Made by a program: the position numbers and the translations under genes. The notes beneath the pieces were generated by a model. The model worked only from the letters and a program-made list of their open reading frames with translations, was not told the DNA's origin and ran no database searches. From a virus: a DNA stretch of 64,000 nucleotides. Within the stretch, counting starts at the first letter, position 1. The number at the start of each line of letters is the position of its first letter. The DNA lies in the IMG/VR virus record IMGVR_UViG_3300033145_001096, positions 1 to 64,000 of that record. The stretch is one strand, 5' to 3'. Positions 1 through 64,000 of the stretch are shown here, piece after piece.

Positions 1-638
1 GGAACAGAAGTATACCATTTTTTATTTACTTCTTTGGCTAAATCGTTATAATATTTAGCTACTTTATATCCAAGATTTCTACTGCCACTATGTAGCATTA
101 TCCAAATATAACCATCTATATCTTTTTGAATTTCGATGAAGTGATTTCCGCCACCTAAAGTTCCTAATTGTTTTAATGCAGGTTCATACTGCTGAGATAC
201 AATAGGATAATGCACATATAATGCATCTTCTTCTACAACTCTATTTTTTTCACTTGTTACTTTAGGCATTAAACTTTCATCTTGCTTTTCTTTCTGATGA
301 TTAAATCCGACAGGTATAATTTCTCTTATCTTTCCTATCATTTTTTTAAGAGTTTCTTTGTCTAATTGGTCTGTTTTAAGAGAAGTTTTAACTGCACACA
401 TTCCACACCCAATATCCACGCCAACTGCATTTGAAATTACAACTCCTTTAGTTGCTAACACTCCTCCTATCGGCATACCATAACCTTGATGAGAATCAGG
501 CATTATAGCTATATGACGAAATGCAAAAGGAAGATTGGATAGATTTTCTGCTTGCTTTAAGGCTCCATCTTCTATATCATTTAACCATAATTTTATAGGT
601 ATTTTTGATTTTAACTTGTCATATATTACTTTATTCAT
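1..638 (-). CDS. rtcB: RtcB-type RNA-splicing ligase, C-terminus beyond window edge
   Basis: GTP/Mn-dependent ligase joining 2',3'-cyclic phosphate or 3'-phosphate RNA ends to 5'-OH ends. About 212 N-terminal codons are present, against about 400-480 aa for the family. Visible motifs are MPDSHQGYGMPIGG, VGVDIGCGMCAV (metal-binding Asp and Cys) and LGGGNHFIE (metal-binding His), all in family order. The ATG lies just downstream of the methionine aminopeptidase gene in the same leftward operon, which also holds a second, unrelated RNA ligase at 3.6 kb. Probable role: repair of tRNA or mRNA cleaved by host defence ribonucleases. The fold call is firm; the role is inferred. Confidence 0.95.
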   Translation of the reverse strand, partial: MNKVIYDKLKSKIPIKLWLNDIEDGALKQAENLSNLPFAFRHIAIMPDSHQGYGMPIGGVLATKGVVISNAVGVDIGCGMCAVKTSLKTDQLDKETLKKMIGKIREIIPVGFNHQKEKQDESLMPKVTSEKNRVVEEDALYVHYPIVSQQYEPALKQLGTLGGGNHFIEIQKDIDGYIWIMLHSGSRNLGYKVAKYYNDLAKEVNKKWYTSV

Positions 639-647
639 AATATTTTC

Positions 648-1370
648 CTATTTCGTTATTATTATTGGTTTATTTTTTGTTATCATTATAGTATGTTCAA
701 AATGAGCAGTTAATCCTTTATCTTTTGATTTTACTGTCCATCCATCTTTATCTATTTCTATATCAGGTTTGTTCATAAATAACATTGGCTCAATTGCTAA
801 AATCATACCTTCTTTCAATTTTTCTCCTTCCCCTCGATTCCCAAAACAAGGTATTTTCGGAGGAAGATGTATGTCTTTTCCTATTCCATGCCCTGAATAT
901 TCTCTCATAACAGAAAATCCTTTTGATTCTGATATACTTTGTATAGCATAACTTATATCGCCTATAGTGTTACCAGGTTTTGTTTGTTTTATTGCATTGA
1001 TAAGAGCGTTATAAGTAGTTTTAACTAATCTTCTTGTTGTTTTATTGGTTTTCCCTATTATATAAGTTTTTGCTGTGTCTGCATACCATCCGTTATATTC
1101 TATAACAAGGTCAACCTTAATTACATCTCCTTCTTTTACAATTCTATCAGATGGCACTCCATGAACAATTTCATCATTAACCGATACACATAAAAAAGAG
1201 GGAAAACTCTGATAACCCTTACACGCCAACTTGTAATCTGGGTAATTTTGTAATATGAAATTTTCCGCAAAAAGAGCTATATCTTTTGTCTTAATTCCTA
1301 TTGTAATTATTTTCTTCAATTTTCTCAAAATTAAACTTGCAACTTTACCAGCTTTTAATATATTATTCAT
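648..1370 (-). CDS. map: Type I methionine aminopeptidase
   Basis: Removes initiator Met from nascent proteins after deformylation. At 240 aa it has normal type I length. The five metal ligands appear in order: Asp87 and Asp98 (VDLVIEYNGWYADTA), His in SGHGIGKDIH, Glu in LAIEPM, Glu in AHFEHT. There is no N-terminal zinc or SH3 extension. Its start overlaps the end of the gp46-like gene. A peptide deformylase at 27.7 kb supplies the preceding step, so the phage carries both enzymes of N-terminal Met excision. Confidence 0.95.
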   Translation of the reverse strand: MNNILKAGKVASLILRKLKKIITIGIKTKDIALFAENFILQNYPDYKLACKGYQSFPSFLCVSVNDEIVHGVPSDRIVKEGDVIKVDLVIEYNGWYADTAKTYIIGKTNKTTRRLVKTTYNALINAIKQTKPGNTIGDISYAIQSISESKGFSVMREYSGHGIGKDIHLPPKIPCFGNRGEGEKLKEGMILAIEPMLFMNKPDIEIDKDGWTVKSKDKGLTAHFEHTIMITKNKPIIITK

Positions 1371-2796
1371 TTATCGAATCCAATTCTATTTTTTTAACGG
1401 TATTGGGAATATCTTTAAAATGATGAAGCACCATAAATAACTGAAAAGGGTAACATTCAAATATATTTACTACGTGCATAAGATTCTCACTGTCTAAACT
1501 TCCAAGCCCCTCATCGGCTATCACTATTCCAGTTTTGTTCATAGAAATTAATAATGACAATTTAAAAGCAATTTGCATAATTGTAGCTTGTCCAGTTGAT
1601 AAATCTTTTTGTCCATAAGTTATACCATCTTTATTGTAAAGTATTGTAAACTTGCCTTTATCATCTATTGTAAACTTAACAACAAATCCTATCTTCTCTA
1701 AAACGCTATTTATAATTGGTTCTAAAACCTTAATACTTTCCTTTAAATAATAGCTCGAAAGTCCATCTAACTCACTAAGAGCCCTTTTAACGATAAGAAC
1801 ATCCTGTGAGGTGTATATTAAGTTTTTTTGCTTCATACGGGCTTCTAACTTGATTTTAAGGCTGTTTAGAGCCGATATACGGGCATTTAATGACTCTTTT
1901 TCGGCTTTATAGCCAGAAACTATCTCTTTCTGCATTTTTAATGTTTCATCATGTTCTTTTATAGACTTATCTAATTTAACAATATTATTATCTATTTCTG
2001 TAAGCTGACATTTATGACTACTATCTGAAATGGGTTGTTTACAAGCATAACAAGTTTTTGGTTGAGAAAGTATCTTTTTCTTTTGATAAAGGTGAGATAA
2101 TCTTTTCCCTTCTGCCGTTCCCTTTTCTCTATTTTCCCAATTATAATCTCTATCAAATTCATTTACTTCTTTAACAATATCTCTATACTGCTTTGTAATA
2201 TTATCTATACCTTTCTTTAAAATAGCCAATCTTTTTTCTGAAGGATAATGAGAATAACAAGTCATACCATCTTTATTCAATCGTTCTCTTTCTTGTTTAA
2301 TTGCTTGAAGTTTATCTTTTGCATTGTTAAATAATCCTTCTGTAAGTGAAAACAAAGTCTTTTTTATTGTAGTCTGTCCAGCACTTAAAATATCTGCATC
2401 TTTATCGTAAGCATTAATTAAGTTGAACTTTTGAAAGTGTTCACGTGTTCCAACAATATTTTCTATATATTTATTTGCTTCTAATGAAGTTTTAAATTCA
2501 ACTTCTTTATCATTACGAAAAACACTTACTCTTGTAGGATAATTTCTTATTATAACATAATTATCTTTTCCACAATCAAAATCAATAGCAACTTTACAAG
2601 ATTGACTTCTATCTCTTGTAGGTAATGATGAAAGATTTGTATAAGAATATCCCCAAAAACCAAAAAGAATACTATCCAAAATCAAAGTAGTTTTTCCTGA
2701 CCCATTAGCTCCTTGAATAAAATTCATTTTAGAAAATTCCTGAGTTTTATTTTCGAAGTTTTTAAAATTTTTAAGGGTTATTTTATTTATTTTCAT
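1363..2796 (-). CDS. SbcC/Rad50-like (T4 gp46-like) recombination nuclease ATPase
   Basis: ATPase subunit of a DNA end-processing nuclease. Walker A GANGSGKTT at residues 29-37, coiled-coil arms, a CYAC zinc-hook motif near the centre, an ABC signature-like STGQATIMQIAF and Walker B VIADEGLGSLD near the C-terminus. At 477 aa it is short, as in phage gp46 proteins, because the arms are reduced. The partner nuclease is at 5.9 kb in the same operon. Starts 14 bp inside the phosphatase gene. Confidence 0.93.
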   Translation of the reverse strand: MKINKITLKNFKNFENKTQEFSKMNFIQGANGSGKTTLILDSILFGFWGYSYTNLSSLPTRDRSQSCKVAIDFDCGKDNYVIIRNYPTRVSVFRNDKEVEFKTSLEANKYIENIVGTREHFQKFNLINAYDKDADILSAGQTTIKKTLFSLTEGLFNNAKDKLQAIKQERERLNKDGMTCYSHYPSEKRLAILKKGIDNITKQYRDIVKEVNEFDRDYNWENREKGTAEGKRLSHLYQKKKILSQPKTCYACKQPISDSSHKCQLTEIDNNIVKLDKSIKEHDETLKMQKEIVSGYKAEKESLNARISALNSLKIKLEARMKQKNLIYTSQDVLIVKRALSELDGLSSYYLKESIKVLEPIINSVLEKIGFVVKFTIDDKGKFTILYNKDGITYGQKDLSTGQATIMQIAFKLSLLISMNKTGIVIADEGLGSLDSENLMHVVNIFECYPFQLFMVLHHFKDIPNTVKKIELDSINE

Positions 2797-3202
2797 AATA
2801 CTTCTCCAAAATAGTTCTATAAACTAATCTGTTTGGTATATACTTTTTAAAATAAATAGTATCATCATTATTAATAATTTTACTTAATGCCCCTGCAATA
2901 GCAGCACTTCTGCTTATACCAGCTTCGCATTGACAAATAATTAAATCAACTTTATCCTTATATTCATTAAAAAATTGTATTACCTTTTCTGCCATATCAT
3001 TATCAAATAATATATAAAAAGCACTACTTGGCAAATGAACACCATCTAAATCAGAAAATTCTAAATCTAACACTTCTAAACGAGATTTTAATCTTGGTAA
3101 CTTAGCAATCTCTGAATTAGGGTCTCTAACAGAAATAACAATATGCTTATCATCTGTTATAAAATCTTTTATTTCACACCTGCTTAATACTTTAAAATTC
3201 AT
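2783..3202 (-). CDS. Dual-specificity/tyrosine phosphatase-like protein
   Basis: 139 aa with the phosphatase loop CEAGISRSAA (CX5R), preceded by a conserved Asp-rich segment and followed by a helical C-terminus. This is the small cysteine-based phosphatase fold found in some phages. The substrate is unknown and could be protein, nucleotide or RNA 5' ends. Overlaps both neighbours, so it is translationally coupled. Proximity to an RNA ligase would fit RNA end processing, but that is only inference. Confidence 0.8.
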   Translation of the reverse strand: MNFKVLSRCEIKDFITDDKHIVISVRDPNSEIAKLPRLKSRLEVLDLEFSDLDGVHLPSSAFYILFDNDMAEKVIQFFNEYKDKVDLIICQCEAGISRSAAIAGALSKIINNDDTIYFKKYIPNRLVYRTILEKYYENK

Positions 3203-3590
3203 TGTAAACTCTTTCTAAATTTTTTATATATCTTTGAATATATTTTAAAGTTTTTGGAGCAAATTCTTCTAATCTTGCTAACCCAGTTCCTATTCCATCA
3301 GAAGGTATTACAATTACATTCGCCCATTCAATACATAATTTTACCCTTGCAAAATCTTCATTTATCTTTTTTATATTATCCTTATATTCTTTATCAGTAT
3401 AGTAAGCGGTTATATCATTGCTTGGACGTTTTTTAACTCTTATTCCAATTGAATTGGATTCTCCTCGCATCTCTTTGGCTTGTCCTCCATAGCCTTTTCG
3501 ACAATCATTGTCCCCGAATACATATATAACCTTACGAAATTTAAGTAAATCACTCCTTTGGATGAATTTTTGGTAAATAATTTGTTTCAT
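3192..3590 (-). CDS. Conserved phage protein with VFGDN...GGQAKEMRG motif
   Basis: 132 aa. Shows VIYVFGDNDCRKGYGGQAKE, NSIGIRVKKRPS and VIPSDGIGTGLARL. This set recurs in a widespread phage protein family of unproven function; the glycine-rich loops suggest nucleotide or ADP-ribose binding. Lies between the RNA ligase and the phosphatase, overlapping the latter by 11 bp. No reaction is assigned. Confidence 0.6.
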   Translation of the reverse strand: MKQIIYQKFIQRSDLLKFRKVIYVFGDNDCRKGYGGQAKEMRGESNSIGIRVKKRPSNDITAYYTDKEYKDNIKKINEDFARVKLCIEWANVIVIPSDGIGTGLARLEEFAPKTLKYIQRYIKNLERVYNEF

Positions 3591-3591
3591 T

Positions 3592-4248
3592 TTAAAAATC
3601 CCTATGTTTAATTTTCGTAATTATCCTTTGCCCCGACCTTGCTCTCAAGTCCACTTTAGGTTTAACAACTATTCCTTCTGCAAGAAAATCTTTATTTCCT
3701 AATTGAGAATTTAACGTTTTACTTTTAATTAATTCAACTCCGTCTTTTAATGTCCCATATCCGACAATAGGAGCTACTCTTATACCTAATTGTTCAGCCA
3801 GTTCTTCTGTATCTTCTCGTTTAAGCCACCAACTACCTATTCTAATATCAAACAAAACAAAATCTATTCCCTTTCCTTCCTTAAAATATTTTCCTCCAGA
3901 TTGTATTTTATGGCTTATTCCTTCTCCATATAAAGTTACATCTGGTTTATCTTCGCTTAACTCAAAAACAGAAAATACTTTTTCTTTAGGAAATAATTCT
4001 TTTAATCTCTCTAATAAAATAAGAGGCATTTGCGCTTTATCGGTTCTTCCTTTAAACTCTACATCTTGAATAAGAGGACAAGTATAAATATTTACACGAA
4101 CATTTGTTCCATCCAATTTTTCATCGAATCTCCACATGTTATCTTTTAAATATTCGAACTCAGGAACAGAATATACCCCTTCTATTAATTTCTTACTGCC
4201 CTCCATATCTCTTTTGAAAATAGAATTAATCTTGTGATAAATGCTCAT
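3592..4248 (-). CDS. RNA ligase, Rnl2-like nucleotidyltransferase domain
   Basis: 218 aa ATP-dependent ligase core. Motif I EKLDGTNVR with candidate adenylated Lys44, motif III/IIIa YGEGI and DFVLFDIRIG, motif IV AEGIVVKP and motif V ITKIKHRDF are all visible. It lacks the C-terminal domain of T4 Rnl2 (334 aa), so it is a minimal enzyme. It probably seals nicks in RNA or RNA/DNA. Same operon as RtcB, giving two chemically distinct RNA repair routes. Confidence 0.85.
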   Translation of the reverse strand: MSIYHKINSIFKRDMEGSKKLIEGVYSVPEFEYLKDNMWRFDEKLDGTNVRVNIYTCPLIQDVEFKGRTDKAQMPLILLERLKELFPKEKVFSVFELSEDKPDVTLYGEGISHKIQSGGKYFKEGKGIDFVLFDIRIGSWWLKREDTEELAEQLGIRVAPIVGYGTLKDGVELIKSKTLNSQLGNKDFLAEGIVVKPKVDLRARSGQRIITKIKHRDF

Positions 4249-4430
4249 TATATTTGCCCTTCCTCTAAAAATTTATCATACTTTTCTTTACTAACTTCTT
4301 TTCCACCAATATAATATTTTAAACTGTCTTTAAATCCTTTGCAAGTTGAACATATAAATGTGTCAGTCTTAGATAAAAAGAACTCTTCACCTAATTGTCT
4401 TTTATCTTCTCCACAAATTGAACAAATCAT
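4248..4430 (-). CDS. Small two-CxxC zinc-finger protein
   Basis: 60 aa; CSIC at the N-terminus and CSTC at residues 27-30 form a likely four-cysteine zinc site. Its stop touches the RNA ligase ATG. Function unknown. Confidence 0.6.
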   Translation of the reverse strand: MICSICGEDKRQLGEEFFLSKTDTFICSTCKGFKDSLKYYIGGKEVSKEKYDKFLEEGQI

Positions 4431-4663
4431 TTTATACTCCTTATTATTTTGCTAATATCAACATTGATAATTCTTCTCGTGCATATATCATAAATTCTTT
4501 TTGCTAAACTTTTTCTTATTTTAATTAAATCACAAGGTTTATCACATTTATCGCAAATATGATAACAAGTAATCTTGCCTTCTATTCTTACAGGATAACC
4601 GCAACATGAAGAGCCATAATTTCTTTTATGTAAATTTTTAAAATATTTTTTATAATAATCCAT
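4427..4663 (-). CDS. Cys-rich small protein, paralogue of 7554-7694
   Basis: 78 aa with YGSSCCGYPVRIEGKITCYH followed by CDKCDKPCD. The same module makes up the 46 aa protein at 7554-7694, so the two arose by duplication; this copy has an extra basic C-terminus. Probably binds zinc. Confidence 0.6.
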   Translation of the reverse strand: MDYYKKYFKNLHKRNYGSSCCGYPVRIEGKITCYHICDKCDKPCDLIKIRKSLAKRIYDICTRRIINVDISKIIRSIK

Positions 4664-4664
4664 C

Positions 4665-5090
4665 TTAATTCTTTTCCTTTTCAGAATCAGTTATTTCTAT
4701 TAGAGGCTCTTTAGAATAATGCAAAGGTTCGTGTGCTAATACTCTGGGAGTTTTCATATTTCTACTTCTAAAATTCTGTAACTTCTTAGATATTTCATAT
4801 GCTATTTGAGCATTACCAATTTCCTTCATACCTACTCCATAAGATTCGTTTTGCTGCAATTCAGGGAAAAGTATAGGTTTTATTAAATCTTGTATATAAG
4901 ACCCAAGCTTATATCCCATAAAAATTTCAATATGACCTTCTGATTCTTGATTATATTCTAAAGGTTTCCCTCTCATATTACTAATACCTCGTTCTATTTC
5001 GCTTAATTGTCCAGAACACATTCTACTCATTGAGTCTAAAGCTTGTTCTATAATTAAAGCTTGCTTTTCTGTGCATTTTATATTTATCAT
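4665..5090 (-). CDS. Conserved phage hypothetical protein
   Basis: 141 aa; begins MINIKCTEKQALIIEQALD. Predicted helical and soluble, without recognised catalytic motifs. Adjacent genes on both sides read in the same direction with minimal spacing. Confidence 0.55.
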   Translation of the reverse strand: MINIKCTEKQALIIEQALDSMSRMCSGQLSEIERGISNMRGKPLEYNQESEGHIEIFMGYKLGSYIQDLIKPILFPELQQNESYGVGMKEIGNAQIAYEISKKLQNFRSRNMKTPRVLAHEPLHYSKEPLIEITDSEKEKN

Positions 5091-5104
5091 TTTATTTCTC
5101 CTTT

Positions 5105-5197
5105 TTAAAAAACATTCTTACATATTATATATAAACAAATTAATATAATTGTGCTTATTATTATTACAAAGTTAATGTCTTTTTCCCAATTTTTCAT
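5105..5197 (-). CDS. 30 aa single-pass membrane peptide
   Basis: ATG at 5197 overlaps the stop of the SprT-like gene by ATGA. After MKNWEKD comes a hydrophobic segment of about 17 residues (residues 9-25). A small phage membrane protein of unknown role. Confidence 0.45.
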   Translation of the reverse strand: MKNWEKDINFVIIISTIILICLYIICKNVF

Positions 5198-5775
5198 TTT
5201 TCTTCCTCTGTAAATTCATTGTTACAATTTAAACATTTAGCTTGTAAATTAGTAGCACATCTTATTGTAGTGCATCCACAATTATATTTTTTCATTTTAG
5301 TAGGAGCAGTAACTGTAAAACGATTCTTACGATACAGCTTAAATACTTTATAATTTATATTTGCTTGTTTAATGATATTGTCTAAATTATTTGATAAAGA
5401 TGTTATTGCCCAACCATGTCTACCACTTTTTTCTACGTTTAAACCGTAAATTTCGGCTTTTTCTTTAAATTTTTTATTATGATAATTTTGATTGTTACAG
5501 TCTTTTATTTTCTCACAATCATTTGTATAATGAACCATTTCATGAATTAGAGTTTCTATTGGATTTTTATTTAAGCTTTCAGCACAAATGTTAATCTCTC
5601 CAAATTCGACTTTATCCTTTTGCCATTTGTTATTCCAATACCAACCTAATGTTTCTTTTTGTCTTCCTTTTGACTGTATAGTAATAAGAGGCTTAGATTT
5701 AAGTTTAAATCTTTTAGCTAAAAAACAATAAGTCTTTTCTAATTCTTGAATGATAGGAACGATACTATTATCCAT
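5194..5775 (-). CDS. SprT-like zinc metalloprotease
   Basis: 193 aa. Active site HEMVHYTND (HExxH) at residues 88-92 and a C-terminal zinc ribbon of paired cysteines (CGCTTIRC, CLNC), the two-part layout of the SprT/Spartan family, which acts on DNA-protein crosslinks in cells. The substrate here is unknown. In an operon rich in DNA repair nucleases. Confidence 0.85.
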   Translation of the reverse strand: MDNSIVPIIQELEKTYCFLAKRFKLKSKPLITIQSKGRQKETLGWYWNNKWQKDKVEFGEINICAESLNKNPIETLIHEMVHYTNDCEKIKDCNNQNYHNKKFKEKAEIYGLNVEKSGRHGWAITSLSNNLDNIIKQANINYKVFKLYRKNRFTVTAPTKMKKYNCGCTTIRCATNLQAKCLNCNNEFTEEEK

Positions 5776-5926
5776 TTAAACTCTCCTTTAAAAGCTTTAT
5801 ATATTCCTCATAGGCATAAACTCTTAAAATCTTACCTTCAATTTTAGGTAATTCTCTGAATTCACCTGGCTGTGGATATTCTACACAATCCAATAGGAAA
5901 TCTATTAATTCCCAAGTCTTATCCAT
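5768..5926 (-). CDS. Small acidic hypothetical protein
   Basis: 52 aa, starting MDKTWELIDFLL. Overlaps the stop of the gp47-like gene and the start of the SprT-like gene. Well placed between two recognised genes but not recognised itself. Confidence 0.5.
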   Translation of the reverse strand: MDKTWELIDFLLDCVEYPQPGEFRELPKIEGKILRVYAYEEYIKLLKESLNG

Positions 5927-6791
5927 TTAAAGCCTCCTTCAACATATCTCTTACATCTTTATCATTAATTTTGTTTATACCATCTGCAATTATTTCTTCA
6001 AGTTTCTTATTAGATGTAGATGCTTTTTCTACTGTTTCGACTTCCTTTTCAAAATCTAATTTTACTTTAAAAGTATGAAACTTATTCTTAAACTTATGTA
6101 TTTCGTTTATACTTTTCTTAAAATCAGCAAAAGAGTTTATCACTAATCTTGCCTTAATATTTTTATTTGCTTTTTCTAATGCATCTAAAGAAAAAAAATC
6201 TTGCATTTTTATTGGGGATTCGAGTGTAACAAACTCTATCTTATTATTATCAGTAAGAATAGCAACTCGTTTAAATTCGTCCGTAACTTCGTTAAAGTGC
6301 TGATAACGTATTGACCCAATATGAAATATGGTATCTGTAAATTTTTGTGGTTCATGCTGGTGGGCAAGGACGGCATAATTATACTTCTCTAAATCCTTAA
6401 CTCCACACTTACCTGTTCCATATTCCAATTTTGACGAATAAAGCATATGATGACCATAATAAACATTATCTTCTATAAAATGGTCTTTCGTTATTATTTT
6501 AATTTTGCCACTTAATTCTTTTAAATATTCTATAATAGCTACGTTATTTAAAAATTCGTGAGTGCCATTTCCTGCTAATAATATAACTTCTTTGTATAAA
6601 GTTGACATTTTATGTATTAATTTAGTAGCAAATTTTATTTCTTTTGGCGTAGGTCTATTCTTATCAAATAAATCTCCAAGCTGAATAACCCTATCTACCT
6701 TAATTTTAAAAATATCATTATCAAAAATAGAGTCTATTTCTTTAATACTTTCATCGGAAATATGAATATCCCCTATTAATAAAGTTCTCAT
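5919..6791 (-). CDS. SbcD/Mre11-like (T4 gp47-like) nuclease
   Basis: 290 aa metallophosphoesterase-fold nuclease, partner of the ATPase at 1.4-2.8 kb. Motifs: LIGDIHIS (DxH), QLGDLFD (GD), LAGNGTHE (variant of GNHD/E), YGHH and VLAHQHEP. The pair resects DNA ends for recombination-dependent replication in T4-like systems. Six small genes separate the two subunits, unlike the adjacency usual in T4. Confidence 0.88.
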   Translation of the reverse strand: MRTLLIGDIHISDESIKEIDSIFDNDIFKIKVDRVIQLGDLFDKNRPTPKEIKFATKLIHKMSTLYKEVILLAGNGTHEFLNNVAIIEYLKELSGKIKIITKDHFIEDNVYYGHHMLYSSKLEYGTGKCGVKDLEKYNYAVLAHQHEPQKFTDTIFHIGSIRYQHFNEVTDEFKRVAILTDNNKIEFVTLESPIKMQDFFSLDALEKANKNIKARLVINSFADFKKSINEIHKFKNKFHTFKVKLDFEKEVETVEKASTSNKKLEEIIADGINKINDKDVRDMLKEALNG

Positions 6792-7006
6792 TATCTTACA
6801 TATCCTTTAGTTTTACTAATAATCATTACTTTATGACCGCATTTTGGACATTCTTCATAAGTTAAATTCAAACCTGCCAAAATTACTTCTGGAACATTAG
6901 AAATATTATAATCTCTTGAACAAGGTTGTAACATTGCTTTACTTTGAAAAGCTACATCTGCTCCACATTCAGGACAATTTACGTGAAATCTATCGTATAA
7001 ACTCAT
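6791..7006 (-). CDS. Zinc-ribbon protein
   Basis: 71 aa; CPECG near residue 12 and CPKCG near residue 54 form a zinc ribbon. ATG touches the downstream gene stop. Function unknown. Confidence 0.6.
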   Translation of the reverse strand: MSLYDRFHVNCPECGADVAFQSKAMLQPCSRDYNISNVPEVILAGLNLTYEECPKCGHKVMIISKTKGYVR

Positions 7007-7007
7007 T

Positions 7008-7256
7008 TTATTTTTCCTCTACTTTGACAAATTTGCTATCAGCATCTATGAGTTTATCTTTACCTTTTACTAATCTAAGATTGGAAAGGGTAGTATTGAC
7101 ATCCATAACCTTTTTCCATCGCAAAAAATTTCGCATTTTTGGATACAAACAAGAATAGTAAGATTTTTTATTATCTACACTTTTAAAAAATACATAAAAA
7201 AAGAAGCCCCCATATCTACTACGTTTCTTCTGAATTTTAATTATTGTAGCTATCAT
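7008..7256 (-). CDS. Basic hypothetical protein
   Basis: 82 aa, Lys/Arg and aromatic rich at the N-terminus, more acidic at the C-terminus. No recognisable domain. Overlaps the 7237-7557 gene by 20 bp, so a slightly later start is possible. Confidence 0.45.
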   Translation of the reverse strand: MIATIIKIQKKRSRYGGFFFYVFFKSVDNKKSYYSCLYPKMRNFLRWKKVMDVNTTLSNLRLVKGKDKLIDADSKFVKVEEK

Positions 7257-7557
7257 AATAATAAAACTCCTTTTTCACTGATAAATTTTTACATTCTTTG
7301 CAAGCCACAATATGAGGATGATAAGCATAATGCTTTAAAGTCTTATCATAACACGCACATCTATGAGATTCTTTTTTGTTAGTTTGTGTAATTTCTTTTG
7401 GAAATAAAAAAGGACAATTATTATGACATAACTTGATATTTTGTAATGGCTCTATCCTTACTGTTGTATCTGCTACTTTTATAGCTGGCTTTTTAAACCA
7501 TTCTACCAAAATATATGCTAATAAATTCTTATAAAAATATTTCCCTATCTTAATCAT
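7237..7557 (-). CDS. Cys/His-rich hypothetical protein
   Basis: 106 aa with CHNNCPF, CACY and CKECK clusters, suggesting metal binding. ATG overlaps the stop of the small paralogue at 7554. Confidence 0.5.
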   Translation of the reverse strand: MIKIGKYFYKNLLAYILVEWFKKPAIKVADTTVRIEPLQNIKLCHNNCPFLFPKEITQTNKKESHRCACYDKTLKHYAYHPHIVACKECKNLSVKKEFYYYDSYNN

Positions 7558-7694
7558 TCTACCTCTCCAATTTTAACTTTATCACAAGGTTTATCACATT
7601 TATCACATACATAATACATAGTAACCTTACCTTCTACTCTCATAGGATGTTTGCAACAAGATGAACCATAACGATTTATTTTTAGTTTCTTCAT
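7554..7694 (-). CDS. 46 aa Cys-rich protein, short paralogue of 4427-4663
   Basis: Contains RYGSSCCKHPMRVEGKVT and CDKCDKPCD, aligning with the protein at 4427-4663 but ending before its basic tail. Linked to the next gene by ATGA. Likely zinc-binding. Confidence 0.6.
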   Translation of the reverse strand: MKKLKINRYGSSCCKHPMRVEGKVTMYYVCDKCDKPCDKVKIGEVE

Positions 7695-7695
7695 T

Positions 7696-8724
7696 TTAAT
7701 TATTCCCATCGTATAATTTACCATCATAAATAAATCTACCCTTGATAATTCTTACATTCTGAACAAAGAAATTACCATTTGGCAAATAATAAACAATAAC
7801 AAACCCATGACTCCATTTATTAGGCTTGTTACGAAGGTAATCTGGATTTTTGTTACATAAACATCCACCATTATAACCTATAAGGGCTATCTCTTTAGCA
7901 GGTGAACTTGAAGACCTTGAGCCAATTCTATGAGTATGAAAGAATAAAACATTAGTCTTAAACTCATCTATATGCTTTTTTACTGCATGAACATTAGCAT
8001 AAACTCCGTGAGTTGTAGAAAGTCTTCCTATTCTTTCAATATAATTCAAGTCTTCATAAATTTTATATCCTCTTTTCTCCAAATAAAGTTCTTCTGTAGG
8101 ATTTAGCATACCTTCTAAAACAGGCATTTTTTCTATTAATTGATTATACCAATCTTCATGATTACCCCAGAAAAAAGCTTTATCACAATTTTTAGGAAGT
8201 CTTACGTCATATTCATCCAAAAGAACATTTCCTGTTACATAATGCTCTTTTAATCTTTGAGTTTCGAGTGTTTTTCTTTTATGTTCATTCCAATGAGAAA
8301 TAGGACCCATGTCCATAAAGTCGCCAACAATTCTAAACCCATCAAACTTAATATCTTCCATTAATTTAAGAATAGCCTTATTAGCAGGGATGTTTTGTTC
8401 TGGCACATGTTGGTCTGCTAAATAAAGATATTTCTTAAATTTTTCAGGAGGTGTATTAGCTTTAATTCCTTTAGGCAGTTTCCAAGTTCCTTGAGCAATC
8501 TTTCTACTTTTATCAACATCTACATCTGCAAGTTTATCCAAACCAAGTTTATCTTGGGTTTGTAGTTCTTTTCTTGATTTTATCTTGCCTTTTGCTCTCA
8601 GCCTTTGTCCATAGCGAGAAATAGTTCTCTCTCCTACGTTCATTAGTTGAGAAATTTCATAATCATTTTTACCTAAATTATACAATTCGATGAATAACTT
8701 CTCATTAATCTTTTTGTTTATCAT
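7696..8724 (-). CDS. HTH-metallophosphoesterase fusion
   Basis: 342 aa. The N-terminus (residues 1-50) reads as a helix-turn-helix (YEISQLMNVGERTISRYGQR). A calcineurin-like phosphoesterase follows with YLADQH, VGDFMDMG, FWGNHEDW, THG and FFHTHR in canonical order. The fusion suggests a DNA-targeted hydrolase. It is separate from the gp47-like nuclease in the same operon. Confidence 0.85.
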   Translation of the reverse strand: MINKKINEKLFIELYNLGKNDYEISQLMNVGERTISRYGQRLRAKGKIKSRKELQTQDKLGLDKLADVDVDKSRKIAQGTWKLPKGIKANTPPEKFKKYLYLADQHVPEQNIPANKAILKLMEDIKFDGFRIVGDFMDMGPISHWNEHKRKTLETQRLKEHYVTGNVLLDEYDVRLPKNCDKAFFWGNHEDWYNQLIEKMPVLEGMLNPTEELYLEKRGYKIYEDLNYIERIGRLSTTHGVYANVHAVKKHIDEFKTNVLFFHTHRIGSRSSSSPAKEIALIGYNGGCLCNKNPDYLRNKPNKWSHGFVIVYYLPNGNFFVQNVRIIKGRFIYDGKLYDGNN

Positions 8725-8736
8725 TTTCTTTCTCCT

Positions 8737-8895
8737 TTATTCTTTTATTTTAACTACATTTGTTTTCTTGTGATAATCCCAATCAAGAACTACGTCAGAA
8801 ATACTCATGTCAGTCATTTCACAATAACTCTCGTAAGAAACTTCTTTGTCTTGAGGAAACAGTTTTAACTTTTCTATTAATTCTTTAACTGTCAT
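8737..8895 (-). CDS. Small conserved phage protein
   Basis: 52 aa, starting MTVKELIEKLKLFPQDKEV, a phrase common to small phage proteins of unknown function. Overlaps the upstream nuclease gene by ATGA. Confidence 0.55.
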   Translation of the reverse strand: MTVKELIEKLKLFPQDKEVSYESYCEMTDMSISDVVLDWDYHKKTNVVKIKE

Positions 8896-9161
8896 TTTGT
8901 CTCCTTTATTATATCAATCTTTAATAACCATCTTTCATTAAGTTGTTCTATTATTACTCCAAATAAAGGTAATTTATTTTGGTCAAGAGCTTCGTTTCTT
9001 ATTTTTTCAAGTAAATCTGTAGAAAGTCTAAATGATTTCTTTTCAGTATATTTAATTTCCAAACAATGTGTATCAGAAATGGCATCTCCCTTCTGATAAA
9101 AGGCTCCGCTATTAATAGTCTTGATAAATTTCTCTTCTGCTTTTCTTCCTTTATTCTTCAT
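8892..9161 (-). CDS. PD-(D/E)XK nuclease, Holliday-resolvase-like
   Basis: 89 aa. A conserved Lys-rich start with Glu10, GDAISD, and EIKYTEKKSFRLS (the ExK core followed by basic residues) fit a minimal PD-(D/E)XK fold of the kind seen in archaeal/phage Hjc and related nucleases. Could be a junction resolvase or a nicking nuclease. Confidence 0.65.
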   Translation of the reverse strand: MKNKGRKAEEKFIKTINSGAFYQKGDAISDTHCLEIKYTEKKSFRLSTDLLEKIRNEALDQNKLPLFGVIIEQLNERWLLKIDIIKETK

Positions 9162-9166
9162 AAATT

Positions 9167-9307
9167 TTATAACTCCTTTATTGCTAATTTCTTATACCAT
9201 TCGAGCCATTTTAAAATTTCTTCTTTGCTCTTACATCGATTTACTATCTTTATACTTTCATCTATAGCTTTTAAATAGAATTTTTTAAAATCTTTTCCTA
9301 TATCCAT
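9167..9307 (-). CDS. Small hypothetical protein
   Basis: 46 aa starting MDIGKDFKKFYLKA; amphipathic and helical. Six bases separate its stop from the next ATG. Not recognised. Confidence 0.5.
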   Translation of the reverse strand: MDIGKDFKKFYLKAIDESIKIVNRCKSKEEILKWLEWYKKLAIKEL

Positions 9308-9319
9308 CTTATGACCCCT

Positions 9320-9484
9320 TTATTCATTAACATTTTGTTTTATACATTTCTTACATCTGGCAGTGTGGAAGCAATCAACCAGTTTAAGATGCTCTTTGTA
9401 ATATTGGCAATATTCTATTTCACAACTTAAACAAGGACAATCATCACAATATTTAGAGTTTTGTAATTTAATATTTATTCTCAT
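9320..9484 (-). CDS. Cys-rich small protein, first gene of the left operon
   Basis: 54 aa with CDDCPCLSCE and CKKC; eight cysteines suggest metal binding. It is the first gene after the promoter at 9511-9540, with GGAG just before the ATG. Confidence 0.55.
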   Translation of the reverse strand: MRINIKLQNSKYCDDCPCLSCEIEYCQYYKEHLKLVDCFHTARCKKCIKQNVNE

Positions 9485-9510
9485 AGCAACTCTCCTTTTA
9501 TCTCACCTTT

Positions 9511-9560
9511 ATTATAACATAAAACATATATCTCAAGCAAGTATATAATCGATTTTAGTA
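9511..9560 (-). promoter_or_regulatory. Leftward phage promoter, TTATTTACTTGACT family
   Basis: On the minus strand the -35 is TTGCTT (9535-9540), spacer 18 bp, -10 TATAAT (9511-9516). Upstream is AAATCGATTATATACTTG. The copy at 24.4 kb is almost identical over the whole element, and four more members lie at 37.3, 42.4, 58.1 and 59.3 kb. Confidence 0.85.
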
Positions 9561-9579
9561 AAATAAATTATAAGTGCGG

Positions 9580-9620
9580 AAAAAGGAGCCATCAACCAGG
9601 ATTACCTGATAAACAGCCCC
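9580..9620 (-). terminator. Rho-independent terminator of the replication operon
   Basis: In the leftward RNA, GGGGCUGUUUAUCAGG and CCUGGUUGAUGGCUCC form a stem of about 15 pairs (several G-U) around a UAAU loop, followed by UUUUU. It starts 11 bp after the stop of the last operon gene and directly precedes the next promoter. Confidence 0.85.
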
Positions 9621-9631
9621 TCTTTGATTGT

Positions 9632-9844
9632 TTATGCTTTGGAGGATTTAGCATCTCCTTTTGGTTTTGTTCTTAAAACTATACCCGATTTTTCCATTAT
9701 CGCTACTTGATTACTTCTAATATCCATCAAAAGTTTAACACCCAACGTTATAGCTTTAACAACATTAGCAAGAGTAGCCTTATCTTCTTTAATAGCTTTA
9801 TCAAGTATCTCCATGTCTTCTTTTATATGCTGTGACCTTATCAT
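9632..9844 (-). CDS. Hypothetical protein, last gene of replication operon
   Basis: 70 aa, mainly helical. Begins MIRSQHIKEDMEILDKAI. ATG overlaps the stop of the 50 aa membrane gene. No recognised motif. Confidence 0.5.
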   Translation of the reverse strand: MIRSQHIKEDMEILDKAIKEDKATLANVVKAITLGVKLLMDIRSNQVAIMEKSGIVLRTKPKGDAKSSKA

Positions 9845-9993
9845 AATCGTCCTCCTTTCTTTCTTCCTATTTCTAAATCTTTAGGAAGTTTAGGTTTTCT
9901 TTTTCTCGCTTTCAATTGTATAAAACCCTTCTTTATCGCTAATGCCATTAAAACTATTCCTACTATTACACCTAAAATAAATACAACTATCAT
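9841..9993 (-). CDS. 50 aa membrane protein
   Basis: Residues 1-20 form a hydrophobic helix (MIVVFILGVIVGIVLMALAI), followed by a strongly basic tail. Overlaps the downstream start by ATGA. Confidence 0.5.
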   Translation of the reverse strand: MIVVFILGVIVGIVLMALAIKKGFIQLKARKRKPKLPKDLEIGRKKGGRL

Positions 9994-9996
9994 GAT

Positions 9997-10851
9997 TTAA
10001 TCCTCCATTTCTTTCTCTAAATTACGTTTAACTTTTGACCTATTATATTTCTTTTTAATAGGCTTTACCGAAGTTTTTTTGTGAAAGGTATTTCTTATTT
10101 TATAGATTAAGCAATGACAAATAGAACAAATTTCACAATTTCCTACGATACGTGGTTTCGGATTTTTGCATTTACAAGGTTTATTCATTGTATTCTGACC
10201 TTTTTTCATGTTATCTTTAGCCCATAAGGGCTGAAGATTCGAGTAATGAAAGCATTCACGTTGTTCTTCTGGTTTACTTAAATCAAAAGACGCACATGGT
10301 TTAATATGGTCGATGTGCCACTCTTTCTTCCCATGCCAACCATTGCCGTGATTATCCCAGGACATTCCTTTAGCAAATTTACATTGTAGATGATACATCA
10401 AATACTCAATATCACATCCTGTTAAGAACATAGTTGGTAAAGATTTAAAATCGCCTTTTAATCCATGCCAAATACGAGTTCTTAAATTACAACGAATCTT
10501 AAAATTCATATCTGTTTTCTTGCGGTTTTTATTACATGTATTTATTTCTTTTTTATGAGATTGACTGTATTTTTTGCAGTAAAATAATTCCTCTTGTCTA
10601 TGTTCTTTATAATATTGTTTACGATAAGTTTTCGTTTCCTCTTTGCGAGATTGTCGGTATTTTCGGCTTTCTTTTCTGTGAGAGTTTCTATACTCCTCTA
10701 TTTCTTTTTTATGAAGTTGGTCATATATCTTTTTCGCCTCTTTTTTACAATCTTTACACCAATAAGATAACCCCTCTTTACGATTTTTCTTTTTACAAAA
10801 TTCGGTAATCGGTTTTGTTATTTTGCATTTTGAGCAGGTTTTTGTTTTCAT
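9997..10851 (-). CDS. HNH homing-type endonuclease beside DNA polymerase
   Basis: N-terminal CSKC...CKDC zinc finger, then a long basic linker repeating the pattern HKKE..(K/E)YR, then an HNH core (WHIDHIKPCASFDL, SNLQPLWAKDN). The paralogue at 30381-31046 has the same plan. I chose ATG 10851 (MKTKTCSKC); an earlier in-frame ATG lies inside the polymerase gene. A C-terminal extension has additional CxC/CxxC groups. Immediately downstream of the polymerase, as expected for intron-less homing. Confidence 0.85.
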   Translation of the reverse strand: MKTKTCSKCKITKPITEFCKKKNRKEGLSYWCKDCKKEAKKIYDQLHKKEIEEYRNSHRKESRKYRQSRKEETKTYRKQYYKEHRQEELFYCKKYSQSHKKEINTCNKNRKKTDMNFKIRCNLRTRIWHGLKGDFKSLPTMFLTGCDIEYLMYHLQCKFAKGMSWDNHGNGWHGKKEWHIDHIKPCASFDLSKPEEQRECFHYSNLQPLWAKDNMKKGQNTMNKPCKCKNPKPRIVGNCEICSICHCLIYKIRNTFHKKTSVKPIKKKYNRSKVKRNLEKEMED

Positions 10852-10859
10852 CGATATAT

Positions 10860-13151
10860 TTATCCTAAATCCCATTTCATTGCCTCAAAAATTACTCTTA
10901 TTTTGTTATGAATATTTCTTTCTTCCATCCTCGACCAATCTACATTTTTAATATGTCCTTTATTCTTTTTATCAAAAGCAATTACGTCTTTTAACTTACC
11001 TTTAACTTCTCTTTTTTCTCTTGTCATTCTTCCCGCTTTTTCTAAATGAGATAGGAGTTCTTCTTTTTTCCTCTGTTCCATATCTTTTGCTAATACTTTT
11101 TCACCAAAAAATTCTTTCCAAGGTTCTTTTAATTTAGAAGGTGTTAACTTTTCTCCATCAAGTAATTCTATTAGTTGCATTTTCGTATCATACTCTGTAG
11201 AATTTACATAAATATAGTAAAAATTATCACCCACCTTTTTACTAAAATTCTCAGTGTTGTTCATCGCACGAACGAAGATTGGGATGTTTTTATATTTTTC
11301 TAATGACATTCCTAATTTACATGGAACCGCTATATCTTCTAAAGGAGCATTTTTTAAATCTGCTATTTGCGATTTTATCCAAGAAATAATTTCTTCTTTA
11401 TCTACTTCGTCCATTATCTGCTTGATAAGTTCTTTTTGAAATTTCTTCATAAATACTGTGCTATCTTTCCTTTTTATTTCTACTCCTTTTATTATTTTTT
11501 TAATCTCGCCATTTGGTTTGACTAATTCTCCTACGTATCTACACAAAGCAAGTATTAATATCTTCTTAAAATATCCTTCGAAGGTAAATTCAATTCCAAT
11601 CTTTTCTTTCCCGAAAACTTCTTTTCCCCACTGTTGCACTAATTCGTTTAAAAATTTGTTTAAATTTTCTTTACTTTTAACCATTATTCCGTCTGTATCA
11701 AGATAAAGAAGTTCATAACCTTTCTCTTCGATTTTATCTTTAATATAATGCAATAATGAACGCACAAGAAACGTAGTGGCAGATGCAACCTTTTTATTGT
11801 AAAGTCTGAAGAAACGATTTCCAAAAACACCATAACTCGAATTAACAATTGATTTTATGGCATTATATTGCTGCTCCACATTTTTATAATCAAAGTCGTC
11901 AACTGACATTGTTGACAACTTTTGTTTAACGTTATTTTTTAAAGTCAACAACTTATTAACAACTGTTGGTAGAATTGCATCCTCTTTTTGTTTAAAATAA
12001 GTTCCATTTATTTCGATGCAATTTTTTTGTTTTTGTAGTCTAATATTTACAGGGTCAAGGCAAAAATCTTTTATGCTAAATGGGTAGGCTGAGATTAAAT
12101 CGTATGCTCCAACGTCTTTAAGCAGACCTCTCTTAAACGCCTCTCTGTAAGCTCCTAAGTAGTCTTCTTTCTCAGATAAGGTTCCTCTGTCCTCACAAGG
12201 TTTCATAGGAAGAACTATATTTTGTTTTTTTGCTTCTGATAAAAGTAGAGAATCTATAATACGAGAAGGATAAGTTAAATCTTCCCACTCAACTTTAGAA
12301 AGTCTTCTTATTTCATCGAAGTAAGGTATAATTTGTTTTTGCTCTTCTAATCTTACAAGCTGTTCCACATCAAGTTTATTTTTTTCTTTTATATCTTCAG
12401 ATAATGTTCCAAAATCGAAATCTCCTTTTGGTTTATCTCCTAAATATTTTTGAGCAATATCATCTAATTTATAGGACTCTTCTCTATTTAAAGTTACATT
12501 TTTAAACCATGAATAATAATCGACTATAGCAACCCCTGCTGGATAATCTACTTCACCACCATAACGAGTCTCGCTAATTGGACTAATTCTTTCAGCAAAG
12601 TCTGGGAATCTATTCGCTAAATACAGGTAATCGAAATTAACCATGTTCCACGCCAATAACATATCAAACTTTTCTTTCTTTATATACTCAATAAAAGCGT
12701 CCATCATTTTATATTCTGATTCGTAATCTTTTAAATAATAAGTTTTATATTCTTTACTAAAATTGTTATAAATTGTTATACAGGAAACAGGGTCTTTCGC
12801 TTCTGTTGCATCAGGCATTTCGGGTGATAAAGTTTCTATATCAAGCATAGCCCACTTTATAGGGCATTTCTCAAGATTATCAACCTTATCTATCATATAC
12901 CTTTGAGTAAGAAACAAATCTGCCTCCCAAGCCTTATTTGTTCTATTTGCTCTTATATCTTTAGGATGAGAAACTATTATCTTCTTCACAGGAATACCAG
13001 TAACACTTTTAGTGCCAGTTATATCTTCATTCGAATTTTCATAATAATAAGGATAGAAGTCAGAAACTTTCTTTATAAACTGTCTACCTTCTTGGTCTCT
13101 TGTGAAAAGATATATTATACGTCCTTTATTAAATATATTTAAAAACTTCAT
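10860..13151 (-). CDS. Family B DNA polymerase with 3'-5' exonuclease
   Basis: 763 aa. Exonuclease motif I DIETLS (Asp104, Glu106), motif II LAWNMVNFDY (166-175), and motif III region near 257-262 (NKLDVEQ), where the usual Tyr is not obvious. Polymerase motif A YDLISAYPF (350-358), motif B KSIVNSSYG (433-441), motif C YLDTD (483-487). No protein-priming TPR insertions are evident, so probably a RNA-primed replicase used with the primase-helicase upstream. Stop followed closely by the HNH gene. Confidence 0.95.
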   Translation of the reverse strand: MKFLNIFNKGRIIYLFTRDQEGRQFIKKVSDFYPYYYENSNEDITGTKSVTGIPVKKIIVSHPKDIRANRTNKAWEADLFLTQRYMIDKVDNLEKCPIKWAMLDIETLSPEMPDATEAKDPVSCITIYNNFSKEYKTYYLKDYESEYKMMDAFIEYIKKEKFDMLLAWNMVNFDYLYLANRFPDFAERISPISETRYGGEVDYPAGVAIVDYYSWFKNVTLNREESYKLDDIAQKYLGDKPKGDFDFGTLSEDIKEKNKLDVEQLVRLEEQKQIIPYFDEIRRLSKVEWEDLTYPSRIIDSLLLSEAKKQNIVLPMKPCEDRGTLSEKEDYLGAYREAFKRGLLKDVGAYDLISAYPFSIKDFCLDPVNIRLQKQKNCIEINGTYFKQKEDAILPTVVNKLLTLKNNVKQKLSTMSVDDFDYKNVEQQYNAIKSIVNSSYGVFGNRFFRLYNKKVASATTFLVRSLLHYIKDKIEEKGYELLYLDTDGIMVKSKENLNKFLNELVQQWGKEVFGKEKIGIEFTFEGYFKKILILALCRYVGELVKPNGEIKKIIKGVEIKRKDSTVFMKKFQKELIKQIMDEVDKEEIISWIKSQIADLKNAPLEDIAVPCKLGMSLEKYKNIPIFVRAMNNTENFSKKVGDNFYYIYVNSTEYDTKMQLIELLDGEKLTPSKLKEPWKEFFGEKVLAKDMEQRKKEELLSHLEKAGRMTREKREVKGKLKDVIAFDKKNKGHIKNVDWSRMEERNIHNKIRVIFEAMKWDLG

Positions 13152-13441
13152 AAGAATTTCTCCAAATATTTTAAAGGTTCTTTTTCTATAATCATTTCTC
13201 TAAGATAAACTTCCCATGCGGGAAAACTATCTACCCATTCTCCACATTGTCCTTTTGAACCTTCTGGCAAATGGCATAGTGTGCAAATTATTTCACTACC
13301 CCAAAAATTTTTAGCAAATTCAATATCAAAAATTATAGAATAATATCTTTTATCTTCTAAAATAGATGGGTAAAGTATTATTCCATACGGATAACCTTTT
13401 ACCTTACAAAGTGCTTTTTCCAATATTTCTTGATTAGTCAT
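13148..13441 (-). CDS. Hypothetical protein between ligase and polymerase
   Basis: 97 aa from ATG 13441, chosen because AGGAG lies 6 bases before it; the longer frame would begin inside the ligase gene. Contains CTLCHLPEGSKGQCG, a possible metal site. ATGA overlap with the polymerase. Confidence 0.5.
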   Translation of the reverse strand: MTNQEILEKALCKVKGYPYGIILYPSILEDKRYYSIIFDIEFAKNFWGSEIICTLCHLPEGSKGQCGEWVDSFPAWEVYLREMIIEKEPLKYLEKFL

Positions 13442-13454
13442 TTCTTTCTCCTGT

Positions 13455-14582
13455 TTATTTATCAAATCTGATAGCTTTGCCCACAGGAAAGCGGGGCACG
13501 TTATCTTTAGATAATCCTTGAAATTGCACAGTAAGTTCTTTGCCCATAAATTCTTTTGGATTTTTAAAATAATGTATCAGTAAATCTGTTACATCTTTTC
13601 CTTTTAATTTTGCTTTAAACGTTTCTCCATTTGAAAGTTCACATACAAATGCTCCCACAGCTCCTGATAATTTACCTCTACCTTCTTCATATCCTACAAT
13701 TTTAAATTCCTCTTCATCAAACTCTTTATATTTTAATAAATTGTAACTTCTTTTTTGTTCGTAAGGCGAACCTATATTTCGCACAATAATACCTTCGTAG
13801 CCTTGCTCAATATATTTGGAAAATAATTTTTTCATTTCATCTTCGTCTTCAACTACTTCTGTTTTCACTCTTACCAAAGAAGACGTTAATTTTCTACTAT
13901 TAAATTCATCCAATCTATATTTATAAGGTATATTTTCTAATAACAAATTCTCTCCTGTCTTAATTCGAGGAAAGTCATAAATATAATATTGTATTTTTTC
14001 AGCAATAGATTTGTCCATATTCTTTTCTCTTCTAATACTTCCTCCTAATTTATTAAAATCTGCATCATGAATATATAATTCCCCGTCAAAAATTTCTCCA
14101 TTTTTCATAATAGCATTTAAATCTTTTTCTATATGTTGCATAGACTGAATTCTTTTACCCGACCTAAAACATAATGTAACTTTATTATCATCTTTTCGAC
14201 TGATACAGCGAATTCCGTCAAATTTGGCTTGACAATAACATGACCATTTAATTTTATGACCATGTTTTTTATAAGAATGGGCAAGCATTGGTAAATAACC
14301 ACCAAACCCGCTTATTTTTTCCTTAGAAGATAACTCATCAATCGATTCTCTATAATCTTTCTCTTTCTTTCTTGTCCAGATTGCAAAAGCTTCTAATTCT
14401 GCTTGTTCTTCTGGCGAAGTTTCGTTGCTTCTTCCTATATTCTTTCCTTCTGTTATTTCTTCAGTTATATGTTGTTTCTTACCTTTTTGCAAACCGTATA
14501 CCTTATGTATAACGTTTCCTTTTACAAAAATTTCCCATTCCTGAATACATCCTTTTGATGTTATTTTAAATAACTTTTTCAT
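13455..14582 (-). CDS. ATP-dependent DNA ligase
   Basis: 375 aa. An N-terminal region of about 80 aa resembles a WGR-type domain (KVYGLQKGKKQ). The nucleotidyltransferase core has motif I AKFDGIRC (Lys120), motif III DGELYIHD, motif IV EGIIVRN and motif V NLLKYKEF, then an OB-fold tail. Seals nicks in replication with the polymerase downstream. Confidence 0.93.
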   Translation of the reverse strand: MKKLFKITSKGCIQEWEIFVKGNVIHKVYGLQKGKKQHITEEITEGKNIGRSNETSPEEQAELEAFAIWTRKKEKDYRESIDELSSKEKISGFGGYLPMLAHSYKKHGHKIKWSCYCQAKFDGIRCISRKDDNKVTLCFRSGKRIQSMQHIEKDLNAIMKNGEIFDGELYIHDADFNKLGGSIRREKNMDKSIAEKIQYYIYDFPRIKTGENLLLENIPYKYRLDEFNSRKLTSSLVRVKTEVVEDEDEMKKLFSKYIEQGYEGIIVRNIGSPYEQKRSYNLLKYKEFDEEEFKIVGYEEGRGKLSGAVGAFVCELSNGETFKAKLKGKDVTDLLIHYFKNPKEFMGKELTVQFQGLSKDNVPRFPVGKAIRFDK

Positions 14583-14692
14583 TATTTAACCCCTCTTTTT
14601 CTATACTTTCCATCGCCTTTTTTGACAAGTCTTTTCCGTATTCGTTTTATTCTTTCTCTGCGTAATTTTCTCATTTTTTTAAGATGTCTCAT
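14582..14692 (-). CDS. 36 aa highly basic peptide
   Basis: About half Lys/Arg (MRHLKKMRKLRRERIKR start), no acidic core; nucleic-acid binding is likely on charge alone. Stop overlaps the ligase ATG, and the start overlaps the previous gene. Confidence 0.4.
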   Translation of the reverse strand: MRHLKKMRKLRRERIKRIRKRLVKKGDGKYRKRGVK

Positions 14693-14825
14693 AATAATCA
14701 CCTTTTTTTGTAATATTTTTATAAGGAGTTTTTTTCCTACTTATAATCATTCCAAGTTCAATGTCTATTTTCACCCACATTTTAGTTTTTGGATTCTGTA
14801 ATTGAACATATCTATTGTTTTTCAT
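14679..14825 (-). CDS. Small conserved phage protein
   Basis: 48 aa with YVQLQNPKTKMWVKIDIELG and a basic C-terminus, a phrase I associate with small phage proteins of unknown function. ATGA overlap upstream. Confidence 0.5.
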   Translation of the reverse strand: MKNNRYVQLQNPKTKMWVKIDIELGMIISRKKTPYKNITKKGDYYETS

Positions 14826-15193
14826 AATTTCTCTCCAGAAGGTTTGTTATTTTTATATTCACAAACAAATATCTTTAACTCTTTCTTTTTAGCAAGTTCT
14901 ATCATCATTTTAGTTCCTTTAGATATACCATCCCAGATTGCAATTAAAGCATCTGCATATTCTGCCATTTGTATATTTCTTATATAACCTGCTCCTTTTC
15001 CATATTTATCCCAATTAGCTGGAAATAATTTTAACTTTATATTGTTCTCTTTTGCAAATCTTTCCCCCAATTTATCCACACCTCTCGCATTACCTGATAC
15101 TATTTCACTAATATCAAAATTAGATTTTTTTATTGTATTGACTATAATGTTATAATTATTTATATTTCTACTCCCCGCTATTATAATCTTCAT
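14822..15193 (-). CDS. SLOG-superfamily nucleotide-binding protein (DUF2493-like)
   Basis: 123 aa. MKIIIAGSRNINNY at the start and VSGNARGVDKLGERFA, then ADALIAIWDGISKGTKMMIE, are the signature of the DUF2493/YpsA-like branch of SLOG Rossmann proteins, which bind nucleotide derivatives. No enzymatic role can be fixed. Confidence 0.8.
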   Translation of the reverse strand: MKIIIAGSRNINNYNIIVNTIKKSNFDISEIVSGNARGVDKLGERFAKENNIKLKLFPANWDKYGKGAGYIRNIQMAEYADALIAIWDGISKGTKMMIELAKKKELKIFVCEYKNNKPSGEKL

Positions 15194-15594
15194 AATTCCA
15201 ACATACCTTTCTTTTTAAGTTCATCTAAAGTATAAGCTAATTTATTAACTATTTTGCCACCCTGTCTAATTCTTTCTATATCATCAGCATTGATGTTTCC
15301 TTCTTCTACATATGCGGATTCAATCATTACAGAATTTTCTAAGGCAAAGAATCTATGTTTTAATTTAGGGCGGATTTCAAAGCTTTCATTTGCTTTGAGA
15401 ATAACATCTCCATATTCGGATTGTATTTGAATTTTTCCAGAAATAACAGTAAATTTATTTATTTTTTTGTTATGTAAATGCAAAGAACAAAACGAATCCT
15501 TCTTAACATAAAGTAAATCTATCTCGGAAGTATCAGTAAGAAGTAACCTTCTTCTTGTCCCCCACACCTTAAATACATTTGAATAATCGCTCAT
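15190..15594 (-). CDS. Cupin-domain protein
   Basis: 134 aa. Cupin motif 1 LHLHNKKINKFTVISGKI and motif 2 RPKLKHRFFA around a small beta barrel, with a helical C-terminal tail (DIERIRQGGKI). Resembles sugar isomerase-type cupins; the ligand is unknown. ATGA overlap with the SLOG gene, so the two may act together. Confidence 0.7.
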   Translation of the reverse strand: MSDYSNVFKVWGTRRRLLLTDTSEIDLLYVKKDSFCSLHLHNKKINKFTVISGKIQIQSEYGDVILKANESFEIRPKLKHRFFALENSVMIESAYVEEGNINADDIERIRQGGKIVNKLAYTLDELKKKGMLEL

Positions 15595-15657
15595 AACTTC
15601 TCCTTAAAGTATTAACGAAACAATTTCTAATTAATACACATATTATAAATAGTATTT

Positions 15658-15834
15658 TCAATTTATCTCTACCTGTAATTTAATAGATTTGTTATCTCTT
15701 CCTAAATCCACTATTTTGTTAGACATGATTATTTCATTAACATTTGTATCAGTTTTTCTTTCAAATTGATTTACTAATTCTTTAATCTTAAATTCAATTC
15801 TTATTTTTTCTTCTCTTACTTCTTTTATATCCAT
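15658..15834 (-). CDS. Small hypothetical protein
   Basis: 58 aa, starting MDIKEVREEKIRIEFKIKEL; a coiled-coil first half followed by beta segments. About 60 bp without a gene follow it. Confidence 0.5.
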   Translation of the reverse strand: MDIKEVREEKIRIEFKIKELVNQFERKTDTNVNEIIMSNKIVDLGRDNKSIKLQVEIN

Positions 15835-15835
15835 T

Positions 15836-16102
15836 TTATTTATCCTCTCTAATTAAATCCATTAAAATATCAAATTTACCTTGATAATAAGCTATAGCAT
15901 AATCTTTACTTGGGAATTTATCAATATTTCTATCAGATGGTATTAGAGTTAATAAATAATTAAAATATTTTTCCCATTTATCAAAAGCTCTATTATAATC
16001 ATAATCAGATTCGCTTCCTTTATAATATTCCCAAAACATGAAACCAGTTAAATTATCTTTAATATATTTTCTTTTAACTTCTTTTTTCATAGGTTTATTC
16101 AT
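15836..16102 (-). CDS. Hypothetical protein
   Basis: 88 aa, basic N-terminus then Trp/Tyr-rich acidic body. AAGGA precedes the ATG at about 9 bases. Not recognised. Confidence 0.5.
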   Translation of the reverse strand: MNKPMKKEVKRKYIKDNLTGFMFWEYYKGSESDYDYNRAFDKWEKYFNYLLTLIPSDRNIDKFPSKDYAIAYYQGKFDILMDLIREDK

Positions 16103-16114
16103 AAATAAACGTCC

Positions 16115-16567
16115 TTATTCTGTAGATGGATTTGATTGCTGTTCAATTAATGTAGTTTTAAGTATAGATTGTAATACTGTTATTCTTCTACTACATCCGC
16201 TTTCATAAGCTTGCACTATATTTCTTATTCTTCTATATTCTGCAACGTGAAGAGATGCCTCTCTATCTGTCTGAGCAGATACAAATTTCTTACTCTCTGC
16301 CTCTGCTTTAATCTTAGCTTCTGCGTAATAACGAACCTCACGATTCCTGTATTCAGTCTCAGCAATACCCAATACAACTCTTAAATGTCCATAAGCAACA
16401 GATAACTCGTTAATTGCTTTCTTCAACTCCTCTGCATTATCATTTATATCAGATAAAGAATAATCTAACCATTTTTCTACTATTTCCATATCCTTTTCTA
16501 AATCTTGTAGAACAAGGTCAACGGTCTTTTCATCTTTAAATAATTCTTCAAGCTCTCTTATTCTCAT
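16115..16567 (-). CDS. Helical protein next to RecA; UvsY-like candidate
   Basis: 150 aa, almost entirely helical, with a central RYYAEAKIKAEAESKKF, TDREASLHVAEY and a C-terminal LQSILK. Size, helicity and position three genes downstream of the RecA/UvsX gene suggest a UvsY-like recombination mediator. There is no diagnostic motif, so the role is inferred. Confidence 0.45.
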   Translation of the reverse strand: MRIRELEELFKDEKTVDLVLQDLEKDMEIVEKWLDYSLSDINDNAEELKKAINELSVAYGHLRVVLGIAETEYRNREVRYYAEAKIKAEAESKKFVSAQTDREASLHVAEYRRIRNIVQAYESGCSRRITVLQSILKTTLIEQQSNPSTE

Positions 16568-16568
16568 T

Positions 16569-16727
16569 TTATCTCTCCTTTTTTAAAGTTACATAAAATT
16601 CTTCCCAAGACAATAATTTATCATAAACTTCTTTTAATTCTACAGTAGCACATAAACCTTCATATATTTCTTTTGTTATTTTTTTATTATTCCAATAATA
16701 GATGTATTTATCTTTTCTTGTTACCAT
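16569..16727 (-). CDS. Small hypothetical protein
   Basis: 52 aa, starting MVTRKDKYIYYWNNKK; aromatic-rich. Overlaps the end of the upstream zinc-ribbon gene. Confidence 0.5.
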   Translation of the reverse strand: MVTRKDKYIYYWNNKKITKEIYEGLCATVELKEVYDKLLSWEEFYVTLKKER

Positions 16728-16891
16728 CTTTTTTCGCCTCTTGGTCTTGTCATTTTTATTATATCGCCTTTAACAATAGCACCGCAATCAGCACATTTAG
16801 GTGGAGGTGGTGAATTCACCCCATACCAAGCACCTTCGTATCCTATAACATCTCCTCCGCATATTGAACAAGTTCCTATTCTTTTTTCCAT
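16721..16891 (-). CDS. Zinc-ribbon protein
   Basis: 56 aa with CSICGG and CADCGA flanking a Pro-rich turn. Sits between RecA and small operon genes. Function unknown. Confidence 0.55.
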   Translation of the reverse strand: MEKRIGTCSICGGDVIGYEGAWYGVNSPPPPKCADCGAIVKGDIIKMTRPRGEKRW

Positions 16892-16903
16892 CTTATTTCT
16901 CCT

Positions 16904-17878
16904 TTATTTGTTGAGTTTAAAAATCTCTTTTTCAATCTTATCCCAATCTTTATCAGTAAGTTCCTTTATCATGTTATCTTTGCCAACTACTTTTTTGTCT
17001 CCGAAAGTATAAGTTTTGCCATTAAGGTTAACAATATTATATTTAACAGCAGCAAAGAATAAACTTTTTTTATTATCTACATCTCCATTTGTATAAAAAT
17101 CCAATACTGCTCTTCTAAATGCAGTGCCTTTCTTATTCTTCTTACCAAATAAATTTATCTCCATGCCTATTCGTTCTTTCTTATCACCACTGCCTATATC
17201 AATAGGTTTACCAGCTCTAAACTGAACTCTACTATCATAAAGATGCCTTAACGCCCTACCCCCTGGAGTATGTTCAGGATTCCCATACATTACTCCTACT
17301 TTCTCTCTCATTTGATTTATAAAAATAATAGAAGTTTTATATTTTTTTCTTACCTTATTAATTTTCCTGCACATTGGCGAAAATACTTTAGATTGACTCG
17401 CCATGTTTTTATCGCTTAAAGTTTTATTTATCTCTTCTTCAGGAACTAAAGCAGCCACGCTGTCTATAATTATTAAATCAAACTCTGGAATAGAGTCTAA
17501 TAACGCTTCCCCCGCATCTTCTAAGCTTTCTGGATGGATAATTAGAAGATTATCATTGTCTACCCCGCATATCTCTGCCCATTTCGGGTCATAGCCTCCT
17601 TCTGCATTTATAAATGCACAAGTCTTATCTAAAGATTGATATTTCTTTATTACATGTAAACAAAAGGTAGTCTTACCTGAAGATTCTCCACCATAAAATT
17701 CCATTATATGCCCACCTGCAAATTGAGAAATTCCTCCGTCAAGCACATAGTCAAGAGCGTATACCCCAGTTCTAATCTTAGGCTCAACAACAATATCAGA
17801 TGCTTTATGAACAGTGTATTTTCTTTCCATTTCTTTGAGAAGTTTGTTTAATTTTTCGTTTTTTGGTTTTTTATCCAT
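16904..17878 (-). CDS. RecA/UvsX-family recombinase
   Basis: 324 aa strand-exchange ATPase. Walker A GGESSGKTT (63-71), Walker B LIIIDSVAALVP, L2-like region INQMREKVGVMYGNPEHTPG with GGRALRHLYDSRV following. It lacks the long C-terminal domain of bacterial RecA. Pairs functionally with gp46/47, the RuvC-like enzyme and the polymerase for recombination-dependent replication. Confidence 0.95.
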   Translation of the reverse strand: MDKKPKNEKLNKLLKEMERKYTVHKASDIVVEPKIRTGVYALDYVLDGGISQFAGGHIMEFYGGESSGKTTFCLHVIKKYQSLDKTCAFINAEGGYDPKWAEICGVDNDNLLIIHPESLEDAGEALLDSIPEFDLIIIDSVAALVPEEEINKTLSDKNMASQSKVFSPMCRKINKVRKKYKTSIIFINQMREKVGVMYGNPEHTPGGRALRHLYDSRVQFRAGKPIDIGSGDKKERIGMEINLFGKKNKKGTAFRRAVLDFYTNGDVDNKKSLFFAAVKYNIVNLNGKTYTFGDKKVVGKDNMIKELTDKDWDKIEKEIFKLNK

Positions 17879-17884
17879 AATAAT

Positions 17885-18151
17885 TTACTCCTTTACATTT
17901 TCACAAATAAATTCTTCACATATATCCCAGGGATTCTTTTTCTTTTTATGAAATCTACACCACCCATTGGCAGCATTTATCGCCCCTTTGAAAGTTTTAT
18001 TATCTTCTATTAAATCTTTGCCATTGTAATCAAAGTATTTACAACAATCACAAACATCACAATATTTCTCACATTCTTTAGAGCAATGTTTCTTTCTTTT
18101 TAAATAACGATTAAGTAAAATAAACTGCAAAATTTCATTAATGCTTTCCAT
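17885..18151 (-). CDS. Cysteine-rich hypothetical protein
   Basis: 88 aa with CSKECEKYCDVCDCCKYF (six Cys) and later CRFH and CEEFIC. Likely metal-binding. Start touches the next gene stop. Confidence 0.55.
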   Translation of the reverse strand: MESINEILQFILLNRYLKRKKHCSKECEKYCDVCDCCKYFDYNGKDLIEDNKTFKGAINAANGWCRFHKKKKNPWDICEEFICENVKE

Positions 18152-18354
18152 TATTTTTCTCCTGTAATGCTAATTAAGTTTGATTTCTTTATATTACATA
18201 ATCTACAAACAGCATATATCCATCCTATTATCATTAAAGGAAGAGGTATTAAATCTCCAAAATGAATACTTAGCATAATCATAATAGTTAATTGCGGACA
18301 AAATATAAACCCTAATCCATACCATATCCAATGAAAATCAGTAATATAATTCAT
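18151..18354 (-). CDS. Two-pass membrane protein
   Basis: 67 aa; hydrophobic segments around residues 10-29 and 34-52, short basic C-terminus. Unknown role. Confidence 0.5.
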   Translation of the reverse strand: MNYITDFHWIWYGLGFIFCPQLTIMIMLSIHFGDLIPLPLMIIGWIYAVCRLCNIKKSNLISITGEK

Positions 18355-18355
18355 T

Positions 18356-18931
18356 TTAATTCTCCCTTGTTAATCCAGCTAAAGCAAGCACAACCGCATC
18401 TGCCTTATCATTATCAGTTAATTTCAATTCTATTCCTAATGCAGCATTTACATAAGAAATAATTTCTTTTTTTAAATAAGGTCCTTTTACACTTTTATCT
18501 GATTTCTTAAATTTAATCTTTCTTCTTGCTGTTGTAGGTAATTCAAAATGACATTCTTGAGAACATCCTCTTAAACGTTCGTATACCAAGATACCGAATC
18601 GAGCGAGCGATTTAAGTGTTTTAACATTTTTCCCAAAGAAACAATCTTCGATAACAACTTTATTTAAATTAATATATGATATAATTTCTCTTTTAATTTG
18701 GTCAATTTGTTCCAAAAACGAATCTGCACTTAACAAAAAGTTTTTATTATTCTTAGGAACCTTAATAACATCTAATCTCTCTACAATTAAATAAGAATCG
18801 GTAGTTCTTATTAATGCTAATCCTGTAGAATGCATAGATACATCTACTCCTAATATAACTTTATTACGAGCTAAATTCACTTCTAAAAAAGCTTCTACAG
18901 TATTAATCTTTATTTTTTTAAGAGGTTTCAT
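18356..18931 (-). CDS. RuvC-like Holliday junction resolvase
   Basis: RNase H-fold nuclease, 191 aa from ATG 18931. Catalytic acidic residues are in LGVDVSMHSTGLAL, KVVIEDCFFGKN and DNDKADAVVLAL, matching the RuvC D-E-D pattern. I used the ATG that overlaps the HNH stop (ATGA). Resolves junctions made by the RecA homologue. Confidence 0.85.
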   Translation of the reverse strand: MKPLKKIKINTVEAFLEVNLARNKVILGVDVSMHSTGLALIRTTDSYLIVERLDVIKVPKNNKNFLLSADSFLEQIDQIKREIISYINLNKVVIEDCFFGKNVKTLKSLARFGILVYERLRGCSQECHFELPTTARRKIKFKKSDKSVKGPYLKKEIISYVNAALGIELKLTDNDKADAVVLALAGLTREN

Positions 18932-19515
18932 TTCCAATTCTCCATTATATAAATATAATATGCATACCAATAGCCTCTATTTCCGTTAGTTTTCATATGG
19001 CATATCTGGCATAAACTTATTAAATTATTTAAGTTTAAATTCTCTTTAACATAATCAACATGATGAACGTCTAATGCTTTTCCATTTTCTTTTTGAGTGC
19101 GATTGCATTCAGGATTTTGACAAGTATAATTATCCCTTTCTCTTATTTGTTCTTTTAATTTTTTTGTCCAAGTAGTTGGATATGGTTCGAAAGATTTACC
19201 ATTTTCCCAACGAGGATGTTTTGTTCGGTCTTTAAATCGTTCTTTCCAAAACTTACTCATTTTTTGCTTAGTCGCAATTGAAAATATTTTACCTGTTAAC
19301 GCTTTTGACACCGATTTACTAATTCGCTGCTTGTGTATTATTGTTAATTTTTTTCCAGTATGAGACTTACTCATTTTTTGTTTGGCTTTTTCTGTATGTC
19401 CAAATTTATCATGACAATATATCGAACAAAAGATTCTCTTAGCATGTTTATAACTTTCAAAGCTCTTGCCACAATACAAACAATTTTTAATTATTAGCTT
19501 AACTTTTATTCTCAT
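18928..19515 (-). CDS. HNH homing endonuclease with NUMOD3-like motifs
   Basis: 195 aa. N-terminal zinc finger (CLYCGKSF, CSIYC), NUMOD3-type repeats (SKSHTGKKLT, SKALTGKIFS) for DNA recognition, and an HNH core (RERDNYTCQNPECN, LDVHHVDYVKEN, LISLCQICH). Ends GYWYAYYIYIMENWK, nearly the ending of the HNH at 21384-22130. Overlaps the primase-helicase end by 17 bp. Confidence 0.88.
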   Translation of the reverse strand: MRIKVKLIIKNCLYCGKSFESYKHAKRIFCSIYCHDKFGHTEKAKQKMSKSHTGKKLTIIHKQRISKSVSKALTGKIFSIATKQKMSKFWKERFKDRTKHPRWENGKSFEPYPTTWTKKLKEQIRERDNYTCQNPECNRTQKENGKALDVHHVDYVKENLNLNNLISLCQICHMKTNGNRGYWYAYYIYIMENWK

Positions 19516-21391
19516 CTTCTTCCTTTTGTAATTCTTTTATAAGTTTCAATTCTTTAGTATTCCAGTCATATCGACAAGGCAAAGGACATAACCCGCCTTT
19601 GTATTTGGCATCTCTGTTTTTATCTATTCTATATTCTCCAAACTCTCCTGTTTCATCATCGCTGTATACATATCTACAAGCGAATGCAGGGAATTGTTTA
19701 ATTAAATCTTTTGCTAACCACTCGTTGTTGTCTCGCAACTGAACAAAAACAATAGCAATTCCTTTTGTTTTTTGTAATTTTTCTGTAAAATATTTAAGAA
19801 GTTTATCTGTTTCTGCATAATTATTGGGGCATAACCAATCCACAATTGTAATAGCATTATTTTCCAATTCGATTTTGTTTGAATCTGCTATTTCGTCCCA
19901 CTTGAAATCTCCTTCTTTCAATCCAAGTTGTAGAGCTATTTTACTCCATCTACTGCCAGACTCAAGAGATACATAATAAGGGTTTTTATTTTGTTTTACA
20001 AGTTTTTTTACTATATTCATCGATATATGGGTTTTCCCAGCCGAGTTTTTACTACCAATTAAAATCAAATCTCCATAATTAAAATTCATAATATCATCAA
20101 AATAAGGCATTTTAAAATCTATTGGAATTCCTATATTTATTAAATTTGTTTTCCAATCTGCTTTAGTAACAGTAGAATAATTTGCTCTATTCTTAACAAT
20201 AACCTCTTCCTTTACCAAATAACCTAATACTTTATCAACTCTCTTTTTATCTTCTCCTCTATTTGTTCCTACTACTGCCATAGCAATTTCTGTTCTATTT
20301 GCTTCTTCAACATGCTTTAAATAATCAATTATTTCTTTCGCTAAAACAGACTCATCCATAGTCACATATTTATTAAGCTGTCTAAGCATATCGTTGATTG
20401 TTTTAGGTGACATAGGTTTTTCTAATAAATGTTTATTTAAAATATGAAGAACTTGTCCTGTTTGTTTTATAGGTAAGATTTTACGGATTACTCCACCCAA
20501 CTTAGTAAATTCAGTATTACAGCATCCCTCTAACCCATTATTTTTTAATTGTAAGTCTTTTGGGTTAATTTTAAAATTTTCTTTTTCTATTGCTTCTCTA
20601 ATACCTTCGCTGTAAGTTTTTTGTGGAATTGTAACTTTACTTTTTATCAGTTTCTTTAATTCATCTGGCATTTTTATTATAGAATTAAAAGTTAACTTTC
20701 TTTTTATTCCATTTATTAAACTCGGCGAAATAACCACCTGTCCCCCGTCATTTTCCAAATCTATTTTGTATTCGTCTATTCTCGTTTTAGGTAAATCTTC
20801 TTCATATTTATAAAAAAGATGCCAACCATTTGTGCTCTCTTGTATAAGAGTTTTTCCCATAATTTTTTTAATTGCTTCTGGTATAGGCTTTTGGTCCACG
20901 TCTAAAATTGTAACTCCACTCATTTTCCCTGTTTTCACCCCAATATTTAATCCATCAGCCAACCACCTACGCCACTCATCTATATCTTTATGATTCTTAG
21001 TCGTCCACGCTGTCTCAATAGGAATCTTCTGATTTTTTGCAATAGCAACCAAATCAAAATTATTCTCTTCATAAAACTTTAACAACTTCTCAGTATTATC
21101 TTCATCTATCTTTGTCACCATTTCTATTTTCAATAATTCTTTCAAATAATGTATTTGTTCTATTTCTTTTGAAGGAAATTTATTTTCTAATTTTTTAGCC
21201 AAATCAAAAATATCATAATTTTTCTTACAAGCGTGGCAATTGAATTTGTTGACGTTTGGTATCTTAATACATAATTGTTCAGCCTTACAAAAAACACAAT
21301 CAATTAAAAGAGTAGGTCCTCTTTTTGTTATCTTTATTCCTTTTAATTTCAAATATTCTAATAGCTTGTTTTCGATAATTATTCTATTCAT
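19499..21391 (-). CDS. Primase-helicase (zinc finger, prim-pol, RecA-like helicase)
   Basis: 630 aa from ATG 21391 (MNRIIIENK), which overlaps the upstream HNH stop; a longer frame would start inside that gene. CVFC...CHAC CHC2-like zinc finger (residues about 30-55), a prim-pol region (GVTILDVDQKP, STNGWHLFYKY), a winged-helix-like middle and a C-terminal helicase core with Walker A GSKNSAGKTH. Makes primers and unwinds DNA for the family B polymerase. Flanked on both sides by HNH genes. Confidence 0.85.
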   Translation of the reverse strand: MNRIIIENKLLEYLKLKGIKITKRGPTLLIDCVFCKAEQLCIKIPNVNKFNCHACKKNYDIFDLAKKLENKFPSKEIEQIHYLKELLKIEMVTKIDEDNTEKLLKFYEENNFDLVAIAKNQKIPIETAWTTKNHKDIDEWRRWLADGLNIGVKTGKMSGVTILDVDQKPIPEAIKKIMGKTLIQESTNGWHLFYKYEEDLPKTRIDEYKIDLENDGGQVVISPSLINGIKRKLTFNSIIKMPDELKKLIKSKVTIPQKTYSEGIREAIEKENFKINPKDLQLKNNGLEGCCNTEFTKLGGVIRKILPIKQTGQVLHILNKHLLEKPMSPKTINDMLRQLNKYVTMDESVLAKEIIDYLKHVEEANRTEIAMAVVGTNRGEDKKRVDKVLGYLVKEEVIVKNRANYSTVTKADWKTNLINIGIPIDFKMPYFDDIMNFNYGDLILIGSKNSAGKTHISMNIVKKLVKQNKNPYYVSLESGSRWSKIALQLGLKEGDFKWDEIADSNKIELENNAITIVDWLCPNNYAETDKLLKYFTEKLQKTKGIAIVFVQLRDNNEWLAKDLIKQFPAFACRYVYSDDETGEFGEYRIDKNRDAKYKGGLCPLPCRYDWNTKELKLIKELQKEEDENKS

Positions 21392-22130
21392 TAATTTTCT
21401 CCATAGTATAAGTATAGTAAGCATACCAATAATCTCTTTGATTAGAAGCATTTACGTTGCAGTTTTTGCAGAGAGTTATTAAGTTATATTCGTTACAGTT
21501 TTCTTTATCATAGTTGATATGATGAATTTCTAATACCTTGTTATATTTCTTTAAATGCTCTTCTTCTGTTAATTTGCATTCTGAATTTTGGCAAATGAAA
21601 CTATCTCTTTTGCGGATTTTATTTTTTAATTTTTGTGTAAATTTTGTGGTATAAGGTAATCTTCCTAAGCCGTCTTTATATCTATAATGATTTTTACCCG
21701 TGTGATTTTTTCTATATTCTTCGTCTTTCCACATATTTTTATAACTACAAGAACGACATCTACCAGAACCATAAACTCCAGACCACATTGTTATTTCTGC
21801 CCCGCAATCTATACAATAATATTGTTTATTAGTTCTTCCGTCTATATAAGAAGGGTGTAATTTACCTTTTTTTGGGAATGTTTTTTTTCTTTCTATCTTT
21901 GTGCAAATATATTTTTGAGAACAAGAACGACATCTTTTATGTTGGTAATTGCTAATTTTAACTCCGCAGTCGATGCAGTAATTCGCATTTTTACTTCTGC
22001 CATCTATATATCTGGGATGGTTTTTTGGATTTTTATAAAATTCTTTCATAATACAACTTTTACATAGATTACTTTTGCTGTAACCTTTAGTTCTTCTTCC
22101 GCAGAGTTTACATTTAAATTTATTTTTCAT
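21384..22130 (-). CDS. HNH endonuclease with repeated zinc modules
   Basis: 248 aa. Three repeats of the form (H)P.YIDGR...YCIDCG...RCRSCS, each with two CxxC pairs, precede an HNH core (RKRDSFICQNSECK, LEIHHINYDKEN, LITLCKNCN). Similar modules occur in the HNH at 59.7 kb and the fragment at 47.7 kb. Immediately upstream of the primase-helicase, overlapping it by 8 bp. Confidence 0.85.
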   Translation of the reverse strand: MKNKFKCKLCGRRTKGYSKSNLCKSCIMKEFYKNPKNHPRYIDGRSKNANYCIDCGVKISNYQHKRCRSCSQKYICTKIERKKTFPKKGKLHPSYIDGRTNKQYYCIDCGAEITMWSGVYGSGRCRSCSYKNMWKDEEYRKNHTGKNHYRYKDGLGRLPYTTKFTQKLKNKIRKRDSFICQNSECKLTEEEHLKKYNKVLEIHHINYDKENCNEYNLITLCKNCNVNASNQRDYWYAYYTYTMEKINE

Positions 22131-22155
22131 TTTAATACCATTATCCTCTTAATAT

Positions 22156-22329
22156 TTAATTTATATGTCCATTTTTTAAACAATTCCATTCATATTCTAA
22201 ATTTACCATAAACCATTGAAAAAAGCTATTATAATTTTCTTCAGGATAATATTTTAAACTTTCATATATAATACTTGGTATAGCTGTAATAAATAACAAA
22301 ACAAGGATATATCTTTCCCAATATTTCAT
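22156..22329 (-). CDS. Small membrane protein
   Basis: 57 aa; one hydrophobic helix (residues 7-21) after MKYWER, then an aromatic-rich soluble tail. ATGA overlap with the next gene upstream. Confidence 0.5.
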   Translation of the reverse strand: MKYWERYILVLLFITAIPSIIYESLKYYPEENYNSFFQWFMVNLEYEWNCLKNGHIN

Positions 22330-22469
22330 TCTATCACTCCTCTTTTAGTTTCATTTGGGTTTATTGTTAAAGGATTAATATTCTTTATTTTTTGGTCTAA
22401 ATAGGTAATTTCCTTCTTTTGTTCTATTTTAAATTTTTTCTTACAATGTGGGCATGTAATCTCTTTCAT
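22326..22469 (-). CDS. Small CxxC protein
   Basis: 47 aa; MKEITCPHCKKKFKIEQ gives one CPHC pair. Linked to both neighbours by ATGA overlaps. Confidence 0.5.
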   Translation of the reverse strand: MKEITCPHCKKKFKIEQKKEITYLDQKIKNINPLTINPNETKRGVIE

Positions 22470-22585
22470 TTTAATTTATCCTCCTCTTTAGACCTTTTCA
22501 TAGTATCTTTAAACACTATAACTCCAAATATAATACTTAGAGATAAGTTTATAATAACATTTTTTAAAAGTCTTAATAATCTCAA
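22466..22585 (-). CDS. Possible 39 aa membrane peptide, TTG start
   Basis: From TTG at 22585 the frame reads a hydrophobic segment with a charged tail (KRSKEEDKLK) and ends by ATGA overlap with the next gene. A competing ATG 4 bases upstream in another frame gives only 27 aa. GGAG lies upstream of both. Confidence 0.3.
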   Translation of the reverse strand: MRLLRLLKNVIINLSLSIIFGVIVFKDTMKRSKEEDKLK

Positions 22586-22601
22586 AAATCATCACACTCC
22601 T

Positions 22602-22769
22602 TTATGCCATATGGTCAGAGCTAAAACACATTCCATTTACTATAAAATGATAGTGGTATTCCTTAAATATCCCTGTTCCACTACAAGCTCTACAACTTTT
22701 ATCTTTTCCATTACATATATAACATTCTCTACTATCATCTACTTTAATTATTTCCGCTTTATTTTTCAT
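22602..22769 (-). CDS. DnaJ-type CxxCxxG mini zinc protein
   Basis: 55 aa; CYICNGKDKSCRACSGTG is like a DnaJ zinc repeat pair. Function unknown. Confidence 0.5.
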   Translation of the reverse strand: MKNKAEIIKVDDSRECYICNGKDKSCRACSGTGIFKEYHYHFIVNGMCFSSDHMA

Positions 22770-22778
22770 AAATCCTCC

Positions 22779-23135
22779 TTATAATCTTTTACGAATTCTA
22801 TTAGGCATTAAGCTGTTTAAAGCGTATAAAAAGACATTTGGACGTTTAAATCCATTTAGCCCTCTTCTTCTATAAGGATAATAAATATATGTAACATAAA
22901 ATAAATAACTCATGCAAGCAGAAGCGAAAATCCCGATGCACAGTATATAAAAGTCTACAATCACAATTGCATATACTATTCTTACTAAAGTGTTTAATAT
23001 AGAGATATTAACGAATTTTCTTGATTGTGTTTTGGCAGTTTTTGTTTTTATTATTTTCCTGCCCTGCCAAACATATTTGTATGCATCAAAAAGCCCTGTG
23101 ACTATTAGCAATATACCAATTATATTCTTTAACAT
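22779..23135 (-). CDS. Integral membrane protein
   Basis: 118 aa; hydrophobic segments near residues 3-20, 50-65 and 68-88, with basic loops. Located downstream of the M42 peptidase. Not recognised. Confidence 0.5.
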   Translation of the reverse strand: MLKNIIGILLIVTGLFDAYKYVWQGRKIIKTKTAKTQSRKFVNISILNTLVRIVYAIVIVDFYILCIGIFASACMSYLFYVTYIYYPYRRRGLNGFKRPNVFLYALNSLMPNRIRKRL

Positions 23136-23149
23136 TTAAAGTTTATCCT

Positions 23150-23311
23150 TTATTTTTTAAATTTTTCTGCTATTGACTCTGAAATTTTATCTAAAACATA
23201 TTCTTTAATAGGATAAAGTAATACTCTATTTTCTCCATGATAACAATATTTATCTATTGTATTAACTATATCGTTAGCTAATTTTATTCTTTCTTTTATT
23301 AAATCTTTCAT
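23150..23311 (-). CDS. Hypothetical helical protein
   Basis: 53 aa from ATG 23311, selected because GGAGAG lies directly upstream; an earlier in-frame start overlaps the M42 gene. Begins MKDLIKERIKLAND. Confidence 0.5.
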   Translation of the reverse strand: MKDLIKERIKLANDIVNTIDKYCYHGENRVLLYPIKEYVLDKISESIAEKFKK

Positions 23312-23324
23312 TTTATCTCTCCTT

Positions 23325-24395
23325 TTATTTTTCAATAACGCTATTTATTTTCTTACTTGTTAAAAATTCAGTTAAAAGTTTAACCCCATTATTCAAATCT
23401 TTCATGTTAATTATCTCAACGGAGGAATGCATGTTTCTTAGAGGTATCGCAAGGTCTACTATCTTAATCCCTCCACAAGTATTAGCCACAGATTTAGCAT
23501 TGGTTCCCCCTGCATCAGCAGTGGCTAAATATTGTATCTTTATTTTGTTATTATTTGCTATAGAATTTATTAAATTAACAGATGGTTGATGGATATTTAC
23601 CCCTTTATAAATCACCATGCCTTGTCCAAGAATACATCTTCCTACTCGTCTTTCGTCTACGTCTGGTTGGTCTGTAGCAAAAGTTACATCTACACCAATG
23701 AACAAATCTGGTCGAATCTTATAAGCTAACTCTTTCGCTCCTTTACAGCCTATTTCTTCTTGAACGCTAAAGCAAAATTTTAATGTAGGAAGTGGTTTCT
23801 TTTTTTGCCGTATAATATTTTTAATTGTTTCAATAAGCATATAACAACCTGCTTTATCATCAAATCCCGACCCCATATAGAATCCATCAGTTAACTCGTC
23901 GAATTCAGGCTGTAATACAACTGGGTCTCCTATAGAAACAATTTTACATACATTTTTTTTACCTCTTATTCCAATGTCTACTGTAACATCACTCGTTCTA
24001 TCAGGCACTTCGTCAACTTCTTCTTCAATTAGATGGATAGGTTTGCATCCAATAACTCCTTTGATAATTTCTTTTTTACTATTTAAAATTAAAACTTTTC
24101 TTCCCCTTAATAAAGAAACGTCATGTCCGCCTATTGGAACTAAAGAAATATAACCTCCTTTATCTATATTATTAATTAAAAAACCAAGTTGGTCAGAATG
24201 AGCGTCTATTGCTATAGTTTTGTCAGTCTTTCCTTTAATGGTAGCTACTACATTGTTATGAAAATCAATACTGACTCTTGTTCTTGGCAAATAATTTAAT
24301 AATTCTTTTTTAATATACTCAGCTAACTTTCTCTCATATCCAGATGGAGAAGCACACATAACCAGGTCTTTTAATAATTTAATATCTTTATTCAT
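23325..24395 (-). CDS. M42-family glutamyl aminopeptidase/FrvX-like
   Basis: 356 aa, full family length. Metal and catalytic motifs: DAHSDQLGF (first metal His/Asp), GSGFDDKAGC (bridging Asp), SVQEEIGCKGA (catalytic Glu-Glu), GVDVTFATD and MHSSVEII (last His). Cleaves N-terminal residues from peptides as a large oligomer in cells. It is the first gene after the promoter at 24.4 kb, so probably well expressed. M42 enzymes are rare in phages. Confidence 0.9.
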   Translation of the reverse strand: MNKDIKLLKDLVMCASPSGYERKLAEYIKKELLNYLPRTRVSIDFHNNVVATIKGKTDKTIAIDAHSDQLGFLINNIDKGGYISLVPIGGHDVSLLRGRKVLILNSKKEIIKGVIGCKPIHLIEEEVDEVPDRTSDVTVDIGIRGKKNVCKIVSIGDPVVLQPEFDELTDGFYMGSGFDDKAGCYMLIETIKNIIRQKKKPLPTLKFCFSVQEEIGCKGAKELAYKIRPDLFIGVDVTFATDQPDVDERRVGRCILGQGMVIYKGVNIHQPSVNLINSIANNNKIKIQYLATADAGGTNAKSVANTCGGIKIVDLAIPLRNMHSSVEIINMKDLNNGVKLLTEFLTSKKINSVIEK

Positions 24396-24423
24396 TTAAA
24401 TTTCTCCTTTTATCCTCACCTTT

Positions 24424-24476
24424 ATTATAGCATAAAACATATATCTCAAGCAAGTAAATAATCGATTTTAGTAAAA
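24424..24476 (-). promoter_or_regulatory. Leftward phage promoter, TTATTTACTTGACT family
   Basis: Minus strand: upstream TCGATTATTTACTTG, -35 TTGCTT (24448-24453), 18 bp spacer, -10 TATAAT (24424-24429). Drives the M42 to DNA polymerase operon. Confidence 0.85.
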
Positions 24477-24481
24477 TAGCT

Positions 24482-25003
24482 CTAATCCCATAAATTCCAA
24501 AAATATTGTTTAAAGTTCTTCCATCCAAGGTCATAATCTCTTATCTCTTTAGTTGTCATATATCTATATATATTATCTTTATTAGTGAAGGTTTTATCAA
24601 ATTTTTCTCTATCTTTTTTATCCCTCATTAAAATTAAATCTCCTTCTGAACATTCTTTAGCAAGATAAAAGGTATAAGAAATAGAATTTAAAATATCCAT
24701 CCATTGTCCTTCTGTTAATTCTACAGGATGTCCGTTTAAATTTTTCTTTAAACTCATGATAGAATGCTCAATTACATCTGCCAAATAACAATCTAAACCC
24801 CAAACATCACAATTAGCATATCCCCTCTTTCCTCTTTGAATAAATCTTTTTATATACATTAGAATATTTCCTACAAAAATTATTACTTCCTTATACGTAT
24901 CTTTAAAAAAATATTTAACAGGATGAGATTTTCTATCTTTCCTTATATTTCGTGACATTTTTTTTATATTTAATCTTATTGGTTTTACTGTATGAAATTT
25001 CAT
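24482..25003 (-). CDS. Conserved phage hypothetical protein
   Basis: 173 aa with a basic N-terminus, RGYANCDVWGLDCYLADVI, KKNLNGHPVELTEGQWMDIL and a Trp/Tyr-rich end. This arrangement recurs in a phage family of unknown function. Last gene of its operon; the next promoter follows immediately. Confidence 0.6.
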   Translation of the reverse strand: MKFHTVKPIRLNIKKMSRNIRKDRKSHPVKYFFKDTYKEVIIFVGNILMYIKRFIQRGKRGYANCDVWGLDCYLADVIEHSIMSLKKNLNGHPVELTEGQWMDILNSISYTFYLAKECSEGDLILMRDKKDREKFDKTFTNKDNIYRYMTTKEIRDYDLGWKNFKQYFWNLWD

Positions 25004-25023
25004 TTTTTTTCCTTTTTATATTT

Positions 25024-25050
25024 ATTATACTTGAGTCAACAAAATAATAG
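25024..25050 (-). other. Shortened promoter-like remnant
   Basis: Minus strand carries ATTATTTTG, TTGACT (25034-25039) and TATAAT (25024-25029), but the spacer is 4 bp instead of 18. The motif matches the operon promoters, so this looks like a promoter with a 14 bp deletion and is probably inactive. Confidence 0.5.
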
Positions 25051-25051
25051 A

Positions 25052-25279
25052 TTATCTTTTATTTTTCCGCCAGTGAATAATTCCATATATATTCATTGCA
25101 AATAAATAAACAGAAATAGCTGATAAACTTGTAGTATTTAGCATTATACCTATTACCATATATATAGCATTGGCTAATCCAAACCAATAAAATCCAGATA
25201 TCTTCTTCCTTGCTATAAGAAAGGAGCCAACCACGAAGCCTATATTAGCTGACCAACCGAGCATATCAGTTAATTGCAT
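25052..25279 (-). CDS. Small PnuC-like membrane protein
   Basis: 75 aa from ATG 25279 (MQLTDMLGW), overlapping the transporter stop. Three hydrophobic helices with GWSANIGFVVGSFLIARKK, YWFGLANAIYMVIG and NIYGIIHWRKNKR resemble part of PnuC nicotinamide riboside transporters or related small phage proteins. Too short for a whole PnuC. Confidence 0.5.
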   Translation of the reverse strand: MQLTDMLGWSANIGFVVGSFLIARKKISGFYWFGLANAIYMVIGIMLNTTSLSAISVYLFAMNIYGIIHWRKNKR

Positions 25280-26460
25280 GAGTTTTCTCCTATTTTTAAA
25301 TAAGGAATGAATCCAAGACAAATTAATGTAAATATTCCACTTACTATAATAAGCCATTCTAATCCTATTTTAGGATATAACCATCCCCCTATAACTCTAC
25401 TTCCCATAGCTCCTAAATTTAATACACTACAAATTCCAGCAAATGTAAATGCTTCTGCTTCTTTAGGTGTTATTCTTGCAACATAATCTAATATAACCAA
25501 ATGACTTATCATACCAAATATTCCAAATATTACAGCATAAATCAAAGCTATTTGCCAATTAGGATAATATAAATAACAAAAAGTTGTAACACCCGCTAAG
25601 AAAGTAGTTATATATAATAACTTTTTAAGATTTATTTTTTTACATATCTTCCAATATATAACTGCTCCTAAAATCCCAAACGCACTTCCTGTTGTGCTTA
25701 ATAGACCTATAAAAATTTTATCGAAATGAAGAGAATCTCTCATTTTAAACATCAATGCTAATCCAAATGATGGACTGAACCATAAACAAAATAAAAAGGC
25801 GAGTGCCAACCACAATTGTTTACTTTTTATTGCTTTTTTAATTCCTTTAAAACTCTTTGTATTAACTTTTTCTTTTCTTTTTTCTTCATTGTATTGCGTT
25901 ATCATATAAGTTAATATTCCACCTATAAACATGACAACAAGTAAATTAGCTATTCTATAATTTAAATACTTAGCAATTACTCCACCAACTACTCCTGTAA
26001 TTAGACTTGCTACAGAAATAGCTCCCCATTGAATACTTTGAAATTTTCCCGTGAGATTGTATTTCTGCCCTTTAGCTACCATTATACCATCACAGGCTAC
26101 ATCATTCATGGCAAAACAGGTCGCACATAATATATTTATAATAATTAAACTTTGAATATTTAACCCAAAAAAGAATATATACATCCCTAATAACATAATT
26201 AAGATATAATTGATAATTAAGTAAGATTTTCTCCTATAACCGAATAAAGGAAAGGTATCGCTTATTATCCCATAAATAGGCTTAATCGTCCAAGGAATGG
26301 TGGCTAAAGCCCCAATATAGGCTATTTTATCGACAGTTAGCCCCCAAGTCTCTTTCATTAGATAAAAGATACTTTGAGAAGGAAGTCCATAGATTCCTTG
26401 ACCAAAATAGACCAAAGCAAAAAGAAAATAATATTTTAAATATTTATTTTTCTTCTTCAT
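25270..26460 (-). CDS. MFS transporter of the folate-biopterin (BT1) type
   Basis: 396 aa, about 12 membrane helices. YFGQGIYGLPSQSIFYLMKE, PWTIKPIYGIISDTFPLFGY and RRKSYL match the N-terminal signature of BT1 folate/pteridine transporters; PKEAEAFTFAGICSVLNLG near the C-terminus fits too. Would be a host-envelope importer made during infection. Coupled to the LOG gene and the PnuC-like gene. Confidence 0.7.
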   Translation of the reverse strand: MKKKNKYLKYYFLFALVYFGQGIYGLPSQSIFYLMKETWGLTVDKIAYIGALATIPWTIKPIYGIISDTFPLFGYRRKSYLIINYILIMLLGMYIFFFGLNIQSLIIINILCATCFAMNDVACDGIMVAKGQKYNLTGKFQSIQWGAISVASLITGVVGGVIAKYLNYRIANLLVVMFIGGILTYMITQYNEEKRKEKVNTKSFKGIKKAIKSKQLWLALAFLFCLWFSPSFGLALMFKMRDSLHFDKIFIGLLSTTGSAFGILGAVIYWKICKKINLKKLLYITTFLAGVTTFCYLYYPNWQIALIYAVIFGIFGMISHLVILDYVARITPKEAEAFTFAGICSVLNLGAMGSRVIGGWLYPKIGLEWLIIVSGIFTLICLGFIPYLKIGENSCN

Positions 26461-27101
26461 TATATCATAAACCTCTTTCTCCTACCATTATATTCTTTTT
26501 CTATAATATCAATAACTTCTTCTATACTATCTGTTACTTTAAATAAATTATAATCTCTTTGATTAATTTTTTTGTCATCTTTCAAATATCTAAGCCACTC
26601 TATCAACCCTTTATAAAATTTAGTTCCAAATAATATAAACGGTCTTGATGGAATTTTTTCGTTTTGCAACACGGCAAATTGGTCCATGATTTCATCAAGT
26701 GTGCCATATCCTCCAGGACAAGCAATAGAAGCGAAAGAGTATTTTGTGAACATTACTTTTCTTGTGTAAAAATGTTTAAAAATAATATAGTGATTAATAT
26801 AATCATTTTTATCTTGAAATTTAGGAAGTTCTATATTTAATCCAACCGAAATTCCACCTGCATCATAAGCTCCTTTATTTGCAGCTTCCATAAGCCCCTT
26901 ACCTGCTCCAGTAATAATGGAATATTTCTTTTTCGCTAATTTATAAGCTAATTCATATGTAGATTTGTATTGAGAGTTATCAGGTTTTGTTCTCGCAGAC
27001 CCAAAAATAGCTATACCTCTTTTAATCTGACCTAAATACTCAAAACCTCTACCAAATTCATCTCGAATCCTATTAAGCCTTTTTCTATCAGATTTCCTCA
27101 T
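26460..27101 (-). CDS. LOG-family nucleoside 5'-monophosphate phosphoribohydrolase
   Basis: 213 aa. Contains IFGSARTK, ITGAGKGLMEAANKGA and the family signature CPGGYGTLDEIMDQ. LOG proteins cleave a base from nucleoside monophosphates (AMP or cytokinin nucleotides). Its product base and ribose phosphate might enter nucleotide or cofactor metabolism. Stop touches the transporter ATG. Confidence 0.85.
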   Translation of the reverse strand: MRKSDRKRLNRIRDEFGRGFEYLGQIKRGIAIFGSARTKPDNSQYKSTYELAYKLAKKKYSIITGAGKGLMEAANKGAYDAGGISVGLNIELPKFQDKNDYINHYIIFKHFYTRKVMFTKYSFASIACPGGYGTLDEIMDQFAVLQNEKIPSRPFILFGTKFYKGLIEWLRYLKDDKKINQRDYNLFKVTDSIEEVIDIIEKEYNGRRKRFMI

Positions 27102-27544
27102 TTAATCCCCATTCTTTCATCATATAATTTTTGAAAAGCATTAGCATACAATTTATCAGCTCCATTTATATATTTAAGTAAATAATCGATTGCTCGTAAA
27201 TAATATTCTGGATAAAGTTTTTTAATTGCATTTAATGCGAAATCTTCAGCTTCATATTCTTTTTCTTCTAAACTTAAATAATGGTTAATTGTAAAATGAT
27301 TTTTCCGCACATGCCCCATCTCATGGAGAGCTCCTAACATGACTTCAAGTTTATTTTGTAATTTCTTAGCGTTATATTTTATAAGATAGCATTCTTTTTT
27401 ATCTCCGTCAACATAGTTATATAAATTTATAGATAAACCTCTTACTCTATTATCTCGTTTAATAGTAAAATGGTCTTTTGGAAAATGTAATCTCTTTTCC
27501 ATTTCTTCTACAAAATTTATAAATAACTTTTCATTATTTGTCAT
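27098..27544 (-). CDS. Zincin-type metalloprotease-like protein
   Basis: 148 aa with GALHEMGHVRKNHF (HExxH) and downstream Glu residues (LEEKEYEAEDFA). Layout resembles ImmA/IrrE-like or other minigluzincins. No fused HTH domain. Substrate unknown. Confidence 0.65.
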   Translation of the reverse strand: MTNNEKLFINFVEEMEKRLHFPKDHFTIKRDNRVRGLSINLYNYVDGDKKECYLIKYNAKKLQNKLEVMLGALHEMGHVRKNHFTINHYLSLEEKEYEAEDFALNAIKKLYPEYYLRAIDYLLKYINGADKLYANAFQKLYDERMGIK

Positions 27545-27704
27545 TATTTTTTCCAGCCAATTCTATAAAATGCTTAATACGGTGGTTCTTGCAGCAATAA
27601 TACTCCCCTTTATAATAATAAGCAATGTTTTTTTGAAAAGGGTCTTTATTACATTTACTATAGGTGCATTTTGTTCTTCTTTTTGCTTTGGCTGTCTTTC
27701 TCAT
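27534..27704 (-). CDS. Basic Cys/His small protein
   Basis: 56 aa; CTYSKCNKD and CCKNH form a possible zinc site in a basic peptide. Overlaps the start of the metalloprotease gene by 11 bp. Confidence 0.5.
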   Translation of the reverse strand: MRKTAKAKRRTKCTYSKCNKDPFQKNIAYYYKGEYYCCKNHRIKHFIELAGKNNDK

Positions 27705-27707
27705 AAT

Positions 27708-28151
27708 TTATCTCCTTTTCCATTTTGAATCTAAAATCGTCCGTCCATTCATATGCTCTATCTCATGTTGAATTGCTATACAAATCACACCATCTTCTTC
27801 TAAAGTATATATAAATCTTTTTCCATTATTCTCTATTTCTACTTCTTTGTAACGAATTGTATCTACATAAATTCCAGGAAGAGAAAGGCATCCTTCGTTT
27901 TTCATCATAAATCTATCATACTTTTCTATAATTTTAGCATTAATTAAATCTATTGAAATCTTTTGTTGGGGAATTCTTATTATTGCTACTTTTTCTGGAA
28001 TTCCTATCTGAATTCCACTCAATCCGATTCCATTTTTATGTTTTGATAACTCTTTTTCTAATAAATCTACAATTCCATTGATTCGATTCTTATTTGCTTC
28101 TTCTGATTTTGTTTTTAATTCTTCTATATTATAAATAATTGATTTTATCAT
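27708..28151 (-). CDS. def: Peptide deformylase
   Basis: 147 aa. All three family motifs are present: GIGLSGIQIG (motif 1), EGCLSLP (motif 2, metal Cys) and QHEIEHMNG (motif 3, HExxH). Lacks the C-terminal helix of long bacterial enzymes, like other phage deformylases. Removes formyl from nascent proteins, the step before the methionine aminopeptidase at 0.65 kb. Confidence 0.95.
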   Translation of the reverse strand: MIKSIIYNIEELKTKSEEANKNRINGIVDLLEKELSKHKNGIGLSGIQIGIPEKVAIIRIPQQKISIDLINAKIIEKYDRFMMKNEGCLSLPGIYVDTIRYKEVEIENNGKRFIYTLEEDGVICIAIQHEIEHMNGRTILDSKWKRR

Positions 28152-28738
28152 CCTTTATTCCTAATAAAATTATTAATTTTTCGATTTAATATAGTAATAT
28201 TTTTAATTTCTTTCTCCCATATAATCAAAACTTTATAACCTAATTTATAATAGATATTTATTTTTTCTTTATCTCTTTTTTTATTTTGAGGTATATTATG
28301 CCAATAATCACCAAAAACTTCTATAATTTTTTTATCTTTTTTATTAATGAAATCAGGATTATAACTTCCAATGGATAATTTATTGTTTCCGACATATTTG
28401 AATGATTTAGGCAATAAAGATGTAACTATAGATTCTGGTTTTGTAGGTCGTCTATGATAATCAAATATATTATCTTTATGCGATTTTTTTGTTGAACATG
28501 ATTGACATCTTTTGCCTCTTATATCGCAATCAACATTACAATCTATACATTTATGTTTTCCTCCATGTTTGTATTTTAATTGATGTAATAATTTTTTTAT
28601 TTTGTTGGTGTGTGTTTTATTGCAAAAGGGGTTATTTATTCCCATCGATGAACATCTTTTACATAATGTAGAACCTTGATACATCGGTTCATTGCATTGA
28701 GGACATTTTTCTGTTTTTTTATTTATTTTCCTTACCAT
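28148..28738 (-). CDS. Vsr-like homing endonuclease with zinc modules
   Basis: 196 aa. N-terminal zinc modules (CPQCNEP, CKRCSS, CIDCN, CQSCS) followed by a Vsr/EDxHD-like nuclease core: YNPDFINKKDKKIIEVFGDY then WHN and GYKVLIIWEKEI. Free-standing homing type, inserted next to the deformylase gene with ATGA overlap. Confidence 0.8.
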   Translation of the reverse strand: MVRKINKKTEKCPQCNEPMYQGSTLCKRCSSMGINNPFCNKTHTNKIKKLLHQLKYKHGGKHKCIDCNVDCDIRGKRCQSCSTKKSHKDNIFDYHRRPTKPESIVTSLLPKSFKYVGNNKLSIGSYNPDFINKKDKKIIEVFGDYWHNIPQNKKRDKEKINIYYKLGYKVLIIWEKEIKNITILNRKINNFIRNKG

Positions 28739-28874
28739 TTATAAATTCCTTTCTGAATTCTTTTGGAACATAACAACTATACCTTATACATTTCTCACAT
28801 TTCTTATCACGATTAATACAATCTTCTTTTAAACATAAATTAATTCTATGATTTAATCTGGTTTTTTCACCCAC
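28719..28874 (-). CDS. Small Cys-rich protein with GTG start
   Basis: 51 aa from GTG 28874, with AAGGA upstream. CLKEDCINRDKKCEKCIRYSC resembles the other short Cys-rich phage peptides here. Overlaps the Vsr-like start by 20 bp. Confidence 0.45.
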   Translation of the reverse strand: MGEKTRLNHRINLCLKEDCINRDKKCEKCIRYSCYVPKEFRKEFINGKENK

Positions 28875-28876
28875 AA

Positions 28877-29236
28877 TTAATCCTTTCGTATGAAGTCACA
28901 AATTGCTTTGACTAATCTTTTACAGCTACCCCATAAATCACAATATTGGGAAGAACAATCTTCTCCTCCTGTTTTACAACCATTAACAGTTTTTAAAATA
29001 TCCCACACTACTTTCTCATCAACTCTATCCAATTTAGCTTTGAGTTTATTTCTCTCAGTATGTGCCTTTACACTTGCATTTAGGATAGATGTTTTAACTT
29101 CTTCTAATTCTTTAACTTTTGTCTCAAGCTTATACTTTAAAATTAATAATGCTCTGGCATAATCGCTTACACTTTCCTTCGTGCAATCGCAGAATACTAA
29201 ATACTGTGAACAAATAAAACATCTATTACTCTTCAT
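28877..29236 (-). CDS. Coiled-coil protein with Cys ends
   Basis: 119 aa: CFICSQYLVFCDC at the N-terminus, a coiled coil (residues 28-70), then KLDRVDEKVVWDIL and AICDFIRKD. The last two phrases recur in the protein at 37643-38335, so they share a C-terminal module. Confidence 0.55.
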   Translation of the reverse strand: MKSNRCFICSQYLVFCDCTKESVSDYARALLILKYKLETKVKELEEVKTSILNASVKAHTERNKLKAKLDRVDEKVVWDILKTVNGCKTGGEDCSSQYCDLWGSCKRLVKAICDFIRKD

Positions 29237-29252
29237 CTTAATTTATTCCTCT

Positions 29253-29345
29253 TTAATTAAACTCTCTCCATACTAACTTAATAGGCACTGAAAATGGTTT
29301 TTTATTTTTTATATTCTGTTTAGATTTAATCTTCTTCTTTTTCAT
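29253..29345 (-). CDS. Possible 30 aa basic peptide
   Basis: Begins MKKKKIKSKQNIKNKK and ends with KLVWREFN. Overlaps the next gene. Fills an otherwise empty gap, but length makes it uncertain. Confidence 0.3.
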   Translation of the reverse strand: MKKKKIKSKQNIKNKKPFSVPIKLVWREFN

Positions 29346-29475
29346 AACGCTTCCTTTCCTCATTTTCTTTTAGCATATAATATTTAAGTTGCATAAAGCA
29401 CTTTATTGCACCTCTTAAAGTTTTATCTAATCTTAGTTTTCTATAAAATTGATTATTAACTCTTCCTCTACTCAT
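29326..29475 (-). CDS. Small charged protein
   Basis: 49 aa starting MSRGRVNNQFYRKLRLDKTL, with an acidic/basic helical end. ATG overlaps the protease stop. Confidence 0.45.
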   Translation of the reverse strand: MSRGRVNNQFYRKLRLDKTLRGAIKCFMQLKYYMLKENEERKRYEKEED

Positions 29476-30388
29476 AATTTGGCTCCTTTAAGAAAATTTT
29501 AATTTCTTTTAAACTAACACATCTTCCATAATTTTGAGCAATAATTCCAAAAGGACTTACTTTAGATAACCCCATAAACTGTATCAATACCCCTACCACT
29601 TTACCTTTATATAATAAAGAACCACCACTGTTACCAAACCAAATCTTATTAGTAACAATATAATATCCCTTTTTATCCACCTGTGTAATTATACCATCAG
29701 TAATCATATCTACTATACCATTAGGGTTGCCTACTATAATAACTTCACTTCCTTCTTTAGGAGCTTCAGTAGCTATTTCAAGATAAGAAGTATTTTTTAA
29801 TTGTGGAACTTTAAGCAATGCTAAATCCTTTTTCTTATTATACTTTACTATTTCTGCTTTAGATTGTGTTCCAGAATCAGATTCAATGACTAATAAATTA
29901 TCTTCTATTTTTTGTTCTATTAAATGGGCACAAGTAAGGACATAACTTTCTCCATTTATTTTTATATGTGTTCCAGAACCCATAAAGCCATATGCTAAAT
30001 TCTTAATTAAAACGTTAGCCTCTTTTATCTTAGCAACTTTTTTTAAATCAATATCTTTTTTAGAATTTATTTTCTTTTCCAGTTTATCAAAATATTTATT
30101 AAATTCTTTTATAGCAGTTGTTGTAAGATTTAAAGCGTCAGAAATTACAGATTCTAAATAATCAATTTTGATTTTCGACAGTTGCTGTAATTTGATTGTA
30201 GTTAAAACAATTTTTTCTAATTCTTCTATTAATTCTTCTTGATATTGGGCTAATATATCTATCTTATTTTCAAGCATAGAAATAAAAGTTCTTTGCTCAT
30301 AACAAGTATAAGATATACATCCTAATACTATAAGATTTAATGTTAATAAAGTTGTTAAAATAATTCTTCCAATGCTGAATTTATTCAT
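29468..30388 (-). CDS. Membrane-anchored or secreted trypsin-like serine protease
   Basis: 306 aa from ATG 30388 (AAGGAG upstream); a longer frame begins within the HNH gene. An N-terminal hydrophobic segment ending LIVLGC could be a signal anchor or lipobox. A coiled-coil region follows, then a DegP/trypsin fold: LTCAHLIE (His), KKDLALLKV (Asp), WFGNSGGSLLYKG (Ser). Likely acts outside the cytoplasm. Uncommon in phages. Confidence 0.82.
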   Translation of the reverse strand: MNKFSIGRIILTTLLTLNLIVLGCISYTCYEQRTFISMLENKIDILAQYQEELIEELEKIVLTTIKLQQLSKIKIDYLESVISDALNLTTTAIKEFNKYFDKLEKKINSKKDIDLKKVAKIKEANVLIKNLAYGFMGSGTHIKINGESYVLTCAHLIEQKIEDNLLVIESDSGTQSKAEIVKYNKKKDLALLKVPQLKNTSYLEIATEAPKEGSEVIIVGNPNGIVDMITDGIITQVDKKGYYIVTNKIWFGNSGGSLLYKGKVVGVLIQFMGLSKVSPFGIIAQNYGRCVSLKEIKIFLKEPNYE

Positions 30389-31046
30389 AATTTGCTCCTT
30401 TTTTATAATTTTCAGTTGCCCATAAGGGTTGTAAGTTAGTGTAATTAAAGCATTTACGTTGTTCGGAGGGTTTGGATAAATCGAACAATGAACAAGGTTT
30501 GATATGGCCAATGTGCCAACCATAAAACCCGTGATTTTTCCAAGTCATTCCTTTTGTAAACTGATTTTGTAAATGGTTCTTTAAGAATTCTATCGAACAA
30601 CCAAGCAGCTTTTTCGTAGATGCTGCTTTGGAATTTCTTTTTATTGCATGATGTAATCTATCTCTTAAAGTAACTAATATTTTATAATTTGAGTCTGTCT
30701 TCAATCTTTTTTTTCTTAAATTATTTCGCTCTATTTTATGAAATTTATGGTATTTTCTCATCCTTCTTAATATTTCTTTTTTATGAGTTTCTCTGTAATC
30801 TTTTGATTCTTGTTTGTGAGATTCATAATATATTTTACTGTATTCTCTTCGTTCTTGTTTATGAGCTTCTTTATATATTCTACCTTTAATAGCAATTTCC
30901 TCTTTGTTATCCAAGTAATATATTTTTCTATATATCTTAATGCAATCTTTACATGAAGAAGATAACCCATCTTTATGATTTCTATTTTTAGCGAATTCTA
31001 TAATTGACTTAATTATTTTGCACTTTGAGCAAGTTTTAGTTTTCAT
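30381..31046 (-). CDS. HNH homing-type endonuclease, paralogue of 9997-10851
   Basis: 221 aa from ATG 31046. CSKC and CKDC zinc finger, basic linker with repeated (A/S/T)HK(Q/K)E..(E/D)Y(R/S), and HNH core GWHIGHIKPCSLFDLSKP, YTNLQPLWATEN. The first His of the catalytic group reads HIGH where its paralogue has HIDH, a possible loss of activity. Inserted between ClpP and the serine protease. Confidence 0.85.
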   Translation of the reverse strand: MKTKTCSKCKIIKSIIEFAKNRNHKDGLSSSCKDCIKIYRKIYYLDNKEEIAIKGRIYKEAHKQERREYSKIYYESHKQESKDYRETHKKEILRRMRKYHKFHKIERNNLRKKRLKTDSNYKILVTLRDRLHHAIKRNSKAASTKKLLGCSIEFLKNHLQNQFTKGMTWKNHGFYGWHIGHIKPCSLFDLSKPSEQRKCFNYTNLQPLWATENYKKGANYE

Positions 31047-31072
31047 TAGAAACAAACCCTTTGTATTTTTAA

Positions 31073-31678
31073 TTAATTTAATATTTCGTCAATAATCCCA
31101 TATTTTAAGCATTCTTCTGAATATAGCCATAGTTCTGCGTTTCTTGCTTTTGTTAATTGAGTTTCTGAAAGTTTTGTTTGTTTTTTTAGCATTTTAAATA
31201 GTTTAGATTGTAGCCTTTCCATATTTTCAAATCTATATTTCATTTTAGTTGCATAATCATAGCCCCCTCCACACATATCATGTGCCATCCAAACAGAATT
31301 TTTGCACATATATCTCTTATCTCCAAATATAGAAATAATTGCTGCCATAGAAGCAGCTTCTCCATTAATAACAGTAAATACAGGAGATGATAATCCCGCC
31401 ATACAATCGATAATGGAAAGCCCATCATAAACACATCCCCCACGAGAATTTATATAAAGAACTATAGGAGTTTTACGGCGATAAACATCTAATGCTATTA
31501 GTTGAGTAGTAATTTTATGAGCTTGTTCTGTATCTATTACACCAGAAAGAAAAATATGCCTATTATGCAATAATATTTGTTCTGGTTTAATTTCGTTCTT
31601 ATAATTAAGTTTATTTGAACGTTTACGTTTTCTCTTTTTAACAGTGGATTTCTTTCTTTTAATCGTTTTCTTAGCCAT
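31073..31678 (-). CDS. clpP: ClpP-family serine protease
   Basis: 201 aa. A strongly basic N-terminal extension (1-25) precedes a ClpP core: LYINSRGGCVYDG, INGEAASMAAII (catalytic Ser110) and VWMAHDM (His133). No ClpX or ClpA gene is visible in the window, so it may dock on host unfoldases or act as a prohead-type protease. The early position, far from structural genes, favours a host-directed role. Confidence 0.88.
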   Translation of the reverse strand: MAKKTIKRKKSTVKKRKRKRSNKLNYKNEIKPEQILLHNRHIFLSGVIDTEQAHKITTQLIALDVYRRKTPIVLYINSRGGCVYDGLSIIDCMAGLSSPVFTVINGEAASMAAIISIFGDKRYMCKNSVWMAHDMCGGGYDYATKMKYRFENMERLQSKLFKMLKKQTKLSETQLTKARNAELWLYSEECLKYGIIDEILN

Positions 31679-31688
31679 GATTCCTCCT

Positions 31689-32249
31689 TTAGAAATTTTT
31701 AACGATGTGATTAGCTAAATCATCAATCTGAGTCTTTAGCGTATCCAAGTCTGCAATTTGCCCAATAAAAACGGTTATTGCTTGGCAAGCTGCTTTATAG
31801 GCACACTGCATTTTAATAGATGCAACTGTTTCTGGACTTCTTTGATAAGATGTATTTGTGCTTTTTGGTTTGACAGGATTTTTTTGATTACAAGTGTAAC
31901 ATTTTTGGTATTTTCCATCTTTAAGTTCTTTACCACAATCGGAACAATGATACCCTTCTTCTATATTTGTATCTGATTGAGCTGTATCTGCATTATTTTC
32001 TTCAACAACAGCTCCCTTTTTTACCTCAGCATTTTTGCCTTCTTTATTAATTCGAGTTACGTGGTAAAGTTTACCTTTCATTGTATACTCAATTCCTATC
32101 GTATCCCCGTCTTCGAAACTGGTTTTGGCATAGTTGTAGACTTCTTCTCCGCAGTTCATCCATTGAATAGGATTTTTTAAATTTTTATCTTTGGTATCTA
32201 TTTTCAGTAAATGTTTATCGCCTTTTTTATACGCTACTTGAAATATCAT
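31689..32249 (-). CDS. Possible ssDNA-binding/OB-like protein with zinc finger
   Basis: 186 aa. The N-terminus is beta-rich (GDTIGIEYTMKGKLYHVTRI), then CSDCGKELKDGKYQKCYTC, then a helical end (SPETVASIKMQCAYKAACQA). The architecture resembles phage single-strand binding or replication accessory proteins. Sits in an operon with a flap endonuclease. Assignment is tentative. Confidence 0.45.
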   Translation of the reverse strand: MIFQVAYKKGDKHLLKIDTKDKNLKNPIQWMNCGEEVYNYAKTSFEDGDTIGIEYTMKGKLYHVTRINKEGKNAEVKKGAVVEENNADTAQSDTNIEEGYHCSDCGKELKDGKYQKCYTCNQKNPVKPKSTNTSYQRSPETVASIKMQCAYKAACQAITVFIGQIADLDTLKTQIDDLANHIVKNF

Positions 32250-32497
32250 TTTAACTCCTCCTTTTTTAGTTCTTCTAAATTATTATAATAAGTCGCAAAT
32301 CCCCATTCTGAATTCGAAAAACTTATTAAACTTCCGTCTTCCATTTCTATTACAAATTTACCCGTATTAAATTCGAATTCCTTATCTGAGATTTTTTGTA
32401 TTAATTCTTGTTTACTGTATTCATCAATTAAACAGGAAATTCGTTTAATTTTCTTATTTTTTATTAATTTAGTCAACTCTATTTCTATTAAATTCAT
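32246..32497 (-). CDS. Hypothetical protein
   Basis: 83 aa, mixed alpha/beta, no recognised motif. ATGA overlaps on both sides. Confidence 0.5.
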   Translation of the reverse strand: MNLIEIELTKLIKNKKIKRISCLIDEYSKQELIQKISDKEFEFNTGKFVIEMEDGSLISFSNSEWGFATYYNNLEELKKEELK

Positions 32498-33339
32498 TTC
32501 TTTACCTTTCTTTTTTTAGCAAGTCTCTTCTTTTTTCTTTCTTCAAATTGCTCAGTCCATTCATAAGTAACAATAGCATCTTTTTCATTATATAGATTTC
32601 CTATTTTTTCTCTTAGTCCTGCATAAGGCACACAGTTAATATTAATATTTTCTTTTTCTTCTATATTAGAAAATATATCTTCTATTTGTTTTTCTATAAA
32701 ATCTGGAAGATTAATTAGGTCGACAAGCATTTTTCTAACCTCGTAGTCTTCCTCCGTTTTTATTTCAGAAATTAAATTATCCGCCCGTTCGCATTTTATT
32801 TTTTTAGCAAGTTCTAAAGCTGGATTATATTTTTTTGGTTTAATTTTATATCTTTTGGGTTTCATCTTAGGACTAAATATTTTAACCTTATTATTTACTG
32901 ACCATAAAATTTCCCAATCAGAATCGATAGTGACAAGAACTATTTCTTTATCTTTATTATGACGAACTATGTAACTGGCTATATCATCCGCCTCCAGGTG
33001 TTCGCCCTTTACGACTATAAATTCAGTTCCTTTATTCAGATTGTTAAGCAGCTCGTTGGCTGTGTTGAATGTTTTTTTCCAATCAATATCCTCATAAGAT
33101 TCTCTTAATTCTTTTCTATTAGCTTTATATTCTTCTGCATATTGTTTTCTCCATGATTTTAAAAAATCAGTTGCAAGATAAACAGTATCCTGTGGCTCCA
33201 AACCTATTTTACGAATACATGTAATTATTGAATTAAGTAATAAATAAGAAAAAGGCATATTCTTATATTTTCTCCATGCAAATATCGAAGTAAACACAAA
33301 TACATTCCAGTCAAGCACAATTAATTTACCTTGTTCCAT
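32494..33339 (-). CDS. 5'-3' exonuclease/flap endonuclease (T4 RNase H-like)
   Basis: 281 aa PIN/FEN fold. Acidic metal ligands in LIVLDWNVF, LEADDIASYIV and VTIDSDWEIL, plus the conserved basic region YAEEYKANRKELRE. Removes RNA primers and 5' flaps behind the replication fork before ligation. The C-terminus is very basic. Confidence 0.88.
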   Translation of the reverse strand: MEQGKLIVLDWNVFVFTSIFAWRKYKNMPFSYLLLNSIITCIRKIGLEPQDTVYLATDFLKSWRKQYAEEYKANRKELRESYEDIDWKKTFNTANELLNNLNKGTEFIVVKGEHLEADDIASYIVRHNKDKEIVLVTIDSDWEILWSVNNKVKIFSPKMKPKRYKIKPKKYNPALELAKKIKCERADNLISEIKTEEDYEVRKMLVDLINLPDFIEKQIEDIFSNIEEKENININCVPYAGLREKIGNLYNEKDAIVTYEWTEQFEERKKKRLAKKRKVKK

Positions 33340-33367
33340 TTTATATCCTTATTTTAATAGACATAAT

Positions 33368-33547
33368 TTATATCATCTTTGTTTTTGGTTTTATACTATC
33401 AATAAATTTTTTAAATCTTATCGGATGTTTAGCTTTTTCAATCTCCTTTAAACTTGATATTTCTCTACAATCTATCCAAAGGCATTGATAACCATCATAG
33501 AGTATTCTATCCATTCCAAATCTATGGCACTTAGGGCATCTAAACAT
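33368..33547 (-). CDS. Small zinc-finger protein
   Basis: 59 aa beginning MFRCPKCHRFGMDRI, with CLWIDC later; a four-Cys site. Overlaps the upstream membrane gene. Confidence 0.5.
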   Translation of the reverse strand: MFRCPKCHRFGMDRILYDGYQCLWIDCREISSLKEIEKAKHPIRFKKFIDSIKPKTKMI

Positions 33548-33710
33548 TTATTTTCCTTTTGTTAATAAAAGGGTTTTCTGCTTTTGGATTAACTCTACAC
33601 TCCCCACCCATTACTGTATATCGTATATATTTAGTATAATACCACTTATCAATTTTATGGGATAATACGACTAATAAAACTAAACTTATTGTTAAAATTA
33701 TATAAATCAT
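33540..33710 (-). CDS. Small membrane protein
   Basis: 56 aa; residues 1-17 hydrophobic (MIYIILTISLVLLVVLS), soluble basic tail. ATGA overlap with the bS21 gene. Confidence 0.5.
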   Translation of the reverse strand: MIYIILTISLVLLVVLSHKIDKWYYTKYIRYTVMGGECRVNPKAENPFINKRKINV

Positions 33711-33916
33711 TTCTTCCTCTTCCTATTACGCAAACTCGCTAATCGTTTCTTTCTTTTCTTTACAGAAGGTTTCTCAAAACTTCTTCTATCTTTAAACTCT
33801 TTAAGCACACCTATATTTCTAATCATCTTCTTAAATTTTCGAAGTGCTTTATCGAAAGATTCTGGAGAAGAATTATCTCGATTATCAAGTAAAATTTTCT
33901 TGCCTTTAATTTTCAT
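33707..33916 (-). CDS. rpsU: Ribosomal protein bS21 homologue
   Basis: 69 aa. SFDKALRKFKKMIRNIGVL and EFKDRRSFEKPSVKKRKKR align directly with bacterial bS21 (FDVALRRFKR..GVL....RR.FYEKPT), followed by the expected Lys/Arg-rich tail. bS21 sits near the anti-Shine-Dalgarno end of 16S rRNA and affects initiation, so a phage copy could bias host ribosomes to phage mRNA. Residues before the core are an extra dozen. Confidence 0.9.
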   Translation of the reverse strand: MKIKGKKILLDNRDNSSPESFDKALRKFKKMIRNIGVLKEFKDRRSFEKPSVKKRKKRLASLRNRKRKK

Positions 33917-34098
33917 AAATTATCCGATTCTTTTTTGAATATAGCAATTTCTTTTAATAACCCTTGTTGCAATTGTTTTGCTGTAACTATGCGTTTTCTG
34001 ACTAATAATTTATTTATAGAACTTAATATTAATTTTACAAATGTAATTTCTCCATATTTTTGGTCGAATTTAATACATTTTTCTCTATAAGAGCTCAT
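33913..34098 (-). CDS. Hypothetical helical protein
   Basis: 61 aa, starting MSSYREKCIKFDQKYGEI. ATGA overlap with the bS21 gene, so co-translated with it. Not recognised. Confidence 0.5.
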   Translation of the reverse strand: MSSYREKCIKFDQKYGEITFVKLILSSINKLLVRKRIVTAKQLQQGLLKEIAIFKKESDNL

Positions 34099-34110
34099 AA
34101 TATATCCTTT

Positions 34111-34287
34111 CTATTCGCCATCTGTTTCAGTAAAATCATCTACATCTCTACCAAAAGTATCAGTTTTTATTAAATCGAAACAAGCAATATGATATTTATT
34201 ATTATAACGAATAACATAAGCATCATCTTCATATATTCTTCCCTTGCAATAATTACAATATCCTAAAGCCTCTCTATTCTCCTTCAT
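34111..34287 (-). CDS. Small Cys/His protein
   Basis: 58 aa with GYCNYCKGRIYEDDAY and a YHIACFD site, like a LIM/treble-clef half. Acidic C-terminus. Confidence 0.5.
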   Translation of the reverse strand: MKENREALGYCNYCKGRIYEDDAYVIRYNNKYHIACFDLIKTDTFGRDVDDFTETDGE

Positions 34288-34667
34288 TTCTTTTTTCCTT
34301 TCTTCCCCTTTAACAATTGATGATAATATGCCATTGTATTAAATAAAATTCCCATCATAGCATTTTCTATTCCTTCTCTGCTTTTAAATCCTCTATGCTC
34401 AAGCCACATATCAAAAAAGTGGCGATATAAACTTTTCATACACACATCAAAATGATTTTCCCCAAATCCTTTTTGCCAATTATCCCCATCTCTTAAACTA
34501 CCATCAGGTAATTTTCTATTTCGATGCATATATTCAGCGTATTTTAAAAGAACTTCTGGAGATAAAAATGCTTCAAAATCTAATTTATCTTTCGTGGTGT
34601 CCCTGGATGCCCCCGTTGAAAACTTCCTTATAACTCCTGTATCAATTGTTTTTTTCTTTTTAGACAT
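34284..34667 (-). CDS. DUF5664-like phage protein
   Basis: 127 aa from ATG 34667. DFEAFLSPEVLLKYAEYMHR, GSLRDGDNWQKGFG, KSLYRHFFDMWLEHRGF and FNTMAYYHQLL follow the DUF5664 pattern, associated with phage nucleotide metabolism proteins (dNTP diphosphohydrolase N-terminal region). Enzymatic role not established. Confidence 0.75.
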   Translation of the reverse strand: MSKKKKTIDTGVIRKFSTGASRDTTKDKLDFEAFLSPEVLLKYAEYMHRNRKLPDGSLRDGDNWQKGFGENHFDVCMKSLYRHFFDMWLEHRGFKSREGIENAMMGILFNTMAYYHQLLKGKKGKKK

Positions 34668-34986
34668 TTCCGCTTGCCCCTTCCATTGATTTTTTATCAA
34701 TATTTTTAATTATTTCATAAATTTTTCTCGCTCTCGAAACTCGAAGACTTATAAAGTGGTCAAGAATCCTTTTGCAATTCTTACAAATTTCAAAAACTTT
34801 AACTTCTTCTTTACGCTTTTTCACTTTACTCATTAAATTTTGTAAATACTCAGCTTGGTTATTATAATATTGTTCTTCTTCTTTCGCTAAATTTTCTGTA
34901 ATTGTTTCTAAAATAGAGAAAGTAAATTTTGAGTCTCCTTCTTTAATTAGATTGTTGCATAAATCACAATACAAAACGTATGACAT
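34660..34986 (-). CDS. Zinc-finger/coiled-coil protein
   Basis: 108 aa; CDLCNNL near the N-terminus and CKNCKRILDH near residue 70, with a coiled coil between. Unknown role. Confidence 0.5.
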   Translation of the reverse strand: MSYVLYCDLCNNLIKEGDSKFTFSILETITENLAKEEEQYYNNQAEYLQNLMSKVKKRKEEVKVFEICKNCKRILDHFISLRVSRARKIYEIIKNIDKKSMEGASGNV

Positions 34987-35001
34987 AATTTATCCCTTCT
35001 T

Positions 35002-35616
35002 TTATTCCTTTGGTTCTTCTTTTTCTTTTAAACTTACAGTTTTTTTACATTTGCTTAATTTATACATATAAATCTTTTCTTCTATTAATCTAAAAATCCC
35101 TTTAATAAATTGAGTAATCAAAACCCTCAAACTTTGGATTTTTCTATCATATCTAATGGCAATATAATCTGTTAACTGTTTTTTATTATCAAATAATCGT
35201 CCACCAGAATCTTCTACAAGAAACAATGCCCATTTAGAAAGTTTAATTTTTGATTCTGACCAAACAAGATATATAGGTTTATGTAATCTCCACGCTTCAG
35301 CCATCTCATGTATTGTGCCAGTAGTCTTTATATCTGGAAATAAATGCACTATAATAAAATCACTTTTATGAACCATCCTTAAATCTTTTGCCACTATTCT
35401 TTTAAAATTGTCTTTAAATATTTTATAGTTTCCAGAACAAATCCATCCATTGAATTTTTCTTGTGCCTCTACAACAGTCATGTTTGTTACTAATGGCTCA
35501 GTTTTGCATGGGTCTTGAATATATATGCCAGCTTCATCTAAAGCAGGAGTCATAGCATCTCTCCAAGCAACTCCACCATCTTTTTTAGCGAATTCAATTG
35601 CACCTGCTACCGTCAA
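35002..35616 (-). CDS. Nucleoside 2-deoxyribosyltransferase-like, N-terminus interrupted
   Basis: About 204 aa. AGAIEFAKKDGGVAWRDAMT, DPCKTEP, VHKSDFIIVHLFPD and GTIHEMAEAWRLHKPIYLVW match phage nucleoside 2-deoxyribosyltransferases. The first strand and initiator Met are absent: the frame opens at TTG 35616 without a ribosome binding site. The missing start seems to lie at 36168-36185, beyond the HNH gene. A basic C-terminal tail of about 55 aa is additional. Confidence 0.75.
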   Translation of the reverse strand: MTVAGAIEFAKKDGGVAWRDAMTPALDEAGIYIQDPCKTEPLVTNMTVVEAQEKFNGWICSGNYKIFKDNFKRIVAKDLRMVHKSDFIIVHLFPDIKTTGTIHEMAEAWRLHKPIYLVWSESKIKLSKWALFLVEDSGGRLFDNKKQLTDYIAIRYDRKIQSLRVLITQFIKGIFRLIEEKIYMYKLSKCKKTVSLKEKEEPKE

Positions 35617-35650
35617 AGGTAGGTATAGAATAATTTAAATTTCGCTATAC

Positions 35651-36151
35651 CTAACATTTGGCATCACCTCCTTCAATAATTTCAGGAACAGTTTTCCAAA
35701 GTTTTCCATATATATTTTTAAACCAATTCATATAATCTTCAACCAATCCTTTTTCGACAAGATAATTATAAGTTTTACTATGAAATTTTCTATGCCCGCC
35801 GTTAGAAAAAATCATAAAATTTTCTAATATATCATTTTGTTTGTTATTGTCTTTGTGGTGGATATGCTCTTCAGATTTTAATTTTTTTCCTATTAAACGT
35901 TCTATAATATATCTATATGCATATTGAACTTTTCCATTTAAAGATAACACAAATCTTCCACAAGAACTTAAATGAATTCCTTTATAATTATGAGGTTTAT
36001 TTCCTTTTTTAAATTCTGTTTTAGGAGAAAAGCGTTTACCTTTCATGGAAATGTTCATACATTTAACACTACAAAATTTTGCAGTGTTTTTTCGATATGA
36101 ATAAATTTCCATTTTTGTCTTACAAATTTGACATTCTTTTATAATTTTCAT
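35651..36151 (-). CDS. HNH endonuclease inserted in the deoxyribosyltransferase gene
   Basis: 166 aa from ATG 36151 (AGGTG upstream; a GTG at 36163 is possible). Treble-clef start (CQICKTK, CSVKC), then an HNH core KSEEHIHHKDNNKQNDILEN FMIF, typical of phage HNH proteins with AP2-like neighbours. It occupies nearly all of a 557 bp insert splitting the deoxyribosyltransferase. Confidence 0.85.
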   Translation of the reverse strand: MKIIKECQICKTKMEIYSYRKNTAKFCSVKCMNISMKGKRFSPKTEFKKGNKPHNYKGIHLSSCGRFVLSLNGKVQYAYRYIIERLIGKKLKSEEHIHHKDNNKQNDILENFMIFSNGGHRKFHSKTYNYLVEKGLVEDYMNWFKNIYGKLWKTVPEIIEGGDAKC

Positions 36152-36167
36152 TCTATTTGACACCTGA

Positions 36168-36185
36168 ATTTACCTTTCTATTCAT
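36168..36185 (-). pseudogene. Detached 5' fragment of the deoxyribosyltransferase gene
   Basis: ATG 36185 reads MNRKVN, beginning 9 bp after the previous stop, exactly where the next operon gene should start. Joined to GTA at 35610 it gives MNRKVNVAGAIEFAKK, a normal N-terminus for the family. Either an exon or a relic. Confidence 0.55.
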
Positions 36186-36193
36186 ATTCTCCA

Positions 36194-36565
36194 TTATTCC
36201 ACATCTCCATTGGCGATTATTTTAATATTTTCGTATTTTGCTATTTCATCATCATAACTATCCATAAGTTCCTCTATCAAAAAATCCCCTATATCATTAA
36301 TATACAATCTTCTTTTAATCTCTTTAGCACATCTAACCAAACATCCTGTCATATCATTGTAACGTTGATAATTCGGGTGCTCTCCAAGAAAATTTTCGAC
36401 AAAAGTTTTTATACAATATTTATTAGTTGCTGCTTTACAAGCACTATTAATACAATAATGTTTAACATAATAAAATATTTGGTAATTCAATTCCCCTGCT
36501 GTTAGTGCAGGTTCCCTATTTCTTAATTCTTCTCTACGACCATCGTCAGATTTGATATAGGGCAT
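36194..36565 (-). CDS. Conserved phage hypothetical protein
   Basis: 123 aa; MPYIKSDDGRREELR...GELNYQIFYYVKHY is the start of a common phage family (DUF6899-like, from memory) of unknown function. C-terminus acidic. Confidence 0.6.
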   Translation of the reverse strand: MPYIKSDDGRREELRNREPALTAGELNYQIFYYVKHYCINSACKAATNKYCIKTFVENFLGEHPNYQRYNDMTGCLVRCAKEIKRRLYINDIGDFLIEELMDSYDDEIAKYENIKIIANGDVE

Positions 36566-36582
36566 AAAATTATCTCCTATTT

Positions 36583-36789
36583 TTATACTTTCTTTATTAA
36601 TTCTATATTTGATTCTTTAAATTTAACTATTCTGTAATTACAAACACTTGATGAACATAATCTTAATCTAACTTCATATAAAACATATTCATTGCTACCA
36701 TCTTCATAAAGAACAAAATCTTCTAATGTTCCTGTGCAATCTTCAAAAAAACCACCTTTAATTCTTACCTCATTTCCATATTTAAACAT
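36583..36789 (-). CDS. KOW/SH3-like small protein
   Basis: 68 aa; GNEVRIKGGFFEDCTGTLED resembles a KOW-type beta-barrel start. Unknown role. Confidence 0.45.
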   Translation of the reverse strand: MFKYGNEVRIKGGFFEDCTGTLEDFVLYEDGSNEYVLYEVRLRLCSSSVCNYRIVKFKESNIELIKKV

Positions 36790-37031
36790 TATTCTTTCTC
36801 CTTTTTAATAACAGTATAATATTTTGTCCATTTAGTTCCATAACGATTACTTTTATCAGGTATATTCTTCTTCTTTCCTTCAATTAACTCATCTCGTATC
36901 AACTTTCCCAAAGCACCAATATACTCTTCTCCTAATTCTGATTTTATTAATGCAGCAGTAATATCTACTTTTCTTGTATCAATATAATCATATAATCTTA
37001 GTTCTTTTTCTGAATAAATTTCTCTATTCAT
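36789..37031 (-). CDS. Possible winged-helix protein
   Basis: 80 aa from ATG 37031 within the ATGA-type overlap. Mostly helical first half (LYDYIDTRKVDITAALIKSE) and basic C-terminus; could be a winged helix. Not firmly recognised. Confidence 0.4.
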   Translation of the reverse strand: MNREIYSEKELRLYDYIDTRKVDITAALIKSELGEEYIGALGKLIRDELIEGKKKNIPDKSNRYGTKWTKYYTVIKKEKE

Positions 37032-37224
37032 TTTTTTCTCCTCTTTTTTCATATTTTCTTGCATAATCGTCTAAACTCTCTATAACTGCTCTTCTTATTA
37101 AAGAGTCAGTGCATCTCTTTCTTTTAAAGTGATTTTTTATTAAACTTTTTTCTTCTTTATTTAGGGTTACTTCTATTAAAACTTCTTCTGTCTTTTTATC
37201 TTCTTTAAGAAATTTAACTTTCAT
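37024..37224 (-). CDS. First gene of the 37-24 kb operon, hypothetical
   Basis: 66 aa, charged, begins MKVKFLKEDKKTEEVLIEV. Starts 20 bp after the -10 element, so it should be the promoter-proximal cistron. Confidence 0.5.
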   Translation of the reverse strand: MKVKFLKEDKKTEEVLIEVTLNKEEKSLIKNHFKRKRCTDSLIRRAVIESLDDYARKYEKRGEKNE

Positions 37225-37243
37225 TTTTATATCCTTTTACTTT

Positions 37244-37293
37244 ATTATAGCATAATTTCAATAGTTCAGTCAAGTAAATAAACGAATTTGTTA
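37244..37293 (-). promoter_or_regulatory. Leftward phage promoter, TTATTTACTTGACT family
   Basis: Minus strand: TCGTTTATTTACTTGACT, -35 TTGACT (37268-37273), spacer 18, -10 TATAAT (37244-37249). Precedes the operon with deoxyribosyltransferase, bS21, ClpP and deformylase. Confidence 0.88.
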
Positions 37294-37295
37294 AA

Positions 37296-37478
37296 TTAAT
37301 TTTCGGTTGATGTTTTTGCGTCTTCGAGGTCTTCAAATAAACGGTCAACTTCATTTAAAAGTAATTCAAGAATAAGGTCTCTCTTTTCTTTTTTGTTTTC
37401 TTCCCTAACTAATTTTATACACCTACTTACACGCTTCAAATCATGTAACAAACGATTATAATCTTTACCTAATAACAT
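37296..37478 (-). CDS. Coiled-coil small protein
   Basis: 60 aa, starting MLLGKDYNRLLHDLKRV. Helical, charged. Last gene of the 42-37 kb operon. Confidence 0.5.
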   Translation of the reverse strand: MLLGKDYNRLLHDLKRVSRCIKLVREENKKEKRDLILELLLNEVDRLFEDLEDAKTSTEN

Positions 37479-37481
37479 AAT

Positions 37482-37640
37482 TTACCTCCCAGCTTGTTGA
37501 GCTATAATTATATTTCTGCAATTATTACAAACTAATACTCTCATTACTTTGCCAGAAGAGTTGCCTCTTGCTGTTATTATAGTAAGATATTGCCTCGGTA
37601 AAGTTAGATGGCATCTATGACAGGTTCCGAAATTTGGCAT
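37482..37640 (-). CDS. Small zinc-finger protein
   Basis: 52 aa; CHRCH and CNNC form a likely zinc site; basic. GGGAGG near its end serves the next ATG. Confidence 0.55.
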   Translation of the reverse strand: MPNFGTCHRCHLTLPRQYLTIITARGNSSGKVMRVLVCNNCRNIIIAQQAGR

Positions 37641-37642
37641 AA

Positions 37643-38335
37643 CTATTCCTTTCGTATAAAGTTACAGATTGCGGTAGCTATATGTAAAAATGTTATCCTT
37701 GTGTTTATATCCATTAAGCCTTTGTTCTCTTTTTTTATCAACGCTGCAACTGAATCCTCTATTATATTTAATACTTTATTATTATCAACCCTATCCAACT
37801 TAGCTTGGAGTTGTTCTACTGCTTGACTACACCCTGCTACAATAGCTCTTTCAGAAGGAGAGGGGTAGGCATCTTTTTTATAATTCCATTTAGGGTGAGC
37901 TTTAATTTTTTCACAAGCCTTTTTCATTTCCCTATGAGACCAAGTATCATATCTAACATCATCTTCGTATGCCTCTTTATATGTTATAGGAGAAGTTTTA
38001 TTCCCATAACCATCATCTTCACCACCGAGATATAAATAAACAAGGTCTTTCAACTTATCCCGCTCTTGGATTGCTTTGGCGAGGATTGAAGTGCAAAGGT
38101 CTATTGACTTATTATATGTATAGATATGACATTCTTTAATATACGGGCAATTTTTACATTTTTCTTTGTAGTAAGATTTGCCACAACATTCTTTCTCAGG
38201 CAACATATCCCCTGCTTTCTTCTGAGCTTCAAGAGCGTCTGCTCCTGCAATACAAGCATTATATTGTTCTTCTGTTGCCCATTGTTTATCCATTAAAATA
38301 CTACTTAATTCTTTCAACACTTCTATATTATCCAT
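37643..38335 (-). CDS. Cys-containing hypothetical protein with repeat modules
   Basis: 230 aa. ADALEAQKKAGDMLPEKECC, a Cys cluster (CKNCPYIKEC), YNKSIDLCTSILAKAIQERD, then a C-terminal KLDRVDNNKVLNII...AICNFIRKE. The LPEK...IDLC portion recurs at 39192-39587, and the C-terminal module at 28877-29236. A modular phage family of unknown function. Confidence 0.55.
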   Translation of the reverse strand: MDNIEVLKELSSILMDKQWATEEQYNACIAGADALEAQKKAGDMLPEKECCGKSYYKEKCKNCPYIKECHIYTYNKSIDLCTSILAKAIQERDKLKDLVYLYLGGEDDGYGNKTSPITYKEAYEDDVRYDTWSHREMKKACEKIKAHPKWNYKKDAYPSPSERAIVAGCSQAVEQLQAKLDRVDNNKVLNIIEDSVAALIKKENKGLMDINTRITFLHIATAICNFIRKE

Positions 38336-38367
38336 TATCTTGTTCTCCTTGAATTTAGGGTTGGTCT

Positions 38368-38517
38368 TTAATTTATGTTATTGTTATGGGCGTAAACAAT
38401 CTTCTCTGCTTGTTCTTTTGAAAGTGGAGAAGCAGCACCAATAATAATAGCGTTTTTACCTGTAATGATACCCCAATGTCCATCATCTAATACATCTGAA
38501 ACATACCATTTACTCAT
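38368..38517 (-). CDS. Small hypothetical protein
   Basis: 49 aa, starting MSKWYVSDVLDDGHWGIIT; alpha/beta, soluble. Not recognised. Confidence 0.5.
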   Translation of the reverse strand: MSKWYVSDVLDDGHWGIITGKNAIIIGAASPLSKEQAEKIVYAHNNNIN

Positions 38518-38529
38518 TCTATTTCTCCT

Positions 38530-38673
38530 TTAAGTGGGTAGTAATCTATTTCCGCATACAGGGCAATACTTATATCTCTTATTCCATAAGTTTGCCATTC
38601 CTCTATTGACCTTATAATGATGAGAAGTAACATCCCATCTCCATATTTCACAGCACTTCTTCTTTCGCTTCAT
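38530..38673 (-). CDS. Small zinc-ribbon protein
   Basis: 47 aa; CCEIW and CPVCGNRL flank a Trp-rich centre, a pattern common in tiny phage zinc proteins. Confidence 0.5.
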   Translation of the reverse strand: MKRKKKCCEIWRWDVTSHHYKVNRGMANLWNKRYKYCPVCGNRLLPT

Positions 38674-39071
38674 CACTTACTCCTTATCAGTTCTGGTAGG
38701 TTGTCTGCGAGGGCTTGAGCTAAGTCCGTTAATGCTACCCCTAAATCATTTAACATATATCCAGTCCCATCGCAACGGCTACAACCATCGACACAACATT
38801 GCGTTCTGTAAGTTTGTGATAGACCTTTTTTATGAAGAAAGCTAAATATAGTATATTCTGTTTTTTTCACGTTTAACTTTATTAATAACTCCCCGATTTG
38901 TTTGATAATAGAATTACAAGCCTTTAACTCACTTGACATTGGTTTACCACAACTTGCACATATATTAGAAAAGGAATGAAAATTTGTTAATAAGGCAGGT
39001 CTATTACCGTCATCATAACATTTACATCTTTCCTTCTCTTTTGGAAAATTCTTAAGCTGGTTTAGTTTCAT
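38673..39071 (-). CDS. Zinc-binding hypothetical protein
   Basis: 132 aa from ATG 39071 (GGAG 6 bases upstream). CKCYD, CASCGKPM and CCVDGCSRCDGTG (DnaJ-like) form two probable zinc sites; the C-terminus is helical. Confidence 0.5.
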   Translation of the reverse strand: MKLNQLKNFPKEKERCKCYDDGNRPALLTNFHSFSNICASCGKPMSSELKACNSIIKQIGELLIKLNVKKTEYTIFSFLHKKGLSQTYRTQCCVDGCSRCDGTGYMLNDLGVALTDLAQALADNLPELIRSK

Positions 39072-39102
39072 CACTTACTCCTTATCTTGCGGTTTGATTG
39101 CT

Positions 39103-39195
39103 TTACCCGAAAATATACTTTAGTAGAGCTATCGCTACTAACCCGTATAGAATAAATCCCGCTACTCCGAAAGTAACATTATATGTTGTCTTCAT
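39103..39195 (-). CDS. 30 aa membrane peptide
   Basis: MKTTYNVTFGVAG then a hydrophobic helix ending KYIFG. ATGA overlap with the following upstream gene. Confidence 0.4.
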   Translation of the reverse strand: MKTTYNVTFGVAGFILYGLVAIALLKYIFG

Positions 39196-39587
39196 ATCTC
39201 CCTCTCTTTGTCTTTGATAGCTTGGTAATACTCATAATGATTATTGCATACAGGTTCATGATTACAACACATTTCTGGTAAATCATCTACAAACATATAT
39301 TTACAGGTAGAACAATTTCTTTCTTCTCTCCCTATCCTACCTCGCAAGGCTTGGAAACAGAGGTCTATTGCGTCATTAAAAACCCTATTTTGTCCGTAAT
39401 GGTCAAACATACCAATAACTTTCTTTTCAGGCAACATCTCCCTAAGTTCCGCATCAGAGAGAATGTAGTATTCTTTGAGGGCGGAGAGGGCTTCTTTCTT
39501 CCCCTTTATTGCAAATCCTCCAGGTGCTCCATATATAGCGCTTATTGTTAAACTATCTAATATCTGTTCAGGTGTTTGTTTCATCAT
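39192..39587 (-). CDS. Hypothetical protein with LPEKK...NDAIDLC motif
   Basis: 131 aa. AELREMLPEKKVIG, RVFNDAIDLCFQALRGRIG and a Cys cluster (CSTCKYM, CCNHEPVC) link it to the 37643-38335 protein. ATGA overlap. Confidence 0.5.
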   Translation of the reverse strand: MMKQTPEQILDSLTISAIYGAPGGFAIKGKKEALSALKEYYILSDAELREMLPEKKVIGMFDHYGQNRVFNDAIDLCFQALRGRIGREERNCSTCKYMFVDDLPEMCCNHEPVCNNHYEYYQAIKDKEREI

Positions 39588-39817
39588 TCCCCCTTTATTA
39601 GTTTTCGGATTTCAGCTTTAGCCTTATTGTAACCTATGTCTAAACCTCTTTCTTCTTTGCCATGACTATCATTATCATATCTATTCTTCCCCACAACCCT
39701 CAAGAACAATTCATGAATAGCTGTGGTGGCTTGGTTAAACTCTTGACAGACACAACCACTTTCAGTGCATTTCATACAAATCGTATCTCCTAATATCTTC
39801 TCAAGTTCTTTTTTCAT
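39584..39817 (-). CDS. Hypothetical protein
   Basis: 77 aa with CMKCTESGCVCQEFNQA and a conserved-looking YNKAKAEIRKLIKGE end. Unknown role. Confidence 0.45.
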   Translation of the reverse strand: MKKELEKILGDTICMKCTESGCVCQEFNQATTAIHELFLRVVGKNRYDNDSHGKEERGLDIGYNKAKAEIRKLIKGE

Positions 39818-40020
39818 TTTATCCCCATAAATTCTTTTAGTTTAGCTTTTAATATTTGACAGGGAATTAATCCTGTATTCTGTTCTATTGCCCACTTCGC
39901 AAACTTGAGAGAGGCGAGGGCATTTTTATCATAAAATAACAAAAATCCATCTTCTATCTGTGCTTCCTTTTGTTCGAATATTTCTATTGCCTCATCTATC
40001 CGTTTAATTATTTGTTTCAT
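39814..40020 (-). CDS. Hypothetical helical protein
   Basis: 68 aa: MKQIIKRIDEAIEIFE...ALASLKFAKW resembles the rightward protein at 58786-59022 (KQIDEGIESI...ILASLKFVKD), indicating distant duplication. Confidence 0.5.
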   Translation of the reverse strand: MKQIIKRIDEAIEIFEQKEAQIEDGFLLFYDKNALASLKFAKWAIEQNTGLIPCQILKAKLKEFMGIK

Positions 40021-40067
40021 ATTTTTAGCTCCTTATTACAAATCCTTTTAATTAACAAAAGTGTTTA

Positions 40068-40247
40068 TTAACTATCTTTACCATTTCTTCTATCTCTACG
40101 ATACATTTCTATTTCTTCTAATAAAAAGTTTAATGTCTTATTTAAAGATTTAATATGCATTATTATAATTATATCACAAGTCATTATTGCTCCGCAGATA
40201 CCTATTACCGACACTATAAGCACAATTAATTGAGTCCAGGATAACAT
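40068..40247 (-). CDS. Small membrane protein
   Basis: 59 aa; hydrophobic residues 5-30, then a basic amphipathic tail. ATG lies beside the next gene stop. Confidence 0.5.
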   Translation of the reverse strand: MLSWTQLIVLIVSVIGICGAIMTCDIIIIMHIKSLNKTLNFLLEEIEMYRRDRRNGKDS

Positions 40248-40248
40248 T

Positions 40249-40443
40249 TTAACTCCTTATTGGAAATTTATTATTTAGATTTGGATTTCCAATTATTTTT
40301 GCTATATTTTTATATTCATTAAACTCTCGTATATCTTTTATTCTTTGGTTTTTCTCTAATATAGGGAAAATAAGATACTCCAATATTAATAATATAAACC
40401 CTGCTCCTATAAAATATCCAATAACAAATGCAATAAGATTCAT
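40249..40443 (-). CDS. Small membrane protein
   Basis: 64 aa from ATG 40443 (AAGGAG at the right distance). One transmembrane helix (LIAFVIGYFIGAGFILLILE) and a charged tail. Confidence 0.5.
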   Translation of the reverse strand: MNLIAFVIGYFIGAGFILLILEYLIFPILEKNQRIKDIREFNEYKNIAKIIGNPNLNNKFPIRS

Positions 40444-40463
40444 TCTTTTCTCCTTCTTCAAAT

Positions 40464-41138
40464 TTAAAATCTTAACGTAAAGTAGGCAATTACCCTTTTA
40501 TCAACAAGAAAATTATTATATCCTGTGCCTACACCTATTCCAACGGCGGAATTTTTTAGACCTATATTATCAAGCTTATAAGACACACCTAAAGGATACA
40601 AACCTTTAGTAGTAATGAAACTATCAAGTCGTATCTTCCACGCTTTAAACCACGAAATTCCTATTCCCCCTTCTCCAGCTATAGTTCCATCTGTTCCTAT
40701 ACTTCCTCCTACCACTGCAATCGGTTCCAAAATAAATCCGAAAGGTTTGAGCTGTTTACGAAGGGTATCTAAATCTTTTGCCTTTAATCTTTTTAAAATT
40801 TCTCCTTCTGGAGTTCGGATTGTAACGACCCCATTTTCATCAATATTTAAAAAATTGCCGTCGTGAAGCTTAATATTAGCTTCTTTATATTCTCCTAAAT
40901 CAATTTTTAAACTCTGATTGATTTTGCCTTTCCAATATCCATACCCAAATATCGCTCCTATAATTAAAGCAAATATAATTAACTTCCGCACGTTGAGAAG
41001 TGAGGAAATGTCTTTGCCCCAGTCTTTAGGAGAAAATAAGCTAAACATTCCTGATACAAATTTACTTATAGAGAAGGGTTCTCTTTCTTTTATTTCTGTT
41101 ATTTTATATTTTTTTCCGATACTTGAATTAGTTTTCAT
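40464..41138 (-). CDS. Membrane-anchored phage protein
   Basis: 224 aa. One transmembrane helix at about residues 52-68 (LIIFALIIGAIFGYGYW), a central NIDENGVVTIRTPEGE segment, and a beta-rich end (LGVSYKLDNIGLKNSAVGIG, YFTLRF). The family is seen in phages and its role is unknown; possible envelope function. Confidence 0.5.
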   Translation of the reverse strand: MKTNSSIGKKYKITEIKEREPFSISKFVSGMFSLFSPKDWGKDISSLLNVRKLIIFALIIGAIFGYGYWKGKINQSLKIDLGEYKEANIKLHDGNFLNIDENGVVTIRTPEGEILKRLKAKDLDTLRKQLKPFGFILEPIAVVGGSIGTDGTIAGEGGIGISWFKAWKIRLDSFITTKGLYPLGVSYKLDNIGLKNSAVGIGVGTGYNNFLVDKRVIAYFTLRF

Positions 41139-41326
41139 ATTTTTCTCTCCAGTATTGTTAAATTTTTGAGATATTTTTCTGTTCTTTTTAATCCTCGTGA
41201 AGTTAAAGTTAACATTTTATTTTTTAATTTATAATCATATTTTGGATTTAGTTTTAACCCTTCAACACAAAAAATTACAGTCCCTTCTTTTGGAGATTCT
41301 GTTAATGTCCAAGATTTATTTTTCAT
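41135..41326 (-). CDS. Hypothetical protein
   Basis: 63 aa starting MKNKSWTLTESPKEG; basic C-terminus. ATGA overlap with the membrane protein gene. Confidence 0.45.
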   Translation of the reverse strand: MKNKSWTLTESPKEGTVIFCVEGLKLNPKYDYKLKNKMLTLTSRGLKRTEKYLKNLTILERKI

Positions 41327-41330
41327 ATTT

Positions 41331-41480
41331 TCATCTCTTTTTTATTATTAAATCAAATAATTTTGAATCTATATTATGTATCTTTAAATTATATTTTTCA
41401 CGAATTGCTCTAAATTCACCTATCAAGTTTAATTTTCTTTTTCTCAACCTTATTATTTTATCTAACTTCTTCTTAGTCAC
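41331..41480 (-). CDS. Basic small protein, GTG start
   Basis: 49 aa from GTG 41480, chosen because AAAGGAG lies 7 bases upstream; an ATG at 41516 overlaps the previous gene. Highly basic, helical. Confidence 0.45.
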   Translation of the reverse strand: MTKKKLDKIIRLRKRKLNLIGEFRAIREKYNLKIHNIDSKLFDLIIKKR

Positions 41481-41493
41481 TTCTTTTCTCCTT

Positions 41494-41796
41494 TTAAAAA
41501 TCAGATTCATCCGCACATAATTCTATCATATCTGGGTTTGCTCTCACAGAAGGCTGTTCTTCTTTTTTAACATCCTTTGACTTATAATCTTCTATTAATT
41601 TAACAATTTCTTTTACTTTTTTTATAGATTCTCTTTTTGCATTACAACCTAAACATTCGTTTGTAAATTTAAAAACAATTACATTATCTATCATTACGTT
41701 GTAAATAGTATAAAAATTTTTTTGTATTTCTGGTTTTATATATATTTTACTAATTAATTCAGGATTAACATATAAATCTTCTTTTATTTTAAGCAT
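41494..41796 (-). CDS. Hypothetical protein
   Basis: 100 aa: beta-rich N-terminus (LYVNPELISKIYIKPE) and a basic helix, acidic C-terminus. Not recognised. Confidence 0.5.
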   Translation of the reverse strand: MLKIKEDLYVNPELISKIYIKPEIQKNFYTIYNVMIDNVIVFKFTNECLGCNAKRESIKKVKEIVKLIEDYKSKDVKKEEQPSVRANPDMIELCADESDF

Positions 41797-41926
41797 TGAA
41801 AATCTCCTTTATACATCTATTTCCACATTTTGGACAAATAAGTATAGTTTCTAAATCAACTATAAAGAGAGTTATTTCGCCTTTATATTTACAATTTACA
41901 CAAATTACATTTGGAATTTTTCTCAT
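41789..41926 (-). CDS. Zinc-ribbon small protein
   Basis: 45 aa; CVNCKYKG and CPKCGNRC make a zinc ribbon. Overlaps both neighbours. Confidence 0.55.
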   Translation of the reverse strand: MRKIPNVICVNCKYKGEITLFIVDLETILICPKCGNRCIKEIFNA

Positions 41927-42108
41927 AATTTTTCCCCTCTACTTTGAGATTTCTCTAAAACACTCATTATAATATCTCCTCCATCGTATAACCCTAATTT
42001 ATGTGCAATTTTGTTTAAAAATTGTAACTGTGTATAAGTATCATATTGTCTTTGAACAAGGTGAGGTAGTTTTTTTATTATCTTTTCGATAGTTTTATCT
42101 CTATTCAT
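41923..42108 (-). CDS. Hypothetical helical protein
   Basis: 61 aa, starting MNRDKTIEKIIKKLPHLVQ. ATGA and ATG overlaps on both sides. Confidence 0.5.
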   Translation of the reverse strand: MNRDKTIEKIIKKLPHLVQRQYDTYTQLQFLNKIAHKLGLYDGGDIIMSVLEKSQSRGEKL

Positions 42109-42358
42109 TTCCTACCACCTTTTTCAATGTTATTGTTTTAAGATATATTTCTAATTTTGGGAATTTCTTATGAAAAAAAGAAGAGCGAGCCTTTCCAGCT
42201 TTCTCAGCTTTCAAACTCGCTTTATATAATCGTTTATAAATTCTCTCTAATTTTCTTAAAACATGTTGTCGTTCTACTATTCTATGAGATTTATAATGTT
42301 GTTCTTTCAAAGGAGAGCTTCCCCCATTCAATCTCTTACATTTCATTTTAAGTCCCAT
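42101..42358 (-). CDS. Basic protein, first gene of the 42-37 kb operon
   Basis: 85 aa, strongly basic (KCKRLNGG, HRIVERQHVLRKLERI). GGGGGA lies before the ATG. Nucleic-acid binding is likely on charge. Confidence 0.5.
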   Translation of the reverse strand: MGLKMKCKRLNGGSSPLKEQHYKSHRIVERQHVLRKLERIYKRLYKASLKAEKAGKARSSFFHKKFPKLEIYLKTITLKKVVGNE

Positions 42359-42397
42359 ATATCCCCCTATGTTTAGTATCTTTTATCTTTCTAATTC

Positions 42398-42445
42398 ATT
42401 ATATCACATTTAACATACCTGAGTCAAGTAAATAATAGATTTATT
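42398..42445 (-). promoter_or_regulatory. Leftward phage promoter, TTATTTACTTGACT family
   Basis: Minus strand: CTATTATTTACTTGACT, -35 TTGACT (42422-42427), spacer 18, -10 TATAAT (42398-42403). Confidence 0.88.
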
Positions 42446-42722
42446 TAAAATAAGTTTTAAATCTCTTTTTTCAATTTGCCCCACCCTATATGGATACAGG
42501 CGAAGCCTAAACATAAATTAATGCAATTAAGAGGTTTATCCTCTTTTCTATATACGTTATTGTTCTTTAATAACGTATATAATAATATAATATTACGAAC
42601 GTTTACGTTCGTAATAATAAAGTAAAGTATACTCTTTATTTATATATATAAAGATACTTAATAACTTTATTATGTCTTTAATAAAATTACTAAATAATGT
42701 TAATATATACTCTTTATATATT
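42446..42722. other. Intergenic region with several perfect palindromes
   Basis: No gene seen. Contains AGGCGAAGCCT (42499-42509), AAGAGG-TTTAT-CCTCTT (42529-42545), a 13 bp stem TATATACGTTATT/AATAACGTATATA (42551-42583) and ATTACGAACG-TTTA-CGTTCGTAAT (42592-42615). Probable bidirectional terminator or protein-binding region between two leftward operons. Confidence 0.55.
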
Positions 42723-43208
42723 TTATAAGTATAAATCAAAATATTTATCTTTCATTTCCCTTTTAACATATTTTTCCAATTGTAGCTTATCAATATCTGG
42801 TTCTCCCATGAATCCAAAACCCATTAACATTCTTCCATAATCTTCTTTTGGAATTTTAACAACTCCTTCTAATTTCATTTTAGTAGCATTTAAAAACCAA
42901 TGTTCTTTATTACAAATTCCATCGTCAAGCAGTTGAAAGTCATTACAATTTTTTCTAATTTTTTTATCTTTTAAAAGTTTCTTTCTTGTTTCTATAGGAT
43001 TTATAGGAGCTTCTGAAGTAGAGTAAACATATAAATCTTTACATCTTTTAATTAAAATTATAGACCTTAAAGAATGTCTCCAATTATCAGTTACACAAAT
43101 CCTTGCATTACGTTTATCTTCTCCTTTTCTTAAATAATAAGGTATATTAGGATTAAATTCATTTTCTTCATTAAGATATTGAGTAGTTACATGATACCAA
43201 GTTTTCAT
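42723..43208 (-). CDS. Conserved hypothetical protein
   Basis: 161 aa beginning MKTWYHVTTQYLNEE, with ICVTDNWRHSLRSIILI and YVYSTSEAPINPIETR. The opening resembles a family of ADP-ribosyltransferase-like or RES-like small proteins, but no catalytic set is clear. Last gene of its operon. Confidence 0.45.
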   Translation of the reverse strand: MKTWYHVTTQYLNEENEFNPNIPYYLRKGEDKRNARICVTDNWRHSLRSIILIKRCKDLYVYSTSEAPINPIETRKKLLKDKKIRKNCNDFQLLDDGICNKEHWFLNATKMKLEGVVKIPKEDYGRMLMGFGFMGEPDIDKLQLEKYVKREMKDKYFDLYL

Positions 43209-43603
43209 ATCAACATCTCCTTTTTAAATTGTTTTGGCAGAAGTATTTCTTTTTTATAATCTTCTATTATTTTATGACAATCTTTACAAAGAGTTTTACC
43301 ATTATTTGTTTCCCAAAAAGGCTGATACTCTTCTGCTAATTTTAACAGAGTTCCTTTATCTTTTATATATGAAAATTGAGCATACACTGCTAAAAATTCT
43401 CTGAATATTTGAGCAAAGGGTTTTTTATGATGGACTTCTAAACAATTTTTCTTACCACAAGATTTACAAATAAAACCATCCTTTTCTTTTACAAGGTATT
43501 TCCATTTTGGAGATTTTTTTGTTCCACTTCTAATGATTCTGGATAAAATGTGACAATGAGTTTTCTTTTTTAGTTGAAATGGTTTATAAGTTAAATATAA
43601 CAT
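43205..43603 (-). CDS. HNH endonuclease
   Basis: 132 aa. CKSCGKKNCLEVHHKKPFAQI and GKTLCKDCHKIIEDYKKE give the HNH fold. The C-terminal half is close to that of the HNH at 59697-60584 (EVHHHKKPFAKI, GQTLCKDCHEL), but this copy lacks the repeated zinc modules. Confidence 0.82.
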   Translation of the reverse strand: MLYLTYKPFQLKKKTHCHILSRIIRSGTKKSPKWKYLVKEKDGFICKSCGKKNCLEVHHKKPFAQIFREFLAVYAQFSYIKDKGTLLKLAEEYQPFWETNNGKTLCKDCHKIIEDYKKEILLPKQFKKEMLI

Positions 43604-43788
43604 TATTTTTTCCTATGTTCTTTATTATCTCTGTCAAACATTTTCATCTTATCTTCCTCGTTAAACTTCTCCAAAAATTCTGTCATATCTAATCGAGAAA
43701 TGTTTCTATAATAATTGCTAAATCCTTTTAACCAACAATCGTCTCTTAATTGCACAAATTTATTATATTCTTTTTCTGTATAACTCAT
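43603..43788 (-). CDS. Small hypothetical protein
   Basis: 61 aa starting MSYTEKEYNKFVQLRDDCW. Charged. Coupled by direct stop/start contacts. Confidence 0.5.
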   Translation of the reverse strand: MSYTEKEYNKFVQLRDDCWLKGFSNYYRNISRLDMTEFLEKFNEEDKMKMFDRDNKEHRKK

Positions 43789-43904
43789 TTTTTATCTCTC
43801 TTTTTAAAATAGGTAACTACCTTATAAACTAATGCCCAAAATACACAATACATTAAACAGATTAAACTTATCGCTATAACAGGTTTATATTCTACTATAT
43901 TCAT
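43785..43904 (-). CDS. 39 aa membrane peptide
   Basis: Transmembrane segment over residues 8-27 and basic tail (YFKKRDKK). ATGA overlap. Confidence 0.45.
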   Translation of the reverse strand: MNIVEYKPVIAISLICLMYCVFWALVYKVVTYFKKRDKK

Positions 43905-44074
43905 TATTTACCTCCTATTTTATTTACTATTAGTTCTGCTAATTCTCTAATCGATAAGTCATCCCAAAAAGAACTTATACAATCTGCAAATCCTTCTCCA
44001 GTTTTTTTATGAGTTTTTAATATTGCAAATACTTCTTCAACTGCATTTAAAATTTTTTCATTTTGTTTAGGCAT
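43904..44074 (-). CDS. Small helical protein
   Basis: 56 aa: MPKQNEKILNAVEEVFAIL. TTAT-type overlap with neighbours. Not recognised. Confidence 0.45.
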   Translation of the reverse strand: MPKQNEKILNAVEEVFAILKTHKKTGEGFADCISSFWDDLSIRELAELIVNKIGGK

Positions 44075-44253
44075 TATCTTGTTCCTTTCTTTTTTTCTAT
44101 ATACTCAAATGTATCAAATTCTTTTAACGCTATTCCAAAAACTTTTTTACCTTTCTTAAATATAAAATGAGTATATCCTGTTTGTTTACTTGTTCCTATT
44201 TCATATAACTTAGCACCAATATAATCTTTCCTCATTAATTTAATATTTTTCAT
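44074..44253 (-). CDS. Small hypothetical protein
   Basis: 59 aa, beta-rich and basic (YTHFIFKKGKKVFGIALKEF). Overlaps both neighbours. Confidence 0.45.
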   Translation of the reverse strand: MKNIKLMRKDYIGAKLYEIGTSKQTGYTHFIFKKGKKVFGIALKEFDTFEYIEKKKGTR

Positions 44254-44519
44254 TTATTCTCCATTTTTTTAAGAACTTGTTTTATTTTTAGTGATAATGG
44301 TAAGCTAATCATATTCCCTTGAATATAATCTCGTGTATCTTCTAACATTTTAATTAACTCATCAAAATTATTAACACATTTTATTATGCGTTTACCGTTG
44401 GCTTGTAATTCTTTTGCCTTCGAAGCCCCTGTTGCCATTTCACAGATTAAAGGATGAAACCCTTTGCCATAAATTTTATTATTTTTTAATATCCAATCCC
44501 ATTTAGTATGCTTACTCAT
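44250..44519 (-). CDS. Hypothetical protein
   Basis: 89 aa; KWDWILKNNKIYGKGFHPLI then helical. ATGA overlap with the zinc protein gene. Confidence 0.5.
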   Translation of the reverse strand: MSKHTKWDWILKNNKIYGKGFHPLICEMATGASKAKELQANGKRIIKCVNNFDELIKMLEDTRDYIQGNMISLPLSLKIKQVLKKMENK

Positions 44520-44935
44520 ACATCCTCCTCTTTTTTCTTTTTTCTAATCTTCTTTTTAGTAGGAGTTTTCTTTTTCTTAGTATTCCCCCGCTTAGTTTTC
44601 TTATTCATTAAGTAAAAATCTATCAATAAATTATTCCAATCGTCATCTGTCATTTTACCAAATTCTTTTTGCATTTTATCAATTATTTTTTTATGTTCTT
44701 CCTTTAATCTTCTAATTGCTACCCATTTTTTCTCGTTTTCCCAATCCTTTAAACCTTTTTCGCAATCAGGACAATCAGAATAATTCTTTCCAAAAGGTTT
44801 ATTGTTATCTGTAAATAATTCGGATATATAATTACAATGATTACATTTGAAAAAATAAGTATTATCATTTAAATAAGGCATATTTCTTTGTTCTACCATA
44901 CAATGACCGCATTTAGGACATTTCATATGATTCAT
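44516..44935 (-). CDS. Zinc-ribbon protein with basic tail
   Basis: 139 aa. CPKCGHCM, CNHCNY and CPDCEKG, then a coiled coil and a run of Lys (KKKKTPTKKKIRKKKKEE). Probably binds DNA or RNA. Directly follows the recombinase gene. Confidence 0.55.
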   Translation of the reverse strand: MNHMKCPKCGHCMVEQRNMPYLNDNTYFFKCNHCNYISELFTDNNKPFGKNYSDCPDCEKGLKDWENEKKWVAIRRLKEEHKKIIDKMQKEFGKMTDDDWNNLLIDFYLMNKKTKRGNTKKKKTPTKKKIRKKKKEEDV

Positions 44936-46719
44936 TTTTTTGGTCTCCGTTTGATTTTCATTATTTTTCTAAATTCTTCTTCTCTGTCAGTGTCAGACAT
45001 TTCCTCATATATTAATGTTGCACTTCTTGATTTATGACCAAGTAAAGACTGTAAATTTTTCCCTTTGCCTCCTTTTTTCAAATAAGCAATCGAAAAACTA
45101 TTTCCAGTTATAAATGCTTTGCCGTTTCTTTTGGCAATCCAAGTTCCAGTTTTAGTTGTGGGACACCAAATAACACCTTTATATTTTATTTTGGATATAT
45201 TACGCTTATACAAACAACAGTAATCTCGATTGGATATATATGTTCTAAATTTTCCTCCGTTAATTTTTATTGTAGCTCTATATCCAATACACAAACACAA
45301 TGCTTGAAAAAAATTAAGTTTTTTAATATCTTGGTCGCAAAATTCCTTTTTACTTCCGTCTCCTAACATCATAGAGTTGTAAACTTCTTTTAATTCAGTT
45401 TGTTTTAATTTTAAAATCTTATATTTTGGTGAATTGTTTTCATTTATCCAATCATATATCCATTTAGTATCTTTTTTTAGTATTCTAAAAATTACCATTT
45501 GGTAGAGGTTTCCATTGAAAATATTTATTTTTTGTTTTTGAATATGCTTTGTAAATTTTAATCCAGATTTGATTAAAGTTTTTTCAATGATTTTACATTT
45601 GCTTTTATTGGCTGACAAAGATTGTGAGATAGTTACATCTTTCTGTTGTGAAATGTGTCCGTCTGTCATTATCCAACCCAATAAACTTGCTTTTTGTTTA
45701 CCTATTGACAAATGCCCTTTTGTTTTTCCACTTAATAAATGCCAGCTTCTTCTATTTGGAGAGAAAGTTAACCATTTTTCAAATTTCATAGACTTCCACC
45801 CTACAAAATTATCATACGTTTTATTTCTTATCATTTTACCTTTATCTACATTTATTATAATATTATGATTAGAAGTTAGAATATAATCCAAACTATTATT
45901 TTTTATATGATTAAGATTTCCGTTATAAGTATATACGTTAATTCTCTGAATATTATCTATTTCAATTTTTTTGGTATTTAAATTATAAGAAAATACCTTT
46001 TCTTCAATTTCTAATTCATTATATTTTTTCCATCCATTCTCTGTTAATATTTCTGTATCTTCACTTACACAATGCCTAAAGGTATGGGGGTGTATATGTT
46101 TATTTAAATTTTCACTTAATATTTTACAATAGTATCTTACTGTTCCATCAGTGAAACCAAATACATCTTCGCCCGCAGTGTTATCAAAATATAATTGTAT
46201 TAAATCTGCCATTTGGTTTGGATAAAATACTACAATAGGATTTTTAGCTTTTCTTTTTTGAATGTTTATTCTTTTATTTTTTAAGTCAAAATCTTGCTTC
46301 TTTAAATTAGCTATTTCCCCTACTCTTAAACCAGTATAAAACATTAAATAAAATAAACATCTAACTTTTATATCATCTTTAAATAGCATATCAACAGAAG
46401 GTATAATTTCAGAAAGAAAAAAGTCTTCGCTAAAATAATTAGGAATTTTTCGTTCCGCTTGTTTGAATTTGGGAATTTTTATATCCAACTCAAATATTCT
46501 TACCCATTTTATAAGAGCCTTTTTATATTGATTAATAGTGTTTAATGGATTTTCTAAATTAATAAAGAATTGATTAACATCTTCTTGAGATAAATTATTA
46601 AAATCCATTTTATCTGTTAAGAGATTGATACAAGATATATAAGACTTTATTGTTTTCTTAGCAAGCCCGTCTAATATCATTTGCTCTTTAAATTTATTTA
46701 ATAATTCTTTGATATTCAT
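44932..46719 (-). CDS. Tyrosine recombinase precursor interrupted by an intein
   Basis: 595 aa precursor; the mature recombinase would be about 271 aa. SAM-like N-terminal domain (1-90), catalytic Arg132 in YTGLRVGEIANL, His212-x-x-Arg215 in HPHTFRH, then the intein, then SFSIAYLKKGG, His562 in LLGHKS and Tyr571 in LIYEEM. Splicing would restore HTFRHSFSIAYL. Works as integrase or Xer-like resolvase. Expressed with a nuclease gene from the operator-bearing promoter at 47.47 kb. Confidence 0.93.
   Translation of the reverse strand: MNIKELLNKFKEQMILDGLAKKTIKSYISCINLLTDKMDFNNLSQEDVNQFFINLENPLNTINQYKKALIKWVRIFELDIKIPKFKQAERKIPNYFSEDFFLSEIIPSVDMLFKDDIKVRCLFYLMFYTGLRVGEIANLKKQDFDLKNKRINIQKRKAKNPIVVFYPNQMADLIQLYFDNTAGEDVFGFTDGTVRYYCKILSENLNKHIHPHTFRHCVSEDTEILTENGWKKYNELEIEEKVFSYNLNTKKIEIDNIQRINVYTYNGNLNHIKNNSLDYILTSNHNIIINVDKGKMIRNKTYDNFVGWKSMKFEKWLTFSPNRRSWHLLSGKTKGHLSIGKQKASLLGWIMTDGHISQQKDVTISQSLSANKSKCKIIEKTLIKSGLKFTKHIQKQKINIFNGNLYQMVIFRILKKDTKWIYDWINENNSPKYKILKLKQTELKEVYNSMMLGDGSKKEFCDQDIKKLNFFQALCLCIGYRATIKINGGKFRTYISNRDYCCLYKRNISKIKYKGVIWCPTTKTGTWIAKRNGKAFITGNSFSIAYLKKGGKGKNLQSLLGHKSRSATLIYEEMSDTDREEEFRKIMKIKRRPKK
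45100..46071 (-). mobile_element. Intein with DOD (LAGLIDADG) homing endonuclease
   Basis: 324 aa, residues 217-540 of the precursor. Block A starts CVSEDTEILTENGW, block B has LTSNHN (TxxH), the endonuclease has LLGWIMTDGH and YNSMMLGDGS, and the end is RNGKAFITGN followed by Ser541 as the +1 residue. The penultimate residue is Gly instead of the usual His. Insertion is inside the HxxRH box, four bases from the catalytic Arg codon. Confidence 0.92.
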
Positions 46720-47167
46720 CTTTTATCTCCTTACAATAATGCCTTAGATTATTTCCTATTTGATTTTCTGTCCTATTTCTTTCAAAAGAGTTAGATACAA
46801 TTTTCCCTGCATACTTCATAACTTCTGTTATATCTCCTTGATAGAACCAATTTTCGCTATTCTTAACAATTTTACTCGCTTTCTTTTCTCTTGTTAATTG
46901 CTCATAAGCCAAATAAAATACTCCACATCTTGCCCAATCTTCTGCTTCTATTTTATTTTGTTCGTGTTTAATTTTCGCTAATTGTAAGATAGTTTTTTTT
47001 TGTTTCTTAGTCAATTCAATTTTAAATTTCCCATAATAATAATCACATAATTGAGATACACTGGAGTCTAAAATACAATCTTTTTTGAGAATTAATTTTA
47101 TCTTTTTAATAGACTGTTGGTCTTTTTTGCTATATGATTCAAATGTAAGTGGTATCTTTTTTTTCAT
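46694..47167 (-). CDS. Hypothetical basic protein upstream of the recombinase
   Basis: 157 aa from ATG 47167 (TAATG overlap with the nuclease stop). Helical, basic, with LTKKQKKTILQLAKIKHEQ. It might be a recombinase accessory or DNA-binding protein because of its place in the operon; no motif proves this. Confidence 0.5.
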   Translation of the reverse strand: MKKKIPLTFESYSKKDQQSIKKIKLILKKDCILDSSVSQLCDYYYGKFKIELTKKQKKTILQLAKIKHEQNKIEAEDWARCGVFYLAYEQLTREKKASKIVKNSENWFYQGDITEVMKYAGKIVSNSFERNRTENQIGNNLRHYCKEIKDEYQRIIK

Positions 47168-47436
47168 TAGATTAGAACTCCTATTTCTGTTAATTTTTCT
47201 TGATTGAAAATATAAAGAGTTATATAATTGTATATTTTGAGAAATTTTTTCATTTTTCTTTTTGCCTTTATTCTCCAATAACCTTTAATTTCTATATAAG
47301 TATTAAATTCTGGTAAATAAAAATCAGGAGTATAGGTAGTATTTCCTAAATCAAGAAAGTGGTTTGGAGTAAAGACCCAACCCCTCTTTTTGCCATAAAT
47401 TCTGCTAACTATCTTATTTCCAATGCTTTGCGACAT
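47167..47436 (-). CDS. PD-(D/E)XK-type nuclease
   Basis: 89 aa. TPDFYLPEFNTYIEIKGYW contains the D...ExK active site, followed by the typical LYIFNQEKLTEIGVL end of small phage PD-(D/E)XK proteins. First gene after the 47.47 kb promoter. Confidence 0.72.
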   Translation of the reverse strand: MSQSIGNKIVSRIYGKKRGWVFTPNHFLDLGNTTYTPDFYLPEFNTYIEIKGYWRIKAKRKMKKFLKIYNYITLYIFNQEKLTEIGVLI

Positions 47437-47452
47437 ATTATCAACCTCTCCT

Positions 47453-47492
47453 TTGTCACAAAAAGTATATATTTATTGTGACAAGATGTCAA
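47453..47492 (-). promoter_or_regulatory. Promoter with inverted-repeat operator
   Basis: Minus strand: -35 TTGACA (47487-47492), 17 bp spacer, -10 TATACT (47464-47469). TTGTCACAA (47453-47461) and TTGTGACAA (47476-47484) are exact inverted repeats, one over the spacer and one just after the -10. This is a repressor-type layout unique to this promoter in the window. Confidence 0.8.
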
Positions 47493-47531
47493 GACATTTC
47501 TTTGCCCCTCTATTATTTGGTGAATTGTAAC

Positions 47532-47706
47532 TCATACTGCAACAAAGTCAAGTCCGAAGTTGCTGTTATTTCTCAAGCACTCTTGGACCGCCTGTTTAGC
47601 TGACTTATACCCAAGAATCTTTCTTGGATAATTATTCATCCACTTTTCGATATCCTTTATCTCACTCCTATCAAAGTGGCCTATATCTTCACCTTTTGGA
47701 ATTAAG
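47532..47706 (-). pseudogene. IS30-family transposase C-terminal remnant
   Basis: Frame ending at 47532 reads IPKGEDIGHFDRSEIKDIEK then WMNNYPRKILGYKSAKQAV, the characteristic end of IS30 transposases. Everything upstream (DDE core) is missing; the fragment abuts a truncated HNH gene. Confidence 0.85.
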
Positions 47707-48024
47707 AGTTCTTAACAGACAGCCACAATCTATACAATTGTTAGGAGTATGCAGCAATATATTGTAAGCTGGGTTATTTTTTCCATTTATAATTCCACCG
47801 TAGCATTTATAACATCTTTTAGAATTACTCGAAATCTTTCCCCCACAGTCGATACATTTATTAGGGTTATCGCTATAAAATCCATATTTGTAATTACTAT
47901 TTTTCTTTCCAGTTAAATGTTTATGACTACAACTTTTACACATACCCTTGCCATATAAAGCAGTTTGCCAATGGATTTTGGTTTTACAAATCAAACAATA
48001 ATATTTGATAAAAGTTTTATTCAT
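47689..48024 (-). pseudogene. HNH-type zinc-module gene truncated by the IS30 remnant
   Basis: 111 aa of repeated CIDCG...C..C modules (CLICKTK, CKSCSH, CIDCGGK, CYKCYGG, CIDCG), like the N-terminus of the HNH at 21384-22130. The HNH core is absent; the frame runs into transposase sequence and stops. ATGA overlap with the RuvB-like gene. Confidence 0.75.
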
Positions 48025-49151
48025 TTATATAACTCCTTTAATAATTTTTTTCCTTTTTCAGAAATCCCTCTTCCTCTTGGAGTTCGTAATATCAGTCCTA
48101 ATTGTATAAGATAAGGTTCATATTGGAACATATAATTTGCTTGACTTGTATCTAAATAAGAGCATAACCCCTGCATACCTACTTTATCATTGCTATTTAA
48201 ATAGTCTAAAATTTTCATATCAGTTTTTGTTAATCCTCGTTCTTTATCTACAATATCATAAACTTCTAACGTCTTATCAATATTTCCTATATAAATTAAA
48301 CTTTCGATTAATCTATTAGCTTTTCTTGGAGTAAGCCTTGAATTTTTGGCTAATAAGGTATAATTTTCTTCTGATACTTGAATGTCGGGAAAAATTTTAT
48401 TTTTATATTGTTTAATAATAGTTTTCATCTCTTCCAAATTATAATTTTCTAACGTAATATGTATTTTCATTCTGTCTATAAAAGGTTTCCATTTTCTTAT
48501 CAATTCTCCTTTTTCAGTGGTAGCTCCTATAAAAGTAAACGGCTTTATAAATTTCTCGTTAATTTTTCCCTCTTGCAAAATAGGATATAAAATTTCTATT
48601 AATTGAGGAGATAAATTATGCACTTCATCTATAAAGAATATTACATTTTTTGACTCTGATTGATTTATCTTTGTTAATATTCCGATTAACTGTTCAGGAT
48701 TAACTAATTCACTTGCTATATGCTCGATAATTTCTGCTTGTAAATATTGTTTAATCAAATAGACCAATGTAGTCTTACCAAACCCCGCAGACCCGTCTAT
48801 AATAAGATGAGGAAACGGAGTATTCATTTTTGAAGTTCCTTTTATAAAGGCTTGTATTATATTTTTTGCGTGTTCTTGTCCTATATATTCTTTCCAATTA
48901 CTGGGAGTAAACTTCGCAATTTTCACACTTTCATCAGGAGTGTAATCAGGAATTTTTGAAGTGTCAAATTTAGGATTGCTTACTTCTACTTTCAAAACAT
49001 CGTCTTTACCCTCTTCTCCCTCTTCCATTTCTTCTATTTCCACTTCCTCGTCGGATAAAGGAGCAGTAACAAATTTAATTGTCTTAAAAAGTATAATTAC
49101 TCCTCCAACAGGAATTACAATAAATATAATTAACCAAACGATTAAAAACAT
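48021..49151 (-). CDS. RuvB-like AAA ATPase with N-terminal membrane anchor
   Basis: 376 aa. Residues 1-22 form a hydrophobic helix (MFLIVWLIIFIVIPVGGVII), then an acidic linker, then a RuvB core: FTPSNWKEYIGQEHAK, Walker A GSAGFGKTT (120-128), Walker B FFIDEVHNL, sensor FIGATTEKG, and a RuvB-type winged helix (DLNS-like to LGLILRTPRGRGISEKG). RuvB normally is cytosolic and drives branch migration. No RuvA is visible. Confidence 0.85.
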   Translation of the reverse strand: MFLIVWLIIFIVIPVGGVIILFKTIKFVTAPLSDEEVEIEEMEEGEEGKDDVLKVEVSNPKFDTSKIPDYTPDESVKIAKFTPSNWKEYIGQEHAKNIIQAFIKGTSKMNTPFPHLIIDGSAGFGKTTLVYLIKQYLQAEIIEHIASELVNPEQLIGILTKINQSESKNVIFFIDEVHNLSPQLIEILYPILQEGKINEKFIKPFTFIGATTEKGELIRKWKPFIDRMKIHITLENYNLEEMKTIIKQYKNKIFPDIQVSEENYTLLAKNSRLTPRKANRLIESLIYIGNIDKTLEVYDIVDKERGLTKTDMKILDYLNSNDKVGMQGLCSYLDTSQANYMFQYEPYLIQLGLILRTPRGRGISEKGKKLLKELYK

Positions 49152-49202
49152 AGTTTATCCTTTTTTATTATATAATAGTTATATTATTTTTTCGTTTATG
49201 GA

Positions 49203-49376
49203 TTAATATTGATAATTTAAATATTCCTTTGGGCTCTGGTTTTCATCTTTATTTATATATAACTTACCAGTTTTCTTTTCAACTGATATTTCATAAAATA
49301 CACCTTTTATTTTAAAATTATAATCCCAATATTTCCCACAGTCGCTTGTTTGGTAAGGTTTCTTTTTCAGTTTCAT
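49203..49376 (-). CDS. Small hypothetical protein
   Basis: 57 aa starting MKLKKKPYQTSDCGKYWDY. Beta-rich. The 80 bp before its start contain only a short hairpin on the opposite strand. Confidence 0.45.
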   Translation of the reverse strand: MKLKKKPYQTSDCGKYWDYNFKIKGVFYEISVEKKTGKLYINKDENQSPKEYLNYQY

Positions 49377-49456
49377 ATTATATCTCCTTTATTTTTATAA
49401 TTTATTAAGATAGTTTAACCTTATCCCCACTGACAAGGTTTTTGTTGTGGCAAATA

Positions 49457-49720
49457 TTATAGACCATAAGGTAAACAGTCTTTACACTGCATATTCACTA
49501 TTCTTATTTTTTCTCCTGTTTGTCTATCATATTCTATTCTGTTTGTGAATTTTTCTAATCTATTTCCGCAGTTCGGGCAAAATTTATCTTCGGGATGAAA
49601 ACTATTACAACCACTGCCCCAGTCTACTTCTTCTCTACAATTTTTATATCTAATGTCATCTTCTTTTTTTCTCGAATACCTAATATCACCTTTGTTGATT
49701 TTTTCTCTCCAAAATAACAT
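49457..49720 (-). CDS. Zinc-ribbon protein
   Basis: 87 aa; CREEV, CNSFHPEDKFCPNCGNRLEKF and CKDCLPYG suggest two zinc sites. First gene after the 49.76 kb promoter. Confidence 0.5.
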   Translation of the reverse strand: MLFWREKINKGDIRYSRKKEDDIRYKNCREEVDWGSGCNSFHPEDKFCPNCGNRLEKFTNRIEYDRQTGEKIRIVNMQCKDCLPYGL

Positions 49721-49756
49721 TTTAATCCTCCTTTTTCTTTTTATCTTCTCAATACA

Positions 49757-49785
49757 AGTATACGCTATTCTCTGTCATTAAACCA
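49757..49785 (-). promoter_or_regulatory. Promoter-like element, AATAG.GTATACTT family
   Basis: Minus strand: -10 TATACT (49757-49762) preceded by GAGAATAGCG. The -35 is poor (TGGTTT). Shares its spacer with the elements at 52.72 and 54.72 kb. Confidence 0.55.
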
Positions 49786-49787
49786 AA

Positions 49788-49949
49788 TTACCCTTTCTTA
49801 ATTACAGTTTCTATACAGTAGTTATTATTTATTTTCCCAGTTCTTAACCATTTTTCTACTGCTGTTTGAGCTAACCAAAAAGATTTATGTTTAGATATTA
49901 GTTTTTTGTCGCACCATACTTTATGAATTATTTTTTTCACGTTAAACAT
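49788..49949 (-). CDS. Small hypothetical protein
   Basis: 53 aa, starting MFNVKKIIHKVWCDKK; basic with a Trp-containing helix. Last gene before the promoter. Confidence 0.5.
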   Translation of the reverse strand: MFNVKKIIHKVWCDKKLISKHKSFWLAQTAVEKWLRTGKINNNYCIETVIKKG

Positions 49950-49950
49950 T

Positions 49951-50485
49951 TCAAATCCTCCTCAAAACTTTAATAGTATCTTCCTCTGATATGTTCATTT
50001 TCCACCCATTTTCAGTTTTTTCTAATGTCGGCTCTACACCTATATAACCTAATTTCTTTTCTAAAGACTTCATTCTCTTTTCAATCTCTTCAATCTTACG
50101 TTGTTCCCACGAAGAACCAATGCCATCAGGTAATTTTCAATCCTACCTCTGGCACTTCGTTATGTTTCACGTCAAATTTCCCATATAATCCAACAGTATA
50201 ATTCTTTTCTCTAATAAAATTTACCTCTCCAACAATATTTACATCTGTTTCTTCAAGTTCATCTATTCTTTTATTATTATCATATATAGTATTATCTATT
50301 TTATTAATCTCTTTTAAATTTATCCCAATATTATCTTTATTCTTTTTAATATGTTTATCTTGTTTCTTATCATAATTAGTAGGTATTTTTACTGGTGGAG
50401 GTTTAGCCCATATATCATTTACTATTAAGCAAGTTAATAATATTGTTAAAATCGTTATGAGTGTATATTGTAAAAGTTTTTTCAT
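49951..50485 (-). CDS. Secreted protein interrupted by a frame change
   Basis: Starts MKKLLQYTLITILTILLTCL, a signal peptide; then a helical region and GLYGKFDVKHNEVPEVGLKIT, where frame 0 stops at 50126. A +1 shift at ACC-TGA continues DGIGSSWEQRKIEEIEKRM and a further 45 codons to 49951, overlapping the next ATG. The joined product looks like a complete envelope protein with a C-terminal coiled coil. May be a true frameshift mutation, programmed recoding or a sequence error. Confidence 0.55.
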
Positions 50486-50676
50486 TCTATATTCTCCTTA
50501 AAGTATTTATTAAAGCATTTTCTACAATTATAAAAGTCAAGTTGATTTTTGTGCATTTTATTTTTACATATAGGGCATATTTTTTTTATAGCTGTATCGA
50601 TATAGCCTTTAATATCATTCGTCATTATTGCTCTTATAAATCCAATTAAATAAAGTTTAAATGTAAATTTTATCAT
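50482..50676 (-). CDS. Small zinc-finger protein
   Basis: 64 aa with a hydrophobic start and CPICKNKM, CRKCFNKYF. Overlaps the secreted protein gene by ATGA. Confidence 0.5.
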   Translation of the reverse strand: MIKFTFKLYLIGFIRAIMTNDIKGYIDTAIKKICPICKNKMHKNQLDFYNCRKCFNKYFKENIE

Positions 50677-50831
50677 TGCTTTTCTCCTTTTTGGAAGTCA
50701 TTATTTACTTCTTGAGGCATACCTTCTACCCAAGAAAGACAACCTTCTTTTTTACATTCGGGGCATACTCTCTCGCCAAGTTTTACTGTTCCTTCAAATT
50801 CACAATTACAACATTTAACATAGTCTTTCAT
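50673..50831 (-). CDS. Zinc-ribbon small protein
   Basis: 52 aa; CCNCEFEG and CPECKKEGC form a zinc ribbon. ATGA overlap. Confidence 0.55.
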   Translation of the reverse strand: MKDYVKCCNCEFEGTVKLGERVCPECKKEGCLSWVEGMPQEVNNDFQKGEKQ

Positions 50832-51061
50832 TATTTATCCTCCAATTGTTTATAAATTCTCTCTATATACTGTTTAGTTATTAATTTTTTATCAGGTTCT
50901 ATACACCAAGTCAACAAATCTTTTGTAATAGAAAGTAAATTAGTCATTTTTTCTTTATGATATTCTTCCCAGTCGTCGCAAGCCATATTATAGCCATATC
51001 CTTTTTGCCAACTTGTAGTTCTATAATCTGTTCCTATATCTTTTCTGTAAGGTTTTTGCAT
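50831..51061 (-). CDS. Hypothetical protein
   Basis: 76 aa; TSWQKGYGYNMACDDWEEYH recalls Trp-rich phage proteins. Not recognised. Confidence 0.5.
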   Translation of the reverse strand: MQKPYRKDIGTDYRTTSWQKGYGYNMACDDWEEYHKEKMTNLLSITKDLLTWCIEPDKKLITKQYIERIYKQLEDK

Positions 51062-51062
51062 T

Positions 51063-51173
51063 TTAATCTCCCTGTTTATATTTGCTTTTATAATTGCTGT
51101 AAATCCAACATACCTTACATTTCTTCTCTCTATTTATACAAGCAGTTAATACGCAAACTTTATCTTTTCTCAT
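51063..51173 (-). CDS. 36 aa Cys-containing peptide
   Basis: MRKDKVCVLTACINREKKC resembles the short Cys-rich peptide at 28719-28874 (CINRDKKCEKC). GGGAG near its end leads the next gene. Confidence 0.45.
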   Translation of the reverse strand: MRKDKVCVLTACINREKKCKVCWIYSNYKSKYKQGD

Positions 51174-51191
51174 AGAATTTTATCCTTTCTT

Positions 51192-51494
51192 TTAGCCAGT
51201 AACATATTCATCTACTTTTTGTATGATAAAATGAGTTGGCTTTTTCAGATAAACAAAATACCTACCTTTTTCAAAAGTGTAAATTTTATTCTCCCCGCAA
51301 TCATAATCCGATAAATATGCTTTTGTTTTTACTGTAAAGTGCTCTATGAATTTCATACTGGATGTATCTCGTTTTCCTCTTGTATCTATTTCAACTATAT
51401 TGCCCCCATCACCAAAATCATTAGAAAAGAAACAAGCTAAATCTTTATTAAAAATCTTAATACTTCCCATATCGCAACTTGTTTTAAATTTCAT
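51192..51494 (-). CDS. Hypothetical protein
   Basis: 100 aa from ATG 51494, preceded by AGGAGGTAATATA; the upstream in-frame extension lies in the preceding gene. Beta-rich (GRYFVYLKKPTHFIIQKV). Confidence 0.5.
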   Translation of the reverse strand: MKFKTSCDMGSIKIFNKDLACFFSNDFGDGGNIVEIDTRGKRDTSSMKFIEHFTVKTKAYLSDYDCGENKIYTFEKGRYFVYLKKPTHFIIQKVDEYVTG

Positions 51495-51498
51495 TATA

Positions 51499-51669
51499 TT
51501 ACCTCCTATATTTGTTATCACATTCCGCACAAATGTATTCTCCTTGTGGATAAGGATAACCATTTTCTTTTCTTGTATCGAAATTGTCAAGGACGTTTGC
51601 CCTATTTACAAATTTACCACTTCCAAATTTAACGCTATCTCCGCACTCGCAACAAATTTGTATATTCAT
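51499..51669 (-). CDS. Zinc-finger small protein
   Basis: 56 aa; CCECGD and CAECDN, with GYPYPQGEY between. AGGAGG at its end is the site for the next start. Confidence 0.5.
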   Translation of the reverse strand: MNIQICCECGDSVKFGSGKFVNRANVLDNFDTRKENGYPYPQGEYICAECDNKYRR

Positions 51670-51684
51670 TTTAACCTCTCTTTG

Positions 51685-51888
51685 TTAGTTTATAGCATTA
51701 GGGCATACATTTTTTGCTTCTTTATAGCTTCTATATCCATTATCAATTTCCTGTCCAGTTTTTGCATTTACTATCATAAATAAAGGATTAGGAGCTACTT
51801 CAAGAGCAGTATCATTGCCCTGATAGCTTGTAAGTTTTATTATTAGCATTTTTTCATCAAATATACTTTTCTTTTTATCTTTTTTCAT
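51685..51888 (-). CDS. Hypothetical protein
   Basis: 67 aa from ATG 51888 (GGGAGG upstream). Contains NPLFMIVNAKTGQEIDNGYR. Not recognised. Confidence 0.45.
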   Translation of the reverse strand: MKKDKKKSIFDEKMLIIKLTSYQGNDTALEVAPNPLFMIVNAKTGQEIDNGYRSYKEAKNVCPNAIN

Positions 51889-51889
51889 T

Positions 51890-52072
51890 TTATACCTCCC
51901 TATGTTCCACATTAAAATTGTGTTCACGATTTTTCATTATAAGAGTATCTGCTTTATCTGATAGAGTAAGTAATTCTTCTTCTCTTTCAGGAGATTTTTC
52001 TATTCTTTGGAGTATTGTATTATCCTTTTCTTCTTGCCATTTACTTCTTTCTTTTGAATAAGTATAATCCAT
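51890..52072 (-). CDS. Acidic helical protein
   Basis: 60 aa, Glu-rich (EKSPEREEELLTLSDKAD). Its end carries the GGGAGG for the next gene. Confidence 0.45.
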   Translation of the reverse strand: MDYTYSKERSKWQEEKDNTILQRIEKSPEREEELLTLSDKADTLIMKNREHNFNVEHREV

Positions 52073-52107
52073 TTTTTACCTCGCTTTTTAATTGCTTTTA
52101 TATAAAA

Positions 52108-52263
52108 ATTATTCTTTATATTCTTCATCTAAATTTTTATAACATTCTTTACAAAACCAATATCCTCTTTTGTCTTGAATATAACCAGTTTTTTGTATTA
52201 TATCATTGGGACATTGACAATTTAATGAACACTTTTTTTCCCACATTCATAACATTCAATCAT
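52108..52263 (-). pseudogene. Zinc-finger gene with a frame break at a 7-A run
   Basis: MIECYECGKK is followed by AAAAAAA. In frame 0 it stops four codons on. A -1 shift continues KCSLNCQCPND through CKECYKNLDEEYKE, a normal four-Cys protein of about 51 aa ending at 52108. One missing A, a sequencing error or programmed slippage would explain it. Confidence 0.55.
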
Positions 52264-52288
52264 TTTATCTCTCCGTATTTTATTTTTT

Positions 52289-52447
52289 TTATTCATCTAT
52301 ATAGGCTCTGTAACCTATGTTCTCCAAAGCCCATTTCTTTTCATCAGCAGTTAAATCGCAATCGTCAATCATATCTTCCCAAGTATACATTTCAAATTGA
52401 CTATCAAGAGCTTTACTCACTCTATTTAATATACGCTGTTTATCCAT
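52289..52447 (-). CDS. Small acidic protein
   Basis: 52 aa starting MDKQRILNRVSKALDSQFE; ends GYRAYIDE. Not recognised. Confidence 0.5.
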   Translation of the reverse strand: MDKQRILNRVSKALDSQFEMYTWEDMIDDCDLTADEKKWALENIGYRAYIDE

Positions 52448-52477
52448 TTTAATTCCTCCAGTTTTTGTTTTGTGTTT

Positions 52478-52693
52478 TTACTTGACAAGTTTTGTTTGTT
52501 CTATAAATACCTCTTCATTTCTGTTTTCTTTAGAAAAGTCTACTCCCTTTAATATTAGAGGCAAAAACAATGCTGTAAAAATAGCCATTATACATATTGT
52601 AATTAGCAAGTCAATAAAACCTGTTTTCATTACTTTTTTCTTTTTATCAATTGTTAAAATATAGTTTATATTGTTAATAAATCTTTTATTCAT
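52478..52693 (-). CDS. Small membrane protein
   Basis: 71 aa from ATG 52693 (GAGGAG upstream). Transmembrane helix FIDLLITICIMAIFTALFLP and charged ends. First gene after the 52.72 kb promoter. Confidence 0.5.
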   Translation of the reverse strand: MNKRFINNINYILTIDKKKKVMKTGFIDLLITICIMAIFTALFLPLILKGVDFSKENRNEEVFIEQTKLVK

Positions 52694-52715
52694 CTTATTA
52701 TCTCCTCTCATTTAA

Positions 52716-52744
52716 AGTATACACTATTCTTTATCATTAAAACA
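52716..52744 (-). promoter_or_regulatory. Promoter-like element, AATAG.GTATACTT family
   Basis: Minus strand: GATAAAGAATAGTG then -10 TATACT (52716-52721). -35 region TGTTTT is weak, suggesting an activator or a phage factor. Confidence 0.55.
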
Positions 52745-52747
52745 AAT

Positions 52748-53290
52748 TTACTTCCATTCTTTTCTTCTATATCTCTTCTGTTTAACAATATTCCAAAAAG
52801 CAGGTTGTTTTATCTTTTCATATTTTTCCAAAGCAGGTTGTTCTATCTTTTCATATTTTTCCAAAGCAGATTGTATTATCTTTTCATATTTTTCCAAAGC
52901 AGATTGTATTATCTTTTCATATTTTTCCAAAGCAGGTTGTTTTATCTTTTCATATTTTTCCAAAGCAGGTTGTTTTATCTTTTCATATTCTCTCGCTCCC
53001 TTTTTATTTAATATACCTTTACATATGCCTAAACCCTCAAATAACCCTTTTTTAATATCTCTTACAATATCTTTAGGGAAGTTATTAGAATTAGAAAAGT
53101 CAACACACTCTTTTTCTATTCCTTTTATATCTTCTCCATAAAAATATCTTATTGCCCCATGACCTATAATATCTCTCTTCCATTCTTTATTATATTCTTT
53201 ATACTCTCTAAACCTTTTACCTTTTAAATCCTCTTTAGTTAAATAAATATTACCTTTGTTTGTTTCTATCCAACTAATAAATTCACACAT
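52748..53290 (-). CDS. Conserved phage protein with 11-residue tandem repeats
   Basis: 180 aa from ATG 53290 (MCEFISWIE). GHGAIRYFYGEDIKGIEKEC, VDFSNSNNFPKDIV and GLFEGLGIC follow a common phage protein pattern of unknown role. The C-terminus has six repeats of (A)LEKYEKI(K/I/E)Q(P/S), predicted to be a charged helix, then a basic end. Confidence 0.6.
   Translation of the reverse strand: MCEFISWIETNKGNIYLTKEDLKGKRFREYKEYNKEWKRDIIGHGAIRYFYGEDIKGIEKECVDFSNSNNFPKDIVRDIKKGLFEGLGICKGILNKKGAREYEKIKQPALEKYEKIKQPALEKYEKIIQSALEKYEKIIQSALEKYEKIEQPALEKYEKIKQPAFWNIVKQKRYRRKEWK
52797..52992 (-). repeat. 33 bp in-frame tandem repeat, about 6 copies
   Basis: Unit includes aaagcaggttg and tatcttttcatattt; copies start every 33 bp from about 52797. 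Encodes the 11-residue repeats of the overlapping gene, so copy number can vary without breaking frame. Confidence 0.9.
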
Positions 53291-53315
53291 TTTATCCTCT
53301 CCTTTTTTTAACAAA

Positions 53316-53411
53316 TTAATCCCAACTTCCAAAAAACAATAATACAGCTACAACAAATCCTACAATAATAGATGTAGCATATAAAGCGTATAATATTAAA
53401 GTGGTATTCAT
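53316..53411 (-). CDS. 31 aa membrane peptide
   Basis: MNTTLILYALYATSIIVGFV continuing hydrophobic to FFGSWD. Followed directly by the repeat gene. Confidence 0.45.
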   Translation of the reverse strand: MNTTLILYALYATSIIVGFVVAVLLFFGSWD

Positions 53412-53417
53412 TTTATC

Positions 53418-53549
53418 TTACTCCTTATCTTTAAGCATATTATCAATAGTTTTTAAAGTTTCGCAATATTTACATAAATTATCATCTACTCTTAACTTAT
53501 AATACTCATCAAATTCTTCTCCACATCTAAAACATTTAAACTTTTTCAT
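53418..53549 (-). CDS. Zinc-finger small protein
   Basis: 43 aa from ATG 53549 (AAGGAGG upstream). CFRCGEEF and CKYCETL form a zinc site. Confidence 0.55.
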   Translation of the reverse strand: MKKFKCFRCGEEFDEYYKLRVDDNLCKYCETLKTIDNMLKDKE

Positions 53550-53550
53550 T

Positions 53551-53877
53551 CTAAACCTCCTTTTTATTTTCAGGGATAATTCCCCCACTCTCAAAAAATA
53601 TTTTACGATAAGATAATCTCGTTTTAGCATTAATTAAATCTTCAATAATAGACCATACCTTATCATTGCCCATTTCAGATATATTCTTTTTCATTTGAGT
53701 AATATTATTTAATTTAACAATATGAAATATATCTCTTAAATTATCAGTATTTTGTAAATCCATTTCATTTCCGCACATAGGGCAGAGGCAATCTTCTTTG
53801 TCTATATTATCTAAACTGTCTAATATTTCTTTACTCTGTCCGCACTCTATACATCTAAACGTAAGTTTTTCTAACAT
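53551..53877 (-). CDS. Zinc-ribbon protein
   Basis: 108 aa; CIECGQSK and CPMCGNEM, then a helical domain ending in RKIFFESGGIIPENKK. Unknown role. Confidence 0.55.
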   Translation of the reverse strand: MLEKLTFRCIECGQSKEILDSLDNIDKEDCLCPMCGNEMDLQNTDNLRDIFHIVKLNNITQMKKNISEMGNDKVWSIIEDLINAKTRLSYRKIFFESGGIIPENKKEV

Positions 53878-53924
53878 TTTAAATTCCTTTCCACTCTTAT
53901 TAACTTAAAATTTAAATTCTTTAT

Positions 53925-54092
53925 TTAATATGTCGGCATTTCTTCGCCAGTATAAAACTCATCTCTCATATTATCAATTTTGTTAAATTCTTCTTGTGTT
54001 AAATCCTTATCATCTAACAACCTGCTTAAAGCAAAGTATATTATTTCTGTTTCTGTTTTAGTAAGCTTAATATCTCTATAATATTTTCTCAT
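53925..54092 (-). CDS. Small helical protein
   Basis: 55 aa from ATG 54092 (AAGGAGG upstream): KLTKTETEIIYFALSRLLD. Short helical protein of unknown role. Confidence 0.5.
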   Translation of the reverse strand: MRKYYRDIKLTKTETEIIYFALSRLLDDKDLTQEEFNKIDNMRDEFYTGEEMPTY

Positions 54093-54105
54093 TTTAGTTA
54101 CCTCC

Positions 54106-54296
54106 TTATACTTGTTCAAATTCAACTTCCCACATATCACAAATAAATTCTTTTGTAAATTCACTATACTTTAACGTTCTTACATCATCTAAGCCCCAAA
54201 ACCTCTGCCTTAAAGCATTAGCAGTCATAGGCTCGTCGTGTGTGTATCGTCCATAAAATTACAACCTTGTAAATCATTTATTCTATATAGTTTCAT
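54106..54296 (-). pseudogene. Conserved phage gene with a frame break at an AC repeat
   Basis: MKLYRINDLQGCNFMDDTH reads into (AC)4 and then stops in frame 0. After a 2 nt shift it continues DEPMTANALRQRFWGLDDV then a conserved end (FTKEFICDMWEVEFEQV), the usual order of a phage family. MTANALRQ could also restart translation alone. Confidence 0.5.
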
Positions 54297-54309
54297 AATA
54301 TTTATCTCC

Positions 54310-54525
54310 TTATTTTTTAACTTCATCTAACGTAAACAAATGTTTTTGTTCATATATTTTGCCTTTGTTTCCTCTACATTTTAAATAAATATGTGTTAAC
54401 TCTTTTCCCATTATCGTTTCTACTGCATCAGCTTCTATTGTATATCCGCTTATTTGTAATTTTTTTATTGCTTTCGCTATTGTTCTGATGTGTTTATCTC
54501 TTGTTCTTTCAAAATCGCTTCTCAT
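54310..54525 (-). CDS. Hypothetical protein
   Basis: 71 aa; helical then beta (THIYLKCRGNKGKIYEQKHL). Not recognised. Confidence 0.5.
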   Translation of the reverse strand: MRSDFERTRDKHIRTIAKAIKKLQISGYTIEADAVETIMGKELTHIYLKCRGNKGKIYEQKHLFTLDEVKK

Positions 54526-54536
54526 TGCCTTTCCTC

Positions 54537-54683
54537 CTAAAATTTTATATTCAATACTTTTCTAAGGGTTAAGTTATATTCTTCTTTTGTTAAATAAGAA
54601 TAAGAACGCAAAAACTCTTCTTCTGAAAGTATACAGAAGTCATACATTTTTTCTTTATCATCAGTAAAATCGTTAAACTTCAT
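54537..54683 (-). CDS. Small acidic protein
   Basis: 48 aa, MKFNDFTDDKEKMYDF start. First gene after the 54.72 kb promoter. Confidence 0.45.
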   Translation of the reverse strand: MKFNDFTDDKEKMYDFCILSEEEFLRSYSYLTKEEYNLTLRKVLNIKF

Positions 54684-54713
54684 CTTGCCCCCCTTTGTTT
54701 ATCCCTCAATATA

Positions 54714-54742
54714 AGTATACCCTATTCTTTATCAAAAGTCAA
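54714..54742 (-). promoter_or_regulatory. Promoter, AATAG.GTATACTT family
   Basis: Minus strand: -35 TTGACT (54737-54742), 17 bp spacer TTTGATAAAGAATAGGG, -10 TATACT (54714-54719). Confidence 0.78.
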
Positions 54743-54762
54743 TGCCCTATGTTAAAATTTAT

Positions 54763-54924
54763 TTACTGTATTACTGTATGCCAAGCTATCTCAATTACTT
54801 GCCAAGCACTAATATTTTCTTGTCCGTATTTTATCGCTTCTTTTTCTGTATCAAATATTTTCTTATATCCGTCATCATCTGTTAAAATTTCAAGAGTAAT
54901 TTCATCTAATATAATATATTTCAT
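54763..54924 (-). CDS. Small hypothetical protein
   Basis: 53 aa from ATG 54924 (GAGAGGA upstream). YIILDEITLEILTDDDGYKK; alpha/beta and acidic. Confidence 0.5.
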   Translation of the reverse strand: MKYIILDEITLEILTDDDGYKKIFDTEKEAIKYGQENISAWQVIEIAWHTVIQ

Positions 54925-54925
54925 T

Positions 54926-55099
54926 TTATCCTCTCTTTCTTTTAGCTTTTGCAATTGCTTTCCCTCTTTCTTGAAAATCTAAATGACTTCTTACCATACA
55001 AGCATATTCGATAACTTCTATTAAAGTAAAGTCTTTTCTTTGTCTACTTCTAACTTCCCAATTTAATTGACGTTCTGCCAGTTTAAATAGATTAGTCAT
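54926..55099 (-). CDS. Small basic protein
   Basis: 57 aa from ATG 55099 (GGAGG upstream). MTNLFKLAERQLNWEVRSRQ, with a very basic end. Confidence 0.5.
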   Translation of the reverse strand: MTNLFKLAERQLNWEVRSRQRKDFTLIEVIEYACMVRSHLDFQERGKAIAKAKRKRG

Positions 55100-55191
55100 A
55101 ATTTTATTCCTCCGCATTTTTAATAGCTTGTTCTACTGTGTTAAGCGTTTATTCTTCATTTTATAGACTCCTCTGTTTATCCCTCAATTTA

Positions 55192-55220
55192 ACTATACAT
55201 CATATAACATTAAAAGTCAA
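55192..55220 (-). promoter_or_regulatory. Promoter, second family
   Basis: Minus strand: GGGCTTGACT, -35 TTGACT (55215-55220), 17 bp spacer, -10 TATAGT (55192-55197). Confidence 0.75.
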
Positions 55221-55582
55221 GCCCTCGCATATAAATTTTTATTTAAAGTGATATGATTATCTTCTTTAGCATTAGCGTATATTGTTATGATAGTTTTATT
55301 ATTATCTATTACAAGGATAATATCGCAAGTCTGATATGCTATCCTATAACAAGCCTTAATAATATTATTATCAAATTCATATACTTCGAAAATATCTTTA
55401 ACATCTAAACTTAATTTACTAATAAAATATAACATACTCTTTATATCATAACATCTATTTTTAATATTACTTATGCTATGCGGAGTATATCGCCAATTTA
55501 GAGCGTTGAGCCTATCATTAAAAGGCTTTAACTTTTCTTTTATAGTATCGGGAATATATATTTTTTTATGGTATCTATTCAT
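55217..55582 (-). CDS. Hypothetical protein
   Basis: 121 aa. Helical N-terminus, then YRIAYQTCDIILVIDNNKTI and TIYANAKEDNHITL, a beta-rich end somewhat like small toxin folds. No firm match. Confidence 0.45.
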   Translation of the reverse strand: MNRYHKKIYIPDTIKEKLKPFNDRLNALNWRYTPHSISNIKNRCYDIKSMLYFISKLSLDVKDIFEVYEFDNNIIKACYRIAYQTCDIILVIDNNKTIITIYANAKEDNHITLNKNLYARA

Positions 55583-55598
55583 TGTATCGCCTTATCTT

Positions 55599-55967
55599 TT
55601 AAATAAATTTTTTATAATATCTTCTTGCGTATCTGTTTGCAGTATCTTCTCTATTTTCAGATATAGTGTAATCCGTATCGCCTTTTAACCATTTTTTCAA
55701 ACTCATTTTACTTGACTGTTTATAATGTGCCACTTCGTGGAGTAATGCGATTAAATATCTATTTTTCTTTTCTTGTTTCGTGATATAAAAGTCCTTACTT
55801 GAAAATATTTTATCAATATGTTTAAAATTTATATTGATATGCCTGTCAATTAGTTTTAATGGTCTTTTATAATAGTCTGTTATAAGACAAGTAATATCTT
55901 TTTTATTGCTTTTTATTTTAAGCCCTGTTAAACTCCTGCCTATTGTCTTTAATTTTTTGATATTCAT
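55599..55967 (-). CDS. Zincin-like metalloprotease
   Basis: 122 aa; IALLHEVAHYKQSSKM (HExxH) and a later Glu-containing helix (SENREDTANRYARRYY). Small SprT/WLM-like zincin. Third HExxH protein in the window. Confidence 0.6.
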   Translation of the reverse strand: MNIKKLKTIGRSLTGLKIKSNKKDITCLITDYYKRPLKLIDRHININFKHIDKIFSSKDFYITKQEKKNRYLIALLHEVAHYKQSSKMSLKKWLKGDTDYTISENREDTANRYARRYYKKFI

Positions 55968-56137
55968 TATATATAATCCTCTTTTATATAATAAAACCCT
56001 CTACCCTCTTTTCCATATGACATATATACTTTTTTATACCCGTTTTTATCTAACATACATCGCAAAAATTCTTGAATAAGTCTTGAGCTATTATCTTCTT
56101 TTTTACTTGATAATTTATACAATATAATATTATCCAT
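55967..56137 (-). CDS. Small hypothetical protein
   Basis: 56 aa; MDNIILYKLSSKKEDNSSRL, basic and aromatic-rich end. Stop overlaps the metalloprotease start. Confidence 0.45.
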   Translation of the reverse strand: MDNIILYKLSSKKEDNSSRLIQEFLRCMLDKNGYKKVYMSYGKEGRGFYYIKEDYI

Positions 56138-56168
56138 TATATAACCTCCTATATATTACCATATAAAA

Positions 56169-56402
56169 TCAATAATACTTCTTGCTCATAGTCTTTAATA
56201 CAGATATAACAGTTGTATCGCCATTTGTTTTTGCTCGTTTTATTTCTGTATTTATTATCGCCTTGACTTTATTATTTTTAATTTTGCGATAAAGTTTCAT
56301 TTCAAACCTCCATTTTAACTTCTTAACTTTACGCTTTATGTTCTTACGCTTAAAATCATCTTTACTTCTTAATAACAGTGTATCAGTCCATTGTCTACTC
56401 AT
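56169..56402 (-). CDS. Basic hypothetical protein
   Basis: 77 aa, very basic. A second in-frame ATG at 56300 with GGAGG upstream could give a separate 43 aa product (MKLYRKIKNNKVKAI), so two start sites are possible. Confidence 0.45.
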   Translation of the reverse strand: MSRQWTDTLLLRSKDDFKRKNIKRKVKKLKWRFEMKLYRKIKNNKVKAIINTEIKRAKTNGDTTVISVLKTMSKKYY

Positions 56403-56560
56403 TGTATAGCCTCTTTTATTTTACCACAATAAATACATTTAACTTCTTTTTGATAAACAGGTATAAATACCTTATGCCCACAAGAACATAAATACTCTTT
56501 AGCCCCTCCATACTCTTGCCTCTTAAAGCGTGTTATTGCGTGTATCTTGATAAGTTTCAT
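56399..56560 (-). CDS. Zinc-ribbon small protein
   Basis: 53 aa from ATG 56560 (AAGG upstream). CSCGHKVF and CIYCGKIK form a zinc ribbon. Confidence 0.5.
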   Translation of the reverse strand: MKLIKIHAITRFKRQEYGGAKEYLCSCGHKVFIPVYQKEVKCIYCGKIKEAIQ

Positions 56561-56692
56561 TTTAATACCTTTTTTTTTAATTTCGTTATATTCCATATAG
56601 AGTATATAGTCGTTGTCTTGTATACCTTTGTATGCCTCAACCACTATCAAGTAGTATCAAGGTGTATCAACTACTATTAAATGTCTTTTGCG

Positions 56693-56851
56693 TTATTCCC
56701 AGTAGTTTAAACAGTCCTTTTTTTCTTTTTCATTTAAGCAATCGCCCAGACAACCTTTGTAATCTTCTTTTATCTCATCAATCATCATCTCATCATAACC
56801 AAGACAATCCGATAAATACCCGATAATCATTTTGTTAGTTAGCTTAATCAT
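56693..56851 (-). CDS. Small acidic protein, most upstream leftward gene
   Basis: 52 aa from ATG 56851 (GGAGG upstream). DCLGYDEMMIDEIKEDYKGC and further Cys; promoter-proximal, so probably among the first expressed. Confidence 0.5.
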   Translation of the reverse strand: MIKLTNKMIIGYLSDCLGYDEMMIDEIKEDYKGCLGDCLNEKEKKDCLNYWE

Positions 56852-56898
56852 TTTAACACCTCCGTTTAAAAAGAACATTTAACCTCTTAACCATTACA

Positions 56899-56926
56899 AG
56901 TATACACTATCTAAACAAAAAGTCAA
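56899..56926 (-). promoter_or_regulatory. Outermost leftward promoter, second family
   Basis: Minus strand: GGGCTTGACT, -35 TTGACT (56921-56926), 16 bp spacer ending AGATAGTG, -10 TATACT (56899-56904). First leftward promoter from the divergent region. Confidence 0.75.
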
Positions 56927-57243
56927 GCCCTCCAGTAAAAATAATTAAACTATAATAAAAATAAATAATAATGCTTAAACAAATACATTAAGATAAGTAA
57001 TAAGATAACGAATAAAGACGTAATCGAGGCAATTCGAGGTTATTATTGACGTAAGCTTAATGAGAGTAATGAGTTATAACGATTAAACAAAAAACGAAAG
57101 TGGAGAGAAAGCCCAATATGTGGAGCAAGAGGGAGTATTCACACTACATAATAAGTAAACGCAAACGTCAACCTATACAGCGTATAGACTTATGGCAATT
57201 AAGGGCAGGGGTCGCTTTTAGCAAAAGCCCGATTATACCCTAT

Positions 57244-57312
57244 TTATAACCCCACTATACCCATTTAAAACGGTTTATAATCGTTTATAACCGATTAAAA
57301 CACGTTATAATC
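57244..57312 (+). repeat. Phased TTATAAYC repeats
   Basis: TTATAAC/TTATAATC/TTATAACC/TTATAATC begin at 57244, 57275, 57285 and 57305. Spacings are 31, 10 and 20 bp, close to whole helical turns, as in iteron-type origins or a multi-site operator. Confidence 0.6.
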
Positions 57313-57379
57313 CGAAAAACCGTTCGAAAACCTCGTAAATCACGCTAAAACGCACGAAATAACGAATAACCGCACCAAC

Positions 57380-57510
57380 CCTAAATTAATGCCTAAAGGC
57401 ATTGCCAGCGAGCTCTTAGGAGCTCCTGGCTACCGTTCCGCCTCACATACCTATCGCTTTTCGGAGCTTCTAACGAAGTCCTCAAAGCTCGCTTACGTTC
57501 GTTCTTAGGA
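57380..57510. ncRNA. Possible structured RNA or hairpin cluster
   Basis: Three hairpins in a row: ATGCC-TAAA-GGCAT (57389-57402), GCCAGCGAGCTC/GAGCTCCTGGC with one bulged base (57404-57430), and GGAGCTTC-TAAC-GAAGTCC (57463-57482). GC content is clearly above the surroundings. No known RNA family recognised and strand unknown. Confidence 0.4.
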
Positions 57511-58133
57511 TTTAATTATAATATTATAATCAAACCTAAATTACGTTTCGTTCGATTGTAAATATATAGAGTCCATATTGTAAACTTACGGACGTTCGAA
57601 TGACCCCGAACGGGTATATTATAACAATATTCATTACGTTTAATAGCATAATTAAGGTGTTTTCGTTGATATTATACCCTATGGGTCGTATTTAGCTATA
57701 AGTTGTTTTATATAAAGGGATTACGAAAATATATAGAAGCAATTAGATTAATAACTCAAGTTTTCTACAAAAAAACAGATAATATCTCACTTATTGTTAA
57801 TTTATCAGAAAGTGTATAAATTCTTATAATAAGTAGAGATTAAGTGATAATCCCACAAAAACAAAGGCTATTTACGTGGAAAATAACAATATTAGTTACC
57901 TAACAGATTATCCTTATTATTGAAAGAAAGGTAGGTTTACGTTTTTTCATGGATACTAAAAAGTTACATAAAAGAACGATAGTTCGTAATTGTATTAAGA
58001 AAACGGAGTTACATAAGTAGAATTGGGGTGAGACGTGTGGTAAACCAGGATTGGGACGTGTCGAATTGTAACAAAGGATGGTAAGTGTGGACAGTATCCA
58101 TGTGGAATTTCTTTGCCTGAATCGTTTATTTAC

Positions 58134-58163
58134 TTGACTGAGCCTATGAAGATATGATATAAT
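58134..58163 (+). promoter_or_regulatory. Rightward phage promoter, TTATTTACTTGACT family
   Basis: TCGTTTATTTACTTGACT, -35 TTGACT (58134-58139), spacer 18, -10 TATAAT (58158-58163). First rightward promoter, 23 bp before the first gene ATG. Confidence 0.9.
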
Positions 58164-58185
58164 AAAAATAAAAAGGAAATAACTT

Positions 58186-58389
58186 ATGATAGAATCATCA
58201 AATAAACAACGTATAGATAATATGATGTTTGAAACTAACAGAGCTATTTGTTCTCATTGTGGGGACCAAGTATACCCTAAATTTGTAGATTATAGAACCT
58301 GTAATTATGCAAACAAGCAGAGTAATATGTTATGGTGCAATAATTGTTATAAAGGAGAAACAAGAATATTTTGGAGATATATAGATTAA
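58186..58389 (+). CDS. Zinc-finger small protein, first rightward gene
   Basis: 67 aa; CSHCGDQVYP and CNNCYKG flank a short linker. AAAGGA before the ATG. Unknown role. Confidence 0.55.
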   Translation: MIESSNKQRIDNMMFETNRAICSHCGDQVYPKFVDYRTCNYANKQSNMLWCNNCYKGETRIFWRYID

Positions 58390-58405
58390 ATAAAGGAGTA
58401 ATAAA

Positions 58406-58789
58406 ATGTTCCCTACATTAGAAAATCAAGTAGCAGATTTAAAGAGTAGTCAGGAGTTGAAGAAGTTTGGTTATCCTCAGATAGGGTTATTTTGGTGGTG
58501 GATAAATAAACTTAGCACAAAGAGTATACCAACAGTTGTTTCCTACGGTGATAGTAAAATAAAAGAAGATTGGATAGTTATTACTGCCCCAACCTCAAGT
58601 GAGATAGGGTATTGGTTGCCTGAAAATATAAGAACACAAAGATATAAAGATGGGTGGTTATGTTGGTCAACAAAAGAAAGTTTAAGTAAAAAAGCTAACA
58701 CCGAAGTCCAAGCAAAAACAAATATGCTCCTCTACGGACTAAAGAATAAACTATGGAAGTTTGAGAAAGGTAAATTGGCGGTATTATGA
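58406..58789 (+). CDS. Conserved phage hypothetical protein
   Basis: 127 aa. SSQELKKFGYPQIGLFWWWI and APTSSEIGYWLPENIR match a common phage family (predicted small alpha/beta protein) of unknown role. Confidence 0.6.
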   Translation: MFPTLENQVADLKSSQELKKFGYPQIGLFWWWINKLSTKSIPTVVSYGDSKIKEDWIVITAPTSSEIGYWLPENIRTQRYKDGWLCWSTKESLSKKANTEVQAKTNMLLYGLKNKLWKFEKGKLAVL

Positions 58790-59022
58790 AAAAAGAAATA
58801 ATTAAACAGATAGATGAGGGAATTGAAAGTATCAAGTATTGGTCAAAGGGAAAAGAGGATAATAGTTGTATATTGCTTGAAATGAATACTATCAAAACCA
58901 TCCTTGCCTCTCTCAAGTTTGTGAAAGACATTGCAGAACTAAAGCCAAGAGGAATGGGGTTAATACTATCTAAGAACATAATTGATTTACAGGACAAGCT
59001 AAAAGAACTTATTGAAGAGTAG
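58786..59022 (+). CDS. Hypothetical helical protein
   Basis: 78 aa. KQIDEGIESIKYW and ILASLKFVKDIAEL resemble the leftward protein at 39814-40020. ATGA overlap with the previous gene. Followed by 250 bp with no gene. Confidence 0.5.
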   Translation: MKKEIIKQIDEGIESIKYWSKGKEDNSCILLEMNTIKTILASLKFVKDIAELKPRGMGLILSKNIIDLQDKLKELIEE

Positions 59023-59273
59023 TATTACAAAATTAACCGCAAAAATAAATACAAACTATAGTTAACTTATTGCTATTAAAGAAGTTATATACCTCATTTT
59101 TTACTACAAAAATACCCATTTCCTATCTAATCGCTTCAAAATAAAATACATTTACCTTCTTTAATTGCCTCAACTACTAATGAATTACTAATATCTACTA
59201 ATTTAGTAGTTAATTATTTTGTTAAGTTTATAAAGAGTTAATTAAAGTTTTTTAAAATAAATCGTTTATTTAC

Positions 59274-59303
59274 TTGACTCACCCCCTATATATATGATAT
59301 AAT
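59274..59303 (+). promoter_or_regulatory. Rightward phage promoter before the packaging genes
   Basis: AATCGTTTATTTACTTGACT, -35 TTGACT (59274-59279), spacer 18, -10 TATAAT (59298-59303). Confidence 0.9.
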
Positions 59304-59334
59304 AAGAGTAGAAGGGGAAATAGGGTCTATTCTT

Positions 59335-59409
59335 ATGTCTAAAATTTTTAAAAATATAAATTTAACTTTTTCACCATATCATCCCCAAAGGGTAGGTTAT
59401 CAATTCTGA
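59335..59409 (+). CDS. Possible 24 aa leader peptide
   Basis: ATG 59335 with AGGG nine bases upstream, ending TGA 59407 in the loop of the terminator hairpin. MSKIFKNINLTFSPYHPQRV. A ribosome translating it would cover the hairpin's left arm. Confidence 0.4.
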   Translation: MSKIFKNINLTFSPYHPQRVGYQF

Positions 59410-59428
59410 CGACCTACCCTATTTTTTA
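59390..59428 (+). terminator. Strong terminator/attenuator after the promoter
   Basis: GGGTAGGT (59390-59397) and ACCTACCC (59412-59419) pair perfectly around a 14 nt loop, followed by TATTTTTT. It lies about 85 bp after the expected transcription start and before the packaging genes. Confidence 0.88.
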
Positions 59429-59454
59429 TATATTAGCAAAAATAAGGTTAAACT

Positions 59455-59628
59455 ATGAACAAAAAAGATTTTAAAGATTTATTAAAAAGTATTGACCAAG
59501 CAAGAATAATATATCTAATTCGAAAACTTAAAAAATACGAAGTTAAAGCTGATAATAAAGAAATGCCTTCTGGTTGGTATGTTGAAATAGACGATTTGCT
59601 TGAAGCAATAGAAAAAAATAAAGCTTAA
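59455..59628 (+). CDS. Small hypothetical protein
   Basis: 57 aa, MNKKDFKDLLKSIDQARII start; helical and acidic at the C-terminus. First gene after the attenuator. Confidence 0.5.
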   Translation: MNKKDFKDLLKSIDQARIIYLIRKLKKYEVKADNKEMPSGWYVEIDDLLEAIEKNKA

Positions 59629-59696
59629 ATCTTAAACAAAGATACTAAAAGTCATACCTAAAAGTGTATAAAACGAACATTAAGTAAGGGCATAAA

Positions 59697-60584
59697 ATGA
59701 GCAAAAAAGAAAACCTCGCAGGTTCAAATAACCCTAACTATATAGATGGAAGAACTTTAAAACAATATTACTGCCCTTTTTGTGGTAAAATTTTGTCTTC
59801 TTATCAGTCTAAAATGTGCAGCTCTTGTGCAAGTAAAAAACAATGGGAAAACTTTCGCAAAGAGAGACCTCATCCAAAATGCATAGACTGTGGTAAGAAA
59901 TTAAAAAGCACAAGAGCTATTCGATGTGGGTCTTGTGCAGCAAAGAAGAGATTTGAAAATCCGAAAAATAATCCTAATTATGTAGATGGTAAATACAGTA
60001 AGAAAAATTACTGCATAGACTGTGGATTGGAGATTAGCAAAGGAAAATCAAAAAGATGTGTAACGTGTGCCCAGAGGAAGAGATTTGAAACAGAAAGTAG
60101 TCCTATGAAAGACAAACGTCATAGTAAACAATCTCTGATAAAAATGAGTAATTCACAAAAAGGAAGAACGAAGCCTCCCCGTTCAAAACAACATCGAAAA
60201 AAATTAAGTATTTCGACAAGCAGAGCTTTAAAAGGGAAATGTGGCAAAGATGCACGTAGGTATATAGATGGCAGAAGTTCTATTCGTAGTCGAGTTCATA
60301 GTTCATCAGAATACCAACAGTGGAGAATGGACTCTTTTAAAAGAGATAATTACACTTGTCAAGAATGTGGAGAACGTGGTGGTAAATTAGAAGTTCATCA
60401 TCACAAAAAACCTTTTGCTAAAATATTAGCCGAATTCTTAAAAATATACGACCAATTCTCGCCAATAGAAGATAAAGAAATTTTAATAAGATTAGCAATA
60501 AAATACAAGTCTTTCTGGGACTCAGATAATGGGCAAACTTTATGCAAAGATTGTCATGAATTAACTGATAATTATAAAAAATAG
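59697..60584 (+). CDS. HNH endonuclease with repeated zinc modules
   Basis: 295 aa. Three NYIDGR/NYVDGK...YC..CG...C..CA modules, a NUMOD3-like stretch (SQKGRTKPPRSKQHRKK), then HNH (RDNYTCQECG, LEVHHHKKPFAKI, GQTLCKDCHEL). C-terminal half is close to the HNH at 43205-43603. Next to the terminase genes, a usual site for homing nucleases. Confidence 0.87.
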   Translation: MSKKENLAGSNNPNYIDGRTLKQYYCPFCGKILSSYQSKMCSSCASKKQWENFRKERPHPKCIDCGKKLKSTRAIRCGSCAAKKRFENPKNNPNYVDGKYSKKNYCIDCGLEISKGKSKRCVTCAQRKRFETESSPMKDKRHSKQSLIKMSNSQKGRTKPPRSKQHRKKLSISTSRALKGKCGKDARRYIDGRSSIRSRVHSSSEYQQWRMDSFKRDNYTCQECGERGGKLEVHHHKKPFAKILAEFLKIYDQFSPIEDKEILIRLAIKYKSFWDSDNGQTLCKDCHELTDNYKK

Positions 60585-60596
60585 AAAGATACCCAA

Positions 60597-61229
60597 ATGC
60601 CAAAAAACAACGGCTTTGACAGTGTTGGATTATCGTCCAAAGGAGAAAAACGCTGGGCTAATAATAGATTTAAGGATTATCGCCAAAAATATCATATTGA
60701 TAGTCTTAGCGATTTACAGCTTTTATCTGAGTTGGTTTTTTTCGAGGCTCTTCAGTTAAGGTATCGTAAATCAATCGAACAATTTTCAAATAGCATAACC
60801 ACTTCTGATAATCCAAAAATACCCCAATCCGCTCTTAAAGCATTGAATGATAACCTAAATCAGATAATAGTTTTAAAGAAGGAATTAGGACTTATTCGAG
60901 AAGATAAAACAGGGGACGACCCTTTTACTTATATTCAGACATTAAAAAAGAAATTCGCCAAGTGGCGTGAAAATAATCAGGGTTCAAGGACTATAAAATG
61001 CAGCCACTGTTCAAAAATGATATTGTTAAAAATCAAAACAGATATTTGGGAAGCACAGAAGCACCCCTATTTTAAAGACCAAGTATTATATTCTGAGCAT
61101 TTAGTAAAATTATTTCAAGAAAAGAAGATTACAGAAGATGATATTGCTAAAATTTTAGGTTGTAGTAAATTCTACACAAAATGGCTAATAGAAAAATGGC
61201 ACTCTGTTCCTGATAAACCTACCGATTAA
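60597..61229 (+). CDS. Probable terminase small subunit
   Basis: 210 aa. Helical N-terminus (DSLSDLQLLSELVFFEALQL), a CSHCSKMILLK zinc-type pair and a C-terminal HTH (ITEDDIAKILGCSKFYTKWL). Position before the large terminase and the HTH suggest DNA recognition for packaging. Confidence 0.6.
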   Translation: MPKNNGFDSVGLSSKGEKRWANNRFKDYRQKYHIDSLSDLQLLSELVFFEALQLRYRKSIEQFSNSITTSDNPKIPQSALKALNDNLNQIIVLKKELGLIREDKTGDDPFTYIQTLKKKFAKWRENNQGSRTIKCSHCSKMILLKIKTDIWEAQKHPYFKDQVLYSEHLVKLFQEKKITEDDIAKILGCSKFYTKWLIEKWHSVPDKPTD

Positions 61230-61273
61230 GTTTCTGTTACAATCCTCCAAAAATTTATTAGAAAGACAATTAA

Positions 61274-61450
61274 ATGCCAACTAAATTAGTAGGTTCTTAT
61301 AATATAAGGCTTATAAAAAGGGATAAATTTATTAATAAAGTATTAAAATCTTTTCGTAAACAATTAATTAAACTTCTCCCTGAAGAAAATTACGAACTTA
61401 TGTATGAAGATATTTTAGAATCTGTAAAAGAATTATTAACGGGGAAATAA
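61274..61450 (+). CDS. Small hypothetical protein
   Basis: 58 aa starting MPTKLVGSYNIRLIKRDKF, located between the terminase genes. Not recognised. Confidence 0.5.
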   Translation: MPTKLVGSYNIRLIKRDKFINKVLKSFRKQLIKLLPEENYELMYEDILESVKELLTGK

Positions 61451-61453
61451 AGA

Positions 61454-63043
61454 ATGATTATAGAAAAAATTACGGAGTCCGAGCTTCAATTCATGGAGAA
61501 TTTCCATACGCCCCGATGTCTCGTCGAGAGCCTTTTTTCGGATTTCGATAATCTTTCGGAATTCGATGAAAATGTTTTTGGCTCGCTCCGATTATACCAA
61601 ATCCCATTTCTTTCTCATGAACCAATTATAGACGAAAAAGTTCCAGGGCTATCTGTAAAAGAACAATTCGCTTTAAGGAAGAATGTCGGCGATGGTTATA
61701 ATTTTGGAGCCAGGAAATTTGGGAAAAGTTTGTGTTCTGAGAAGCTTGACATTCCAATCTCAATTTTACATGATGATGGGTGGATGGTTGCATTTTCTTC
61801 TTATGATAGCGGACACATAGATGATATTTTGGATGTTGTAAAAGAAGCAGTAGAAAATCACCCGATAATAAAATATTGGAAAAGAGAAGTAAAAAAATCT
61901 CCTAAATGGAAAATAATGTGTAAAAACGGATGGAGGTTGTTCGGGGTCAATATGAATGTCCTATCAAAAAATCCAGGTCATCAATTTTATGGATTGCATG
62001 TAAAAAAACTTTGGATTGAAGAAGATTCTCTGGAAACCTTAAAAGTTATGGACAAACGTCAAGACAGTCTTTCTGAGTTAGGAGCTGTTTTACGTTTCAG
62101 CGGAATGTGCAATTTTACACGTCATTCTCCAGCAGGACAAACTTTTTACGACCCTGATAACAAAGTTAAAGTTATTAATCTTCCGCAATATGTAAACCCA
62201 TTATTTGACGAGAAAGATAATAAAGATAGGCTTAAACATTTTTCTGGTTCGGATTCTATAGGATATAAAATTTACGTTCGTGGAGAAGTGGTGGAAGACG
62301 GCGTATCAGAGTTCGACATGGATAGAGTAAAAAAATGTTACAATGAAAAAAAAGAAATAAAATCTTTTGAAATAAATAAAAAATCTTTTAATCGTTTTAA
62401 AAATATTATTGTAATCGAAAGACCATCTAATGCCGAACGAATTTTTGTTTGTTCGGATATTGGAGAGTCAGCAGGAAGTGATGTTATTATATTATCTGAA
62501 GTAGGAAATAAATATAATTATTTATATAATATAACATTATATAATCTTTCTCATATAGAACAAACTGAAATTTTTAAATGGATTATTAGTAAAATGAATG
62601 CTAATATAGTCGCCATTGAATGTGGCGATGGGACGGGTAGGGCGATATACAGAGAACTTGCGGAAATTTACCCAAAAGAAAATTTAGTTGAATATAGAGG
62701 AACTTTTAAGTTAGCGGTTGATTTTGATAAAGACGAAAAAGGTAATGTTATTATGAAAAAAGGTCAGCCTCAGTATTTAGAAGAATTTATGAGTGAGTTT
62801 TCTGTTAGTAGATTAAAGTCTTTGTTATATGAAAATCGTATAAACATTCCTATGAGTTATAAGTTTGATTCTCAATTTAGTCAAGTAATTTCTATACAAT
62901 CTGGCTCAAGAAGAATTTATAAATGCATTGCTGAAGCGGACCATTTATTTGACAGTTTTCGGGTTTTCGCAATAGCACAGTGGACATGTAAAGATTTTAA
63001 CCAAACCAAACCAATGGCACAAGATTGGGGTCTGGGGTGCTAA
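61454..63043 (+). CDS. terL: Terminase large subunit
   Basis: 529 aa packaging motor. Atypical Walker A FGARKFGKSL (84-93), Walker B KKLWIEED (catalytic Glu), and an RNase H-type nuclease with acidic residues in VCSDIGESAGSD, VAIECGDGTG and HLFDSFRVF. Cuts concatemeric DNA and drives it into the procapsid through the portal. The following genes are a small protein and a portal-like gene. Confidence 0.9.
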   Translation: MIIEKITESELQFMENFHTPRCLVESLFSDFDNLSEFDENVFGSLRLYQIPFLSHEPIIDEKVPGLSVKEQFALRKNVGDGYNFGARKFGKSLCSEKLDIPISILHDDGWMVAFSSYDSGHIDDILDVVKEAVENHPIIKYWKREVKKSPKWKIMCKNGWRLFGVNMNVLSKNPGHQFYGLHVKKLWIEEDSLETLKVMDKRQDSLSELGAVLRFSGMCNFTRHSPAGQTFYDPDNKVKVINLPQYVNPLFDEKDNKDRLKHFSGSDSIGYKIYVRGEVVEDGVSEFDMDRVKKCYNEKKEIKSFEINKKSFNRFKNIIVIERPSNAERIFVCSDIGESAGSDVIILSEVGNKYNYLYNITLYNLSHIEQTEIFKWIISKMNANIVAIECGDGTGRAIYRELAEIYPKENLVEYRGTFKLAVDFDKDEKGNVIMKKGQPQYLEEFMSEFSVSRLKSLLYENRINIPMSYKFDSQFSQVISIQSGSRRIYKCIAEADHLFDSFRVFAIAQWTCKDFNQTKPMAQDWGLGC

Positions 63044-63045
63044 TT

Positions 63046-63243
63046 ATGAAACGCAAACTTACAAATTTTAAAGCAAAGAAAAAGAAAAGAATTAACTTTT
63101 ATAAAAAACCTGAAAATATAAAAGCTACTTCTATAAAAATTAAATGCACAAAATGTAAACGAATACAAAAAATAACAGTTAACGACTTATCCGTATATAC
63201 AGAAGAAATTATTAATACATTTGTTTGTTGGAGATGTAGTTAA
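63046..63243 (+). CDS. Basic zinc-finger protein
   Basis: 65 aa from ATG 63046. A basic start (KRKLTNFKAKKKKR), then CTKCKRI and CWRCS. Stop of the terminase gene lies just before. Confidence 0.5.
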   Translation: MKRKLTNFKAKKKKRINFYKKPENIKATSIKIKCTKCKRIQKITVNDLSVYTEEIINTFVCWRCS

Positions 63244-63274
63244 AAAGGGATAAAACTTTTAAAGGAGATTTAAT

Positions 63275-64000
63275 ATGTCAATACAAGATAGTGGGCAGTG
63301 GTTAAATTATTTAATGGGTTCTTTATTAAAGAAAATAGTAGTTCCTTCTGACTTTCATGGACAATGTTCCGCAGTAGAAACTATGCTTCTTGACGATGTA
63401 TCTGGTTTAGTTGATAGTTTAACAGATTTTTCCGTCGAGACTGCAAGTGTAAATTTTTCTATTGAATCGGAAAACAAATCATATGCTCGTGTCTTAAATA
63501 AGTGGCTTCAGGATATAAATAAAGAATTTAGAGGTAAAATTCCAACTGGAATAGACGCTTTGGCGAAAGAATATTATAAAGAAAGATGGAAAGGCTCTTC
63601 TTTTCCAGTTCTTAAAATGGGTGGTTTAAAACGTTATGATAATGGTCTAATGTTGCCTACTAAAATGTTCTTTGTAGATGGTTCGAGTATTAATGCTAAA
63701 GAAAAGGACAACGGAGATGTAAGGCATTTATTGAACTATAATTATTATTTAGGAAATAAATGTGAGAAAAAATATTTATTAGATGGGGATAATGTTATTT
63801 TTGCAAGACCTTATGGAAGATGGTTTGATAAATATCCAGTGCCTTATTTGATTAAAAGAGGTATTTATCATAATTGGACGTTGATAGATTCTATTAAAAA
63901 TAAACAGACTGAAATATTAGAACAAATTATCTCTTATTTGATGCTTGTAAAAAAAGGTTCTCCAGAATTAATAAAAGAAAATATTAAAGCTGGATATAGT
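63275..64000 (+). CDS. Portal protein-like, 3' end beyond the window
   Basis: 242 codons visible, starting MSIQDSGQWLNYLMG with AAAGGAG upstream. Features resemble portal proteins: VLNKWLQDINKEFRGKIP, EYYKERWKGSSFPVLKM, DGDNVIFARPYGRW and YLIKRGIYHNWTLIDSIK. Position after the large terminase supports this; the clip and crown are off the edge. Confidence 0.7.
   Translation, partial: MSIQDSGQWLNYLMGSLLKKIVVPSDFHGQCSAVETMLLDDVSGLVDSLTDFSVETASVNFSIESENKSYARVLNKWLQDINKEFRGKIPTGIDALAKEYYKERWKGSSFPVLKMGGLKRYDNGLMLPTKMFFVDGSSINAKEKDNGDVRHLLNYNYYLGNKCEKKYLLDGDNVIFARPYGRWFDKYPVPYLIKRGIYHNWTLIDSIKNKQTEILEQIISYLMLVKKGSPELIKENIKAGYS

Follow-up and report, generated by a model that had tools for sequence, protein, structure and literature searches.

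A phage from an uncultured virus collection encodes a complete BT1-type MFS carrier, the nearest cellular relatives of which are chromosomal genes of Omnitrophota that are located in a glycolysis operon. We consider it to be an auxiliary carrier of host origin which phages have captured from an Omnitrophota-type chromosome and which is connected with sugar metabolism, and we assign a probability of about one half to this reading, in which the substrate is deduced from the genomic context. There is hardly any doubt about the relationship to the Omnitrophota gene. The assignment of the carrier to a sugar-linked substrate class, for which the gene neighbourhood is the guide, has a chance slightly short of even. 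The analysis covers a stretch of 64,000 bases (referred to as the window), which belongs to an IMG/VR virus record 69,856 bases long.

The carrier gene belongs to a chain of four genes on the minus strand (27544-25052) which overlap or almost touch each other. A metallopeptidase-like ORF is followed by a LOG gene, the carrier gene, and a short PnuC-like ORF (Table 1). The first two genes overlap by 4 nt, and the LOG and carrier genes are joined by a TAATG junction. An earlier note, made from the sequence alone, had described the latter three genes as a coupled set. These genes are real, coupled, and encoded on the minus strand, but the chain begins one gene earlier, with an ORF that contains the motif HEMGH and has no Pfam match above the cut-off. 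The PnuC-like gene is also present as described, but its start is most likely at position 25279, preceded by an AGGAGA site, rather than at 25357. A scan for promoters and terminators gave results no better than those for shuffled sequence. Two IMG/VR contigs that are related to the window (L010/L111 and L012/L114) repeat this gene order, and the LOG and PnuC-like genes of the window and these contigs have dN/dS values of ca 0.1-0.2, so that the locus is more than a chance arrangement. The 173 aa ORF downstream of the chain shows 51-60% identity among the window, L111 and L114, and neighbourhood clustering detected it in 7 loci.

Table 1. Genes of the carrier locus and its surroundings (positions refer to the window).
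Feature	Position	Strand	Evidence or remarks
HEMGH-containing metallopeptidase-like ORF, 148 aa, first in chain	27098..27544	-	syntenic homologues in L010 and L012
LOG-family nucleotide phosphoribohydrolase, 213 aa, type-II-LOG-like	26460..27101	-	PF03641 (1.4e-27), TIGR00730
BT1-family MFS carrier, 396 aa, 12 TM	25270..26460	-	PF03092 (4.5e-36); AF2 model
Half-size PnuC-like membrane protein, 75 aa	25052..25279	-	PF04973 (1.3e-7); AGGAGA site
Conserved ORF of unknown function, 173 aa	24482..25003	-	syntenic in relatives
M42 aminopeptidase, syntenic neighbour	23325..24395	-	PF05343 (1.4e-74); M42 cluster in 6 viral neighbourhoods
SemiSWEET-fold 3-helix membrane protein, 118 aa, candidate second half-size carrier	22779..23135	-	fold, MtN3_slv
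Peptide deformylase, recurrent neighbour of the carrier	27708..28151	-	PF01327 (3.1e-24); deformylase cluster in 13 viral loci

The family names proposed in the earlier note (BT1-type MFS, PnuC-like, LOG) are upheld by profile matches from Pfam and NCBIfam. For the carrier, the BT1 family is the best Pfam match, ahead of MFS_1 (2.7e-24); it scores 125 bits against a gathering score of 22 and covers positions 1-409 of the 432 in the profile. BT1 is also matched, at an E-value of 0.001 or better, by all 25 viral members. The AF2 model (pLDDT 90.7) has helices consistent with 12 TM segments and resembles many MFS carriers in the PDB, with VIA-align Z-scores of up to 37.6. Because so many different carriers match, the fold was dropped as a guide to the substrate, and so were the solved structures, where profile matches are weak (SLC37A4, 2.9e-4; multidrug resistance protein D, 2.6e-3). 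The muropeptide permease AmpG (TIGR00901; PDB 8zgz) has the MFS fold in common with the carrier and is the second- or third-ranked NCBIfam model for several family members, but with 40.3 bits the window carrier falls far short of the cut-off (350).

The carrier family recurs in uncultured phages. An alignment-based scan detected at least 27 loci in IMG/VR, where single-sequence scans had found no MFS relatives. The alignment of the 25 viral members, which are 33-43% identical to the window protein, contains 19 invariant positions, and dN/dS is ca 0.04-0.13 between close pairs; the viral carriers are under purifying selection. The view that an MFS carrier is very unusual for a phage was borne out. 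Searches by tblastn with three different family members gave zero matches in 50,697 phage records, and a fold search of BFVD returned no phage MFS among its top matches, the significant ones being proteins of giant viruses and other eukaryotic viruses. Complete secondary carriers thus seem to be rare in phages. A precedent for phage MFS proteins is provided by phrog_2034, a 406 aa phage family of unknown function in PHROGs which matches the carrier at 2.3e-19; its best-scoring stretch against the window carrier is only a part of the profile. The open-licence literature that was searched contained no description of the carrier family in phages.

Omnitrophota were sampled twice, with 193 and 384 genomes, and close relatives of the carrier proved common in the phylum. 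In the larger set, 66 genomes have one (scoring at least 457 bits, or truncated), after which the scores drop to 294. The surroundings of 38 loci were retrieved, and in 35 of them tpiA or secG is found at most two genes upstream of the carrier gene, while marC-glgC usually follow downstream (gene names were assigned by NCBIfam). The best cellular matches of the window carrier (L206 and L208, 45% identity) are located behind pgk-tpiA; the viral carrier L113 reaches up to 59% identity to an Omnitrophota protein. In L023, a segment from an Omnitrophota MAG, the carrier relative is found between secG and rplM. That L023 is a misbinned phage contig was ruled out, since it is chromosomal and carries gap, pgk, tpiA, secG, rplM and rpsI. 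Even a more distant BT1 gene (L192) has the context malQ-pgk-tpiA-secG-BT1-galT-GH57. It is by this neighbourhood that the carrier is connected with the metabolism of sugars or glycogen. The Omnitrophota carrier, which has no name so far, has the same core residues as its viral counterparts, but it is encoded on a cell chromosome in a glycolysis operon, whereas the viral copies occur amid phage genes and are more diverse. On another MAG contig (L030), a LOG gene (2233-3003) with 43% identity to a phage LOG lies about 2 kb upstream of a BT1 carrier gene (4959-6152).

In a tree of 89 rows, the 25 viral and 33 Omnitrophota carriers form one clade (100/99). The viral rows are interleaved, and the viral label requires at least three changes. 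A single clade of viral carriers is rejected (p-AU 1.7e-41), and we regard such a virus-only clade as a sampling artefact. In an earlier tree, 21 Omnitrophota genes had formed one clade inside the viral diversity, which would have indicated transfer from virus to host. That reading was dropped after wider sampling, because the operon-located genes L206 and L208 stand beside another viral group (L103/L104, on a weak branch, 89/52) and because L192 occupies the same operon position. An old cellular carrier gene that has been captured by viruses more than once is the better fit, and repeated capture from Omnitrophota-type genomes, which we regard as likely, is the simplest reading. The viral subclade of the window carrier itself (11 rows) contains no cellular gene, so its donor is unsampled.

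At the window locus, the carrier has been exchanged gene-for-gene, while LOG and the PnuC-like protein track the relationship of the phages. The carriers of the window and of L111 and L114 are only 42% and 39% identical, compared to 81% between L111 and L114, and a clade of these three carriers is rejected (p-AU 2.4e-4). For LOG, the corresponding values are 84%, 72% and 77%, and for the PnuC-like protein 75%, 65% and 71%. The GC3 of the carrier gene is similar to that of its neighbours, which argues against a fresh insertion; together with the diversity of the viral genes, their purifying selection and their phage-like composition, this disposes of the possibility, raised in the earlier note, that the genes are a recent host-derived insertion.

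According to our preferred reading, phages would have taken the carrier gene from an Omnitrophota-type glycolysis operon (pgk-tpiA-secG-MFS, usually then marC and glgC). The carrier would be made during infection, be inserted into the inner membrane of the host and move a carbohydrate or a glycolysis-related metabolite, and it may thus keep up the flow of energy and precursors after the host has ceased to make its own transporter. LOG is expected to release the base and ribose-5-phosphate from nucleoside monophosphates, and the half-size PnuC to act as a dimer that moves a nicotinamide-riboside-like nucleoside. Both would bring salvage of nucleotides and cofactors into the same phase in this subgroup of phages. 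Some observations count against a sugar as substrate: neither secG nor marC is a sugar gene, and the operon pgk-tpiA-secG is widespread and can hold passengers. In addition, the genes that abound most around the viral carriers are those of proteases (M50, ClpP, deformylase) and not sugar genes.

These proteases lead to a different explanation, in which the carrier alters the envelope rather than feeding the cell, for example by superinfection exclusion or receptor blocking, or by taking part in membrane-protein quality control with M50, ClpP and deformylase. Among the 28 viral loci for which neighbours were counted, ClpP recurs in 16, the M50 site-2 protease in 14 and peptide deformylase in 13; M42, MgtC and amidoligase are further recurrent neighbours. 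The exchange of the carrier between conserved flanks is also what selection in an arms race predicts. However, the low dN/dS and the invariant residues common with cellular carriers point to conserved transport rather than to mere occupancy of the membrane, and this stretch of the window itself has no M50 protease. We consider an envelope function unlikely.

Viral contigs that are only distantly related share a recurrent block of deformylase, M50 site-2 protease, MFS carrier and ClpP (L105:6561-7196, with an M50 match at 6.2e-32, and the 8-kb flanks of L107, L111, L112, L114, L115, L117, L121-L123 and L127-L129). The window has an unusually large set of peptidases, consisting of an M24 methionine-aminopeptidase-like protein (648-1370), the M42 aminopeptidase (23325-24395), the deformylase (27708-28151), a trypsin-like protease (29468-30523) and ClpP (31073-31678).

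The companions of the carrier have been assigned with differing precision. LOG scores 124.4 bits with TIGR00730 (cut-off 96.35), contains the motifs PGGYGTLDE (at position 129) and RKVMF, and has 5wq3 and 1wek as its closest PDB chains. It is a near full-length match to these type-II LOG phosphoribohydrolases, with their PGGxGTxxE motif, but it is phage-borne and predicted from sequence. It is far below the cut-offs of the cytokinin LOG equivalog NF058542 (42.8 vs 300) and of PpnN, NF038390 (33.9 vs 450). The PnuC-like protein exceeds the gathering score of PF04973 (32.2 vs 27.3 bits) but spans only positions 3-70 of the 175 in the profile. It thus corresponds to the first part of PnuC, which is a 7-TM protein at full length, and it misses the PnuC equivalog TIGR01528 (21.4 vs 42.45 bits). 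A profile search of the PDB gave no match for it.

It could be argued that these companions define the function, and that the four coupled genes serve nicotinamide or nucleotide salvage or a counter-signalling, where uptake by the PnuC-like protein and cleavage by LOG rebuild or destroy a nucleotide signal and the MFS carrier exports or imports the product. LOG and the half-size PnuC do flank the carrier in the window, in L111 and in L114, and the phage also encodes a SLOG/YspA-like protein (14822-15193) and a weakly matching nucleoside deoxyribosyltransferase-like protein (35002-35616). Yet LOG is near the carrier in only 4 of the 28 viral loci, and the PnuC-like gene adjoins it or is one gene off in 4, with homologues beside the carrier in L111, L114 and L124. 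The PnuC equivalog model is missed as well, and the survey of window proteins turned up no recognisable genes for NAD synthesis. We consider this explanation improbable, and the proposal of a fixed three-gene cassette is not sustained by these counts. A DUF7831 protein is encoded at 3192-3590. In one relative, an Amidoligase_2 gene (L012:1386-2012, 6.8e-19) is found between the LOG and carrier genes.

The earlier note had interpreted the carrier as a probable folate/pterin transporter; here, uptake of these compounds would serve phage nucleotide synthesis, with the half-size PnuC and LOG as further cofactor salvage. The carrier has BT1 as its best Pfam family, and it has a core in common with cyanobacterial folate/biopterin-family proteins (W57, K60, G64, D68, D120, D124, Q141, W145, E336, N348 and G358). 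However, TM7 (PSFGTxL) and several invariant positions, such as 298, 308 and 241, are unlike those of the cyanobacterial group. TIGR00788, the curated folate/biopterin model, has a cut-off of 216.4 bits; the window carrier reaches 97.9 bits and the other viral members tested 53-133, compared to 444 and 439 bits for two cyanobacterial proteins that served as controls. Of 26 related virus records, 3 contain a thymidylate synthase (ThyX in two, ThyA in one), and these all belong to the L103/L104/L108 branch; none was found in the other 23, some of which are fragments. As the nearest cellular genes, moreover, sit in a glycolysis/glycogen operon, we hold folate or pterin transport to be improbable too. 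The earlier reading is thus partly supported: the families, the coupling and the rarity stand, while folate/pterin transport and the fixed cassette do not.

The host of the phage is probably a member of the Omnitrophota, a phylum without isolates (PMC10066038). This is favoured by the ancestry of the carrier, by the occurrence of the phage's primase on a 4-kb phage fragment within an Omnitrophota MAG, and by the source of L012/L114, an Antarctic-lake co-assembly reported to have yielded genomes of Omnitrophota (PMC8542988). As the primase occurs in only 1 of the 384 genomes, the assignment is indirect, and the GC content (29% for the window phage vs 39-54% for the Omnitrophota operon loci) counts against it. 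Genes for glycolysis and for the transport of sugars are present in most genomes of Gorgyraia and Velamenicoccia (PMC10066038), in keeping with an auxiliary carrier that is linked to sugar. The viral carrier family offers a likely tie between orphan metagenomic phages and Omnitrophota, as well as a route to the substrate of a carrier found in roughly a sixth of the Omnitrophota genomes sampled.

The protein encoded at 22779-23135 has a predicted fold that resembles SemiSWEET. It stays below the gathering score of PF03083 (13.1 vs 23.7 bits), and MtN3_slv is matched by four of the five members of its family (best E 0.0021). With its AF2 model (pLDDT 78.5), the top 13 Foldseek matches in the PDB are all of SemiSWEET type (prob 1.0, although the best E-value is only 0.03), and VIA-align gives a Z-score of 9.7 that is tied with mitochondrial pyruvate carrier chains. 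Homologues occur directly upstream of the carrier unit in L124 and L127. Based on these models, the phage may possess two half-size carriers in addition to the full-size one. An Amidoligase_2 gene (L014:2392-3060) is located upstream of a SemiSWEET-like gene.

A more far-reaching proposal, which we regard as doubtful, is that Omnitrophota phages hold a dedicated uptake module, composed of the BT1-type carrier from the host glycolysis operon, half-size PnuC- and SemiSWEET-type carriers, and LOG, where gene-for-gene swaps would match the nutrients of the host. If this is true, infection would rewire what the cell imports. A conserved viral family with a counterpart in a glycolysis operon makes phage-controlled nutrient import of the host a concrete and testable case.

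A tyrosine-integrase-like protein of the window (44932-46719; PHROG integrase, 1e-26) has an extra internal stretch that matches thymidylate synthase and PhoH-like PHROGs and is probably an intein. The DNA polymerase B ORFs of three relatives are 1087-1310 aa long (L011:14737-18000, L003:9998-13930 and L014:13569-17078), compared to 763 aa in the window, which suggests inteins in these relatives. The window also contains many HNH-type or zinc-ribbon homing-endonuclease-like ORFs (18928-19515, 21384-22130, 30381-31055, 59697-60584 and 35651-36163), the sites of which vary between relatives.
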